Shown here: piece by piece, positions 1-64,000 of the stretch | Layout of the letters: each line of letters opens with the position of its first letter | How positions within the stretch are numbered: position 1 is the first letter of the stretch | Assembly: GCF_003711515.1 (NCBI RefSeq) | Contig: NW_021167083.1 | Coordinates: 880,481-944,480 of the forward strand | Direction of reading: 5' to 3' | Length of the DNA: 64,000 nucleotides | Source of the DNA: Sodiomyces alkalinus F11 | Lineage: Eukaryota > Ascomycota > Sordariomycetes > Glomerellales > Plectosphaerellaceae | Position numbers and translations under genes: made by a program | The notes under the pieces: generated by a model | What the model was told of the DNA's origin: nothing | The model's database searches: none | What the model saw: only the letters and a program-made list of their open reading frames with translations

Positions 1-1204
1 GGGGGTTGGGTTGTTTGCGCAACGGGGTAATCGCTGGTGACAAGAAACCACGACCAAAGTGCCAACTGCAGCGTACAGCGCCGTTCTCGCTTTTATTTTC
101 CCTGTACTTCTCACTTCGCTTTTGCTTCTTCGACACTTTTATCGTTCCTCGCCTGTACTTTTTTCCTTTTAACCTCTACTGGGGGTTTTCCTGGGGCATC
201 GATCGGATCGGCTTTCTTCTTGGTCTTCCCTCGCGTGTTTGGTTGGTTCGGGAAAGGTCCCGTAGAGGATCCCAAAACGAAACGCATAGTAAAGGTGTGG
301 CTGGCTTGGGGATGGTCTGATGATACTGAGTACCTTAGATGGCCGTCGGATGAATTCTATTATTTCTCTTTTCCTGTCCTCATCTTTGCGTTTTGTAGGT
401 TTCCAAACTCGCCGTGATTCCTCGTTAATGTGCCTTTGATCCCAATATACCTATACACAAAGGAGGCCTTGGTGCAAGAGGTCCAACATATCAGCATAAA
501 GACCTCCCCATCCACCATCGCCTGTCGCTCCCGGTGTAGAATAACACGTCCCGACTATTCATCAACGGATGTATGTACGGTAAGAGGAGGAGGAAACAGT
601 CTAACATTATAGACACACCACATGCCTCTCTGGTAGATCGACCACATGACGTGAGATGCATGGGCATGATGAAATCAAGGCCACTCATACCACACTGTCA
701 TATGTCTCTCATATGCTGTTCCAGCCAGCGTCTTCACGAGCCTGCAATCGCCCAAAGCAATTTGCGGCTCGATAACTCAGGACTCGAACAGATCTGCCGA
801 CACGGTGATCAAGGCACACGCTCAGCGGTTGTTCAGTGGGTCTGTTGTGTGGCATAAATAAGACTGCAACATCTCTTGGGGCGTGATATGGAATTTGATA
901 CCAAGCACACCAACGCGTTTCTGTTCGCATGCGGTTGTGGGGTAGTTGCTGGTGTGATGCATGGACCGGGTGCCAACGGCGATGATCCCTTTCGCATGTG
1001 CTTCTCTCGAGCGTCGGTTACTAGTTTAGGTGCCACGTGCCAAGCAGTTTTCGGCTTGGGAGACCGTTGTTTTGCGCATACTATGCGGACGAGACAAAAG
1101 GTTGTCCCGGAACTGGCATTCGAGAACCGCGAGTTCTCTGGCTTCCCTCTGAAGACAGGCTTGCCTCGGACAACACACAAGTTTCAGGCCCCAGAAAAGC
1201 CGTT
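1..1204. other. left-edge stretch, no supported gene
   Basis: Several overlapping open frames cross this stretch on both strands, but none shows a recognisable domain, a plausible codon pattern or splice-linked continuation. The right part is the 3' flank of the minus-strand F-box gene. I see no RNA gene or repeat here. Confidence 0.5.
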
Positions 1205-2626
1205 TCATGTGCCCGGATATTCACCACCCTCTAGCACGAAGCGCTCAAAGACGGCGCCATCGAGAATCCTGACCAGAGGGACATTGAACCCCCACTCCAG
1301 ACCCTCCAGCTCACCAACAAGGTCGTCTGCGAAATCGCCAAGCGGTGTCAAGTAGTACGTCTCGCCAGAAAACCCGCCACCGCCAGGGCCTCCGACGCCG
1401 GTGGAGGATGGTTGCGACTGTGTGAAGAAACCCCGAAAGCGCAGGCTCTCCAGATTCGGCAACAAGCCTCGCAGCCCGGTGAAGAATTCTCTCCACGTGC
1501 CGAACCGCAGGGTAAGCCCCGCTTCCGATATCGACGCCGAATCGCCGCCGGCGTCCGTGGGACCCTGTCCGCCCAGGCTCAGACGGCGCAAGGTGGCCGC
1601 ATGTTCGCCCAGGAACGCCAACAGTTCGTCACAGCCCACGACGAACCCCTGGAGCTCGAGATCGGCGAGGCGCGGGTAGTAGGTCCGGAAGAGGGGGTTG
1701 TTGAGCAGGTCGTTGGCGGTGTTGTCCGAGTCCAAGTCGGCTTCGTCGTACGAATGCTTCGTGATGGCCAGGTGCGTGAGGCTGGCGGCGCTGCAGGTCA
1801 CCAGGGCGGCGGCGGCGCGGACGGCGTCGTCGCAGAAGCGGGCGGCGGCCGGGAGGACCCGGGTGGAGGAAGTGCAGTCCAGCGAGATGGTCAGCCGCGC
1901 GAGGCGCCGGTCGAGAGAGCGGGCGAAGGCGGCCCAGTTGTTGTTATTCTCGGCGCGCTGGGTCTGGGTCCAGGGGAGCAGCTCTTTCAGGGCGGGTTCG
2001 CTGGTCCAGGCCATGGCGACGGGGAAGCGGTCGATGGTGACGCTGCGGAGATTCCGGCAGCGAGACAAGGCGCGGCCTAGGACTTCGAAGGTCCGGGTGG
2101 CCTGCGGTATGACCAACTTCCGGGCCTCGAGGCGTTCGAAGGTGCGGGCCAGGACGCGCCCCTCGTAGGGGCACTCGTTGTAGGCAATCTTGACACTCTC
2201 CAGGCAAGGGAGGTCGCCGAGTGTAGCGGCTAAGAGCTTGCCTTGGGACTCGAGTTTGGGCGTGGCAATGCGGGACGCCTTGTTCACGTGAAACTCGACC
2301 CAGGCGCTCTGCAGGAGGACCATGTCGCGGTCCTCCGGTTCCGTGGCCCAGTGATCAAAGAAGCAAGAACGACGGGCGTCGTCCTCGTCCAAGTCGGAGA
2401 GGTTGAATGTGACTGTCTTGATAAGGTGGCGGAGGTGAGGGTGAGCGGAAATGTGCCACAGGCGCCAGACATCATTCCTCCAGGGAAGACACTTGAAATG
2501 AGGGCTGAAAATGTGCGGAAGACCGATACGGGAGTAGGCATAGCACGCAAGACGGAGGCTCTTCATATCGGCAGGCGAGTCGACATGGGAGAAGATGAGA
2601 TCCACAAGTTCGTACGGGAGAGCCAT
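1205..2626 (-). CDS. F-box protein with leucine-rich-like body
   Basis: A single uninterrupted 473-residue frame. Residues 2-45 fit an F-box: a Leu-Pro pair, then Val-Asp-Leu-Ile-Phe, then a conserved Leu-Arg-Leu-Ala stretch. F-box proteins of this fungal class usually recruit substrates to an SCF (Skp1-cullin) ubiquitin ligase. The body (about 60-440) has repeated leucine-rich helical stretches such as the segment around residues 325-350, consistent with a degenerate leucine-rich-repeat scaffold. A Gly-rich linker lies near 415-425. The start was chosen because the F-box begins right after this Met and no upstream exon is needed. The gene stands alone, with no operon-like neighbour. The substrate is unknown. 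The F-box assignment is by motif reading only. Confidence 0.8.
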   Translation of the reverse strand: MALPYELVDLIFSHVDSPADMKSLRLACYAYSRIGLPHIFSPHFKCLPWRNDVWRLWHISAHPHLRHLIKTVTFNLSDLDEDDARRSCFFDHWATEPEDRDMVLLQSAWVEFHVNKASRIATPKLESQGKLLAATLGDLPCLESVKIAYNECPYEGRVLARTFERLEARKLVIPQATRTFEVLGRALSRCRNLRSVTIDRFPVAMAWTSEPALKELLPWTQTQRAENNNNWAAFARSLDRRLARLTISLDCTSSTRVLPAAARFCDDAVRAAAALVTCSAASLTHLAITKHSYDEADLDSDNTANDLLNNPLFRTYYPRLADLELQGFVVGCDELLAFLGEHAATLRRLSLGGQGPTDAGGDSASISEAGLTLRFGTWREFFTGLRGLLPNLESLRFRGFFTQSQPSSTGVGGPGGGGFSGETYYLTPLGDFADDLVGELEGLEWGFNVPLVRILDGAVFERFVLEGGEYPGT

Positions 2627-4104
2627 GATGGATGGACTGACACTGATGAAGACGATATGATCGGGGACGTCAGCAGGTCAAAGGCGGTCTTTTTCTTCGA
2701 GTCGAAACTGACGTCGAGGGTAGGGGTTGGGAGGTGAGAAGAGGTGAAGCTGTAGTAGATAGGCAATGGCAATGATGAGCAAAGGTGGTGGGAAAGAGTG
2801 AGATGTGGTGACTTGACCGAGGCTGATTAAGACATCAGTGATGTGTGGGTGTGACACTCAGAAGACATCACCATGCCCATAGAAGAAGAAAAAAAGAAGA
2901 AGAAAAAAGCAAGGATGCGCAGAATGAAGGTGCGATCCGGGGAGAGAAGGAAAGACGAAGTAATAATTCGTATTTCTTATTTCTTCTCTCCGTAGTCCGT
3001 AAGGTAGTCGGTCAGTAGTACTTCAGGAATACTTCATGCCCTTGCCTCTTACATCCATGTACTTTTCTCCTCTTCGCCGTCCCCTGACTGTCTGTGCTAA
3101 GATGCTTGAACTACGGATAGATGTGGTCCGTGATGACCCCCGTCGCTGTAGGTAATTACTCCGCACAAGTCACAAAGTAAGAGGTTCCAGCAGTGAGGTT
3201 AATAATGGTTCTCCCCCGCAAACGGGTCCGTACCACCTATAATGTTCAACTTGCTCGCTGTTCGCCTTCTGAACGTGAGATTGAGATGCACGTAAGAATA
3301 TGAAAAAGGGAAGACTTGGCGGCAACTTGTAAGTTGGACCTCAACGCCAAGACTTGGGCCTCGCTCCTTCGTCGCCATTAACGCACGCATAGCGACGATG
3401 AGCTGCGATGCCCCTTGAAACCACTGATTCTGGGGCCCACGTCAGCGAAGAAGCCGGGTCCATCTTTCCCTGCGGCCCTTCTGTTAGACTCCCGTGCTTC
3501 GTATTCTTCAAAAATCATACCCAGCCTTTACAGAGGAAACACCCGAGATAAAGGTCCTCTGCATGCCCCGTATTAGTTAGTGAACGAACGATCATTGGAC
3601 TCTTATTATATCAGATACCCACAGCCACCGTATCGAGGTGTGATACTATGGTAGACGTATAGGGTACCTTTTTCCTATATATCTATACTTATTTCCCTAT
3701 ATTTTCCGAATAGTTAGATATCCCCGTAAAGTACCACGAACTTTACTTAGATAAATATATATATAATTCCGCGTACCTTATTTATACTCTGATATATTAA
3801 ATCCAATTACAAAGAAACTCACGCCTTATATCCTTACTATCTATTCGTATATACTTATATATATAATTCGAGTTTAGTTACTTCCTAAGCGGCGAGTATA
3901 TACGGATTTATATCTTACCGCCTTATTAGTTAAATCATTATACCCTATAAGACTGTATTGTAGTATATTCTTATTACCTTAACGGAGCGCTAATAATATA
4001 TCCCAAACAAGAGGAAAGAATCTCTCATAACCGAGATCAAGACCTTCAGCTGCCTATCGTATCAGTTGTCCTAATTTGTGTTCGGGAGCACTCGCCGAAC
4101 CGCC
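2627..4104. other. intergenic; AT-rich RIP-like from about 3590
   Basis: Up to about 3,590 this is ordinary intergenic DNA upstream of the F-box gene, with a purine-rich run near 2,880-2,960. From about 3,590 to 4,080 it turns AT-rich and TpA-rich, with no coding frame, like the larger RIP-altered blocks to the right. No gene is supported. Confidence 0.55.
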
Positions 4105-4112
4105 CTTTAAGG

Positions 4113-4114
<2 letters not shown>
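4105..4114. repeat. target-site duplication, SINE 3' side
   Basis: CTTTAAGGCT lies directly against the poly(T) tract. It matches CTTCAAGGCT at 4652-4661 with one C/T transition. This is the pattern left by target-primed reverse transcription. The last T may belong to the tail. Confidence 0.75.
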
Positions 4115-4146
<32 letters not shown>

Positions 4147-4651
4147 CAGGGTTATTAAAGTCCGTATACAACCCTAAAGTTATAACAGACTATTCGGAGG
4201 TACCGAAAGGTACAAACTAGGTATAAGACACGCTACTACCACTTTCGGGATAGGGAAAGTGCGTAGTAGTATTTACTAAGAAATGCCATATACGCTAACC
4301 CCTTCACTTCAGTAAATCTCCTCCTAGGAAAAACCTTACGGATAAAAACCTAAGAGCACCCGGTTAGCCCCCTATACCCTTTTTCCCCCCTTTATGATAA
4401 CCCTATGCCGGTGGTAGCTTAGTAAGGAATCCCCTTCCTTTTTAGGCTATTCTGCTGTCTCGATAAGGATAGGTGCCCAGGCTATCGGTTATCTACTTAG
4501 CAGGGGTTTAGGGGCCACTACCAGCCCCCTTTGCCTGAGGTACGTACCTATCCGAAAATAGGTTAGGGGGGAGCAGGATTCGAACCTACGACCTCTTAGG
4601 GATTAGAAAAGAGGTTAGTCCAGGTGGTATACCACTCCACTATCCCCCCCC
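4114..4651 (-). mobile_element. tRNA-derived SINE retrotransposon
   Basis: Read on the minus strand, the element starts with a tRNA-like head (4566-4649), runs through an AT-rich body of about 420 bp, and ends in a 29-nt A tract (poly(T) at 4114-4142 on the plus strand). Ten-base direct repeats differing at one position flank it on both sides (4105-4114 and 4652-4661). A tRNA head, poly(A) tail and target-site duplication together are the defining structure of a SINE. It has no coding capacity and would depend on a LINE for mobility. The C/T difference between duplications suggests age or RIP. A solitary tRNA gene would explain neither the tail nor the duplication. Confidence 0.8.
4566..4649 (-). 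promoter_or_regulatory. tRNA-like head with Pol III box A and box B
   Basis: On the minus strand this folds as a 7-bp acceptor stem (GGGGGGA with TCCCCCC), a 4-bp D stem (GTGG/CCAC) and a 5-bp T stem with a TTCGAAT loop. Box A (TAGTGGAGTGG, 4632-4642) and box B (GGTTCGAATCC, 4576-4586) match the Pol III internal promoter consensus. The middle (34 nt) does not form a proper anticodon arm: a 7-bp hairpin with an 11-nt loop is the best pairing I find. I therefore read it as the promoter head of the SINE, not as a working tRNA. Confidence 0.75.
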
Positions 4652-4661
4652 CTTCAAGGCT
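4652..4661. repeat. target-site duplication, SINE 5' side
   Basis: CTTCAAGGCT abuts the C run that ends the tRNA head and pairs with CTTTAAGGCT at 4105-4114. Confidence 0.75.
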
Positions 4662-4976
4662 ATTTCTCCGGTAGTAGCCGTCTCCTTCATATTAACAGAA
4701 GAGTGAAAGTCGTGTCTTACTAACCACCTCCTCAGTTTAGCTCAACTTCACCCTCCCTTCCGATTAAGCTACGGAGTACTCTCACTCACCACCTCACCCG
4801 AGCTATCCATTGTATCCCGTCATCGCCGGCCAACGATCCGGAGTCGTTCTCCATATCCGGCTATCGTGATTGAAACCCCATTGGAAACTCCATTGGCGTG
4901 ATCCTGTCTCCCTGCTCTCGGTATCCCTCCGGCGATCACTTCTCACGCACCACTCGACACGAGTTGATCGGGGAAC
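4662..4976. other. 5' region of the small membrane-protein gene
   Basis: A stretch of about 315 bases between the SINE and the start codon at 4977. It is pyrimidine-rich near 4,720-4,800. No separate gene is supported. The promoter and 5' UTR of the downstream gene presumably lie here, so the SINE sits in its upstream region. Confidence 0.4.
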
Positions 4977-5311
4977 ATGTTCAGGTACTATATCCCCTTC
5001 CTCACTCCTCGCAAACAACAATGATAATCCTTTACACCACCCACCCCTTACCGTGTTGAAAGAAAAGAAGAAAAAAGTCCCTGACCACCGCTCAACCACA
5101 CGCATTTCACCATCACGACAGAGCCTACAAGAACCTCTCCCCCAAAGCCCGCATCACCGTCGGCCTCGGCATCACCGGCTGGGGTGCCGTCGGCCTTTGG
5201 CTCTCCGACCGCGCAGAGGAGAAGTACCAGCCCCCCGAAGAGGACAAGGCCGTCGTGGAGCGCCTCATCCCGCGCATCTCCGTCGTGGACAGGCCTGAGG
5301 GCGGACGCTGA
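4977..5311 (+). CDS. small single-pass membrane protein, conserved fungal type
   Basis: CDS join(4977..4984, 5122..5311), giving 65 residues. The first exon codes only for Met-Phe and two bases of Arg3. The intron (137 nt) starts GTACTA, has a CTGAC branch site near 5087 and ends ACAG. Phases join exactly. Residues 14-30 form one hydrophobic, Gly-rich segment with a GWGAVGLWL core. The N-terminus is basic, and the C-terminal half is charged, with a YQPPEED motif and an IPRISVVDRP ending. This layout resembles small fungal mitochondrial or ER membrane proteins, but I cannot name the family firmly. Without the mini-exon there is no in-frame Met in the conserved part, which supports the splice model. 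Localisation is inference. Confidence 0.7.
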
Positions 5312-5492
5312 AGACGCCGGACAAGAAACAATTTACTCTTATACAAAGTCTCGGCTTCTTCGGATGGCAACGGAGATGCAGCCTAGTTAGCTTCTTAGCA
5401 CACTTCTAATAAATCAAACAAACAAACAAACAAGAAAATCCGTTGTATATACTCAGCGCGTCTTTATCGTATTCTCGCCTCCCAGTTACTTA

Positions 5493-5536
<44 letters not shown>

Positions 5537-7077
5537 ATATATACTACATATGTCCTATCCAAACAAGGAACAAGACTATCAGGCTCTACAATGTCAGCGT
5601 GAGAGTAGAATGAACATGCTGATTGTCGATTCACAGTACATCCCGAAATTTATCCTGACATTGTTGCACTGTAATATATTGCCCTGGCTATGTCAACGTC
5701 GGGATAGGAGGCATTTGAGATAACAAGAGCAAAGAGAAATAGATGTAAAAGGCTACGCCATGCTACAGGCACCGATTTAAATTTCCTATACAAGGCCCTA
5801 AAAGGCCAATCTGGTGGTATAGAGACGCGTCCAAGTAGCATAATGCGAAATATTTCCTAGCGTCATGATCGTTTACCCAGACCCTCCGTCACAGCCGTCC
5901 ACCGGCTCATTTCCGTCTCTATCTGATCAAAGTCTAATGCAGCCAACTCCACACCCGCTCTATGGTTATTGCATAGGGATCATCCTCGGGGAAATGCACA
6001 TCAGAACAACCCACCGCGAATCCGGCTTTTCTTTTTTTGATGTATGGCAGTTGACTCCAGCCGCGTCGCCATTACTGGTCAAGGACCAGCCAGGCACACG
6101 GATCAAAAGGAAATAAAATGCCACATCGGGAAGAGGGGGAAGTGTGTAAAGCAATAACAAATAGAGAAGTCAAGAAGACAAAACACAAAATGAGCAGAAA
6201 AAAGTAACGCCATCAACATGCACATACGTGAACCATGCCCTTGATCGAAATGTACCGCCCTGCGCCGATGCCGCTATGAACCTAGGTGTTCCCCGTGTTT
6301 CCTTCCCTTAACTGTCGGAGGTGGTCTGCACGGCTTATGCTGTCCCAAAGAATGGGTTCGAGGGTTGAAGTATCCATCCACCTTGGAGAAAACTGCAGCG
6401 ACTCGCCAAAGACTGATGCGAAGCACCGAAAGCCAAGTGATATCTTCAGAGAACCAATATCGGATGCCCTCCCCCATGCAAGTTGTTGTTACCAGACGAA
6501 ATTCGTAACAGCACACCCACTGGGTCCCACTGGCTCTGTAGAAACTGCAGCATCCAGTCGAGAGGAAGGATATTCGTGACGATCGATATGTACCAGGAGA
6601 CCCTTCATTCCAATAGTCCGCAGACTTCCGTTCCCACCGGAATAACGAAAATGTCATCTCTCGATGTAAGCACCGATGTGAAGTATTTGAATGGAGCACT
6701 CGCATAAGACAACCACCAGTCCTTATCGTCTCCTGCACAACTGCCCCGGAGTACAGGCAATCCAAACATCAAAGAGAGGTTCAAGACGACTGTACCAATG
6801 ACCCAAAGTATCGTCCAATGGCAGATGAACGCCAAATGAAGAGATACAAGAGCGGGTATGCTGGTACTTCACCAGGGAGTCCTCGCTGTGATATGATGTC
6901 ATGCGCGAAACATGGCATGTCTCGCGGACAAAGCCATACTTCTTCCCGCGGAGGAGAAGCCCCACAGTGACGAATCTGCAGTCGGAGAAGAGACTTGGCT
7001 GCCAGCGATAGTATCGTGTACACGACAAATTCATCGGTTAGCAGCGGGGTTCCCCTGGGTTCTGTGGGCATCGGAGA
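5312..7077. other. intergenic between convergent genes
   Basis: The 3' flanks of the small membrane-protein gene (plus) and the zinc-finger gene (minus) face each other here. There is a short (AAAC)n run near 5,415 and a TC/TA microsatellite at 5,497-5,543. The open frames at 6.3-7.0 kb have no recognisable domain and overlap on both strands, so I do not call them. Confidence 0.5.
5497..5543. repeat. (TC)n-(TA)n microsatellite
   Basis: About 14 TC dinucleotides run directly into about 9 TA dinucleotides. It is a compound simple repeat in non-coding DNA. Confidence 0.9.
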
Positions 7078-8574
7078 TTAGGCTCTTGCTGGGTTGCGAT
7101 CTGCGTCTGAATGCCGTTAGTGAGAAGAAGCATGAAGGATTTCGGATAAAGGGGGTTTGCCTACCCGAAGGGAACATCTGGCCCCAGTCAAGACCCGACT
7201 GTTGGTTCGGGTTAGAGTTGCCATACATGGGCATGGGGTTCTGGTTCGGAGGCATGTTGTAGTTGGGCATCTGCTGGTTCATGTTGGACGGCATGGTATT
7301 GTTGACGTCTCCGTTATACGGCGCCTGCTCAAAGTTGCCACCCCGACCGTTCGTTCCCATGACAGATCCTGGCATACCGCGTCTATCCTGGTTGTTGCCA
7401 TTGTCCAGTCGGGCAAGACTGCTGGATCGTGACATTTGGTTTTGGTCGTTTTGCATATTGTTCATGCCGTCGGCGACTTGTGGCATCATGCCAAAGGGCT
7501 GGACCATGCCATCCGTGGGCATGTTGTTCAGGGTGTTAAGGTGATTGAGATCACCGCCCTCCTGACCGAGCGCAGCTTTCTGCTGAGCGGCAGCATTCTT
7601 CTTGACATGGGCCTGCGGATGCGACAGGTGGCTGGCACCGGTAGGGTTACCACGACGAATGGAGCACTTCTGGAAGTGACGCTTAAGGATATCACTTCGC
7701 GAGAACGTATCACGACACAAAACACACATGTAGGGGCGGTCGCCGGTGTCTAAACGCGTCACAGTTAGCCGCAAAGACCATTCAGACGGCGGGATAACCG
7801 CGTGATATTCAAGGGCAAATACTCACGTCGCAGCAGGTGCCGCTTCAGGTGCTTCGCATGCAGATACGTCTTGGTGCAGTGAGGGCAAGGGAACTTGCCG
7901 TCCGCATCCTTGACGGGGATAACAGTATTCTTCGCTGCTCCAGTGCCGGCTTGAGGGGCAGCAGGACGACCGGGGGCACTCGGCAGAATACCGCGGCGAC
8001 CTTGGGAGCCGACAACGTGGGTGGGCTGGTCACCATCCGGGAGAGGTTGTTGCATCATAGGACCGGGTCCGTAAGGAGATTGGACGCCGGGCTGGGGCAT
8101 AACACCCCCTGGCGGCATCGGACGGAGGTTGGGGGGGACCCGAGCTCCAGCAGGAGCGGGTGCGATGGGCTGAGGGTGAGAGGGCGCCAATGTCGCCTGA
8201 GAGATCATGCCGGAGGTGGTAGGATAACCCTGAGGTTGCGGGGCGTAGTTGCCAGGCATTTGGTACGTCGTACCGCGGCCACCTTGAGGGCCCGTGGTAG
8301 CATAGTTCGCCATGCCCGCCGGGTTGTTACCCCCGTTAGAGTTGGGCGTATTGGGCGTCGCCGGCGTGCGGGGCGTGTGCGGGTTGCTGCCATACATTTG
8401 ATTCATGGCGGCCGACTGGGGCTGCAAAGGTGGCAGAGCGTGGTTTTGGGGAATAGGAGAGTTTTGTTGCGAGTTATGTTGAGAAAGTTGATGAGGCGTA
8501 ATTCCAGAAGGTGGAGATGGGTACGATTGTGTATTCGAGTTTAACCCATTGGTCGGGTACTGTGACGCGTCCAT
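7078..8574 (-). CDS. C2H2 zinc-finger transcription factor, two fingers
   Basis: CDS complement(join(7078..7106, 7165..7749, 7827..8574)), 453 residues. Intron 1 (77 nt, GTGAGT...TTTAG) splits the codon of His250, the last ligand of finger 1. Intron 2 (58 nt) has a perfect ACTAAC branch site and ends TTCAG, giving a short terminal exon. Finger 1 uses Cys230, Cys233, His246 and His250. Finger 2 uses Cys258, Cys261, His274 and Cys278, so it is C2HC-like. The fingers are joined by the usual His-Thr-Gly-Asp-Arg-Pro linker. Residues 1-225 are rich in Pro, Gln, Asn and Gly, and the tail from about 330 is rich in Asn, Met, Pro and Gln, both typical of disordered activation regions. It should act in the nucleus on DNA. 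The target genes are unknown. Confidence 0.85.
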
Positions 8575-9910
8575 ATTTTCTCGGAAGTTTTCCTAGTCAA
8601 TGCTAGATGTCTGGGAATGGCGAGGTAAGAGGTAAAACGCGTTCCTGGGTGGACTCGGTTACCGTCTGGCGATGGAGCTCCAAAGTGGGATGGATGAATG
8701 CAATCAGGTCGCGTGGAGCAAGAATAAAGACCAGTCGAAGTCCCGATATCCTTGAATTGGGGGAGGGGGGGGGGGGGGGGGGGGGGGGGATGGGGACACA
8801 AGCACGCAGCGACAAGTGCCCGTGTAGTCGAGTCCGATCTGAGCGGGAAGGGCGTATCAGATGGATGTACGACGCGTGTGTGCGGGATGTTTTGCTTTGG
8901 TGTTGGAGAGCAAGTGGGCTTTTGTGGGTGAGCTCCAACTTTGATCCCGTTTGGTCAAGGTTTTTTTTTTCTTGGAGGGTTGGAGTGGAGCAGAATGGGG
9001 CTGGGGATCCTTTTTAGATGTTTTGCCTTTTCTTGCTTCTTTGGAGATGGCAGCGACCTTTCAGGAACGACGAGGGCGTGTCCTTGTTTGACGGAGAAGA
9101 AGATAAAAAAGAAGAAAAAAAGGAGGGGAAATGCCAGATGCGGTGCAGTTAGAGGAAGGAACTCAACTAAAGAGCTGAGTATGTAGGATCAGAATCAGTC
9201 GAGTAGAAAGAAGGATACCAAGCAGCGATGAAAATGCGTCGTGCGCAAAGAAACCGTTTTGGAGTCGAGATCCGAAATTTTTTTGGGGGGTCGGGTTCGG
9301 TGGGTAGCGGGTGGAGGTAAAGGGACAAAGTGGAGGGGGCAGGAAGGAGTGGAGACCGTGGCCTACTTATGGTGCACGCAAGTCAGCTCGTGCGTTAGTG
9401 ACCTTGATAGTGACAAGGTTCAAGACTGACTCCTTATGTTTGTACCAGAGTTCGCTCAAATGGAAGGTAGAGGATACTTTCTGGGATTTGGTGCCGATGC
9501 CGGCACCAAGAAAATTCCAGGAGTGGAATAGCGCAGGTGTGTATGAGTGTGTTATGGCGGGTAGAGATAAAGGGAAAAAATGAAGAATTTTTTTCGGAAC
9601 AGCCGCTTTCAATCCAAAGTTGGATGCCGGCCTAGGAAGATGCGATGGCAGTTCTTGCCTTTCCGTCCAAGTCCCGGTTAATTACAACGTTGTTGCTTCC
9701 TTCCTTTGTTCTTTTTACTATGTGGTGTGTGTTGTTGGGTTCGCACCGGGTAGAAGTGGAGGAATTTACCTATCCTGATCTAAAAGTTATTGTCACCTAT
9801 AAACGAGTCAGATCGGAGATAAGTGATGGCGGGAATATAGCTTGGCTTTTCGCCCGAGGCGGATATATGCTAGACAGCAGAGGTTGTGAGGGCAGAACAG
9901 AAGATAAGGA
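8575..9910. other. upstream region of the zinc-finger gene
   Basis: No gene is supported. Directly upstream of the start codon (within about 250 bp) lies a G run on the plus strand, which is a C run on the sense strand of the regulator. Further right the DNA is purine-rich (9,090-9,130 and 9,290-9,350). Long untranslated leaders are common for fungal regulators, so some of this may be transcribed. Confidence 0.45.
8765..8789 (+). repeat. 25-nt G homopolymer
   Basis: An unbroken run of 25 G residues, preceded by GGGGGGA, about 190 bases upstream of the zinc-finger start codon. It could form a G-quadruplex on the plus strand. Run length is error-prone in assemblies. Confidence 0.85.
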
Positions 9911-12900
9911 GGGATAGGAATACTAAGGTAATAAGCTGCGAGGGAGAGAGGGAGGGAGATTAGGTACCTTAGGAAGAGGGAGACACTAGAGAGCGTGATC
10001 CCCGAGGGAAATAGGTACCGTTTGAAACCAGGTAACTTCTACTTGAAACCAGGTAACTTCTACTCAAGGATACCTATTTCTTTCCTTATTACTAAGGTAC
10101 CTAAGGTAGGTACTATTCGAAACACATTCAAAGAAAATACATATCTTGTTCTTTATTAGGTACTGTATTAGATACTATTAGGTACTCCATGCCTTTATTA
10201 TTAGGTATAAAAGCAAAAGCGGTGATGGTTTTCTTCCCTCCTATTCCCTTAATAACTGAATGAAATGGATATCGTATTGCTGCCGTTTTCCTTAGTATAA
10301 CCTAACCTTCCTATTAGATCTTAGGGGATAACGGTCAGTTCGCTCATTAGAGTATCATACCATTACCGCCTTCCTAGACTGCTTGGGCAGGTACATATGT
10401 CGGTAAGTAGCTCAGGTCGTACGTTATAGTTAAGTCGTATGTATCGATTTACGCCGGTGTTATATTCTATCCCAGGTTGTGATAGGGGCCCTTATGATAT
10501 TAGCGACGGCATGATGAAGTCTTGTTCTAGACACTTGTTGCTTGTCATTCCAGCAGAGCAGAAGGCCGTATAAGCAAATACAGATTAAACAAATACATAT
10601 ACTAATTATTTCGTACTTCGTAGGTCCTTACCACTCAGTCTGTCCTGTTACCGCCACGCGCGGGTAATCTGAATCAGCCAGTAAAAAGAACGTACTCGTG
10701 TACCTTCTTAAAACGGTACCTAGTCCGAAACACACGAGTCGTGTTCACCGGCTTAAATGGCGTCCTTCTGTCATGTGCAGCTCACCTGTAATCTTAGTCC
10801 GTAAAATTATAAGATGAAATTTCGTTTTGGCGCCGGAGGCGATCTTCCTAACCTACCTTATATTATATATTCTCGTTACGGTGTATTTTACGAATAATTA
10901 TTAATCCCTACACACAGTTGGGCTCCCTCAATGCCCCAGTTCATTATAATATCGGTTCAAGAGAAGAGCACTATTGGATGTTTCTAAGGGCGTAGTTCTA
11001 CGTGTACACATTTGTTGTGGAAGTTTGTCAGCCCCCTCGGCATTGACTCGTTTTTGTTATGACCGCCGAGTTCGCGTAGCGGCTCCGAATCGTGCCCACT
11101 TCCCGTATGCCAATACACAGCTGTATGTATGTAGATGGGTCCATGGGCCTGAGATATCACTTCGGGCAGGGAGTTGCTTGTTGAGGACGATGAATCATTG
11201 CATGCTCTTGAGCGGTAGGAAGTCTCAGAACTTGGATGGCAGGTCCCCGTCTCACAAAAAGAGCGGGCAAAATACATCAAGAACCCCCACAAGCCGCTGC
11301 CGCGTCTGGCCAGCATCATTGCGGGACGGACTTGCTAAATGTATGTACCTTATGTATACGACTCTGGAGTTTATAAGGTAATAAAGCCCAGAATTTGTAC
11401 TTGGGTTATGGATTCGTTCTTCCTTCGTACATCATTCAGGGAGACGACTTGTCTGTCCTTTCCCAAATCAGAGATTAACTTCGTGGTTCATTAGCGGATC
11501 TGCTAGGCCAGTATCTTGGTATCACAGGAGCAGGAGCCAATTAAGGCCAATTCCTTAAGGTCGCTCTCGGGCTGCTGGGCATGAGAATTGTGCTCGGGAC
11601 GGTTCACCCCTATCTAGGTACAAAGTACGCGTTTGTGCCCAAGCATCCTCAGATTCCGTCCGTAGCTTCGTAACATCTGGTTTGAGGTGCTATTATTTAG
11701 CCATTTGCTTGTGAATTGAAAAGGAACTTTCGAGCCGCAACAGACAATCCTTCGCTTACCATCTGCCGAGTAAGAGTTACAATGGGTTGTCTGTAGGAGC
11801 CACGTAAGAGAACGCTGACCAAGCAGTCGAATAGGAATAGCAGCCAAGCCGATTTGTATGGATGATCTCAAAGTGATGTAGTTGTAGGTATGCCAAACCA
11901 CAGACTACCTAATAATTGGGAGCTTGGTAATTAACTTCCAAGTCGCGAGGGATGGGAACAGGGGAACGAATGACTCCGAAGTAAACAAGGTGGTGAGGGA
12001 CAGGTCGAATGCACGGATACGCACTCCTGATGTGTTACATTTTGTCCTCCTATCCCCGGTTCCCCCACATACAGGTACCTAGCAACCTACATTGACGATT
12101 CTCACCTGCTATGCTATCAAATAGGCAACGAACCGTGCTTGGCAAACGCCCTTGACGAAGACAAGGTGTAATGCTAACGGGGTATTGGTGTTGATCTGAC
12201 AATGTCGACAATACATTGACTAAAATACGGAGTATTTTGTGGATGACGTCTACCAGAAAGGATAGATCTATTGGATGAGACGTTTCCTCTGGAACAGAAC
12301 AAACTCGATCCTCGGGCATTGTCTTTGAACAAGTACTTATAGGTAGTCCTTATCGCTCTTTCGAAGTATACCTCCTCTAGGGCTTTAAAGGTTAGCTCGT
12401 GAATTCGCCCTATATGCTATTTAAAGATTAGATTAGCCCCGATCCGTAGTTTTCCACCTATTTTATATAGATAGTATGAAGATATATAACGATCTTAAAG
12501 ATAATTATAGGACTAGTCTAGGAACCAGAGCTATTACTACCTTATTAACTACCTAGAGTAATAGATAGTGATAGTAAAGTAATAGTAGTTATAGTAGTGA
12601 TAGTAGGGAGGGCAGCGAGATATAGTAGTCTTAGATAAGTATAAGTACTTATAAAGAGTAATAGGTTTTATATATTAAGATATACTTCTACTCTATAAGG
12701 ATCTCCTACTATCCTTAACCGGTTATATATGTTTATACGCGCGCTAACCTTTAAACCCCTTGTAGATGTTTATTATCACCCTCGAGTATTAAGAAAGCCA
12801 CCAGTCCTATTGTAACACGCGCCCAAAGTTCGCCCCACGATATCTGTATGTACACGTGGTTCATCGTCACGGTTCAGTTCATGTACCTTAGGTAGTGTAC

Positions 12901-13500
12901 ATGCATGCCGGAGGTGTGGCCAAGCCTTTTGATACCTTGCCGACGCCACCTTGATGTACCCTATACTTTCATAATAATTTCATTATGTACGAAAGTCGGC
13001 GGGAAATGAAATGATATTTATTGTATGCAGCATCCCTCGAGTCAACGTATGCACGTTGAATGTACCTTAGACAGCCCCTGGTCACCGCGGAGGTACTCGC
13101 TTTATTCCTTTCCCACATCCCTTCGTTTCGCTCTTTGTATGAAGGAGATGTTACATGTCTCGACTCTTAAAAATCGCACGGAGATGCTCCGTATAACGGC
13201 TAGCTTTACCTTGCTTCACATCCTGCGACAGAAAAAGATCGATGCATGTAATTGTCTATTCTAGAAACATTCATAGAGAGATATATTCCTTACCTCCTTT
13301 CTGTGGTGAACGGATTCTCGAGCAGCGAATTCGTCTCCATCTATTGAGCGAAGTACACAGGACATCGTGACGACAATACATGCTCAATAACGAAACACGC
13401 TGCTGTCTTCACCGAGTAAGCATTGTCCGGAGTACGCTGTAGGTATGTATTTCGTACTCCGTAGTCGCTCACCCCTTTTACGTTGCATATCCCTGTTTGT
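9911..13500. other. gene-poor DNA with AT-rich patches
   Basis: No coding gene is supported. It holds many short GGTACC/TACCTAGGTA-like motifs, a perfect 21-bp tandem duplication (10,022-10,063), and AT-rich, TpA-rich patches at about 10,080-10,320 and 12,360-12,790 that look RIP-altered. The remaining open frames have no recognisable domain. Confidence 0.5.
10022..10063. repeat. 21-bp tandem duplication
   Basis: Two perfect adjacent copies of a 21-bp unit starting TTGAAACCAGG. It is a short tandem duplication in non-coding DNA. Confidence 0.9.
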
Positions 13501-16500
13501 CAGTGGCGTTGAACCGCTGCAAGCTGTGGCCCCCTCCCGCCCATTTCTTGCATACAGACCAACCGTCGCCCTCGCGGTGGCGGTGGGACGTTGGCGTTGG
13601 AGTTAGCTCAGCATCCCTAGATCCCCTGCATCCTCGGTCCCTGGCGGGGGGAGGGGCTTGTCGGCGTGTCTGGCGAGAGGGTCCATCAAACCCTTCTTGC
13701 GGAAACTTTGGGGGTCATGGTCTCCATTTTATTCTTTCGAGAAGGCCCACGCATGGAAGCTTTTTTGTCCACGACATGAAGCTATGGCCATATAAGATGT
13801 CCAGCAAAGTTCGTCCCAGCAAATCACCTCCTGTATTGTCGTGCTCAAGCTCATTTATCACCTAGGCATGTTCACAAGAACCACGTAGGTCATCCTGTGC
13901 GTGCCCAGTCACGTTGTACTTGGCGGAGGCTCGGCTCCTACACACGGTATACGACTGACGTTCGGAGCAGCCGGGAACAGTGCCATCTCAGACATGACTG
14001 GGCATTTAGGCAGGGGATCCCCTCCGAACTACGACCGAGGAAGATGCCAAGTCCGGTGGCCCGATCACCTCTCGAAACCGCCTGGCGTCTAACTCGGTCG
14101 GATGGAGGCTCCCCTGTCCCTCGCGGTTTTTTTCCATGCTGTACTTCGTGCGCATATTCGTACGAAATGCCTATTTCGTACTCTCGTTCACCGCGTCTTC
14201 TGGCGAAATACAGTACTGCAACCGTTGTGCATTCGATGTAAGGAGATTTTCGGAGACAACCGAGAATGCTGGGATATGACATCATCATCGTGTGACGGAA
14301 TGGGCGAATACGCGCCGTTGTCAGATGAAAGCGTGTCCCCCGGGTATATGTACGACTAAGCCCGATTTCGTCTACGTTGTATTTCTCCGTGCCAAAACCT
14401 GGATCGTAACAAATAATTTCTCCATGGGCGGGAATTGCTCCCTGAGGAAAGGCGAACCGGTCGCCAGGCTTGGCATATATTTATGTCGGCTCTTCTAGTC
14501 GGGATATCGAGGGGTATGCTATTCAAGGAGTCGTAGTACAACGTGCGTTGTGCGTTGTGTTCCCATCGTTGAACAACTCAACTTACTGAAAGCCCAAATG
14601 AAGGGCATGTTGTGCAACGTCGTATGTCTAAAAATTTTAAACAAGGCCTTGCGTTATAGAATGTGTAGGTAAGCACTTATTGTTCCCGAGTCTTGTATTC
14701 CTCGTTTACCTACCTACTTTTACGAATAAGGTAGCCAGTTATACACAGCTTTGAGTCGAACCTGACAGTTGTGTACAAAGTGATCATTACACAGGGGTAC
14801 CGGGAACATCACATAGGTAGTTGAGACGTCATTTCGCACCACCCTACTTTTATGTACCTATGCCTAAAGGGAATATGTACTCAAGAAAGCTGGATGCGGT
14901 TGGCAGGTACAACATGCGCACATTGTGGTTCGTACCTAGGTACAAAGCATTTTCAAACCGACGCGGGAAACAGGGTCCACCGTTCTGATGCCATGAGGAT
15001 TTCGGCTCATCGTGCGGCGCCCATTCGATCCGATCGCCAACGTATCAGTAACATATTACTCCGTACCTAGTCAGTTGGCGGCTATGTTCTTACTGATCCG
15101 GGTCCGGCGTGGGATGAAAGTGGAAGGAACATCCGCAAACCACATTGCTCCGTGGACTACGAATCTCGACACCACCCACCATTTCAACGGCGCATTCCGC
15201 CAAGTACTTCGTACTGTCTGTCGTAGGCCGCGGTCCACGAGTCATGTGGTTCGGGCTATCTCACGATACCAGTTTTCCTTGGAACGTGCAGATTCCTGGA
15301 TTTCTTGGCAACCGGACTAACCCACGAAGCTCCTTGCCACGGGCCGCCAATCTGACTCGCTTGACGCCCCTAAAATGAGCATCGGGGATCGGTAAACTAC
15401 CACTACCGAGGCCGTCTGGTGGAAGGTGGGCGCCCGACACGCATCTTGCATCTGACATGGGACGACGACAGGAAAATTGTCTCTAGTGCGGTTGGCATAG
15501 AAAAGTCTGCAGACCACGCGCCGACCATGGCGACCAGATTTTAAGTACATCGACATACAACGGTAGGTATTAGGTAAGGTAGGAGACACACATGAACTAG
15601 CGGTGGACGAGTACGTTGTATTCTACACGTGTAGTTGGACTCCCGGAAATGAGATAGTCAGGGAGTGGAGTTGTCAGGGGTTCCAGGCTTTCTTTATTCT
15701 ACCTTATGTACTTCGTACCGTACTTCGTTTTCTTAGGGGGGCTGGCTGGGGATCATATGAAGATGTACCGAAGGCTCCTCCCCTCAGGGCTTCTCCGTCT
15801 CGCAACGCTGATTTCGAGACTTGCGAGACCAAGTGCAGCATACCAAGTACATTGGCACCTTGTCTTGGACGTCCTCATACCATGCGTGTCAATGCAAATG
15901 ACAAACGAAATAGATGCGATGCTACAGAACCTCTGAAAACTCTGGCATTTCCAAACCACGACAACTAAAATACCGCAGAAGGATAAAGCAAGCGCGGGAG
16001 TGAATATGCCGATGATCCCTAACATGGACGTAATTACAACGTAGACGTTCCAGGTCGAAAGTGGCATGGGTGCTCTTATCGAAACGTTCAAGGCTCGAAT
16101 CCGGAAGTTATTGGTCTGGTGACGGTAGGCATCATCCAAAGCCAGGCAGTGCGGATGCACTCGTTTGCTTCCGCGTGTTTCTGAAAATATCCATTGGTGG
16201 TTGTCGCCTGCACGGAATGCCCTGCGTCTGCGTCAAACCCATGTTGATGCCACAACAATGCGCAAATGTGCCCATTGCTAATTATTAGAGGAGTTCGTCT
16301 TTCCTTCCACCTAGGGCATTCATTTCGCATCTCTTCTGGATGAAGTTATCCCTGTACGAGGGGACATAGAAAGCGAATGCTTCACGGACCAGTAGTTCTT
16401 TTTACTCCCTTCATTTACGTTATAAACTGGTCGTTCTGCCAGACGGCATCCGGGGAGAGACGGCATCCAGGGAAATTAGGTAGCGCCATTCGCCAGCTCC

Positions 16501-17758
16501 TATCCCGGCATGTTGGCAGCGACGGTGTTTATCAGTGACTGGTTGTCCGCCCTGGTGGTAATAAACACGAGGCTCGCCTTCTCATCGACCATCGCAGCGT
16601 TTCAATGAGATCCGTGAGGTGAGGTTGTGATATCCACAGACTGACCCGCATACCCGTACCACCAGAACCTGGGAGTAAAGCGGGCCCCCATGATGAAGGC
16701 TGTTCAGCCGCGTGGCTGCCATGAGCCCACCCGTCCGCTGCTTAATAAAACATGTCAATGAAGGGATGCTTCCTTGCCGTGCGGATCTTTCGTTGGGGCC
16801 TCAACTCGCAGTTGAAGGTGTGGTGGAGGCGGTCCGCCCGTTCCCATTCCCCCCTCATTGACTCCCGCTGGACCCCTCCCCCCATCTTTCGCCAGAGGGG
16901 TCCCTCTCCGCATTCATGGGACTGGGGACTCCATACATGATCACCAAGTGGATGGAGGAATGGACCCAACGCGCTGGGGCACACCCGTGCCACCTACACT
17001 GACTTCACAGACATCTGGATGTGGAAATGGGTACCTGCGTATAACGCTAAGTTTTTACCTACCTTAGGAGAGCTCTTGAGCTTCGTCTCGACCCTCCCGC
17101 CCCTCGCAATGTTACACAACAGGCGCCTAAGTGGAGGAGGATCCGAGCTTGGGACGGGAAGCCCCAGTTTCCACCGCTGACGTCTGTAGGTCTTGGAAAC
17201 TCTCCACGCAGGAGCAGTGGCTCACACTCGCTGGATTTCCGTGGGGTCTTGAACTGTAGGGCTCATTTCCAAAGATAAAGTAAACGGTTGCTCCCACCGA
17301 GTGGGGACTAGGAGCTGCCATAGTCTCGAAGAGTGTCCACAAGCCGACATGCGAAGCCCTCCAATATGCTAGGCAGGCATCGTGTCTGAAGCTTCCAATC
17401 CCCCCTCCGGCGTGATAATACAGAACCCCACTGAACAATCATCAAATTTGTCATGGAAGTTTCTCGCCTCTACATTCCAAATACTTGAGCCGATTCGTAC
17501 ATAACACATTCGACATATTCGTGACATCTGTGATGGGGTTCCGGAACCCGAGGCTTGGACGCAAGGGACTGTGGCTATTTTGTGGCGCAGTTTTCGGTCC
17601 ATCGTGGTGCCGCTTCCGAGAACCAACACACTCTGATTGGCCAAAAAATTACACCGAGCTCCCATTCACGTTTGCTGGAAAAAGGCTTCACCACAACCTC
17701 AAAGACTACGCCAGTGGTGCTTGTGTATGTTGAGCCTTCGGGGAATGCGACTACAAAC
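13501..17758. other. gene-poor DNA, balanced composition
   Basis: The composition is more balanced than in the flanking AT-rich patches, yet I find no frame with a recognisable domain, convincing start or splice-linked continuation. The open frames here overlap on opposite strands. Unidentified short or non-coding genes cannot be excluded. Confidence 0.45.
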
Positions 17759-18690
17759 ATGACGAACCCAACTACTTTCACATCTTCTGTGCGCTGCGTG
17801 GTGCACACCGCCCGATCCCAGCGGACGCTCCTCGCTTCGCGACCGTCCATCTTTCCGCTTCCCACCACCCAGTCCGCCGCATCCTTTTCGACATCGTCGC
17901 CGCACCAGAAACGAAAGACGCGCGATAACAACCGGCTCCGCGGCGTCAGTCCCCTACGACGAACTGGGCCTCGCGAGCCATTGTCGGTGTCGTACGACCC
18001 ATTGCCCAAGCCTGCCGACTACAAGCCAAAGATCACCGTGGACAAGGACCATGGACTATGGGGGTTCTTCCCGGAGCAGGGGAAGCTGATGAACACGCCT
18101 GAGGAGGATGGGGAGTACGGGCGGGCATGGACGGCAAATGAGCTGCGGCAGAAGAGCTGGGAGGACCTACATGCGCTGTGGTGGGCTTGTTGTCGGGAGC
18201 GGAACCGTCTCGCCACTGCCAACGCCGAAAGGTCTCGAGCGAAGATGGGATTTGGCGAATATGAGACCAACGCAAGGGACGACGTGGTGAGTTTCATATC
18301 CTGACTTGCGTTCTTTCTTTTGTCGCCTCCTTTTGCTACTCGCTGCTTTCGATGCCTGGTTAGGCTCGGAACTCGGCTGACTTGCGGTTTGCGCACTTGT
18401 AGGTGAAACGGACGATGAAGGCGATCAAGCATGTCTTGACGGAGCGGTACTACCTGTGGGAGGATGCGTACGAGCTTGCGAAGCAGGACCCGGAGATCAA
18501 CCTCTCGGGCAAGGGCGAGGCCTACACCCCTCTGTACGAGCAGCAGGAGGAGGACTTTCTCGTGAAGGAGGACGGCGATGTGACTGCCGCTAAGGAGGCG
18601 TCTACCTCGCAGAAGGCTGCTGCGGACAATCTTGTCGACCCGTCGACAATACCAGCTAGCAAGCCATCGGAGCAGGCACAGAAGCTGTAA
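17759..18690 (+). CDS. MRPL4: mitochondrial large ribosomal subunit protein uL29m (L4)
   Basis: CDS join(17759..18286, 18403..18690), 271 residues. The intron (116 nt) starts GTGAGT and ends TTGTAG, in phase 0. The N-terminus (about 1-60) is rich in Arg, Ser and Thr and almost free of acidic residues, as in a mitochondrial import sequence. The conserved uL29m core follows: a WGFFPEQG block near 105, then Arg-Ala-Trp-Thr-Ala-Asn-Glu-Leu-Arg with Lys-Ser-Trp-Glu-Asp-Leu-His (about 128-145), and then the leucine/arginine helix of the L29 fold. The second exon ends in a charged, Ala/Ser-rich tail. The protein is part of the mitoribosome near the exit tunnel. An upstream in-frame Met would add 68 residues, but this start gives the better presequence. 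Confidence 0.9.
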
Positions 18691-20546
18691 GAGGTCCTAG
18701 GGGACCCGGGCGTGTACTTTGTACGGTGTAACATGTCTGTACTATATATGAAGCGGAAGGGCAGCGCCTCTTCCTAGCTGCCACTGGATAGAGGGATCCT
18801 TAATTCGGGAATATACTCCTTTTTATCGTCCAGGAAGCTCACAGGCTAGTGGCAAAGGGACGGCTCCTAATTTCGTGTGTCGTTCGTCCTCGGATTTGTG
18901 TTGTGTTGGGTGTATGTCGAGTCTGTAGTTCTGTCTTCGCCAGGCGGACGGTTCAGCCAGCTGCTGCTTGGGGGAAAAGCGATGTGTTGCCTCCGCGTCG
19001 TGTGGAAGTTTAGTATCCAATTCACCACCCCGTTCTAGGGTCCCTCTTCTTTCTTCAGCCGCGAAAGTATTCCTCTTGTCTTGTCCCGCGTAGTGGGTAG
19101 GGGACAGATCCAATTCCCAAGTTTCCTGGCCGTTGGTCCAGAGTGAGTGCGGACCATGGGACGTTTCTTATGAGTGGAAACCAGGCATTAATTACTGTAT
19201 TTTGCTTGAGGAGAACACGACTCATTGGTTCCGTGTCCGTGGTGATAGATATCTCATGAGGCTCGACGATATACTCGAGATAAGGAACAGGTGGGTGTTT
19301 TAATTCGGACACGACCTCATCCTACCCGTCCTCATTTCGTATCTACTTTCTGTGCCAACCTGCATCACAGTATAGCTGGATATATGAATGTCGAGGCTGT
19401 GGGATCTCCCGATCCACAAGCGAGTTACCTGCACCAGCGTCTGTATACTCATCTTCTTCTCTCCTGTTCCAATGCCAGGAGATGTAGTCTGCACATAGGT
19501 TTGTTGGTTGGTCTGGCCAGGGATTGGCTATTCTGGTTGTTGAACTACCTTATATAATGTCAAAAAGTACCTACATCAAATAGAGGATTCTCTTCTGGTG
19601 TAGTGGTACGTTTTTGAGTGTGACACTGGTCACAGGTAGTTATTGCGGCGTCTGGGGTACGGAGTTGACTCTGGGACCTACCCACCTGCCCCCCCAGAAG
19701 CCATCTGAATGTGGCCTATCAATAACTCTCTGTGTGGCTTCCACCACGTATCCGCGCACAAGCAAACTTACTTATTCTGCCCTACCTGGAATAGGATATT
19801 TTCCCTGATAAAGTCACAAGTGCCGATTTTTGAGTCTCCTTGATTCGACTCAACACCCTTCCTCCCTCACGTTTTACTGCAAAGATGGTCACAGACACAC
19901 TGGTCTACGAGTCCAAATTCAAGACACAACCAGATCGGTAGCTTGAACGGTATCGGTACATGCTGTTCTTGCACCACGATCACCCTGTCACCCCGTACCA
20001 GACAATCTCCCACTTTCCCTAAGGTACCCAGAGTTGACCACGACGTCGATGACAATCTACCACAGGATTGCCCTTCTTGCATGTCAGGTCGTTGCTGGCG
20101 ATATATTCCATGGCCGTCTGGCCCTTAATAGGAAGCAGAGCAAGTGCCTGTCCCGTTAGACGGTATTTAGACCGGGGAGGCATTTCTTTATGTTGGAGAA
20201 TGACGGTATGCTCCTACTAATACTATGGCTATTGACGCTTCTGCCCTTAAAACTATAATAATAATACGACGACAACAAGAACAACAACGAAGACGACAAC
20301 ATCAACAGCGTAAAGATGAGGAAGGTTCTTGATAAGTAGTTGTACAATTCCTATTCTTCATGAAACCTTGCCCCAAAACTTATCTACCAGACCTCCTTTC
20401 CTGATGAATCTGCTAAAGGCTCACGTATTTATCTTGTGGCTGATTGCAATTTTGACTCCCCTCACCTCCGTAGAGTTGCTGGAGATCCCGGGGCCCATTT
20501 CCTTGGACTCATACTTCAACCCATTAGTGTTAGTGACCCGGAGAAC
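18691..20546. other. intergenic, no supported gene
   Basis: The 3' flank of MRPL4 is followed by unannotatable DNA. A run rich in AAC/GAC triplets lies at about 20,245-20,310. The hydrophobic open frame on the plus strand at 20,329-20,550 has no other support. Confidence 0.45.
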
Positions 20547-21119
20547 CTAGCGAGCCGCCCCTGGAGTAACAAAGAGCTTCACTGGCAGGAGTAGCCCACA
20601 CGAATCGGGTGAATAAATAGGGTTCAGAATACATGTATGTAACGGATTCGCTGATCGTATTATGGTAAGTCTCCAGAAGTCCCTAGCATCCCACCAGATG
20701 GCTGTACCACGTATTGTGAAGTAGAAGATGTTGTTACTTTCTTCGGCAAGATAATAAACCATGGTATCCTTCGTGGAAAGAGGAATGGACGCGAGATTGT
20801 ATAGGGAGTAAGTTTGACCGATGCCTGATGTTCTCGAGGCCATCCACCCAGCCATACACGCTGTTCTTCCGTACCAGGCTTCTTCTCTTGGGATAATAAG
20901 ACGGGCGTCTTCCAGCGCCAACGCGAAGACGGTCACTGCACAGCGATCGTCTCGGGGATGTCCCGTTGCCGTCGGCCATATGTCCCGGAATTTGTCGCAA
21001 GGGGGTAGCCAGGCACGAAACTGGATTACAATAGGGTAGTGTCCTGCGGGTTCCCTGGTAAAAGAGACTGATTCAAGGAAGAAATATACGTAGTAGTGGC
21101 CAGGAAACAAGTGCAGCAC
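20547..21119 (-). pseudogene. HNH-endonuclease-like fungal ORF, decayed
   Basis: A 190-residue frame whose middle part (about 53-95) resembles the fungal HNH-nuclease-like family: an Asp-Arg-Cys-Ala-Val-Thr block, then Arg-Leu-Ile-Ile-Pro-Arg-Glu-Glu where the family typically has a His-Leu-Val-Pro site, followed by Trp-Tyr-Gly-Arg. The expected histidine is Arg here, so the metal site appears lost. The frame lacks the long C-terminal part usual for the family and sits in non-coding surroundings. I read it as a fragment. The assignment rests on motif resemblance only and could be wrong. Confidence 0.35.
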
Positions 21120-21783
21120 CTGGTCACCGGCCTGGATAAGTTCAAATAAGCTCTTAGCTTATTATAGGTTGTATTAATTTCTTCTCTAGTACCTGTCTGT
21201 CCCCTCTAAGAGAAACCTTTCGTCTTTCGAATAAGTTTTCTTCTCGCAAAATCTCAGATGCAGCGGCTCTCTACTGGAAGGGCACTTCGTAAGTTCGTGT
21301 ATTGTATCAACCTTCGGAACATTGTTATATACTCCGTGATGGAGTTTTTATGTATTATTTATCCATATAGGTACCTGGTAGGCAAAGCTGCTGAGAGGCA
21401 TAGGTTTATTTCTGCCTCGACTTCGTATCCTACATCTGCCAGTGCCGTTGAGATTTAGGGTTCCTATGACGTCACCCAGGTCAGTGCTCCTGCTCGGTAC
21501 GAACTGTACCTAGCCGAGCATCGTGAACTTTCCTTATGTAAGGTAACGGCCAAAGTATACGCCGTTTTAAGCTTTGTCATTACCTGGTATATCCTGAACC
21601 TCACCTTCCCTCTGTCTCCGGACTCTTTGCGAACCGACTATAAGGTATCCAGCAACCGCCCTTTCTACTTCTGACACGACAACCACTCGCCCGTAGAAGC
21701 ACGCGATATTATCTATCTCATATTATCATCCAATATCCCCCACGGACTGCAGTGTCCTCGCATCTTGGCGACTTCAGCTCATC
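21120..21783. other. upstream region of the acetyltransferase gene
   Basis: No gene is supported. The promoter and 5' UTR of the GNAT gene starting at 21784 presumably lie in the right half. Confidence 0.4.
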
Positions 21784-22930
21784 ATGTCGGCGGCCCAACC
21801 GCGGACCAAGTCCCCCGAGGACATTGGGGAATCCAAATGCGCGATCGATGACACCGTGTACGAGGACGAGGCCATCGTGGAAGGTCGGAGGACAAAGTCT
21901 GTCGAACATAAGCGGAAACAGCATGATCCGACTATACTACGTGTCCAAGAAACCGTTCCCTTCCACTTCAGTCCCATATTCCTGCCACTTACCCCCTCGA
22001 ACGTGGACTCTTGTGTGGCGTTAGAGAATGCCGCTTTCAGAAATCCGGACCACCGCTGTACCCCAGAGAAGGTGAACAAACCCACAGCTACTGCTAGTCT
22101 CTCGTCCATTCTACACCTTAACACACCCGCAGCCCAGCTCGCGATAGACAGATATCCAGACAGATCACAGTTGTCCCCACTACCCAGACATTGCTGCTTG
22201 ACTCGGAGACTGACGTAAAGCACGTCGATTAGTTTGAATACCGCCTCACCACCGGGTCAGACATTTGTTTCGGCCTTTTTTGCAGTGTGAAACCGGCGGA
22301 AGCTCGAGCCTTCGGGCTGGAAACCATCGAGTTCGCGAAACCCGTCGAGACGAACCGCGAGGATGGCGAAGTCTTTGTCCTATGTGCCCATGTCATCTCA
22401 ACCATGGGCAAAGGCCCGGTCGTCACGGATAACGATATGAAGTATCCCACCAATTGGCGTGATGCCTCCGCTCCCAAGGAACTCGGAAATCAGCTGGATG
22501 GCAGGACGGTCTGCGTCCACTCCCTGGCCGTGTCGCCCAAGCTTCAGGGCACTGGTATTGGGAAACTTGCCATGGCATCGTATATACAGATCATGAATGA
22601 ATCCGGCGTGGCGGACCGCATTGCCCTCCTTTGTCAAGAGGTGCGTCGTAAACCCCCCATCACCGTTTGAACTCCCCGCGAGTTATGCCTTATGCCATAC
22701 ATGCGCTGACCGTCCTTTATAGCACTTGATCGGATACTACGAAGAACTTGGATTCGAGAACCTGGGAGAAAGCAAGGCCACTTTTGGTGGAGGAGGATGG
22801 TACGACATGGTAAGTCAGAATTGGGCCAAACGAGCTGCGGACTTTGTCTTTACCATTGTAAGAAGCGAGCCTGACCGACCCTCGACTGCTATAGGTGATG
22901 GAATTGGAGGGACCGTCCTCGAAAGACTAG
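21784..22930 (+). CDS. GNAT-family N-acetyltransferase (AANAT/polyamine type)
   Basis: CDS join(21784..22071, 22233..22640, 22723..22809, 22895..22930), 272 residues. All three introns (161, 82 and 85 nt) are phase 0 with GTGAAC, GTGCGT and GTAAGT donors. The acetyl-CoA loop is at residues 194-206: Leu-Ala-Val-Ser-Pro, then Gln201-Gly-Thr-Gly-Ile-Gly206, the Q/RxxGxG/A motif A. The motif-B end (Tyr-Tyr-Glu-Glu-Leu-Gly-Phe) is in exon 3. An insert between 130 and 185 and the preceding Asn-Arg-Glu-Asp-Gly block are typical of fungal relatives of arylalkylamine/polyamine acetyltransferases. It should transfer acetyl from acetyl-CoA to an amine in the cytosol. The real substrate cannot be read from sequence. 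The last exon codes only 11 residues. Confidence 0.88.
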
Positions 22931-23371
22931 TATGGCTTTGACAGGTCTGGCCTGATTCGAACCCCGAGAGTTTACGTCTAGCCGGTTTGTGGTGGCGCTA
23001 TGGGGACTTTGACCTACAGCGATTGATTTTATATCCTCGTCTGTATTCTTATTCACGAGACACCAAGGAGACTTGGCGAGTCCAGGTTGGTATTTGGGGA
23101 CATTCTATGACCCTGTTTTACATCAGCGTGTTGGTAGAGGTTTTGTTTCTTTTACAATAGGCGGGCTCTTTAGCCCAGACCACGATGAATACCATTAAGT
23201 GTTTTGCCTCCTTTGGACACCTGGACACAGATTGGTTCATGCACATTACAGGAGTCCCGGGAAACAACGACTGCCCATTATATTCAGATTCTGGGAGTTC
23301 AGAAGATACCGACACGTTGTATTTTTTTAATCATTATTTTTCCTGTTGGAGCTCTGCTTATTTTCGACTAC
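22931..23371. other. convergent intergenic
   Basis: A stretch of 441 bases between the tail-to-tail acetyltransferase (plus) and URA5 (minus) genes. It presumably holds their 3' UTRs. Nothing else is visible. Confidence 0.5.
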
Positions 23372-24082
23372 CTAGTCGCTTGCCCTATACTTGACCCGGT
23401 AATCCTCGGTCTTCCGGATATCCTCCTCGCTAGCAATCCCCCGTACTCCCTCGATGATGTCGTCAAGCGTCAAAATGGCATAGATGGGAATGCCATACTC
23501 CCTCCTAATCTCGCCCAATGCGCTCGGCATGGGCTTGGAGTCATCGCCGTCAGGGGAGGGCAGCTTCTCCATACGGTCCAGTGCCACGACGATGGCCACA
23601 ACCTCTCCTCCCTGGGCGCGAATCTTCGCAATGGCCTCCCGCTTGGCGGTGCCGGCGGTGATGACATCGTCGACAATGAGGACCCGCTTGCCCTTCAGCG
23701 GGGCGCCGACAATGGTGCCCCCCTCGCCGTGGTCTTTGGCCTCCTTGCGGTCGAAGGAGTAGGAGATGGTGCCGAAGCGGGCCGGGTCCAGCTCCGCGAG
23801 CTTGTCGACGGCGGAGGTGGCGAGGGGGATGCCCTTGTACGCCGGGCCGAAGACGATGTCGAAGTCGAGGGGGTTGGGACCCGTGGTGGCGGCGTCGCGG
23901 ATGGTGTGTGCGTAGGCGAGGGAAATGGCGCGCAGGAGGTCGGCACGGTAAAAGTCCCCGGCGTTGAAGAAGTAGGGACTGATGCGTTTCGACTTGAGCT
24001 CGAACTGGCCGAACTTGAGAATGCCGTTGTCGATGGCCGCGCGGAGGAAGTCCTGCTTCCAGGGAGGTAATTGGGAGGCCAT
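23372..24082 (-). CDS. URA5: orotate phosphoribosyltransferase
   Basis: Intronless, 236 residues from the Met at 24082. An upstream in-frame Met at 24124 would add 14 residues, but family proteins start close to the Trp-Lys-Gln-Asp-Phe block, so I chose the shorter form. The enzyme joins orotate and PRPP to make orotidine 5'-phosphate, step five of pyrimidine synthesis, in the cytosol. The PRPP-binding motif [13 protein letters not shown] is at residues 134-146. The flexible catalytic loop with Arg-Lys-Glu and Lys-Asp-His-Gly-Glu-Gly is at about 112-122. Length and motifs are as usual for the fungal enzyme. It is divergent from NOG1. Confidence 0.96.
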
Positions 24083-25014
24083 TGTTAATGTTTGTGTTCT
24101 CGGCGACTTGAGCTCAGGGTACAACCGGAGATGTTGCGATGTGGCTTTCGATGGATCGCTAGAGGTATGATAACTGCCCGTTTGTTTACCGACGCAGAGA
24201 GGTATGTGTAGTGAAATATTCGAAGCTCCCTCCGGTAATAGGTCCGTCGCTAGTAGTATTGGGCCACCAAGTCAAGGTAGGTGTCTGTACATTTCTGCTT
24301 TCCTCCAAACTTATCTCACATGGTGCTTCATAGTCGTCCCTGCCCCGCGATCCCCCCCACCATGAGTGGAAAAATCTTGAGTGGGTCACTGCGCGCAGTA
24401 CTGAGACGAAGTACACATTTAACGAAAGGTAGCCGATATGTATGGAGTACTCATATATTCTCCAGTACCTTAACCTCGCCAACTATTAGTGCACAGGCTC
24501 GGCTCTTAATTAACGAGTTTTGGAAACAAGAAATCACTTCTCGAGAGTTCTCTTATTTTCAGGGGCGCTGCGATGCATCTCATCTCCTCTGTTTCCTGCT
24601 TGTGTACTCCAAAGGAACACTGATGAAGGATGGGATTCCTGTTCGCGGGGTTTGGGGTGTGCAGAATTAGATAAGATTAGATAAGATACCATGGTCCCAC
24701 TTTCGATCACCACCAAAGAAAAAATTATCTGGAGGCCAACCGACCTGAACAGCCTTCGCATTTTTGCATTTGTTGGCCCGACAGACACATATCTCCTGTG
24801 TCAAATACCCCTCGCTCGACAACGGAGGGCCAGATATTTATCCATCGGACGGTCGATACTTTTATGCGACGGTCTTGGATAGGAACTCTCCCTTCGCCAG
24901 CCGTACCCTCCCAGATCTTTTGTTCACCGCCTAAGACGAAGCCCAACTTTTGCCCCTTCTCCGATTCCCTCCTTACACGTTTGAGCTCGCGCCAGAGCTC
25001 GCCCGTTGCCCGTC
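24083..25014. other. divergent promoter region, URA5/NOG1
   Basis: A stretch of 932 bases between two divergently transcribed housekeeping genes. Their promoters must lie here. A short tandem AGATAAGATT run is at about 24,669-24,690. I see no other gene. Confidence 0.5.
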
Positions 25015-27685
25015 ATGAAGACACAGTCAGTCGCCAATATCAAGACTACACATTACGTTTACACTCTCACTGACATGAACAAGATGGAAGGACATCCCTG
25101 CAATCCCCAATCACCAACAGATGACGGACATTGTCCTATCGTCGACCCAGAGGAAACTACCTACCCAGATCCGCGCAGGGTTTAAGATCAGCAGAATCAG
25201 GGTACGTGCTTGCTGGACAGAGCTTCCAAGGGGTTTTTCTTTTGGGATGCGGGTTGCTTTTCTGTTGTCGGATCGAGTTGAGATGCGCCACGGCGACCAA
25301 ACTGGATACGGGATTGTGCACCCGGCAGCGGCTCTCTTCATATGCTTGCTGCGCGATTCAGCTTTGGATGCTGTTTGAAGTCGGAATCGAGGTCGTGCTG
25401 CTAACACCACTGCAGGCATTCTATACCCGTAAGGTCAAATTCACTCAAGAGACCTGCTCTGAGAAGCTGGGCGCCATTGTCGAGGCTTTCCCTCGCCTCA
25501 ACGATATTCATCCCTTCTACAAGGACCTCATGAACACGCTATACGATGCCGACCATCTCAAGATTGCCCTCGGCCAAGTGTCAACTGCGAAGACTCTCAT
25601 TGAGACTGTGTCTCGCGATTACGTCCGTTTACTCAAGTACGCGGGCAGTCTTTTCCAATGCAGTACGAACCAGACCGCCACCCCCTTGCATCTTAACAAT
25701 CGTGTATAATGATACTAACTCGGACCGTAGAGCAACTCAAACGAGCAGCCCTGGGTAGAATGGTCACCATTATCAAGGTACGGCAAACCCCTGAAGAGCA
25801 TATGCATTTTGTGACGACGCTGACCGAAAGCAGCGACTCAAGGACACCTTGCTGTATCTTGAGGAGGTTCGCATGCATCTAGGTCGTCTTCCATCTATCC
25901 AGCCAAATACGCGGACCTTGCTCGTCGCTGGTTTCCCCAACGTTGGCAAGAGTTCTTTCCTTCGCTGTACGTCCATACTCCAGCACTGCGTGTAAAGAAC
26001 CTGCTGACAGATATACTACTAGCGGTCTCAAGAGCGGACACCGAAGTCCAGCCCTATGCCTTCACAACTCGAAGCCTCTTCATTGGGCACTTCGACTACA
26101 AGTATCTGCGGTTCCAGTGCATCGATACTCCTGGAATCTTGGACCACCCCCTGGAGGAGATGTAAGCGGCCGTACCCATGGGAAGATTTGAAAGAACCTG
26201 GCGCTGATGTGGATCTTAGGTCGACTATTGAGATGCAGTCCATCACGGCCATTGCCCATCTGCGGTGCGCCATTATGTATTGTGGGTGGACCCTTACTTG
26301 GATTTACTTCTTCCAACCAAACGGCAAAGAACATTACTGACCCGAGCGAACAGTCATGGATTTGAGCGAGCAATGCGGTTATTCCGTTCAGGCCCAGATT
26401 AATCTATTCAACAGCATCAAGCCGCTCTTCGCGAACAAGCTCGTTTTTATCGTCATCAACAAGATCGACATTGTCAAGCCCGAGGACCTCGACGCAGAGA
26501 CACAGGAGCAACTGAACACCCTCCTGAAAGCTGGTGATGTCGAGATGTTGCAGCTGTCGTGCAGTACGCAGGAAGGCGTTCAGGACGTCAAGAACACTGT
26601 TTGCGAGCGGCTACTCGCCGAGCGCGTTTCAGAGAAGCTGAAGGCCGGCACTACCAACAATGGTGCCATTGGTGGTCGTCTGGCAGAAGTCATGTCGCGC
26701 ATCCATGTTGCCCAGCCGATGGGCGCGCCGCTCCCGACGTTCATTCCCGAGGCGGTGAAGAACCTCAAGAAATACAACAAGGAGGATCCGGACCGACCGA
26801 AGCTCTCGCGCGATGTCGAAGCTGAAAATGGTGGTGCGGGTGTCTTCAACGTCGACCTCCGAGCCGACTATCTTCTCAAGAACCCCGAGTGGAAGTATGA
26901 CAAGGTGCCTGAGATTTTCAACGGCATGAACGTGGCCGACTTCATCGACCCGGAGATCGACGCCAAGCTCGCCGCGCTCGAGGAGGAGGAGGAGAGACTG
27001 GAGGCCGAAGGGTTCTACGACTCGGACGAAGAACTCGACGACGAGGAGGAGGCCACTATCCTCTCCCAAGCCGAACACATCCGCGAGAAGCACGCCCTCA
27101 TGCGCAACGAAGCCCGCATGAAGAAGCGCCTCAAGAACCAGGCCATCATCCCCCGCAAGAAGGTCCGCATTCCGCTCTCCAAGATGGACGATGCCCTCGA
27201 CCAGCTCGGTGTCGACACCACGGACATCGTGTCCCGGGCGCGTTCCCAGTCCCGGCCCAGAGGCCGCTCTCTCACCCGCAGCCGCGCCGGCACCGAGGAC
27301 GCGGACGGCGATGCGATGGACCTCGACGCCACCCCGCGCGAACGCCTGCGGTCCAAGAGCCGTGCCCGTAGCATGGGCCCGGCTACCAACCGTCGCGATG
27401 ATGGTGTCCAGGACGAGACGGCGCGCAGCAAGGCTGACCGTATGGCCAAGTTGGGCCAGCAGAAGATGAACCGTATGGCTCGCCAGGGTGAGGCGGATCG
27501 CCACCAAACGGCGTCTCTTCAAAAGTGGTTGGTAAGTTTTGTCATGAATCTTGCGAACTCTGCAACCCCCCTATCGCTTGATCGGGGTTTTCTTCTTTGT
27601 CTTTGCGTGGAACGTGAAACTTACTCGAGATCTTTTCATCTAGGTTGCCGGTAAGCGTGGCATTGGCAAGAACCAGCGTCGTTAA
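25015..27685 (+). CDS. NOG1: nucleolar GTP-binding protein Nog1, 60S assembly GTPase
   Basis: Nine exons: join(25015..25025, 25084..25201, 25416..25662, 25731..25777, 25834..25966, 26023..26161, 26220..26281, 26354..27531, 27644..27685), 658 residues, with every junction in phase. The first exon is 11 nt. The Obg-type GTPase domain has the G1 P-loop GFPNVGKS at 174-181, G3 Asp-Thr-Pro-Gly at 220-223 and G4 Asn-Lys-Ile-Asp near 272. The N-terminal 165 residues are the helical Nog1-specific part. The C-terminal half is acidic (about 375-400), then rich in Arg/Ser (about 455-520), ending in basic Gly-Lys-Arg-Gly-Ile-Gly-Lys-Asn. Nog1 binds pre-60S particles in the nucleolus and is essential in yeast. 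Length matches the family. Confidence 0.95.
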
Positions 27686-28439
27686 ACTGGCCATGTTCCT
27701 ATCGCCTCTTGCGAATGGTTTGGCCTGGTTTTCTCCTATCATAAGGTAGTCGCTTTCGTCATCGTGTAGGGCATTGTCTTTCGAGGCGTTTTGGCGCGAG
27801 GGGTGCCGTGATTTCGTGATCAGGGAAACTGCAAAAAATACAAGAAACAGGACGTATATACCTATCTATCTGTCGACTTGATGGATACTTGGAGAGATGT
27901 GGGCATTTCACTCCATGTATGATATGTCCATGGACATGGAGGCAGGATGCAAAGGTGGAAGATTGAGTTCCTCTGGACCTAGATACCGTCAATGACTTAT
28001 ATGACCTACATTATTCCATCCGCTTCTCAGTCTCAATACCTTAGGGGAAGGTTGGAGTGTCGGTGATGCGTTGAACATCACATTCTTTCCGATGTGTAGT
28101 AGTTCAAGTGCCTGCTATTCGACGGGAAGTGACAATATTTCGAGTAAGTGTTTGAAGCTCTTTTACTTTGAATGAATACCATCCATGTAGGCCCGGGATT
28201 CGCAACTGGACGCTGTCGAGCCGACCAAGAAACAGCACCCAACCAGAGGAGAGAGCTGGGCGTGACTTGACAGCCTGGGCAGTTATGTTTCATGCAAGAG
28301 ACTTATAATATCCCGTCCCGAAGGATAGTCCAGATCATAATTGGCTCGCTTCGTTTGCTTATTTCCTATAAAAAGAACTTTCCATTGGCTGTGTTACCCT
28401 CTATCTCAACGCTGCTCTGCAGCCTGAAGTACGTTCGTT
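27686..28439. other. convergent intergenic
   Basis: The NOG1 (plus) and GDI1 (minus) 3' ends face each other over 754 bases. There is no gene or clear repeat in between. Confidence 0.5.
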
Positions 28440-30573
28440 CTACTGCTCATCTGCTACCTGAATGCCCTCCCTCAAGCCCTCCACAACAAGCTCCTGGCCT
28501 GTGACGCGGCGGTAAATGTCCTTCACATCATCGGTGGTGCTCTCAAAGTGGCTGCTGGCGTCGTAGCTCTTGGAGACGTAGGCATTGTCTTTGGTGCCGT
28601 CGTCGGTAGGCTCGTAAATGGGGATCGGGGGGCCCTGGAACAACATCGATTGTCAGTTTCCGGACACTAGGAGATGCGAGATGGGAACGATTGCAGTATG
28701 GCTAGGACTGCCGGGGGGGAGCGTATCTCACCATGAACTGTTCCTCAACCTTGCCAAGGCGCTCCAGACCAGGCGCAAGCTCAATGTGATGGTTCGCGTC
28801 CGACTCGGCAATGGTGGATACGATGGCAACCCAGTAGCCCCTGGGGCAGACATTGTGTGCAGAAGACACGCAGGCAATGTAAATGTCTAGCGATATACCA
28901 GGTTAGTTTTCTTTGTCCATGCTGGGCAAGCCCGGGAAACAGTCAATGCGGGGCGGGAGACGAACCGTGCTTGCGGCCAACCTGGCTCTGGGGAATGATA
29001 ATCTGACACGAGTCGGCGTCGTTGGTGCCGGCAAGCGGGTGCTTGAGGATGCAGATGGTGCGCAGGACCTGGCCCACGACCCTGACTTTGCCGGGGAAGT
29101 AGCTAGGATCGCCGATGATGGTCTTGGTCTTCGTCTCGAACTTCATCTCGTCCAGGCCGGTCATGGTGGCCTTGATGCCGGCAACATTGCCGTCGTCGTA
29201 AAGTATCTCGTCGATTTGAGTGTTGAGCATGTAGGTGCCTCCATAGATGGCGGACAGACGAGCAAAGCCCTGGGGAAGTTCGCCAAGGCCGTAGAGCGGG
29301 TAGATGTAAGGAGACTTGCCGTAGCGGGCGACAGAGTGGCCGTAGAGGCGGATGCGCTCGATGGCCTCGGGGGCAGCACCAGGCTTGGTGAGGTAGTCGT
29401 CGTTGGTGTAGAGGGCCATGGCGTGGCCGATGAAGTCTCTGGTGCCGGTTTCCAGGCTGAACTTGTCGTAGACCTCCTTCATGGTGGCCGAATTAAGGTT
29501 GAGACCTGTCGCGTGAAAGTTGGTTAGTATAGTGATCCAGGGGGGAAGTGGGAAGGAAGGATGTCTTGACAGGCGCCCAAGCACAAGCGGGAAGAATAGG
29601 GAAGATGGGCTTACCCTTATGAGTGGCGGGATCCTTGATGTCAAAGGTACCAACCCACTCGATGAAGCCCTTCATGCGACGCTTCTCGAAGATGCCCATG
29701 AGAGGGGAGCGCAGGGCCTCAGCGGCGTCAGAAGGGACCTTGGCGACAGTGGCCTTGGACCCCTGGCCTTGTTGCACGAAGCTGCCAGCCACTTGCTTGA
29801 ATTCGAGATAGCGTGTGACGTCAGTGGAGACGAGGATGTTGGTCAACTCGCCCGAGGACATGAGGAATTTGGGAACGAGATCGATGTTCCAGTCGTTCAG
29901 CCGGCCATACTTGGTCCATGGCTCCTCGCCCTTTTGATAATTTCCATACTTCTTGAAAAGCTATTGGACGTTATATATGTCAGATAGCTGATCGGCTCTG
30001 GAAATTGTCGGGGGATTGTATCTGGGTGTTTTGTAAGTTGTTCGAGGGGGGGGGGGGGGGATTAGCGTTGGGCATACCGTCTCGAGGTTGACCGATGCGG
30101 CCTCACTACAGGGAGAGATCGTTAGCACTTCTGCATATATGACCAAAGAATAGAAACTACACGGCAAGAAACAAGCAGAGAGATGGGTGGAAGGCTTACC
30201 CGCCATAGTGGTCGTTGCGATCAATGTGGAGGACCTTCTTTCCCTTGACACTAAGCACACTAGAAGGGGGGGAACGAGGGCATATATTAACATCGAGTCC
30301 GATCCTCAAATATCCTGCCAGGGAGGAGGCATACCCAGAAAGAATGCACTCAGTCAAGCCTGTTTAGAGCAGAGTTAGAAAAAAAGGGTCACTTAGTCAA
30401 CGAGCTCAACGGACAACAACGAGATCAAGAGGTAGGCCAGAGAAGGATGCGGGGCAGTGATTTGGATGCCGAGCGGCCTGAACTGGAGGGGACAAGGGGA
30501 TGGTTAGGGAAAAGGGGCGAGACATACCTGTGCCCAGGACAATGACATCGTATTCTTTCGCAATGTCATCCAT
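28440..30573 (-). CDS. GDI1: Rab GDP-dissociation inhibitor
   Basis: Eight exons: complement(join(28440..28634, 28732..28886, 28966..29505, 29615..29960, 30078..30105, 30200..30259, 30335..30359, 30528..30573)), 464 residues, all phases consistent. Four small 5' exons (46, 25, 60 and 28 nt) encode the N-terminal dinucleotide-fold signature: [12 protein letters not shown], then [12 protein letters not shown]. The large exons carry the Rab-binding platform and the domain II prenyl pocket region. GDI extracts GDP-bound prenylated Rab GTPases from membranes and recycles them through the cytosol. Intron 4 (30106-30199 is intron 3; 29961-30077 is intron 4) contains a long G run on the plus strand. 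Length fits the family (about 445-470). Confidence 0.95.
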
Positions 30574-30928
30574 GGTTACAACGTCTGATCTGTCGGTATT
30601 TGCGATGGAATGTCCTCTGTTGAAAAGGGTATGTTTAGATTTTAGACGGAAAGCCAGCAGGCGGTCAGAGGTAAACAGGGCCGGTCAATGTTTCTCAGTG
30701 TTGGGGGAGCGTTCTGTGATGAAAGGCGGGGTGGGGTTGGAGGTCCATGGTCAAAGCACCCAGTACGGTACGTAAATATGGACTATGATGTACTGTATTC
30801 TATGGGTACCTGCCTGAGGTACCTATGATGGAGGTCGAATGGAGACCTAGAGCTCTGGAGGGGTAAAACGCTGGAACTAAGGTAATACCTCCGAAGGTAC
30901 AATGGCAGGAGCTATGGTAGGTACCTAA
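30574..30928. other. upstream region of GDI1
   Basis: The promoter side of GDI1. Repeated GGTACCTAAGG-like motifs appear toward the right end, where the MITE begins. No gene is visible. Confidence 0.45.
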
Positions 30929-31637
30929 GGCCCCGTTCGCGAAAGCTCATAAGATAGGAGCTTTTGTATTAGATTTTTATACAAGTTATAAACCGAGCCA
31001 AGGCGCTATCTCGACGCCGGTCCTTGTTATCGATATATCTTTTCATATAATAAATGAATTATCTCTCGGAGGAATATTAATCCGAATCCGTAGAATACGG
31101 GATATAGTCTCTTTAATAAAAAAAACACATTTATTCTACTGCTATTAAACATCAGAACGACTACTATTTTCATTAATATATCGACCCTAGGTTATATTAG
31201 TGTGTAATAGATTATAGAGGGCTCCCTTATATACCGGATCCGTAGGATATCGATATATCGCCCTCGTAGCTAATATAGGATATCGAGTTCTAGTATAGCT
31301 TTATTATTATTAGGAATAGCTTTAACGGCTCCGTAATTAGCCGCGCCGCTACGGAGCCTATCTTATTACGTTTTCTCCCACGTTATTACCATCTTTTAGG
31401 TGCTTATAAGAAATTACGTGTAAAATCCTCCTATCTTATAAGTTTTCCGCCACCGTGGCCCCCTGTTTAGCGTGGTACCTGGATAATAGGGGGATAATAG
31501 AGGGATATATAAAAAATGCAGTTATACTAAAAATATTATATAAAAGGGGTCCTTATACTATCGGTGGGTTATAAGTTATATATTTTTCTGCCATAATAGG
31601 AGGATTTCCCCCGTTATAAGCTTTCGCGAACAGGGCC
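30929..31637. mobile_element. PIF/Harbinger-type MITE, 709 bp
   Basis: The ends are terminal inverted repeats: the left begins GGCCCCGTTCGCGAAAGCTC and the reverse complement of the right begins GGCCCTGTTCGCGAAAGCTT. The first 24 bp match with two C/T transitions, and weaker inverted similarity extends inward. TAA is present directly outside both ends (30926-30928 and 31638-31640), as expected for the 3-bp TWA target duplication of PIF/Harbinger elements. The GGCC...GTTCG terminus also fits that superfamily. The interior is AT-rich and has no coding frame, so the copy is non-autonomous. The assignment is by structure. An autonomous partner is not in the window. Confidence 0.8.
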
Positions 31638-32284
31638 TAAAGGTATCTTATGCTTATAGTATCTTTGATTTCTCTACCTTACCTTAGTATCTACAGGTAT
31701 CTTAGTAGGCTCCGTATAGATATATATACTCGCATATCCTCCCGATATCCTAATCATGTCATTTTGTCTCTTTTATTTATTAAGGTTATATAACTAAATA
31801 TCTTAGATAACCACCCTTATAATAAATAGGAGAAAACCCCTCTTACTTATTAGAGTCACGTGGCTAAATATCTTAGGTAACTGCCCTTATAATAAATAAG
31901 AGAAAAACACTCTTTATAGTAATATAAAAGTTCCTTTTAATAATAATAGAAAAGCACTCTTTACGATAAGTAATATAATAACCCTTAATAGAAATATTCC
32001 TTATAATATATTTAACGCGATCGCGAAATAGTTCGACTAATTAATTAAAGGCGTATTAGGAAAAGAGGGGGAAAAACACGTTAACGTGTTACGACACGAC
32101 TCGTAAAGCTAGGAGACACGTTTCCCCAGGGTGACTAATCAGAAAGCAGACCCACACCTACCCTTAGCTTAGCCACGGTCTTCTATATCAGTTTATCTGT
32201 AGTCTCATATGTTTGATGGGGTTGAGTTGGTGCCTTGAGCGCATGAGGCTTGATATGTATAACGGCGCAGAGAAACTCAACTAA
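31638..32284. other. AT-rich intergenic, RIP-like
   Basis: TpA-rich DNA with short imperfect direct repeats: a TGGCTAAATATCTTAG-like unit of about 60 bp recurs at about 31,785-31,920. No gene is visible. Confidence 0.5.
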
Positions 32285-33136
32285 TCAGAAATCTCCAAAA
32301 TGCTTACGTCTAATAGTTTCCATCTTCCACTCCTGCGGCATCGGCGTTATGAAACGATCGACCGGTTCCTCCCAGAATGGGTTATAAGGGTCCACATATT
32401 TCGCAGTTGTATACTCCCAGTATGGCGGGAACCATCCTGCTGTCTCCCAATCCACGATGCCCACGACACTATCCCCATCGACCAGAATATTAAGGCTGCT
32501 GAGATCACCATGGGTGAGGACCAACCTGCTCTCTTCTGCTTGCTGATAGAATGCGAAAAGCTCGCCGAGGTCAGGGAAGTTGGTGCAGTCGGCATGCCAT
32601 GGACTATTATCGGATAGCGCGTGATGGAATTCGCGTATAGTAGCAAACGGGCCCCAGTAGAACTTCTTAGGCAGACGACAGTCGAAAAACGGCCCTCCAT
32701 CAACGCTACCAATCTTCGTCCCTTCCGGCGGGGGAATAGAGCGGAGCTCGGTAATCATACCGCGTAGCTGCTCTAGTATTCTTGTTTGCGATTCCTCTGA
32801 ACGAAGTACCCAGCCAGATGCTGCCATTCGCCCCTTGATATGGCGCATGATTATATATGCTGTTCCTTTATGGACGAATGCGAAGTATATCTTCGGCACG
32901 GGTATAGACGTGTGGTTGGCGATGAAGTGTATAGCGTTGGCTTCGGACATGTTTCCTCCTTGTCTGGTCTTGATATAAAAAAGGCCGGTCTGTGTTTTCA
33001 ACAGTTTCCGTATGAGCCTATTCTGACTTATTTTGATAAGCAGAAGGATGAGTGTTCGGATTGCGCGTCCTGGCATCGGCGGCGGCGGCATAGTCGGAGA
33101 TGCCATCTGGGTACGAATGGCTTGATAGTAAAACAA
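32285..33136 (-). CDS. APH-type aminoglycoside/choline-kinase-like phosphotransferase
   Basis: One uninterrupted frame of 283 residues. The Brenner-type catalytic motif His209-Gly-Asp211...Asn216 and the metal-binding Asp229-Trp-Glu follow the APH/CHK pattern. The N-lobe retains an Ile-Met-Arg-His-Ile-Lys-Gly hinge region near 96-102. The Gly-rich loop and Lys of the N-lobe are not obvious before residue 60, so the start may lie in a missing or altered exon, or the N-lobe may be shortened. Fungi carry many such paralogues of unknown substrate, and resistance to a drug should not be assumed. The gene borders AT-rich DNA on both sides. The reading frame is clean, so I call it a gene. Confidence 0.8.
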   Translation of the reverse strand: MFYYQAIRTQMASPTMPPPPMPGRAIRTLILLLIKISQNRLIRKLLKTQTGLFYIKTRQGGNMSEANAIHFIANHTSIPVPKIYFAFVHKGTAYIIMRHIKGRMAASGWVLRSEESQTRILEQLRGMITELRSIPPPEGTKIGSVDGGPFFDCRLPKKFYWGPFATIREFHHALSDNSPWHADCTNFPDLGELFAFYQQAEESRLVLTHGDLSSLNILVDGDSVVGIVDWETAGWFPPYWEYTTAKYVDPYNPFWEEPVDRFITPMPQEWKMETIRRKHFGDF

Positions 33137-34445
33137 GGCCGGAAGATGAAGCGAACGTGAAGATGGGTCGTCGAAGAATCAATCTTTCGTCAATGGAAAT
33201 CGGTCTGGATTGACTACAACATGGCGGTTGCGTCTTGTAGGTGTAGGAGAAAGGGGGATCGACCCACTGATAAATTTAGGTAAGGTAGGTCGGTATGTAC
33301 CTAGATACTCTACGCGACGCGTGACCACGTGATAATTACAGGTCACCAACAGAGCTTTTCGAGCTGAGGAGAGGAACCTGGCTTTTGAGAGGAGCATATG
33401 CCTCGTGCAATCAAAGCTATAGGCTGGCTACCTTAAAGAAACACCTCCGCTTAGTTCGAAAGGTCTGAATTGACTACCGCAGAGTACTGGCGCTCAACCA
33501 ACTGGGGTGGCACGAGGATGGTGTTAAAGAATCGCAAATATCGAATACGCGAGGCCTCCCTTAGGTGGCGTCCCCGGCTAGGTAGAGGGTGCAGCTACTC
33601 CGTACTTCGGTAGGTATGCTTGGAATTTGGTCTCCCCTGCGTTAAATTTTGTTCGACCCTGAAGGCTCGAGTATTGTATTTGCTAACGGCAAAGCGTACG
33701 TCGGTTACTCTCCAAAGCAAGACCGCGGTAGAATCTCTTCACCTTTTATCAGCCATCCAAGTAGCTAGGCCGGTGTATAGGCACCCGCCAACACTGCATC
33801 GTCCGCATTTAGCGACACTTTTCCACCGCACAACAACCTCGTGTGGTCGGTTCCCGAGCCGCGTACACTATAACCGAAAGCCTGAGGTGCTAGCGCTCTC
33901 AACCGTAGATGATAAGACTGACACTTTGCCATTGGGCTCCAGAATCCGCCCGATGTGGAGGCCCCACCAGCTCATTCTCCGTTTTAGCAGTGCTATCCGA
34001 TCTGACAGGTCATGAAGGTCGTTAAAAAGCTCCTAATACATGTTCTCGATTAGCGAGGGCTGTGTCCAGTCACTGCGCAGACACATCACGCAATACCGCC
34101 CCCGTTAGCAAGATTGCTTCCTTCTATCGAACCTGCATTTCTAGACTTGTAGGGGGGATCCGGCTGCGACCAATGGACGGGTGGAGGAAGCGTTGGCAAT
34201 GGACCGGGCCAAAACCGCTCTTGATAACTGCATTTAGGCTTCGAAGGAATGGAAGTGGAAGAGAGAGTAGATTAATCTGACGGCGATTTAGGAAGCAATG
34301 GCTCAATCTGAGTTCTGGTTGGACTGTGTTTGTATTCGTCGTTGGGAAGCGGGTACGTAAAGGCGGGATGGTTCTTTGGTTTAGGCTCGGTCCGCTAAGT
34401 ACCGAGTGCCGGTCCTCCGCTTCCCCCCCTATTCGGTCCTCCGGG
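33137..34445. other. intergenic, no supported gene
   Basis: Composition is normal here before the large AT-rich block. A 131-residue plus-strand frame at 33,620-34,015 has no recognisable domain and I do not call it. Confidence 0.4.
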
Positions 34446-36700
34446 TACACTTAAACTCTTTTAGGTTAATACAATCCACTATATCCCCATCACCCGAAAT
34501 TAGGTGGGTTTTGCAGGTCTCTCGATATACTATCTAACCCCTGATAAAACGTATAATATATACTTGCGGGACCTGAATACACTAGTAGTATTACAATAAG
34601 GAGTGGAGTAGATTATAATAAGATATATCAAAAGTGGAGATTTTCTATATAAAATACAGGGGTTTAGATATACTAAATCAGGGGTTCTTAGTATCCTGTT
34701 AAGCGACCTTATAGCTCCCTAATACGTCGAAGTCTAAGGCATTATTTCGAAGCATTATATTAGCCCTGAAAATAAAGCAGAAAACACTTCTTATATAAGA
34801 ATTCTAAGTAGTAACTAAATCTTTTCGTATAGTAAATAGCTATCAATAGATTTTGGATTAACTTCACGATATCCTATTATAGTATTAAGTTTTTTTTTAT
34901 ATTAGTGCAGGTACGTCTCTCGAACCTTCTCAATTTTCCTAAAAGGGTAGACTACAAAGGTACCACTTTGTACGTTTTTTCAGGGGTTATATAGTATACA
35001 AACAGAATCAAAGGAAACGGTATAAGTCACTCTACGAATTATTGTATCCTATTAAAGCTATTGCAACTACCCTAATTATAACCGTAATATCTATCTTTTT
35101 AAGCCCTACGGGAAGCCCTAGCAGGCCTACCGCTATCTTTGCCGCTATTATTATCGCACGTCAAAAGGCACTTGAATAATCAACTTAGTAGAGCAGAAAT
35201 CTCGTGTGTGTGTATTATATTAAGTTATATCTAGGAGAGTCTCTTATACCCTTAATTAGGGTGGTGAAGACTCTGTTATAGGTACTATATTATTTAGATC
35301 CTATCCGGTCTTTTCCGGTATCCGCCCCTATTATATTCTAATACCCGAGGTCCCCGATATCCTAAGCCCTTAATCATAGCGTGAATCCCCCCTGGATCCC
35401 CTATAGACCACGTTATAGTCCGTGCGCCCATACGACAATTATTCGGTACTAAAAGAGGTATACAGGCTTTAAAGGCCTATCTTTTAGCTACTAAAATAGC
35501 CTTAGCGGACTAGTATAGGGCATAAACCTTAATTCCTATAGTCTAGTTACTCTGTTTTAGGCTTTACTATATTAGGTATATTAGGCAGATTATTACGGAG
35601 GATTTCCGTTGTTAAATACCGAGTTATACTGTATTTAGCTTCTACTAGCCTTTAGCCTTTAGAGTAATAGATGCCGCGCTATAGCTTTAGGACTATATAC
35701 GTGTAATAAATAAATAAGAAAAAAAATTTATCATTTTTACTACCACGGCTACTACTATAACGACTGCTATTATAGTAGCTGTAGTAGTAAAAAGGTGGAT
35801 ATTATAGTTATAATTAGGATTATAAAGATATAATGAATTATATTAACCTAAAAGAGTTTAAGTATACTCAGAGGACCGAATAGGAGGGGGGGACTAGTAC
35901 TCGGCCGTTATTACTATACACTCCCCTTATATACCCCTGGCCACTAGTATTACTAGTTAGCTTGGCCTTGCTCGGACGTTAAGGAGTTATAATATAGGTA
36001 TACTCCGATAGTAAGGAATATTAGCTTAGATAGACTACCTGATAATCTGCTAATATTATTCCCTAAGGTATTATTTAGTCCCCTTATAACTAGATCAGCC
36101 TTTCCTAGTAGGCTATAACTAATAATACCCTGATAATATTAGCTACCTTATAGAGCGGTATAACCCTTAGGAAGGTTAGCGTATCGGTATTTCGTAGTCT
36201 TAGCTAGTATCAGGCGATTATAGTAGGCTAGAAGGAGGTGCTAGATCACGTCGCCTAGTAAGCATAAATGCTTCTATACAGTATATATTAGTAAATAAAT
36301 AAAGTTAAAAGAAGCAGAACTAACTTATAGAGCGATTTAGGCAGCGTATTATCTTATATATAGAGTGAATACTCTTACTGGGTAAAGGTAATATAGTGGT
36401 TAAGAGGCTATCAAGTTAAGGTAGCGATACACGTCGGTTATATTATATCGAGTGATATTATATCGTATTACTAATATATTTACGGCATTTCTTTAATTAG
36501 TTAAACGAAATTACGATACGCTAGGCAGTTATTAGGAAAAGGAGGTAATTAAGTGGTACAGGAAGGAGAAAGGCCTAAGTATAGAGTAGAGGAGAAGGAC
36601 TAAGATAAGGTGTCGTGAGATACATCGACGTGTACTCCTAGGTATATTAATCTATATATGCACGGACCCTATATTTACACGTGATGTTGGATTTGGAGGA
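34446..36700. other. AT-rich, RIP-ruined block
   Basis: TpA-rich DNA with no open frame of note and dense TAA/TAG/TTA triplets. It is most likely an old transposable element ruined by RIP, but I cannot identify which. The change from normal composition is sharp near 34,450. Confidence 0.6.
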
Positions 36701-36719
36701 ATTCGAAAGCTACTCCCGT

Positions 36720-36763
36720 GGCAGCGGCACACGCATTCCGTTCTAAGTGCGTGTGCCGCTGCC
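36720..36763. repeat. 16-bp perfect inverted repeat (GC-rich hairpin)
   Basis: GGCAGCGGCACACGCA at 36,720-36,735 is exactly mirrored by TGCGTGTGCCGCTGCC at 36,748-36,763, with a 12-nt loop. It is a GC-rich island in AT-rich DNA, about 300 bases before the DUF3435 relic. It could be a boundary or recombinase site of that element, or a fragment of another repeat. Confidence 0.85.
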
Positions 36764-37059
36764 TAGGGGACCGCTTTTGGACGCCAGCGGCTACAGGTTC
36801 TAGCCCCCCCGAGCACCCCCGGTAAGTACAAGTCGCTAAGAAAATATGTACTCTAGAGCGGCATGAATATACTGCCTGCCTATAGTGGTACTTGTTAGCG
36901 CCCTCAAGGACTAATACAGAAAACGGTAAACTGGCTAAGGTTAACGGAGTTAAAAGGTTACTCTTTCCCAGGAACTACCTGAGTCCTTCCCTCTCTAAAT
37001 GTATTATACCCTATACTCCTATCGAGTCCCTCTAAGTAAGCCGCTCGTTTCGTAGATAT

Positions 37060-39560
37060 AGATATAGACCCACTCTTACGTCGTATTTAGCAGGACTTCG
37101 CTAATAGCGACCTATCGGACGTATTGGAGATTATACTAGATAAGCTACACGCCGTTACAGAAAAGGCTAATACTCGTCGTCCTATCAGGCCGCGATATTC
37201 GGAAGCATACGGCCGTAATATCGTCTAGGGCTAGCGATAATAGGAGAAGTTCTGTCTCTGGATAAAGTACGAAAAGGGTTAGCGGGATAAGCTTAAGGAC
37301 CTAACCTATAATAAGCGAGGCCTACTTAAGAGCTTTATCAAGTATTACCTCTAACGACAAGGCTTTAAAGTTATAGCTAAGTTAACGATTAAGAGGTATC
37401 TCTAGCAGACCTATATAGTCTATAAGAAGTACACGGACCTTACTGTCGATAAGGCCCTACGAACGCACACGATTAATTTTACTACCGACTTTATTAAGTA
37501 TAAGTATAAGCTAAGGACCGAGCCGAAGACTAAGAACTATATTAGACCCGACGTATACCTTTACCTATCTTACTTTTTATAGGTACGCGATTAAAAGAGA
37601 TAGTTTAGTATTAGCCTAGACCGCCTCGACGATACGACTCTCTAATACTTCCTTATATTTACTAGCGCTCGACGCTATAAGCTTATCTACTATAATATTC
37701 TAGAATAGAAGGTATTAAAAGAAGAATACCACGATCTCTATAACGTCTTTACCGATCTAAGCGAGGACGATAACGTTCCGCCGCCTTAGGGTCCTTACTA
37801 GGTATACGGTAAAAACGATATCAGGATAACCCTAGCGAAAAAGGTCCTTTACTAGGAGGATATTAAATTATAGATTATATAAAATCCCTCTAATAACGGC
37901 GGTAAAGACCGGCTTACTATATCGGTGCTTTTCCGATTCTATAAGGACTATAAGAGGCAGCAACGGCCTACTAACTTCCTCTTTATCGAGGAAGACCTGC
38001 CCGTAATCTGCCCCGTCTTTTACTTACTCGCGAAGGTGCTAGCCGAAGACGTTATCGCTAACGAAGGGTACTCTTAAGCCAAGAACTTCTTTCGCACTAA
38101 AATTACTAAGCGTGGTATATACTTTACGTGGAAGGAAGAGTTTATGCATAAACCCGTTTTCCGGTAGTCCGTTAAGTCGCTAGAGGGCTATATAAAATCC
38201 GATAAACCCCTTACGGTAAACTAGCTAGATAATAACTCTAATAGACTAGGTAAGGCAGCTAGTTTACCGGATAATCTAAAAAGCTACGACTACTAGCAAG
38301 GAAACCTCGAGTCGATTAACGGTTTATATTACGTAACCTAGCCTTTCTACTCTACCTCTAACCCTTTTCGTAGCTAATTACCGCTTAATAGTCCGGAAAT
38401 AGGTCGCCCGATATAAAAACGACGGTATATTCTAAGACTATTATAATAACGCCCGGACTAATATCGTTACCTAGGATATATTCCTTAGCCGCGGCACTAA
38501 GTCTCTGTACCTCGCCCTCTTTAACTAGCTCGGTATTCAGGTTAATAAGGATACGCTAATAGGCGTTACCGATAAGATAATACGAGTTATCGGACCGAGT
38601 ACTAAGGTCCGTATACTAGACGAGTAGGTCCTGTCGCTACGGACTACCCTTAAGTCCCGCTATAGCTAAGCGCACTTAGTAACGGGCGTAGATAAAGTAT
38701 AATACGACGAACTACTTAAGTAATATAAAGCTACTGCCTAGAAGCACCGGCGTAAGGGTAATAGAGAGCACGCGCCGCCACTACTTTAATTTAAAGAATT
38801 ACTAAGAGCTCGAAAAGCAGTTATACGGTACCGGTTATACTAGTAATTCCCCCCTGCCCGCTATTATATTTATCTAGCCCGAGCGGAGACGTATAGCAGA
38901 ACTACTCGGCGACCTAGATATTAACTTATTAGAAGACGAATTAGTCCAGCGGAAGATTAACGTCATTAGTACCTAGGTGGCTCTTACTTAGAAGGTTAAG
39001 GTCAAGGAGATATAACCGGAATAGATCTCCTTAAAGCCGTTACCCACTATATCCTTCCTATTATATCCTCCCTAGTAAAAGCCGCCTTATATAAGGCTAA
39101 TCAAAGATATAGCACCGACGCTAATATAATATCCGCTCTCTTCCTAGGTCGGGATTAACTATAGTAAAGAGAATATAGATATAGGCGTAATACCTGCTAT
39201 TAAGCCCTCGCCCACCCCCGTCACCACTATCAAGCCGTCTATACCTCTAGATATTACTCCTGCCCCGATTAAACCGACGCTTCTAAGTCCTAGGATCATC
39301 ATCAAGCAGCCCTCTAGCCTAAAAGAGGCTACGCCGTGTCCTAAGGGGTAGCAGAAGCCCGATCCCTATATCTTCTACGGACGTATATTCACGCGAACGA
39401 CCATAATATAGAAACACGTTAAAAGCCATCTTAAGATAAGAGGAGACGGCCCGTTACTATATCTAGTGCAGATATATAAGGAAAAGAGTATAATACTAAA
39501 CGACGACTTTACTTTCCGCATATATACGTTTTATAAACACCGAGTACGCCTTAAGCCGGT
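37060..39560 (+). pseudogene. RIP-ruined DUF3435 (FluG/tyrosine-recombinase-like) gene with C2H2 fingers
   Basis: Reading the plus strand through stops gives a coherent DUF3435-family protein. Landmarks are a Thr-Ser-Ala-Arg block near 37,660 (position of the first catalytic Arg of tyrosine recombinases), Cys-Pro-Val-Phe near 38,010, a Phe-Phe-Arg-Thr...Trp-Lys-Glu...Lys-Pro-Val-Phe-Arg block at about 38,085-38,165, Leu-Glu-Ser-Ile-Asn-Gly near 38,310, and, in another frame, Asp-Ile-Phe-Leu-Ser-Arg-Gly-Thr-Lys-Ser-Leu-Tyr-Leu-Ala near 38,475. Downstream (39,368-39,535) are two finger-like units in which metal Cys codons read Tyr. TAG/TAA replace Gln and Trp throughout, as RIP predicts. The frame changes near 38,395. 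Some DUF3435 proteins are the captain recombinases of Starship elements; others are plain FluG-domain genes. No functional product can be made. Confidence 0.8.
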
Positions 39561-41384
39561 TATTCGACTTAAGATAGGCGGGGCGGCGGGCAAAACAGCG
39601 CCGTCAGTAATTAGGATCATTTTAAAGAAGACGGCGTGCACGTAAAGGTCTAGATAGTAATATAAATTAATTCCGTATAATTGCTATTATTCCTATTACT
39701 ATAAAATAGACTAAGTACACGATATAATAATAGCGGGGTATTAGTCGGCTTATAGCCGCACGGTTTAAGGGTACGGTAAAATATATACCTAACCGGGCTT
39801 ATAACTAAACCAGACAGCCCTATACTAGTTCTAAGTCACCTTAAGGGTATTATTAATAGTAAAATATCCTATCTTATAGGAGGCTTTTAGCTACGTGATT
39901 AGTGCTTAAGTTACTTTTATAGATAAAGCTTCTAAGCCTTACACTTCGCTCTGTCTCGTAACTACTAATCTATAAGATCGTAGTCTCGCCGGCCCGGCCT
40001 AAATATATATAGTCCTATACTAGTACTTATTCCTTTAAACTTCCTGTATACGATATACTCCCTCGCGCTCCCTATTAGCGGCACCTTACTATATAGTAGG
40101 TAGGCAAACTAAGTCTACTAGGAAGGGTAAAGGGCTTAGGTACGTGTAACGGGTTAGGATAGTAAAGGTCGATCTAGGTAAACCTTATTATAAGTCTAGG
40201 TAGTAAAACCTGCTACGCTATAAGGTTAGGGGATAGTAAACGACGGAAACCTTTACTAGTATATAAGCTACGTGGCCGAGGATAGTAAAGCCTATATTAC
40301 TTTACTAGGCAGGGTTAGGACCGTTTCCTAGTTAAGTCCGAGTTTTATTTTACCTAGTAAACTAATAGTTACTTACTTACTAGATAATATATTATATCTA
40401 GTTAACTAGTATAGAGCGTTATAGGTTTATATATATCTTTACTACTAAACGAATAACGGCTAGTTTACTAGTAGATATTCCTTTATTACTAGAAAAGCGA
40501 CCGACCCTTTACTAGAAAGGAGTAGCTTCCTAGGGCGGTAAACTAATTAGCGCGATATTCGTAGTAAACGGTTCTATAGTTAGATAGTAAACTTCATAAA
40601 GTGTAAGACATTTATCCAAGTAAACTAAAAGCAGAAAGTTAGCTAGTAAAGCTCCTAATCACCTTCCCCTTCTTACTAATTATTAGGGCCCCTATCTCCC
40701 TTACTTAGATTACTAATTAAGGTTTATCGACACGAAACGGGTTTCTATTCCCTAAAAACGGTCTTTATTCGTTTACTAGCTAGCTAATATACTATAATAA
40801 GATAATCGCGTTATAATTAGCGAGTACTTAGCGAAGAGTCGGACTAAGCCGCGCACGGTTCACCTTAGTCGAGTACGTGTCTCCTCGGCCTATAACCCGA
40901 TATACACTCGGAACATAGTATCGCCGATATTATTAAAAGAGTGCGTGGTTTTTAGTCTCCCGAGTGGATAGATTGTAAAAGAGTCAGTATTTATATAAAT
41001 AAGGAATAGCACTCCTATAGCCTTTCGCCCTTCGTCGAATTAAGAATAAATGATTACGGAGTAGAAGGGTTAAGGCTATTTTACCTAGAGTTTCTGCTAT
41101 TTAATTTCTTAATAAAATAAAATAAAAAGATTAAAACTAAACCTAAGTAGCTCGACTTTTATGAATAGCTTACCCCATAGATAGAGCATGCTAAATCCTT
41201 CCTATTAGCGGATCCTACTAATAGCCTCCTCTAACGACTTAATACACTACTCCGATAACTATAATCGCCGCCCACGCCATAACTGTTTAGGAGACAATGT
41301 TTCCCTTGAATAAGTGCCTTCTGAGTTGCGCGAATTAATTGCTATCTATTCCACGTGGTGCTAATTGATACTTTTCCAAGCCGT
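39561..41384. other. AT-rich block after the DUF3435 relic
   Basis: TpA-rich non-coding DNA. Its middle (about 40,250-40,790) is punctuated by TTACTAG/CTAGTAA motifs, treated separately. The composition returns to normal around 41,300, where the Spok-like gene's 3' flank begins. Confidence 0.55.
40250..40790. repeat. TTACTAG-motif block, left copy
   Basis: About eight occurrences of TTACTAG or its complement CTAGTAA within some 540 bases, mostly extended to TTTACTAG. A similar and denser block lies at 58,255-58,915. The rest of the two blocks is not obviously colinear by eye. Confidence 0.6.
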
Positions 41385-43703
41385 CTAAGTCACTTCACGC
41401 CGTGACTGTAGATGACGTGGTAGGAAGCCACGTTTCCGGGTATGACTACTGAATTCTGGACCTGACCTCTTTCTCTTCTTCCCTAACAAATCAGGAAACT
41501 GCTTGTGTTTGGGACTTGGGAGAAGGGTGGCACGGTCAAAGTCGACGAGCATAACACGGCGGCGCTCGTTGTTCCAAAGCCGATTGGCGTCACGTTCGTC
41601 GCCGTGGTCCACGCCTTCGGCCCAGACAGCCTGCGAGGAGCGCCGAACCTCCGCCTCCACGTTTGGTATGCACGCCGTTGTTACCGCCTCGCCGCCCCAC
41701 GACATCAGCATCATGTGGACGACCCTGGCCCAGCCGGGAAGGATGTAGCCCGGGTCTAACCGGACCAGTCCCAGGTACACCGGCACAACCTCGCCCTGGA
41801 GCCTGTCGAGCCGCGCATAGACGCGGCTCTCGTGCTCCAAGTCGTGGAGGCGCCCCGAGAGTGTCCCCTTTCCCACGAACGTATAGCTGTACGGCTGCAG
41901 TTCCAGCTTGAAGAGGAGCCCTGTCGCTCCCATCTTGCCCCAGCCGTCCAACGCTATACAGCCACGATACGGGTTCTGGCGCAAGCGCTCACCCATCAGG
42001 CGGACGAACTTGTCCGCGTCGATAGGATGCCGGTTGTTGCCTCCAGCAGCGCGGTGGGCGAGCACATTGGGGCAGCTGCCGTCGAGTTCCCCCCCCTTCT
42101 TCAGGCCCAACAGGCAGGCTTGCGTGCAGTATTGCCGGGTGGGTGGCGAATCAGACATCGTAGCGTCCCCATCCTCGGAACTGCCGCTTGAGGGACCTTC
42201 CTTCCGCTTACTACCGTCCGTCTTCGTCCAAGACGGGAGTACGTCATCGCCGGGCCCATCCTCCTCGTCCTCGTCTCTGCGGACGTCCGTCGTGTCCCTG
42301 CAGGACGACCTCGATCGTAGTAAGAATTCACGGCCGGCCGGCCTCGCGCTGGATACGAAATTCGAGCCCTCTGTCGTTTCTGTTGTTTGCGACGACGACG
42401 ACGCCGCCGCCGAGGGTGAATGCGTCTCGAGATTTGCCGCATCCTCGTACGGATCACTCCACTTTCTCAGAACTCTCTGAGCCTTCTGCAATGCCGCCTC
42501 GAGTGCCGCACCCTGGAGAGCTTCGGATCGGAGACTCAGTAAGCAGAAACTGGCTAGTTGAGCCACGGCGGTATAGGGCGCCATGTCAGGCCAGTCTGTG
42601 GTCGACATTTCGCCCACCTCTTCGCCAGGAATGCACGGATGGCAGTATAAAGTCTCTGGGTGGGTTCGGTCGACGTAAAGAAACAACAAGGACTGGCCGG
42701 CAGCCACGTAGCCGTAGACCACCCCGTACCTGATCATGTAGTCGAAGACTTGAGTTAGTGCCATGGCAATCAGTGCTTCCGCCCTCTCCTGTTCCTTCAG
42801 CTCGCTATCGCTTCGAGTAGTTGTATTGTTATTCATTCGCTCAACAACTTCCATAAATAGCTTCTCCTTCGCGATGGCCGGCCTAAGATACCTGATGGCG
42901 ATCTTGTGGGCTGCCTTATAGTCGTACACAAACGCCACGCTCTCGCTTTCGTCTAGGCGCGTACGAACTCCCCATCCGTCAGGTTTTATCGGCGGAGGCA
43001 TAACTCTCTGCTCGGACGCTACTCGTTTATTTGGTCCTGTTCGTCGCCGCCGCTCATGTCGTTCCTCGCTCGGGTCATCCTTTTCCCTAGACGGGCTACT
43101 ATCGTTCGGTTGCGTGAAGTCGCGGTTGTTGTTGCTGAATCGAAGCCCCATACACGAATATTCCCCACGTAGTTCCTCTTCTTCCCAGAGTGGACGCAGA
43201 ATTTCCCAGACAGGATGTTCCACGGCAAGCTTCTCAAAGTTATCGATAGCGTTCTCGTTGCCTGCCGCATTGCGAGAGATGGTCGACCCTAGATCTCTGG
43301 TCGTATTCTCTCGATGGAAGAGTCGTCTTTCTCCTAAGATCGTCCTGATGACCTCAAAATGGCGTTGTCGGTGGACGTTGGCGAAATTGTCCCAAGGGCA
43401 AAGCCACTTAGGGTAATATTTCCCCTCGACCCTCGTGAATCCCGTCGAAGATTTGGATGGGTCGGAAAAACCGAGTTTTTTGTAGAGGTGAAAGTGGCAG
43501 TTGTATAGATATTCCTCCAGCGTAGTATTCTGGTTCTTGCGCCGTTCCTGCTCTTCTCGTGCCTTGGCCTGTTCTTTCTCGCGCCGCTCTCGCTCTTCTC
43601 GTGCCTTGGCCTGTTCTTTCTCGCGCCGCTCTCGCTCTTCTCGTGCCTTGGCCTGCTGCAGCTCATGCTGGAGCCTCTCAATCTCTCGAAGGTAATCGGA
43701 CAT
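41385..43703 (-). CDS. Spok-like protein: coiled coil, PD-(D/E)XK-like nuclease, kinase-like domain
   Basis: An intact 772-residue frame. Residues 1-58 form a charged coiled coil with in-frame 14-residue repeats. Residues 60-180 match the conserved N-terminal module of this fungal family (Tyr-Leu...Cys-His, Trp-Leu-Cys-Pro-Trp). A Val-Tyr-Asp261-Tyr-Lys263 site within a beta-strand context fits a PD-(D/E)XK nuclease. A Ser/Glu/Asp-rich linker follows (425-520), then a Cys cluster (Cys526, Cys530, Cys544). The C-terminal kinase-like domain has His700-Gly-Asp702...Asn707 and Asp721-Phe-Asp723. A basic patch (Lys742-Arg746) may be a nuclear signal. This order matches Podospora Spok proteins, single-gene meiotic drivers in which the nuclease part kills and the kinase-like part protects. 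All key residues appear present. Whether it drives is unknown; many homologues are uncharacterised. Confidence 0.78.
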   Translation of the reverse strand: MSDYLREIERLQHELQQAKAREERERREKEQAKAREERERREKEQAKAREEQERRKNQNTTLEEYLYNCHFHLYKKLGFSDPSKSSTGFTRVEGKYYPKWLCPWDNFANVHRQRHFEVIRTILGERRLFHRENTTRDLGSTISRNAAGNENAIDNFEKLAVEHPVWEILRPLWEEEELRGEYSCMGLRFSNNNRDFTQPNDSSPSREKDDPSEERHERRRRTGPNKRVASEQRVMPPPIKPDGWGVRTRLDESESVAFVYDYKAAHKIAIRYLRPAIAKEKLFMEVVERMNNNTTTRSDSELKEQERAEALIAMALTQVFDYMIRYGVVYGYVAAGQSLLFLYVDRTHPETLYCHPCIPGEEVGEMSTTDWPDMAPYTAVAQLASFCLLSLRSEALQGAALEAALQKAQRVLRKWSDPYEDAANLETHSPSAAASSSSQTTETTEGSNFVSSARPAGREFLLRSRSSCRDTTDVRRDEDEEDGPGDDVLPSWTKTDGSKRKEGPSSGSSEDGDATMSDSPPTRQYCTQACLLGLKKGGELDGSCPNVLAHRAAGGNNRHPIDADKFVRLMGERLRQNPYRGCIALDGWGKMGATGLLFKLELQPYSYTFVGKGTLSGRLHDLEHESRVYARLDRLQGEVVPVYLGLVRLDPGYILPGWARVVHMMLMSWGGEAVTTACIPNVEAEVRRSSQAVWAEGVDHGDERDANRLWNNERRRVMLVDFDRATLLPSPKHKQFPDLLGKKRKRSGPEFSSHTRKRGFLPRHLQSRREVT
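43551..43660 (-). repeat. 42-bp in-frame minisatellite
   Basis: About 2.6 near-perfect copies of a 42-bp unit inside the Spok-like gene, encoding 14-residue heptad-compatible blocks rich in Arg, Glu and Lys. Because the unit is a multiple of three and of seven residues, copy changes keep both frame and coiled-coil register. Confidence 0.9.
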
Positions 43704-44215
43704 CGTGTACGGCGGGACGGATCATTGTGTCGCTCAGCGCTTTGTCTGTCGATGATGATATCATGGACCACTTGACTTGCCTTGTATTCCTACTCGGTTT
43801 GTGGCCGCTACTTAGTCAGCGGCTATGCCCGGAAGTGGGGTTTTGCCGACAGCCGACGCGCTCCGATGTTTAGTCCGGAGCGCTCCACTTCGCCCAATGC
43901 CAAAACATTCGACCAGCTGTCCCCAAATGTCCCACTTTTGCACTTCGACCTCTATCTACATTTGGTGGCTGCCTCGTGTAGATCTTATAGGCGTGGTTAG
44001 GAAAAATAGGATCTGTAGGTCAGGTAAGGTATGTAGGAATTGATTGATAGGAATCCTCAAAATGATACGATCCTTGTAGAGACCCGAAGAGTACATACAA
44101 AATAGGTTTGGTACATGGGGCGGATCGGGGACAGGGACACACTCCATCTTTTACTGGCCGCATAGTGAACTATACTGGCTGACCAGTGTGTCCCAATTTA
44201 AATCTTAAATACGTG
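43704..44215. other. upstream region of the Spok-like gene
   Basis: About 510 bases between the Spok-like start and the 3' end of the decayed F-box gene. The promoter of the Spok-like gene presumably lies here. No other gene is visible. Confidence 0.45.
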
Positions 44216-45227
44216 CTACTGACATTTTTTAAGCTCTATGACGCCATGTGCCTGCTTAAGAGTGGATAAAACAGATACCCAGCTACTATCTGACAGCATG
44301 ACCTCTTCTAAAACGAGTTTCTTTATCTGAGGATGCCTCCTTACAAAGTCTATAAAATTGAATTTAGACACCCAGAAGCCTGAGATCTTCACAATCCACA
44401 GCTTCTCATGGTCTATATCTTCGAGAGGGAAGACCAGACTAAGGTGACGGTATGGAGACACTGATAGCTTCTCTAGATTCGGAAAGGATCTCATGAATTC
44501 CGTAAACGAGCGGGCCTTTGACGCTGTGAGAGACAAGGCGCTAATTTTGAGCTCCCTGATTCCTTCAAGCTGACATGGAGGCGGAAAGTCTAAAAGTTTG
44601 CTTTCAATGTATTGAACGGATGTTCCCAAATTTCGGTAAGATGCAGAACAAGCTCTCAACTAGGCTGCCAGCAGAATCGAAAATGGTAGGTGACATACGA
44701 ATCTTGTGTCGCATTTCAGAAAGCTTTGCTCTCCCGAGTCTCCCGAGCCTTTTACGGATCAGAGACGAGATGGTGATCTGCTCTATGCGTGGTAAATGCC
44801 AAAGAATTCTTTCAAGTTGCGCTCGGTCGTGGTCGCTGTCGCGCAAGCGCTCCTCTTTAATGAAGCTATAGTACGCATCGAAGGCTCGTTGCGCCAGCTC
44901 GTCACTAGAGGCGCGTTTGTCGTTGGTTGAGAAGATGCTGTGATGCGCATCGACAACTTGCAAAGGGTGGGTTTCCCAGTCATCACGGGAACATGTCGGC
45001 CATGTGCCATGGTATATCGAAAGCTCCCGCGAAGAAAGATCTCTGGAGCTGACAAGTTTCTCGAATTCCGATAGGCAAGATGTCGTGTTCAAAGTAGCGA
45101 TATGATGGAAGATAAACCGGCTGCAACAGGATGCGGATCGACGATCAACGAGTGAGAGGTTGAGAAGATCGGGAAAGGGAAGGTGAGAAGCGATCTCCTC
45201 AATGATTTCAAATGGAGCGCTGTTCAT
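44216..45227 (-). pseudogene. F-box/leucine-rich protein with frameshift
   Basis: The first part (207 residues from 45227) begins with an F-box: Pro-Phe-Glu-Ile-Ile-Glu-Glu-Ile-Ala-Ser-His-Leu at 5-16 and Leu-Asn-Leu-Ser-Leu-Val-Asp near 21-27. A second frame continues the same protein, with leucine-rich repeats, from about 44,620 to 44,216. The join is near 44,605-44,640, where the first frame stops right after an Asn-Ile-Arg-Ser-Ile stretch. I see no convincing intron there, so a one-base frameshift is the simplest reading. A sequencing error could also explain it. Confidence 0.6.
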
Positions 45228-45507
45228 GTTGAAGGCTGGAATTCAAACTTAGTATTTAGTATATGATGTGGTTGTCAAGAATGAGGACTGGTCATGGAAT
45301 GATCTAAGCCATTATATACTTTACAGTGCGTGCAGTCACAACTTAATTCTTAACAACTCAACTGATTTCCAGAACGGCGCTTAAGATGCGGCGGGTGAGC
45401 TGCGGCATCCGCATTAGCGCTTAAAGCATCAGATTGGTTGTAAGCGACGTTGGCACCTCCAAGAGCAGTAAGTTGTTAGATTCATTCTATTCTGGGAGGT
45501 ACCCCAC

Positions 45508-46179
45508 TTAAACAAACAGTCCCGCGCCCAGAAAGTTAAGTACCACCCCCGTTCCAAGAGATAGGCCGCTATATAGAGCACTCTCCCCAAATTTCACTTC
45601 AATCCCTGATCCTTTGAGCTGCGATTTCAGAATGCCTATAGCTGCTACTAGAGATACGGCGATAAAGAGCGGGATGCACAGGCCAATAAACAACAGGACC
45701 TTCAACCATAGACAGAGAACCTGCCGCATCCATAAGACAGAGATATAAAGAACCACCACAAGGCTTACGATAACAAGATCAGACAGTATTATGTTGTCAA
45801 AGTTCACGCTCTTGATCATGCCCAATGCCTCGTTCAAGGGACCAAATTCAAGTCCACCAATTACGCTCCCCACCGTTTTAGGAACATCATGTAGATTGAA
45901 ACATTGCCGCGTGAAGTCTTGATATCCGAAGCAAGCTTCCTGAAACCCAAGGCTAAAGTTCGCTGGTATTGCGGCGCTGGAGTTACTCAGAAGTCGGAAA
46001 TCTGTGCCGTTAAGCTGCTTACTATAAGAGAATGTCACTTGAACGAGTTGCGAACCTACCTGGACTGTCAAAACGCCGTTGTTTCGCAGATTCTCGGCCT
46101 TCTGAAGGACGATGCCCAATCCCAAGTGGACTGATAGGGCTACAAGAGCAGCAAGGGTTAAAAAAAGCCTGATATACAT
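45508..46179 (-). CDS. SUR7/PalI-like four-segment membrane protein
   Basis: An intact 223-residue frame. Hydrophobic segments lie at about 4-24, 133-151, 160-186 and 200-222. Between the first two is an extracellular-type loop of about 105 residues with three Asn-glycosylation-like sites and two Cys (around 104 and 113). This layout, with one N-terminal segment, a loop with paired Cys and three C-terminal segments, fits the fungal SUR7/PalI group of plasma-membrane proteins (eisosome organisation or pH sensing). The signature is weak, so the family call is tentative. It is one of the few undamaged genes in the island. Confidence 0.6.
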   Translation of the reverse strand: MYIRLFLTLAALVALSVHLGLGIVLQKAENLRNNGVLTVQVGSQLVQVTFSYSKQLNGTDFRLLSNSSAAIPANFSLGFQEACFGYQDFTRQCFNLHDVPKTVGSVIGGLEFGPLNEALGMIKSVNFDNIILSDLVIVSLVVVLYISVLWMRQVLCLWLKVLLFIGLCIPLFIAVSLVAAIGILKSQLKGSGIEVKFGESALYSGLSLGTGVVLNFLGAGLFV

Positions 46180-46406
46180 CGTTTCCGGCGAAAGTATTCG
46201 GAACGCAAAGAAGCAGACTGATCCCGGCCATCAGCTTTATATCATGTGCCTTAAGCGCCTCGACGCGAAATCGAAATTCAAATCTAGTTTGTTGAAATTA
46301 AGAAGTTGAAAACCATCTAGCGTGACGTGGTTCCCTTTCTTATTTAAAGCGGTCGATCCTCCTTTCATGTCCACGGCATTGACACAGCACCAAGATCAAC
46401 GCTAAA

Positions 46407-47437
46407 ATGACTCCAGACTACGCAAGCTGCTTTATTACGCCTGTCGAACTTGCTGACTTGGATGACAAGATGGACACAGATGGGCTGCCATACGAGACGA
46501 TGGACTTAGATGTCCAAGATGCCACCTCCCACAGTCATGGATTGACAACTGACGCAGTGGAGATGACGAGTCCTATTACCGGCCCCAAGCGGGAACACCG
46601 ATCAGTTACTCGACAGAATCGGGTTGGCCGCTCCTTAACTTCCTCGAGATTAAAACCGAAATGGCGCAGGTCGCTCCTCATGCCTGACATCATTGCGACA
46701 GCGCCCCCGTGGAGTAGAATTGTGCGGAATTTGCTTAGCCCACAAGCGAGAACGCTCGATGGCAATAGCTAGATGAGCGTGCGCCACTGCTGGCGGCGCA
46801 TGTTGCAGAACTCCACCATGACGGGCCACGACGGCCAGGTTCAAGAGACCTTCAGATTTGTAGATAACATTATAGACTCGGGTGAAATGTACTGGTTATC
46901 GAGGGTCGCCTACTTACATCTAATAAGAATGCTAGCATATCTGAGCAGCACTGTTAAGGCGAACCGGGAGAGTGGCTGGCTGCACCTCCCGAGAGGGATG
47001 GGAAACGCCAGCCCTGCATTAGATATCTACCGTCGATCGCAGACCTCAGAGTCGGTTAGCGAATCGGCAAAGCGGGCCAAAAGGCGGCAGCGTATCGCTA
47101 GACGCTGGGTCGATCTCACGGGAGGGTCTCTTCTACTTGTGTTTGCTTACTCTAACAAAGCAGAAACGGTTATGTATTTGTATACGACATCCAAATTCAC
47201 GGACACGCTGACATCGTCTACAGTCGAAATTTTGCCGTCACAAATCGGACACTGAGGAACGTTTCAAGGAACTCTTTTGCTCAATTTCCCTCAGCATTAA
47301 CCCGAGCTTCCTGCGAGCTATCGCAACTCAGCGATCAAGCAGTCCGAGGGTTGCTTACGGATTCACAGATCGACCTAGCGTTTTCAAAGTTGGAATCTGT
47401 CCTCGTAGAAGCAGGGTTATTGCAAACTACCGACTAG
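46407..47437 (+). pseudogene. conserved fungal hypothetical, broken by amber stop and frameshift
   Basis: The frame from 46407 stops at TAG (46770-46772) and continues in the same frame from the next codon to 47,255. CAG to TAG, a C-to-T change, would explain the stop. Near 47,190-47,215 a frameshift occurs. A third segment then carries the C-terminal part, with Leu-Ser-Gln-Leu-Ser-Asp-Gln and Ala-Phe-Ser-Lys-Leu-Glu-Ser blocks, to a stop at 47,435-47,437. The middle has an Arg-Arg-Trp-Val-Asp-Leu-Thr-Gly-Gly-Ser-Leu-Leu-Leu-Val-Phe-Ala-Tyr-Ser core typical of a widespread uncharacterised ascomycete family. Function is unknown. Confidence 0.55.
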
Positions 47438-47504
47438 TGTGATGGGATTTTGTAAACATGCTTTATGCAGTAAAACGAGAATGGAAGCCTGGACCATATT
47501 TCGG

Positions 47505-47711
47505 GGGCATAGGGGATGCGAATTAAAGGATGTAGGGGATGTGATTTAGGGGATGTGATTTAGGGGATGTGAATTAAAGGATGTAGGGGATGCGAATTAA
47601 AGGATGTAGAGGATGTGAATTAAAGGATGTAAGGGATGTGAATTGAAGGATGTAGGGGATGTGATTGAGGGGATGTAAGGGATGTAGGGGATGCGAAGTA
47701 AAGGATGTAGG
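47505..47711. repeat. GGGGATGT minisatellite
   Basis: About nine imperfect copies of a unit of roughly 23 bp (GGGGATGTGAATTAAAGGATGTA) and shortened forms of it, all in one orientation. It ends where the LINE tail begins. It is G-rich on the plus strand but does not match the fungal telomere repeat TTAGGG in period. Confidence 0.9.
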
Positions 47712-47717
47712 GAACGT

Positions 47718-48496
47718 ATTGGATTGGATTGGATTGGATTTATTCATAGTCTGTCCCAGCCGCCCTATTAGAGTTGAAGCTTTGAACTTATGATACAAGT
47801 GTGTCTCTTCTTTCTCACTATTGCAGCAGGCATAAGCTACTTGTAGCCGTGGCTATTGTCTCCCTGCTGCCTAATGACAATGGCTGCCTACTAGACAGCC
47901 TCCTCAGTGACACATGGTTTTGGGATCCAACTATTAAGCAGCTATGCAGCGTGCAATTCAAAGTGTAGGTTTTTCCACTTCTTCCTGGGAGGTTGGCTTT
48001 TCTATACAGGAATATTCTCGTCTGCCAACAAGTTGTTCCTGTCTGAGTTACTACCCTCCAGCTCTAGCGTAGTTACCCCTTTGCTAATAGTCTTTCTACT
48101 CGTTCTATACCTATAACTTATTAGGCCTTTCCTGGCCCTCTTATTCTTCTATATAATACTAATTACTCGTCCTTACCCATTCTCATCGATTTGATGCTGG
48201 ACCAAATCCGTGTTGAAGAAAAGGAACAGAACAGGCGACAGCGGTGAACCCTGAGGTAGCCCAGCTTGAGGCAGGGAGCGAACCTCCGAGTCCTGGCCGT
48301 TGACCTGAATGCTTGCTGTCTGTTGCGAACAGAATGCATCAACCCACTCCACCAGCTTTTCCAGGATCCCTCTCGCCTTGAGTCTCTGAAGGAGTCTTTC
48401 TTTATACACTCCGTTGTATGCGCCTTTGACGTCGAAACTGACCAGGCTGGAGACTTTTCTCTTCCTCCATGCTCTGTAGATTTGATATGGCATTAG
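47718..48496 (-). mobile_element. 5'-truncated, internally deleted LINE (Tad/I-like)
   Basis: On the minus strand a 106-residue fragment (48173-48493) carries reverse-transcriptase motifs: Ser-Phe-Asp-Val-Lys-Gly-Ala-Tyr-Asn-Gly-Val (metal-binding motif A) and Gly-Leu-Pro-Gln-Gly-Ser-Pro-Leu-Ser-Pro (motif B). The catalytic YADD/YVDD part that should follow is absent, so there is an internal deletion. The 3' end has AATAAA (47,739-47,744) followed by four and a half copies of an ATCCA unit (47,718-47,740), the kind of short-repeat tail seen on LINEs that do not end in poly(A). It is inactive. Confidence 0.8.
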
Positions 48497-48614
48497 GTTG
48501 CTATATGAGATCTCGGAATGTACAATCGTAGCACCAAGGTGTAATTAACATTGTTGGACTCTTAATTCGCGAAAGAAATTGAATTTGTGCCTCCTCTTGT
48601 CCTAAATAATCTCC

Positions 48615-50180
48615 TCAGACTGTACTCGGCAAATCTTGTAATCGGCTAGGTCCATTCACAACTCGCCACCATTGCCCCGAGCTGATCGTGTTACTGTCTT
48701 GATCAAAATCGTTAGGTCCGAGTGTCCAGCTTCCATGGTTAACAGCAATATCTCCATGAATGTTTTGATCCAGCATCATTTCCGCAAAAGGGGCCGTAGC
48801 TTCTGTCTCGGTCGTATTGTGTAAGCCCCCTTGTTCTGATTCTCTAGACAGCTGCCCGCACTCCTTGTCATCTGATGTGCCTGAGATGAATGCCCTCCCC
48901 CTTGATTCATCACTGTAAGGTTTTGGAAGAGCAGGTATCTTGTGTAATTCTAGTCATCAGGCTCAACGGATCATTGGTATCTTGGCATTGAATGCCTGTT
49001 GCGTTATTGGAGCCTGAAATAAGCATTTTGTCTCGTGACACTAACTCATTTTGATGGTCGCTGTGCGTTTGGATGGCAGAGTTCGATGTCGTCATTGGCT
49101 CATGCGGACCAAGTGAACATGAGTCGGGGCTGTGCGGACAAGCAACTACTATCTCCTCGGCAACAGCAGTCCCTAGTGCGAATCACCACAGTCAGTAAAG
49201 AGATCATGGTTGCTTCGGGAAACATACCGACCGGTAGGCTCGCATCTTGAGGGTTGCTGGACTTAAACACGCGATACCCATTCTTCAAGGCGTGTCAAAA
49301 CCTTTCGTTGTTAAGTTCAGCCATTTCCTTATTACAGCCATTGACTCGGATACCGAAGGCTTCAATCACTGCCGGCAAGGCCGCTGATGAGCCTCCATGG
49401 GAATAACCCCTTAGATGCGACCCGGCTGCTACGGCCGCTTTGTATGGAAAATGAACGTCATGCTCATCACACCTTAGGATAAACCAATCGCTACCGTACT
49501 GAAGAATTCGGTGTTTATACTTGGCGTTTCCATCGTCGTAGAGCTTGTCGAAGTCGATAGTTTTCTTGGACAACCCAGGAATTGGGCTTGTGCTCCCCTT
49601 TCGGAGTCGTTTCCCCTGGTGCTCGAGGTCTTCTTCTGGTGGCCTCTTCGCCATAGAAGAAGCGACGGATGTGGGCGATACAGGGTGACTGCCTGACTCA
49701 GCTGTCAAAGACTGACTGCATGCGGGGATTGCGTCCTCGTGAGGCCTAACAGCTAGGGCTTCTTCTCGAGAAACAGAAGGGGCGGCAGTCGATATGTCCG
49801 GATCTCCTGCGCAAACGAATTCAAGCTGTGAAGTTAGCCTTAGCTCTCAGGTCTACGTAACCGCTACTAACCAGACGCTGACTACTTGGCAAGACAGCCA
49901 CTCTATGCGCATACTGAACAGATATTTGGTAGTTTTCCTCCAGCTCAGAAAGCCTTCTGAGAGTAGATTCCTCCTCTCGCTTCCATGTTTGCATCAGATC
50001 CTCTAGTTTCTTCAGGCTCTCTCGGTTCGCCGTGATCTTGTTCTGCAAAGCAGGTTTTTCCACGTCTAGGACAGCTTTGGCGGCAGCCTCTTGCTCAATT
50101 GCGCCGTGGCGGACTGTCTCAAGCTCACGGCCGAGCCGCTGGACAGCGGCTTCAACTTCTGCGGGTAATGGCATCGCCAT
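48615..50180 (-). pseudogene. coiled-coil protein with fungal KYKHRI-type domain, TGA-interrupted
   Basis: Several exons. Exon 1 (from 50180) codes a coiled coil of about 110 residues. An intron of about 55-65 nt ending GCGCAG precedes the exon with the Lys-Tyr-Lys-His-Arg-Ile-Leu...Cys-Asp-Glu-His-Asp-Val-His-Phe domain (about 49,420-49,520). The domain is cut by an in-frame TGA at 49,295-49,297, after which the same frame continues with His-Ala-Leu-Lys-Asn-Gly-Tyr-Arg-Val. CGA-to-TGA is the likely change. A further intron (GTATGT...ACTAG) joins the next exon. A possible last intron (GTTAGT...TTACAG, 133 nt, phase-consistent) leads to a final exon ending at 48,615. Without it the product ends at 48,910. 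The role is unknown. Confidence 0.55.
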
Positions 50181-50844
50181 CTTGGAATATTGAGTCTGAA
50201 ATGGCTTCTGGATAATGAATGAGAGAAAACAGGTTGCCTACGCAAAGGGTAGATGGAGGTTCCGAGCCATTCTTGGTCCAACGTCCTGTTGCCAGGGTTT
50301 GGGTGCTGTTGTTGGTTGGTTCTCAGTCCTGTAATTAACAGCCACATTAGCGTTCGGGGAATGGAATGCTAGCTTCCAATTGGTGTACAAATCTCCACGA
50401 CACTTTAGAAAGCAACGAACGATGTTGTATTACAATGTTGTAGTTGAGCGGGACTAGATAGGCGCTATTGACCTTAGTTTACCAGAGTGTCGGGATAAGC
50501 GTTCTAGACTTGATCCTACTGGCCTGAGCAGAGTTGAAAAGTCCTCTCATTCAAGTCCGGGTGGAGACGCCACTCGAAATACGGCTGAGAATTTGAGAAG
50601 AGACCTACCCAGAACCTCGAATTATTGAGATCGCCATGTGAGACAACGAGGAGGTATCGGACGATGAGTACTTCGCATTTATTGCTAAGCTCCTGCTAGA
50701 AATAATGCGAGAAGCATATTCTTACATACCATCAGCCCCATTACCTAGCAATTGATTCCTGACTCTACCTTTAACGCAAATTTCCAAAATTTCTCCCCTT
50801 CACGAGCGAGTTGAGCCGGAGACATCTACGAGGGGCCCGCGGTC
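50181..50844. other. intergenic with possible kinase remnant
   Basis: No intact gene is visible. On the minus strand near 50,600-50,680 a short stretch reads Val-Ser-His-Gly-Asp-Leu, reminiscent of an APH catalytic loop, but the Asn position is wrong and the frame is short. Confidence 0.35.
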
Positions 50845-51075
50845 GTGATCGACTCCAGAGTGGCCTGCATTCGACCCGTGGTCAAAGACGCCGTCTCATC
50901 TGTTCCGGCTTTGGACAACTTTTCTTATATAGATATCTACAGAGAGTACTTCGTCCCCGGGACGTTCGGCTTCGGCGGCGATTTTGAGGGTATTCCCGTC
51001 AAAAACATCAGTTCTCAACCCAAATGGCGCTTCTACTGCGTGGTATTCGCCAAAGGCGCTACCGAGCATGGCTGA
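50845..51075 (+). pseudogene. fragment of a fungal multi-pass membrane-protein family
   Basis: A 76-residue frame whose start (Ile-Asp-Ser-Arg-Val-Ala-Cys-Ile-Arg-Pro-Val) resembles the ectodomain block of a large uncharacterised fungal membrane-protein family. The upstream bases extend the same frame with Glu-Gly-Pro-Ala-Val-Val. No membrane segments or intact ends are present. Confidence is low. Confidence 0.3.
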
Positions 51076-51775
51076 AATTATCGATCAGCTCAGCACATGG
51101 TGGGAAACTCCGGTTCATATGGCACGTCTACCAAGGCATGCCTATTCTCAATTCCTCGATAATCCCCAGTACATACGACAGCATCTTTCTCATGTTTAAT
51201 TGAAGTGGCGAGTTGGGAACCTGGCAACCCATGATACGAATGTTTGGCAAGGGCAGCATCAGCAGCGACGGCAGGTGGTGGGAGATTACCGCTCGAAACT
51301 GGACTGAATCCACAGACGGTATATAGTCCCGTATAGATGCGAACACTCACACGTCGAGTGCTGGATGCGGCAAAATGTTTTGAGGCAGTGTGCTCGGGAC
51401 TCTTCATTGATACAGAGCGCAATGGGATTGGGGCACTTCTCGATCGGTTCGTCGTTCATGTCTGATATTGTAGTCCGAGCGTAGCCATCCCGTTCTTCCA
51501 GCCGAAGGTTGCAGGAGGGGAAGGTCGGGTGCCCTTGAGGACCGTCAGCTCCATAGAATTGGCTGTAGCACGGCTGCTGTCTGAAAAGGGAGATAATGGG
51601 AAGTCGTCATTATGAGAGCGTTGGCGTTTTGGAGGATGGAATTGATCTGTAGAGGTGTTGCTTCTGGCTCGGCGTTGTGGGATGCATCTAGATCCAGATA
51701 AGTGTATGTTGTGTATTAGACAGAGCTTCGTCTTCTTCTTCTTTTTTTCATTTTACTATAACTATAACAACAACG
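51076..51775. other. intergenic, no supported gene
   Basis: Short frames on both strands lack any domain. The stretch ends at the Mutator-like ORF. Confidence 0.4.
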
Positions 51776-52500
51776 ATGGCCGACGATCGACCCTGCGGCT
51801 CCACCCTGCCGAAGGAGGTTTTTGCTTCTAAAGAAGATGGCCACACAGCTCTGATCGCTCACGCCTACTCTAACGGTTATAGCCTCGTTATACACGAACA
51901 GTATCCTCGTGGCGGCGAGCCGATGCGTATCACGTACCGCTGTGGGAAGGGAAGAGCCTATACGCCTCGAGATTCACAGACCCATGAATCTAAACGCCGG
52001 AAGGCCACGTCGCAGATGACCTCTTGCCCCTTCAAGGTTAATCTACGTCGTCGTGATAGCGGTTGGGTTATTGAAGCTATTATCAAACGCGGCGGCGAGG
52101 CACCTTCACATAACCATAGCTGATCCAGGCGAGTGCTTTTTCTCAGTTTCGGAAGCAAGGGCTCGCGGCACACAAGGATGAGATCGTTACTATGTGGAAT
52201 AGTGGTATACGGCCCCGCGAGATTGTGATGAGGCTCCGAAATCCTGAACCTAATAAACAGGCCCTTGAAGTAACGACCTCCGATATCATGAACTTACTGG
52301 CGCGTCACGCCGGGACGAGCTTGCTGGCAGGACCCCGATTCAGTGGCTATACGAGGTGAGTATATCGTCGCCACTAATCATCTAAACACATACTGATTTA
52401 TTAGCAAATCAATACACAGGACTTCTTCTTCCGCGATCAACGCGATGGCTCGAATCGTATCCAATGCCTCTTTATCACGCCAAAGTCCGCCCTTGCCCTC
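51776..52500 (+). mobile_element. Mutator-like (MULE) transposase N-terminal relic
   Basis: The first frame (115 residues) is a FAR1/WRKY-GCM1-like DNA-binding module: a Tyr-Arg-Cys-Gly-Lys-Gly strand, then Thr-Ser-Cys-Pro-Phe-Lys-Val, ending His-Asn-His, as in fungal MULE transposases. A one-base deletion after it moves the continuation (Ala-Phe-Ser-Gln-Phe-Arg-Lys and Ile-Val-Thr-Met-Trp-Asn) to another frame. A second shift occurs near 52,340, then an intron with GTGAGT and TTTATTAG borders, then Asp-Phe-Phe-Phe-Arg-Asp-Gln-Arg-Asp-Gly-Ser. The DDE catalytic domain is missing: the sequence switches at about 52,500 to the antisense of another broken gene. Confidence 0.65.
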
Positions 52501-53162
52501 CTAGAAGTCGGCCTCGTGGGTAACCAGCGCGGCGTACGAGAATAGGAAGCCAAGAGCGCACTTCAGAGCTTTTGCTTACACTCCGGGACGTGTTCCAAGA
52601 CACCTTCCGGGGATCCTGGGGCGTCTTCTGCGCGCCTCCCGGGGCTGCCATCTTCCGCGGGACAATGACAAGAGTGGGCACACGAGAGATGGCACGTCCA
52701 GAAGCGCGGCTCGAGCAGGAAGCGCGGCAGAGGCTTGAGAAATATCCGACCAGTCGTCCACACGAGATGCATGTCGATGCGCTCCGTGACAAAGACGTCC
52801 CGCGACAGCAAGAGCTGGTGGTGGAGCTGACATGGCGGCATGGGCCGACCGGCGATCCACAGCCAGCCGAGAATATCGGTCAGCCGTCGCAGGTCGAGTT
52901 CCTTTTCGACGCAGGCCCTGACGTCACGCCTCGCCGCAACGAGGTCATCGGACTTGGTGCGGAAGGACGCGGGTAGCAGCGACAGGAGCTCGTCGCCTCT
53001 AAACGGAGGCGCGTCGGAGGTATCGGTGTTATAGTCGAGTGGCCGAACGGAGAAAGGCGACGGGGGACAAGCCCGGCACGACGGAGAGCAAGGGTCATCC
53101 GGGTCCGTTGCGCGTCCATCACGTGCCCGTTTTGTGTCGTTTGCTGCTGCGAGCATCGGCAC
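52500..53162 (-). pseudogene. broken fungal membrane-protein family gene (N-terminal half)
   Basis: A frame from about 53,162 downstream carries the conserved N-terminal part of an ascomycete family: Pro-Phe-Arg-Gly-Asp-Glu-Leu-Leu-Ser-Leu-Leu, Glu-Lys-Glu-Leu-Asp-Leu-Arg-Arg-Leu, Trp-Leu-Trp-Ile-Ala-Gly-Arg-Pro, and Arg-Ile-Phe-Leu-Lys-Pro-Leu-Pro-Arg-Phe-Leu-Leu. After a stop at 52,563 another frame adds Ala-Leu-Gly-Phe-Leu-Phe-Ser-Tyr-Ala-Ala-Leu-Val (about 52,510-52,555), the usual next block, and then ends at the MULE junction. The C-terminal membrane segments expected for the family are absent. Its biochemical role is unknown. Confidence 0.6.
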
Positions 53163-53581
53163 GTCGAGAGGGAATAGTCTGCTTAGCTCGATTCGAGTAC
53201 TCTTCTCCGCGCCAAGTTGCCGTACGGAAACTAGTAACTGTGCTGTGCGAGTTTCGTGAGGGCTGGGCAACGGAGGGTGAGAGAGCATTCCCAGAAACGC
53301 CGCCAGGCTCTAGAGGATGTCGTGGCATGTCGGCCTATTGGGCTGTCGTTCTGCCCCTGGTTGAGCCTTGCGTCGAAGCGGCGATAGGGAAACGATTGGA
53401 CCAGAAATGCAGCCCCAGACCCAGCCGCACGCGCTTGGCCACGCATTATTACCTTCCCCTCATTAAGAACAAGCTCCCGTTCGACTGTTCCTACCATGCC
53501 TCGCTGGAGCCATTCAGTATTTCTATTATTTGCAATCCAGGAAGCTCGTAGGCAGAGTTAGAGTCCCCCCAAGCTTATGGT
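53163..53581. other. spacer between two pseudogenes
   Basis: About 420 bases with overlapping minor frames and no recognisable domain. The 5' flanks of the minus-strand membrane-protein relic and the plus-strand NLR relic lie here. Confidence 0.4.
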
Positions 53582-56500
53582 ATGCTAGCCCTTCCCCACA
53601 CGCGGTCCGTATTAACCCGTCGCGCAGGCCACCAGGACCCACGAGCGTGGCTTGGGCCTCCGCCAAGTGTGGCCACCCGATACGAGCAATACCTCCACCA
53701 TCGAGTAAGTGCTAGGCTGCCCACGGACAGCTTTGGGAATGCGCCCCGCCTGACGCCTGCTAGCATTATCGCCATCCACGGCCTCGGCACGCAATCGCCG
53801 AGAACGTGGGTGTTCAAGAAAAAGGACGGGTGCGAGGTCAATTGGCTCGCCGACCAGACAATGCACCAGCGGCCGTGCCCGAGGCCAGCATATTCACATA
53901 CGACTGGGATGCGAACTACTTCGAAGATGCGCCAGTACAGACTCTCCTGGGCCACGCCGACTCCCTCCTTGCCCACGCGAAAGAGAACCAGTCGGTTTCG
54001 AAGCGGCCGGTCATATTCGTTGCGTCTTGCTTCGGAGGGCTCGTCCTGGCCGAGGCCTTGACTCGAGCCGCCCAGGAGGGCAGTCGCTACCGCCAGGTCC
54101 TTCATTCGACCGCCGGCATCGTCTTTCTCGCCACCCCCTTCCAGGGCGCCGATGCCCGCCGGGACGCCCAGTGGCAGGTGATCGTCGGCGGCATCATGGG
54201 GGAGGATACGTCGGACCGCCTGGTGCAGGACCTGGATCGGAAACACGATTTAGTTCTCCAGCGAGTGCAGAAGTTCGCCGAAGTCATAGACGCCGATTCT
54301 ATCCGCCTGCCCGTCTACTGCTTTTACGAAACGAAGAAGACCGAAATAGTCAGGCGTGTGCTGTCGTCAGGACTGGCAGCCAAGTTCTCAACCCGCTTCA
54401 CACGCAAGATAGTTCGTTCTTTCTCTTGCCGTTCTTGCTCCTTTTGCTAACATGGTCAGCTCGTCAGCGAGTCTTCCGCATGCCTTCATGGCTTTCCTCG
54501 TCATGGTCTCAACGCGACACATTCCGGAATGAACAAGTTCGACGGTCCGCACAGTTCAAACTTCAAGTTAGTCAAGGCCGCCGTTCAAGAGCTCGCCAAA
54601 AACGCGCCGTCAGCAATAAGCCGGCGGACATGCGCCGTGCCGGGCCATTGGACCGTGCCTTTCCGTCGAAACCAAGACGATAAGAATGAGAAATGCCTGA
54701 AGGATCTTCACGTAACCGATCCCCGCGAAGACAAGAAGCGTATCCAAGATACCAAGGGCGGCCTCCTTAGGGACGCTTACCGCTGGGTCCTTAACCACGC
54801 CGACTTCCTGCAGTTTCGAGACGATCCCAATAGTCAGCTGCTCTGGATCAAGGGCTATCCTGGCAAGGGCAAGACGATGCTTGTGCGGTATCATCGACGA
54901 GCTGGGGAAAGAGCCTTCGAACCAACTGTCCTACTTCTTCTGCCAGGCCACCGCGAACCGGCTCAACAACGCAACGGCTGTGCTACGAGGTCTGATCCTT
55001 GACCTCGCTCGGCAGCACCCGCAACTCGTCTCGTACGTCCGAGAGAAGCATGATTACGTGGGCAAGGAGCTGTTTCACAACGATAACGCCTGGCAAGCCC
55101 TCACGGGTATATTGACGGCTATGCTAAACGACGCGTTGTTAGAACGTGCGATCCTGATTATTGACGCCCTTGACGGGTGTGAGACGGGCCGGCCTCAGCT
55201 CCTGCACTTTATCACTAGCTTCACTAGCTCTACCTCCCGCGTCAAGTGGATCATCTCGAGCCGTAACTGGCCAGATATTGAGAGGCAGTTAGAGAAGGCT
55301 ACGCAAAAAGTCAGGCTGAGCCTCGAGCTGAACGGAAACTCGATTAGCAGTGCTGTTACCTTCTATATCCAGTACAAGATGGCGCAATTGGTGTCCAAGA
55401 AGAAGTACGACGAACGAACGAGGGACGCCGTCCAAAGCTACTTGGTTGCCAATGCCGATGGGACTTTTCTCTGGGTCGCCTTAGTCTGTCAGGCGCTCGC
55501 CGATACCAATGTCCGAAAACGACACACGATGCAGATGCTGAACTCGTTTCCGCCCGGCCTGGATGCTCTGTACGAGAAAATGCTAAATCATACTCACGTC
55601 AAACGATGCAGCTCTTTGCAAGGACGTCCTGGCAATCGCCTCGGCCGTGTACCGTCCAGTTACCTCAAAGGAACTACAGGGTCTCATCGAATCGATGGAG
55701 GATGTCGATGAGGACGAAGTCGAGGAAATCATTGGATCCTGCGGCTCTTTCCTGACTCTACGAGAAGGCGTCGTCTATTTCGTGCATCAATCAGCCAGGG
55801 ATTTTCTTCTTAATATAGCCCTGGATAGGATCATGCCCCAAGGCATCGCACAGTGCCACCACGCCATCTTCTCTAGGTCGCTCGAAGCGCTGCAAAAGAC
55901 TCTCCAGCGCGACATTTATGATATTCGAGACCCTGGATTATCTAACGACCAGATCACCCCACCAGACCCCGACCCGTTAGCTTCCATTCGCTATGCCTGC
56001 ATCTATTGGGTCGAACATCTGGACGAATTTTCCCGCCTAACGAAGGCTGACAACGACCTGGCCGAAGGCGGATCCGTTGATACATTTCTCAGGAGCAAGT
56101 TCCTTCAATGGTTGGAAGCGCTTAGTCTGTCGCGCAGCATGTCGGAGGTGGTGATAGCCATGCACAAGTTGCAAGCAATTACTACTGTACGTGCCATTTA
56201 TCAGTTACTGGGAGTATGAGCTGACGAATGCAGCAGACCGCAGCCTCGATTAATGTCAAAGCACTCGCCCAGACGCACTACGATTCATTCTCTCTCATCG
56301 AACCGCAGTTAGGGTTGCTCCACTGCAAGTATACGTATCAGCCCTCGTCTTTAGTCCCTTTTGCAGCGAGGTCAGAAAATTATACACAACAGAGCTGCCA
56401 GAGTGGATTAAATTGAAGCCTGTTATGCAAGAGACATGGAGCCCGTGCCTTCAGACGCTCGAGGGCCATAGCGGCCCGGTCGACGCCGTCGCCTTCTCGC

Positions 56501-56850
56501 CCGACGGCACGCTAATAACATCGGCTTCTTCTGACGGGACGGTACTGCTCTGGGATACGGCATCGGGCGCGCACCAGCAAACGCTCGATATAAACGTACG
56601 CCGACTTGCATTTGTTCCGATGTCCAATTCGCTGCTCTCAACAGCCAGAGGAGTTCTAAACTTACATCCTTTGTTTTTTACGAACACAACGGCCATCACT
56701 GAGAATCAGCCCATCGCCAACGCTGGACGAATATTGGCTGACGACGCTTGGGTCTCCCCGTCGCTCCAAGGGGGGAAAGGCGATAACACTCATGGGAACG
56801 GAAGGTGCTGGTGTCTGTGGCCAGGGGAGCGTCAGACTACACGGTAGTGG
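53582..56850 (+). pseudogene. NLR-like STAND protein relic: alpha/beta hydrolase-NACHT-WD40
   Basis: Domains lie in order but in shifting frames. First is a SERAC1/DUF676-type alpha/beta hydrolase (53,750-54,400) with Ile-His-Gly-Leu-Gly-Thr and an elbow reading Ala-Ser-Cys-Phe-Gly-Gly at about 54,025. Next is a linker ending in Met-Asn-Lys-Phe. The NACHT domain has the P-loop Gly-Tyr-Pro-Gly-Lys-Gly-Lys-Thr (54,853-54,876) and the Walker B Ile-Leu-Ile-Ile-Asp-Ala-Leu-Asp (about 55,151-55,174). A winged-helix-like region follows, then one WD40 repeat near 56,450-56,560. Frameshifts fall near 53,865, 54,885, 55,600 and 56,385. Real introns remain at 56,187-56,233 and about 54,415-54,461, the latter with a damaged donor. 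Fungal NLRs act in self/non-self recognition and cell death. This copy looks dead. Confidence 0.8.
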
Positions 56851-58150
56851 TGGCGCCACGGACTCCACAGCCTGCATGGCGCTTCTCCCTCTTCAGGACA
56901 TTATTTCCGTTGGGTCGCGATGGGAAGGACGGAAGGGCCGATGATGAGCTGTCATAAGGGTCCTCGTGTAGTAGTGGCTCTGCACCCACTACTACGGCGG
57001 TGTTAGAGCGTTAGATAGTCCTGTCTATCTTTCCGAACCAATCACGATAGGGCGTCTTTAAGCTATAGCCTACCGCCTAAGATGATTCTCCCGTTTTAAG
57101 GGTGGAGGGTTAGCTTCGGCGACCGTCTTCGGGGACCGCTCCCGGATCCTTAGATTACGGGAGCTTACCGAATAGTACGCTCGACGCTAGGCTACTCTGG
57201 AGGAGTGGGTTATAAGTAAGTGGAAAAAAAGGCGGGATAATAACGGCGGGTATAGATAGATACGTGCGATTACGACTAGCTTATATTAAGGAAGTCCGAG
57301 AAGATCTAGTTAAGATTACGCTCGTCTACGCTCGAAATCTGCGGGGTTAGCACGCTAAGCTAAGGGAGAACCAGGGTACGCCTCGCAAGAGAGCGCTCGT
57401 CCGTACCCAAGTCTGCCGGATCAGCAGGCTGAGATAAGGGATGACCAGAGCGGCCTCCTAAGAGAGCGCGAGTTTCGACAGAGTGACGTTTTGTGTACTG
57501 GAGAGAAACCCTGGAGATTATGGAGATAAGAGACGAAGTGTAGGTAGAACAATGAAGGCCAGTCCCTTCATTCCTCTTCATCTGGTTCATAGCTATACGA
57601 GACTGCTCTTTCCAGACCCGGTCGTAGTAACTCGTCAGCGTCGAAGTCCCACTATTAAGAACTCCCAGAGTCGGGCCACAAATTCGCCTTACGTAGGGTA
57701 GTTTATGCATAACCGTGCCAGTATCAGGATCTAAGGGAAGACGGTAAATCCGATACTCTGGTATATGGCTAGACTCGCCGTCCAGAATCTTAGTATCAGG
57801 TTAGGCTGTTCTCCTACGCCCCGAGAAAGCGGAAGTTTATCCCTCTCCATGATCGCGAGTTAGGAGTGATGTTATGGGGAGTAAGAGTTCAGGGGCTAAC
57901 GGATAGGAGGCGATATCAGAGGCCTGCGGCGGCCGTCCAAAGTAAACAAAACCCCGAACCATACCACCGGCTAGTGCCAACATCCGTCTGCTTGATGTGT
58001 AGCTGAGAGCCAGCCAAATTTACTAGGAAATAGGCACAGCCTAGGGCAATAATATAAGGAGCCAGGTACGGAAGGTATTGGCAGTAAATTCGAGTGAAGT
58101 TGACATCTAGCAAATTAGGCACTGCATGCCCTTGCCTTGCGCGTCTAGAT
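56851..58150. other. transition zone, no supported gene
   Basis: Composition falls from normal to AT-rich. Near 57,355-57,475 a block of about 60 bp recurs imperfectly (GAGAACCAGGGTACGCC... and GATGACCAGAGCGGCC..., each followed by an AAGAGAGCGC element). A 68-residue hydrophobic minus-strand frame at 57,916-58,122 has no other support. Confidence 0.4.
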
Positions 58151-58254
58151 ATATACCATTTAGACAGTAAACTGTTTTAGCGGGTCGGCAAAGACCTGAT
58201 TAAATCCTAACGGATCTATAATATAAGCGAGTTTAGTAGTAAAAACTCTTATAA

Positions 58255-58915
58255 GCTCTGACTAGTAAAATAATCGAACCTTTACCGGTACGTACCCTTA
58301 TTAGGGTTTACCACGTATAACAAACTCGACTTACTAGTCCGCTATACGACACTTTACTAATCGAGCTAGTATATATTTTTTACTAGTATAACGGCGCAAG
58401 GACTTTTACTAGTTAAACGGCTAACGCTAATTTACTAGTACTAGCGCCTAAATCGTACATTCGAAGTAGGTAGGGGGATATTACTAGTTAATATCTTAAC
58501 CCTGGTTTACTAGTCAGAATAACTCGAATAGTTTACTAGCCACACGATTACGGGAATTTTACTAGGTAAAGTCCTAGTAATAGTTTACTAGCTATATAAC
58601 CACGGGACTTTACTAGGTAAGGCCCTAGTAATAGTTTACTAGCCATACCGCCTAATTATATTTACTAACTAGCGTATACCCGCCGTACTAGTATAAGCTC
58701 GGTGGACGTACTAAGAAAGGGGAAATATATTATCGCCTAGTAAGCTATTCACCACCTTACTAGTACTAAAACGCCTCCGGGGTAACCTTACTAGTAAAAT
58801 CGCCGCGTTNNNNNNNNNNGAAAGGGGAAATATATTATCGCCTAGTAAGCTATTCACCACCTTACTAGTACTAAAACGCCTCCGGGGTAACCTTACTAGT
58901 AAAATCGCCGCGTTT
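58255..58915. repeat. TTACTAG-motif block, right copy
   Basis: Roughly 15-20 occurrences of TTACTAG or CTAGTAA in 660 bases, often as TTTACTAGT or paired as ACTAGGTAA...CCTAGTAA. Spacing is mostly 30-60 bases. It includes the assembly gap and the duplicated 95-bp flank, which inflate the count by a few. The left counterpart is at 40,250-40,790. Confidence 0.65.
58715..58914. other. 10-N assembly gap between identical 95-bp copies
   Basis: Positions 58,715-58,809 and 58,820-58,914 are identical over 95 bases, separated by exactly ten N. This is what a scaffolder leaves when overlapping contig ends are joined without merging. The true sequence probably has one copy and no gap, or a longer tandem array. 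Confidence 0.95.
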
Positions 58916-61701
58916 CGCTACTATTCTCCGATACTTATTAGTCAGTTTATCACGTCTTTACTATCACGACAGGACTAATTTACTGTTTTATAATAGCTGC
59001 TTTCAAGAATTAGTGCCTAATTACCAGTCATAGTCTATAGCAGGATATAGTTTAGTATCGGACAAAGATCTATAAGTCGGGAATTTCCCTTTATATCAGT
59101 AGTATATAGGTGCTGCCTTAAATAGCGCTATAAGCACTAAGGCTATTTATCAGGCCCAGTAATCTTCTTATAATATCCGAGCCACCTAATTACGTCTATA
59201 AGTAGCTAGAATATACATCTCTTAGGCCCTGATAATGAATTTAGGATATTAAGATTTCTCATACAGTTCGTAGATCCTATCCCCGCCGGATAGCTATACC
59301 TAATCTACCAGATCCTTATTCTTATACTATATACCGTGTACCGTAAAGGGGGTTAACACCTATTACTATCGCGAATAAGGTATACTAAAGCGGACTCTAG
59401 GCTACCTCGCCGCGGCTTTACTCTACACGTCCTCTATCGAATTCTAGGCGACGATAAGCACTATCACCTTAGGGCTACTCCGTGGATAGACTAAGCCCTA
59501 TCCAGAGCCTAAAGCTATTTAAGCTCCGCATATTATCTTACTAGTAAACGCTTAATCCTCCTTTAATAATTCCTCGGGACAAGTTATAGCGCTATAAATT
59601 CTGTATCACGATAGATATTATAGTATACCTAAAGGGCTCACGGGGACGTAAAACGCTAATAGGGGTCGATATATATAAGAGGATCTAGGACATTAGCTCT
59701 GATATTACGGTCTTTAGTATACTACTTATAAAGAGGAAGTATATCTTAAGGGCGGGAATTATAGAAATAAAGTTAATAATCAGGGCGGTAGCGATAAGTA
59801 TAAGCTTAAGCTATTTTCGCTAGTAGCGAGGATCTTTCCGTACTAATATAACGATAATAGCGGTGGAAAATAAAAGGTATAAGTTAATATAGCCCACGAT
59901 AACCGAGTTACGCTTCTATCCCGGTTTAAGTCGTAATATAACTAGTACGAGTACCCCGGAGAATAAAAGACTAGCTAGTTATTCTACTATAATAAACCTC
60001 CTTATCTAGCTTACCGCGACCTATATAGCTTTCTAGAGATATATTAGGTACGAGGCTTTTAGTAAGGAAGGGACTTACCTCGGCTATATAGTTAGAAGTA
60101 GTTATTAGATAGAGACTAACCGAGGAAAATCTCTTATCTAGCAGGCCTAAGATAAAAATCACTAAGTAAGTAACGGAGGATATATAGAATATAATCTCGA
60201 ATACCGTATAGATTATAGGGAATAGCTAAGGGTTTATATTAAAGGTTATATGCTTAAGCACTGGAAAATGCTAATATATTCTAATACGTATCGTAATAGG
60301 GATAGGTAAGAGACTAAGGGCTACTAGTGCTTAATCTCGTAGAGAGAAAGATATTATAGATAGAAGTTTATAAAAAATAAGTAGCTACCTAGCGACGGAC
60401 GACTATTAACTAGGGATACTTAGCTCTTAAAGCGAATTTCTTAGTATAGGACGGCGAGACCGGTATAATCGAATTAGATTTAAATCGAATACTTAATTAA
60501 GCGACCGGGATTAGCTAAGGGATATACGGATATATAGACTAAGTATATCAGAAGTGCCTTTTTAATACCTAACTTATCTATTTCTATAGGATTCTAGGCC
60601 TTAGACTAACTAATTTAGGGACGAGTCGCTATCCGACTATAGCTTAACTAGGGATTTCCTATTAAGAAAGGGGCTATACTCGCACTTAACGGTAGAGATC
60701 GATCACTTATAATCTTCCGCGGAAGGGACTTAGATATCTTAGTCTAGCGGAAGCCAGCGAATAGCTTAACTAATTCCGGGACCACGTATTAACGTATTAG
60801 AGACTAGGGATACACGGCGATATCTACCCACGCGTTATCGACTATACTAATATTATACTTAAGTTAGCTAGCCCGCTCCTTACCTTAGTATAGTAGAGAT
60901 ACTATAATACGGGGTAGAGACGCTATAGTACGGGTTAAATATATAGACTAAGACTAGGATATTCTTAAACTATTATTACTTCTAAAATCCACTAGAAATC
61001 ACTCTAGAAAGCCAGGGGACCTGCCTATACTAAAACTTTCGAAATAATAAAGCAGAATAGCAAAGCGTAATAAAACCAAATATAAACTACTACTGCCTTA
61101 TAGCCCTTATTCGGATCCTATCCTATAATCGATAACTCTTTAAGAAGTTATCCTATCTAGTATCTTCCGCTTATGTTTCTAGGAGATTAATAGTATCCGG
61201 TTTCCTTTATTTCTTAATTATCGCCGTCTTAGAGATTATTAATATAGTATACCCGTTTACCGAACCTAGGGTATCTATATAAAACAGCTTACCCTAGGGC
61301 ATCTTTAGAACCAGGTTAAGCTTAAAATCCTCCGGACTCTTATAAGATCTTAGCGTGCTTACGTCCCCCCTTAAAAGGATAATATTATCGCTATATTTTA
61401 TATACTCGTCGAGCACCCCTAGATAGTCGGCGGAGTTTAGCTAATAACCCCTTTAGAGATTAGGGAAAGCCGGGTTTTTACTATCCAGAGTAATAGCAAA
61501 CCACTTTAGACGCCTTAGATTTCTCCTAATAATCTAGGCGTTTACCTCTTTTATTAGGTCCTCGGGGTCTCGAATTTTAATCCAGTTCGCTACTTCTATT
61601 ATATCTTCCTTAGCAGGAATATATTCCCTTCGTCGGACCGTAGGCTAATACTTAAGAATATACTTTAGTCGCTCTCGGTCTTTATAGCTATAACCTTATA
61701 T

Positions 61702-62030
61702 CTCCGTGGCCGCGGTCTACGCGGCAGGGTTATTATCCTAGGTATACGTCTCCATGGCCGTGGTTTATATAATAGGGTCGCCGTCCTTGTCTTATATCTC
61801 TATAGCTATAGTATACGTGATAAGTTTACTGCCTTAGCCTTACTCCGTGGCCGCGGTCTACGCGGTAGGGTTATTACCCTGGGTATATATCTTCGTGGCC
61901 GTGGTTTACGCTATAGGGTCGCTATCCTCGTCTTACGTCTTTATAGCTACGGTATACGTAATAGGTTTATTACCTAGGCCTTACCTCTCCGTGGTCGCGG
62001 TCTACGCGGTAGTATCGTTACTCTAACCTA
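61702..62030 (-). repeat. 141/144-bp tandem repeat with 48-bp subunits
   Basis: The motif CTCCGTGG(C/T)CGCGGTCTACGCG recurs at 61,702, 61,843 and 61,987. Each period splits into three related subunits of 45-48 bp. All lengths are multiples of three, and on the minus strand each subunit reads as a 16-residue repeat with Asp-Asn-Asn-Pro-Ala-Ala and Thr-Ala-Ala-Thr-Glu-type cores broken by TAG. It is a former protein-repeat region. Confidence 0.75.
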
Positions 62031-63924
62031 AGTCGCTATTACCCGAGTCTGCTTAGCCTTCTTAACCTAAGTTAACGCTATCTTAAGGGCGATTAGCCTC
62101 GCTAGTTTAGTTATTCGTCTCGCCCTCGCTACCCGCGCTTAGATTAGAGACGTTATTATACTAATAGTTTACTTTTTTCGCGATTCTCTAGTTTTCGTCG
62201 TAGGCTACCCTATTATTCTTAAGAGTATTAATATAGTTATCGCGCTAGTAGTCCCTGGTATAGGGTAAGTTATCGTTATATATAAGTGTAAGAAGCTTAT
62301 ACTGAATTCGCTAGTTAGGCCATTTCTTATCGGTGTTATTACCTTCCTTTTTAGGGGCTAGGGTGCCTTGGTGAGAGGCTAGTGGGGTCTGTATTATTAC
62401 AGTTGGGGCTGTTTTGGTCTATGTTACTATATAGCCCCCCTAAGATATATATTTATAAAGTGTACCTTATTTTTATAGATAATTTATAGGAAGAGAAGGC
62501 TTCGAATTCTAAAAAATAAATACTAGAATCTAAAAACTAAATATAGACTAGGAGCCCCCCCCGGTTATAGTCGGCGCGTAATAATCCTATAAAATAACTA
62601 TATTATAATATAAACGTTAGGAAAGCTAGATCGGACGTAAAGTATTTATTAATATACCTCGCCGTACTTTATCCGAACTACGCTAAACTTAGGCTAAAAA
62701 GGAATCTCCTCGCCTCCCGACTCTATATCCCTTTATTTCCCGTAACCTCTCCCCTTATACTATAGATAAAAGCCCGCGCAGTGCCGCCTATAACTGGCTC
62801 CGCTACCGCGTCCGGTATATACGGCCGGATAAGAGATATCGCCCCTTTAGCATATAAGGCATATAAGGAGAGGTTCTACGTTACTAAAGAATCGCTGCCC
62901 TTAACGATAATATACGTCGCTAACCGGCTATCCCCCACGACGGAGTCTATAAACCTAGTAGGTGTAAGTCTAAGCGAGTTATATTCCTAATACCTAAACG
63001 ATATCCTCCGCCTATACCTCTACGCTCGTCTATAAAGCCGGAACGCCCGTTATCAGAAGACCTTATCCGATCTATACAGAACCTGGATCTTCTTAACGCC
63101 GGAAGAGACTTAGAAGGACGTTATTTATAATACGGCTAATTTCTAAAGGATTAACGAGGTTATGATAGTTATTCGTCGTTATATAATAGGATAAGGGTAA
63201 ACTCGGGGGTTTTCTTTTATACGGATTAACAGAATACTATATAATTCCTCCTAATAATAACTACTACTAGCCCTATTATCCGTGTAGATAGAACGGGATT
63301 ATAGAATATATTAATAGCAGCGCGGAAGTCTTCTACGAGGAACCTAAAAGACTATTAGGCGCGGTACTTTTAAGCCAGAATATTAAGTATCTTTATTAAC
63401 GTACCTGGTTAAGGATTAGGTCTTATAGGAGAATTATATTAGGAGTCACGCACTTAGAAAGGGCGGGGTAAAGTAGTTAGTATAGATAAAATTTAAATTA
63501 AGTAATATAGTTATTAAGTATATAACCTAAGAGAAGTACGCGTACGTGCTTTATACCCTATAAAGCCCTCGCCTAGCGTCCACTCACTTAAACTAACTAA
63601 AGGGCGGCGACGGAGGCGCTTTCCTAGATAGATTAACTAATAATAAGAGTTTTCCTGGTCGTAGGCCGTCGATACGGAGATCTTTAGAGGAAGTTCGAGC
63701 CTACGGCGGCATTATCGGCTTAGGGGTGGTTATGCCGGACTCTTATTCCGCCACGTATTCGAATTGGTTAGGCCTATAGGTGGTAAGGTGGCCGAGATAG
63801 CTTAAGTCGATATTATCGTGAGTTTTGAACAGAACTTTCTCCGCCTCTTTTATTTCGATATAGATTAAGACGCGCGCACCGTTAATTTTTCTAAGGGCAG
63901 TTATCTTCTTTATAATACTACTTA

Positions 63925-64000
63925 TACGAGTATTAATAGCGCGACGGGTATAGTTAAAGAGCTTACGAGTATTAACGGTGTAAGGGGCATAGTTAAAGAG
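63925..64000. repeat. 39-bp tandem repeat cut by window edge
   Basis: Two units of 39 bp beginning TACGAGTATTAA and containing ATAGTTAAAGAG. The second is cut off by the end of the window. They differ mostly by transitions. Confidence 0.8.

Follow-up and report, generated by a model that had tools for sequence, protein, structure and literature searches.

An open Spok-family gene, probably cargo of a derelict Starship-type transposon, in the soda-lake fungus Sodiomyces alkalinus

The clade II genes Spok1-Spok4 of Podospora are single-gene spore killers, and the Spok family as a whole is reported to be patchily spread (PMC6660238). The same source reports that the K240A mutation of Spok3 loses killing and keeps resistance, and that D667A is toxic when the wild-type Spok3 is missing (PMC6660238); SPOK1 is reported to act on DNA (PMC9972908). 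Enterprise, the Podospora Spok Starship formerly known as the Spok block, and other Starships such as Arwing bear Spok genes, and 33 of the 408 Fusarium relatives (FuSpoks) in one phylogeny sit in Starships (PMC12693581). Some Starships are described as having terminal repeats (PMC12134995). Here we analysed a stretch of 64,000 nucleotides from S. alkalinus F11 (contig NW_021167083.1, here C5, positions 880,481 to 944,480), which we call the window; coordinates refer to it unless a contig is named. We consider it likely that the window holds a clade II Spok that is cargo of a Starship-type transposon, probably about 49 kb in size, whose captain is dead and whose duplicated parts are broken by RIP, and that the Spok, which remains open, would by homology act as a single-gene toxin-antidote. 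A Spok homologue as Starship-type cargo in a soda-lake fungus would be novel and in an unexpected species, the gene family itself being already known. A literature search found no publication combining Sodiomyces with Spok, nor Sodiomyces with Starship.

The gene lies at 41385-43703 on the minus strand and has a GC content of 57% (65% at third positions). As the sequence-only reading had claimed, its frame is clean, with 772 codons uninterrupted from ATG to stop (P0001), and its protein is a Spok homologue with the full architecture, all landmark residues tested being present. In a search of approximately 5.8 billion proteins, 7987 candidates were scored and 260 relatives were found at E<=0.001, of which 120 were listed. 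The best, with an E value of 0, covered 99% of the length at 68-69% identity, so that the homology is far beyond chance. Among the matches listed, the nearest came from Verticillium albo-atrum (69%), Bombardia bombarda (68%) and Zalerion maritima (66%), and many were Fusarium proteins, mostly 60-68% identical to the Sodiomyces Spok. An entry named Meiotic driver SPOK4 showed 52% identity over 91%, and Podospora PODANS_5_10, which we take to be Spok2, showed 48%. The protein database assigns the protein to PF27653. An hmmscan of Pfam (E<=0.1) assigned none, presumably because PF27653 is absent from the copy used, and a PDB sequence search returned two matches, both connexins and both insignificant.

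We placed the protein in a quick tree with SH-aLRT support only and 16 open forks, in which clade I was not sampled by name. The Sodiomyces Spok fell inside a 57-row group with SPOK4 and Spok2, apart from six divergent paralogues, and sequence comparison thereby confirms it as a true Spok homologue grouped with the Podospora drivers. It stands in an unresolved fork with V. albo-atrum, Plectosphaerella and a group of 21, rich in Fusarium, to which Bombardia and Zalerion belong as well, and recent arrival from a sampled lineage is therefore unsupported. According to a taxonomy look-up, S. alkalinus (order Glomerellales), Verticillium and Plectosphaerella all belong to the Plectosphaerellaceae. 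The gene has in common with Podospora Spok1-Spok4 its domain order, catalytic residues, tree group, intronless coding sequence and N-terminal repeat. Clade II Spoks are further marked by an intron in the 5' UTR. It differs from them in sequence (48% identity to Spok2 and 52% to SPOK4), in its host lineage, and in that killing is here predicted from homology. It resembles the FuSpoks and the homologues of V. albo-atrum, Plectosphaerella and Bombardia more closely, at up to 69% identity and up to 99% of the length; unlike the FuSpoks, clade II is represented in Sodiomyces by a single full-length copy, which sits within a derelict element on a contig of 2.9 Mb.

The proposed N-terminal coiled coil is matched in the structure model by a predicted helix at residues 2-57 (block pLDDT 80-96), which lies over a 42-bp tandem repeat of 2.9 copies found by repeat search (43534-43655, minus strand). 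The N-terminal repeat of Podospora Spok genes is reported to vary in length (PMC6660238). A PD-(D/E)XK nuclease core occupies residues 241-357 (42633-42983, minus strand) and contains P241-D242, D261-Y262-K263 and Q318xxxY322. It is followed by a Cys/His cluster (C526-x3-C530-x13-C544-x5-H550-x8-H559) and then by a kinase-like domain at residues 563-732 (41508-42017, minus strand) with K612, E625, H700-G701-D702, N707 and D721-F722-D723. The Asp-Tyr-Lys site and the two kinase motifs had been proposed at these same residues, and a Cys cluster had been proposed as well. In an alignment of 57 homologues, P241, D242, Q318, Y322, D702, N707, D721 and F722 were the same in every sequence, as were C526, C530, C544, H550 and H559. 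K263 was kept in 56 of 57, and position 261 held D or E in 56 of 57 (D in 52, E in 4). The Asp at this position had been described as a conservative option, but D is the usual Spok state, since D-Y-K itself occurs in 47 of the 57 sequences. The conserved residues correspond to the landmarks reported for Spok3, namely a PD-(D/E)XK motif spanning 219-240, QxxxY at 294-298, a Cys cluster and D667 (PMC6660238), with a last cluster gap of x8 in Sodiomyces versus the x7 given for Spok3.

Fold matches to a model of the whole protein were dominated by kinases, and the model shows a kinase fold. Because kinases filled these lists, we modelled the nuclease domain (residues 183-422) by itself; Foldseek matches to this model fell below significance. 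Modelling points at most weakly to a nuclease fold; the PD-(D/E)XK motif is firm at the sequence level. In the mechanism that we propose, the PD-(D/E)XK domain around K263 would damage the DNA of cells or spores that fail to retain the gene. In carrier cells, the toxin would be neutralised by the Cys/His cluster together with the kinase-like domain around D702. Toxicity, antidote function and drive are predicted for the Sodiomyces Spok from its relatives, and active drive is possible; four of six Fusarium Spok relatives are reported to have had no effect in yeast (PMC12693581).

To the left of the gene is one end of a Starship-type element. Its left terminal repeat, CTAAGTGCGTGTGCCGCTGCC, lies at 36743-36763 (plus strand) and is identical in copies on C5, C18 and C4 (at C4:1520780, minus strand), and the sequences to the left of it differ among the three. 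Genome-wide, this pattern gave 11 matches at up to three mismatches, and a reversed-pattern control gave one. Two of the 11 are right ends read backwards, leaving nine candidate left ends, of which eight have further sequence in common by eye and one, C4:2033207, not clearly. Approximately 300 bp inside the left end, on the plus strand and reading inward, is the relic of a captain tyrosine recombinase (DUF3435) at 37040-38830, with many stops and with outer limits set by eye. Its Pfam match (PF11917, 53.8 bits; 37856-38320) has six stops inside, four TAG and two TAA, and is one of 13 DUF3435 profile matches in the genome. With stops written as X, the relic was found by tblastn at E<=1e-3 at none of 13 loci, including the C11 captain and C12 Spok loci.

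A 4.76-kb block at 36743-41501 is common to the window and C18:146826-151561; it starts at the terminal base, takes in the captain and reaches into the Spok as far as its last 39 codons. The C18 captain relic covers profile positions 51-215, versus 51-209 in the window, and lies approximately 3.0 kb from the last Spok codons, versus 3.1 kb in the window, in the same order and orientation. Over 4735 aligned bases the two blocks differ by 302 transitions, 20 transversions and four indels; an initial alignment had 304 transitions, 128 of them at CpA/TpG sites whose neighbouring base was unchanged. Of the 117 bases at the end of the Spok, 113 are identical. The left end of the element is firmly placed, and captain and Spok are joined in two copies.

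Immediately outside the left end, at 36560-36741 (plus strand), a further copy of the element family terminates, and its right end abuts the left end head-to-tail. Five other places in the genome match this sequence, all ending within two bases of one point and continuing differently; the right-end pattern gave 15 matches genome-wide, and its reversed control gave none. Over their inner 16 bases, left and right ends are inverted repeats of one another, and at 36719-36763 the abutting ends form a palindrome (16-bp arms) that resembles a tandem or circle junction. The next right end on C5 rightward of 36743 is at C5:966438 (two mismatches), 49.2 kb off and 22 kb past the window. Its similarity to the right end at 36741 is approximately 80% over 64 bases; the C4 right end resembles that same sequence at 36741 more closely, at 88% over 182. 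We infer that C5:966438 closes the Spok-bearing element, giving a size of probably about 49 kb, and this assignment is weaker than that of the left end. ATTCCGT flanks both borders of C5:917223-966438, a direct repeat that is not independent because ATTCC occurs in all the right ends read and a right end adjoins the left border. The interval includes a run of N.

Two candidate empty sites were rejected. The 64-base similarity at C5:966377-966440, considered as a paralogous empty target, is the family right end, as five more places end at the same point. The other, C1:7340494-7341348, was considered for a 6.5-kb insertion beside the Spok, and the sequence concerned (34525-34997) is a dispersed repeat also found on C17 and C3. 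At C1:4627484-4629294, only 1.8 kb separates left and right ends of the family, and this short copy has no room for a captain with cargo. Close to the inferred right end, C5:958-965 kb contains chitinase-like, chitin-binding and LysM-like frames by eye. Like Enterprise and Arwing, the Sodiomyces element has an inward-reading DUF3435 captain at its left end and a Spok as cargo, and it appears to have terminal repeats, as some Starships do; unlike either, it has a dead captain, a size of about 49 kb by inference and a terminal repeat family of its own.

RIP-type dinucleotide bias marks approximately 34-41 kb and 56.5-64 kb of the window, with shorter marked stretches further left, and the right block runs on to approximately C5:954 kb. 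The marked stretches are also the repeated ones: 36.7-41.5 kb recurs on C18, 34-36 kb contains dispersed repeats, and 56705-64000 is found again at C4:28138-35634, 88-96% identical in four pieces and 93% over the longest. The RIP signal is absent from 41.5-49 kb, which has only short matches elsewhere in the genome, and from 49-56.5 kb, which has only distant ones (63-77% identity; one 48-base piece 85%). The RIP index changes at 41.3-41.5 kb, the end of the block duplicated on C18. Because RIP follows the duplicated stretches and the body of the Spok has no second copy, the gene was most likely spared for that reason. The captain would have died and the element would have been broken by RIP where it was duplicated, with the Spok frame staying open.

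These data qualify two descriptions of the surroundings given by the sequence-only reading. By RIP indices, the region is decayed at approximately 34-41 kb and at 56.5-64 kb but not at 41.5-56 kb. The statement that nearly every neighbour is broken is right for the captain and for an NLR gene but not for open frames of 207, 223 and 241 codons to the right, nor for the NOG1 frame at 26356-27654, which is open and whose product matches an S. alkalinus F11 protein at 100% identity (91% covered). The broken NLR gene (53552-56598, plus strand) comprises NPHP3_N/NACHT, a winged helix and the first WD40 repeat, with an esterase-like part by eye; the reading frame of its NPHP3_N changes at profile position 41, and the gene seems to continue into the RIP-marked block. 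A distant relative of one piece of the gene lies at C4:1458453. NLR genes are a known kind of Starship cargo. The unmarked stretch also contains a reverse transcriptase piece (RVT_1) in a minus-strand frame at 48176-48544 and a tandem array of 7.4 copies of a 23-bp unit at 47510-47685.

The clean frame had been thought to be as expected for drive or recent arrival. Neither is needed, because RIP hits duplicates and the Spok body is without a second copy; the earlier interpretation is supported in part. The gene could instead be a former driver, now a fixed or inactive passenger, whose frame is open only because RIP leaves a single copy alone and the time elapsed has been too short, an explanation that we think rather unlikely. 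The coincidence of RIP-marked with duplicated stretches speaks for it, and the observed indels and transversions predict no more than about 1.2 lesions since the C5/C18 split for a gene of this length under neutrality. However, of the 132 columns on which at least 95% of the other aligned sequences agree, the Sodiomyces Spok departs at one (G606S; median over the 57 sequences 2, range 0-22) on a long branch of 0.26 changes per column. This is the better evidence and suggests long-term constraint, although it is silent on the most recent time. The NLR gene, in the same unmarked stretch and with only distant relatives elsewhere (63-77%, bar the 48-base piece), is broken whereas the Spok is intact, but this contrast is weak given so few expected neutral lesions.

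We also doubt, while granting it some weight, that the gene is a toxin-antidote acting in vegetative cells, through addiction or heterokaryon competition, and not a meiotic driver. Spok3 and two FuSpoks are reported to be toxic in vegetative or yeast cells (PMC6660238, PMC12693581), and vegetative maintenance has been proposed for Fusarium (PMC12693581), but S. alkalinus is described as forming cleistothecia and ascospores, so meiosis is available to it (PMC5706713). It is very improbable that the Spok is not Starship cargo and that segmental duplication or chance insertion placed a captain relic beside it: ordinary duplication could give the C18/C5 block, and the right end is inferred in a region crowded with repeats, but the C18 similarity starts at the very terminal bases also present in the C4 copy, with three unrelated flanks, and the captain reads inward from the left end, as in Starships.

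Besides the cargo Spok, the genome contains further members of the family. A protein search of the genome returned 13 rows: the gene itself, six divergent frames (two of them in two rows each), three fragments and a single weak match next to the C1 gene. The divergent frames, at C5:519705, C7:71452, C4:1500727, C12:1155043, C5:294596 and C1:2689294, are open and full-length (753-871 codons counted from the first Met) at approximately 29-38% identity; five form one group in the tree and the sixth is on a long branch. All six retain the nuclease D and (D/E)xK, QxxxY, the three Cys, and both the D and the N of the kinase, and the C1 frame has N-D-D instead of H-x-D in the kinase loop. One C5 paralogue is 92% identical to SODALDRAFT_333083 (strain F11), whose annotated model is shorter. 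The fragments are on C18 (81%, 43 residues), at C1:7340482 (68%, 75 residues) and at C11:687261 (44%, one stop). Approximately 10.6 kb from this last fragment is a DUF3435 captain locus (C11:675005-677035) whose matched pieces are without stops.

Two of the six divergent frames lie in, or beside an end of, the transposon family that carries the window's Spok. On the minus strand of C4, the left end at 1520780 and a right end (1451679) would bound a putative 69-kb element that contains the divergent frame C4:1500727 and the NLR-related piece C4:1458453. On C12, a diverged left end (three mismatches) lies approximately 1.5 kb from the frame at C12:1155043, and no captain relic was found between the two. 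Chance approaches within 2 kb would number about 0.003 for seven genes and nine left ends in 43.4 Mb, uncorrected for clustering in repeat regions. These loci allow a more speculative reading, to which we lean less than to its opposite, that one Sodiomyces Starship family and Spok genes have come together repeatedly (in the window's clade II gene, and in the C4 and C12 frames, members of a second, distant Spok branch), with Spoks as a regular partner by co-evolution or repeated capture and the window gene as a driver outliving its dead vehicle.

Mating-type searches found a MAT alpha box at C2:4852608 with no HMG box near it, and same-scoring two-piece HMG-box matches at C16:578628-578929 and C22:61597-61898, perhaps a duplicated gene. 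Selfing in S. alkalinus would weaken any Spok drive. Because RIP spares single-copy cargo, finding a Spok intact amid decay does not on its own indicate drive. With seven open frames of the Spok family, of which one has good evidence for lying inside a Starship-type element and two more belong to that element family's copies or flank one of their ends, the genome makes a compact test case, and since S. alkalinus is described as culturable and ascospore-forming, with 18 strains known (PMC5706713), presence or absence and segregation of the gene are directly testable.
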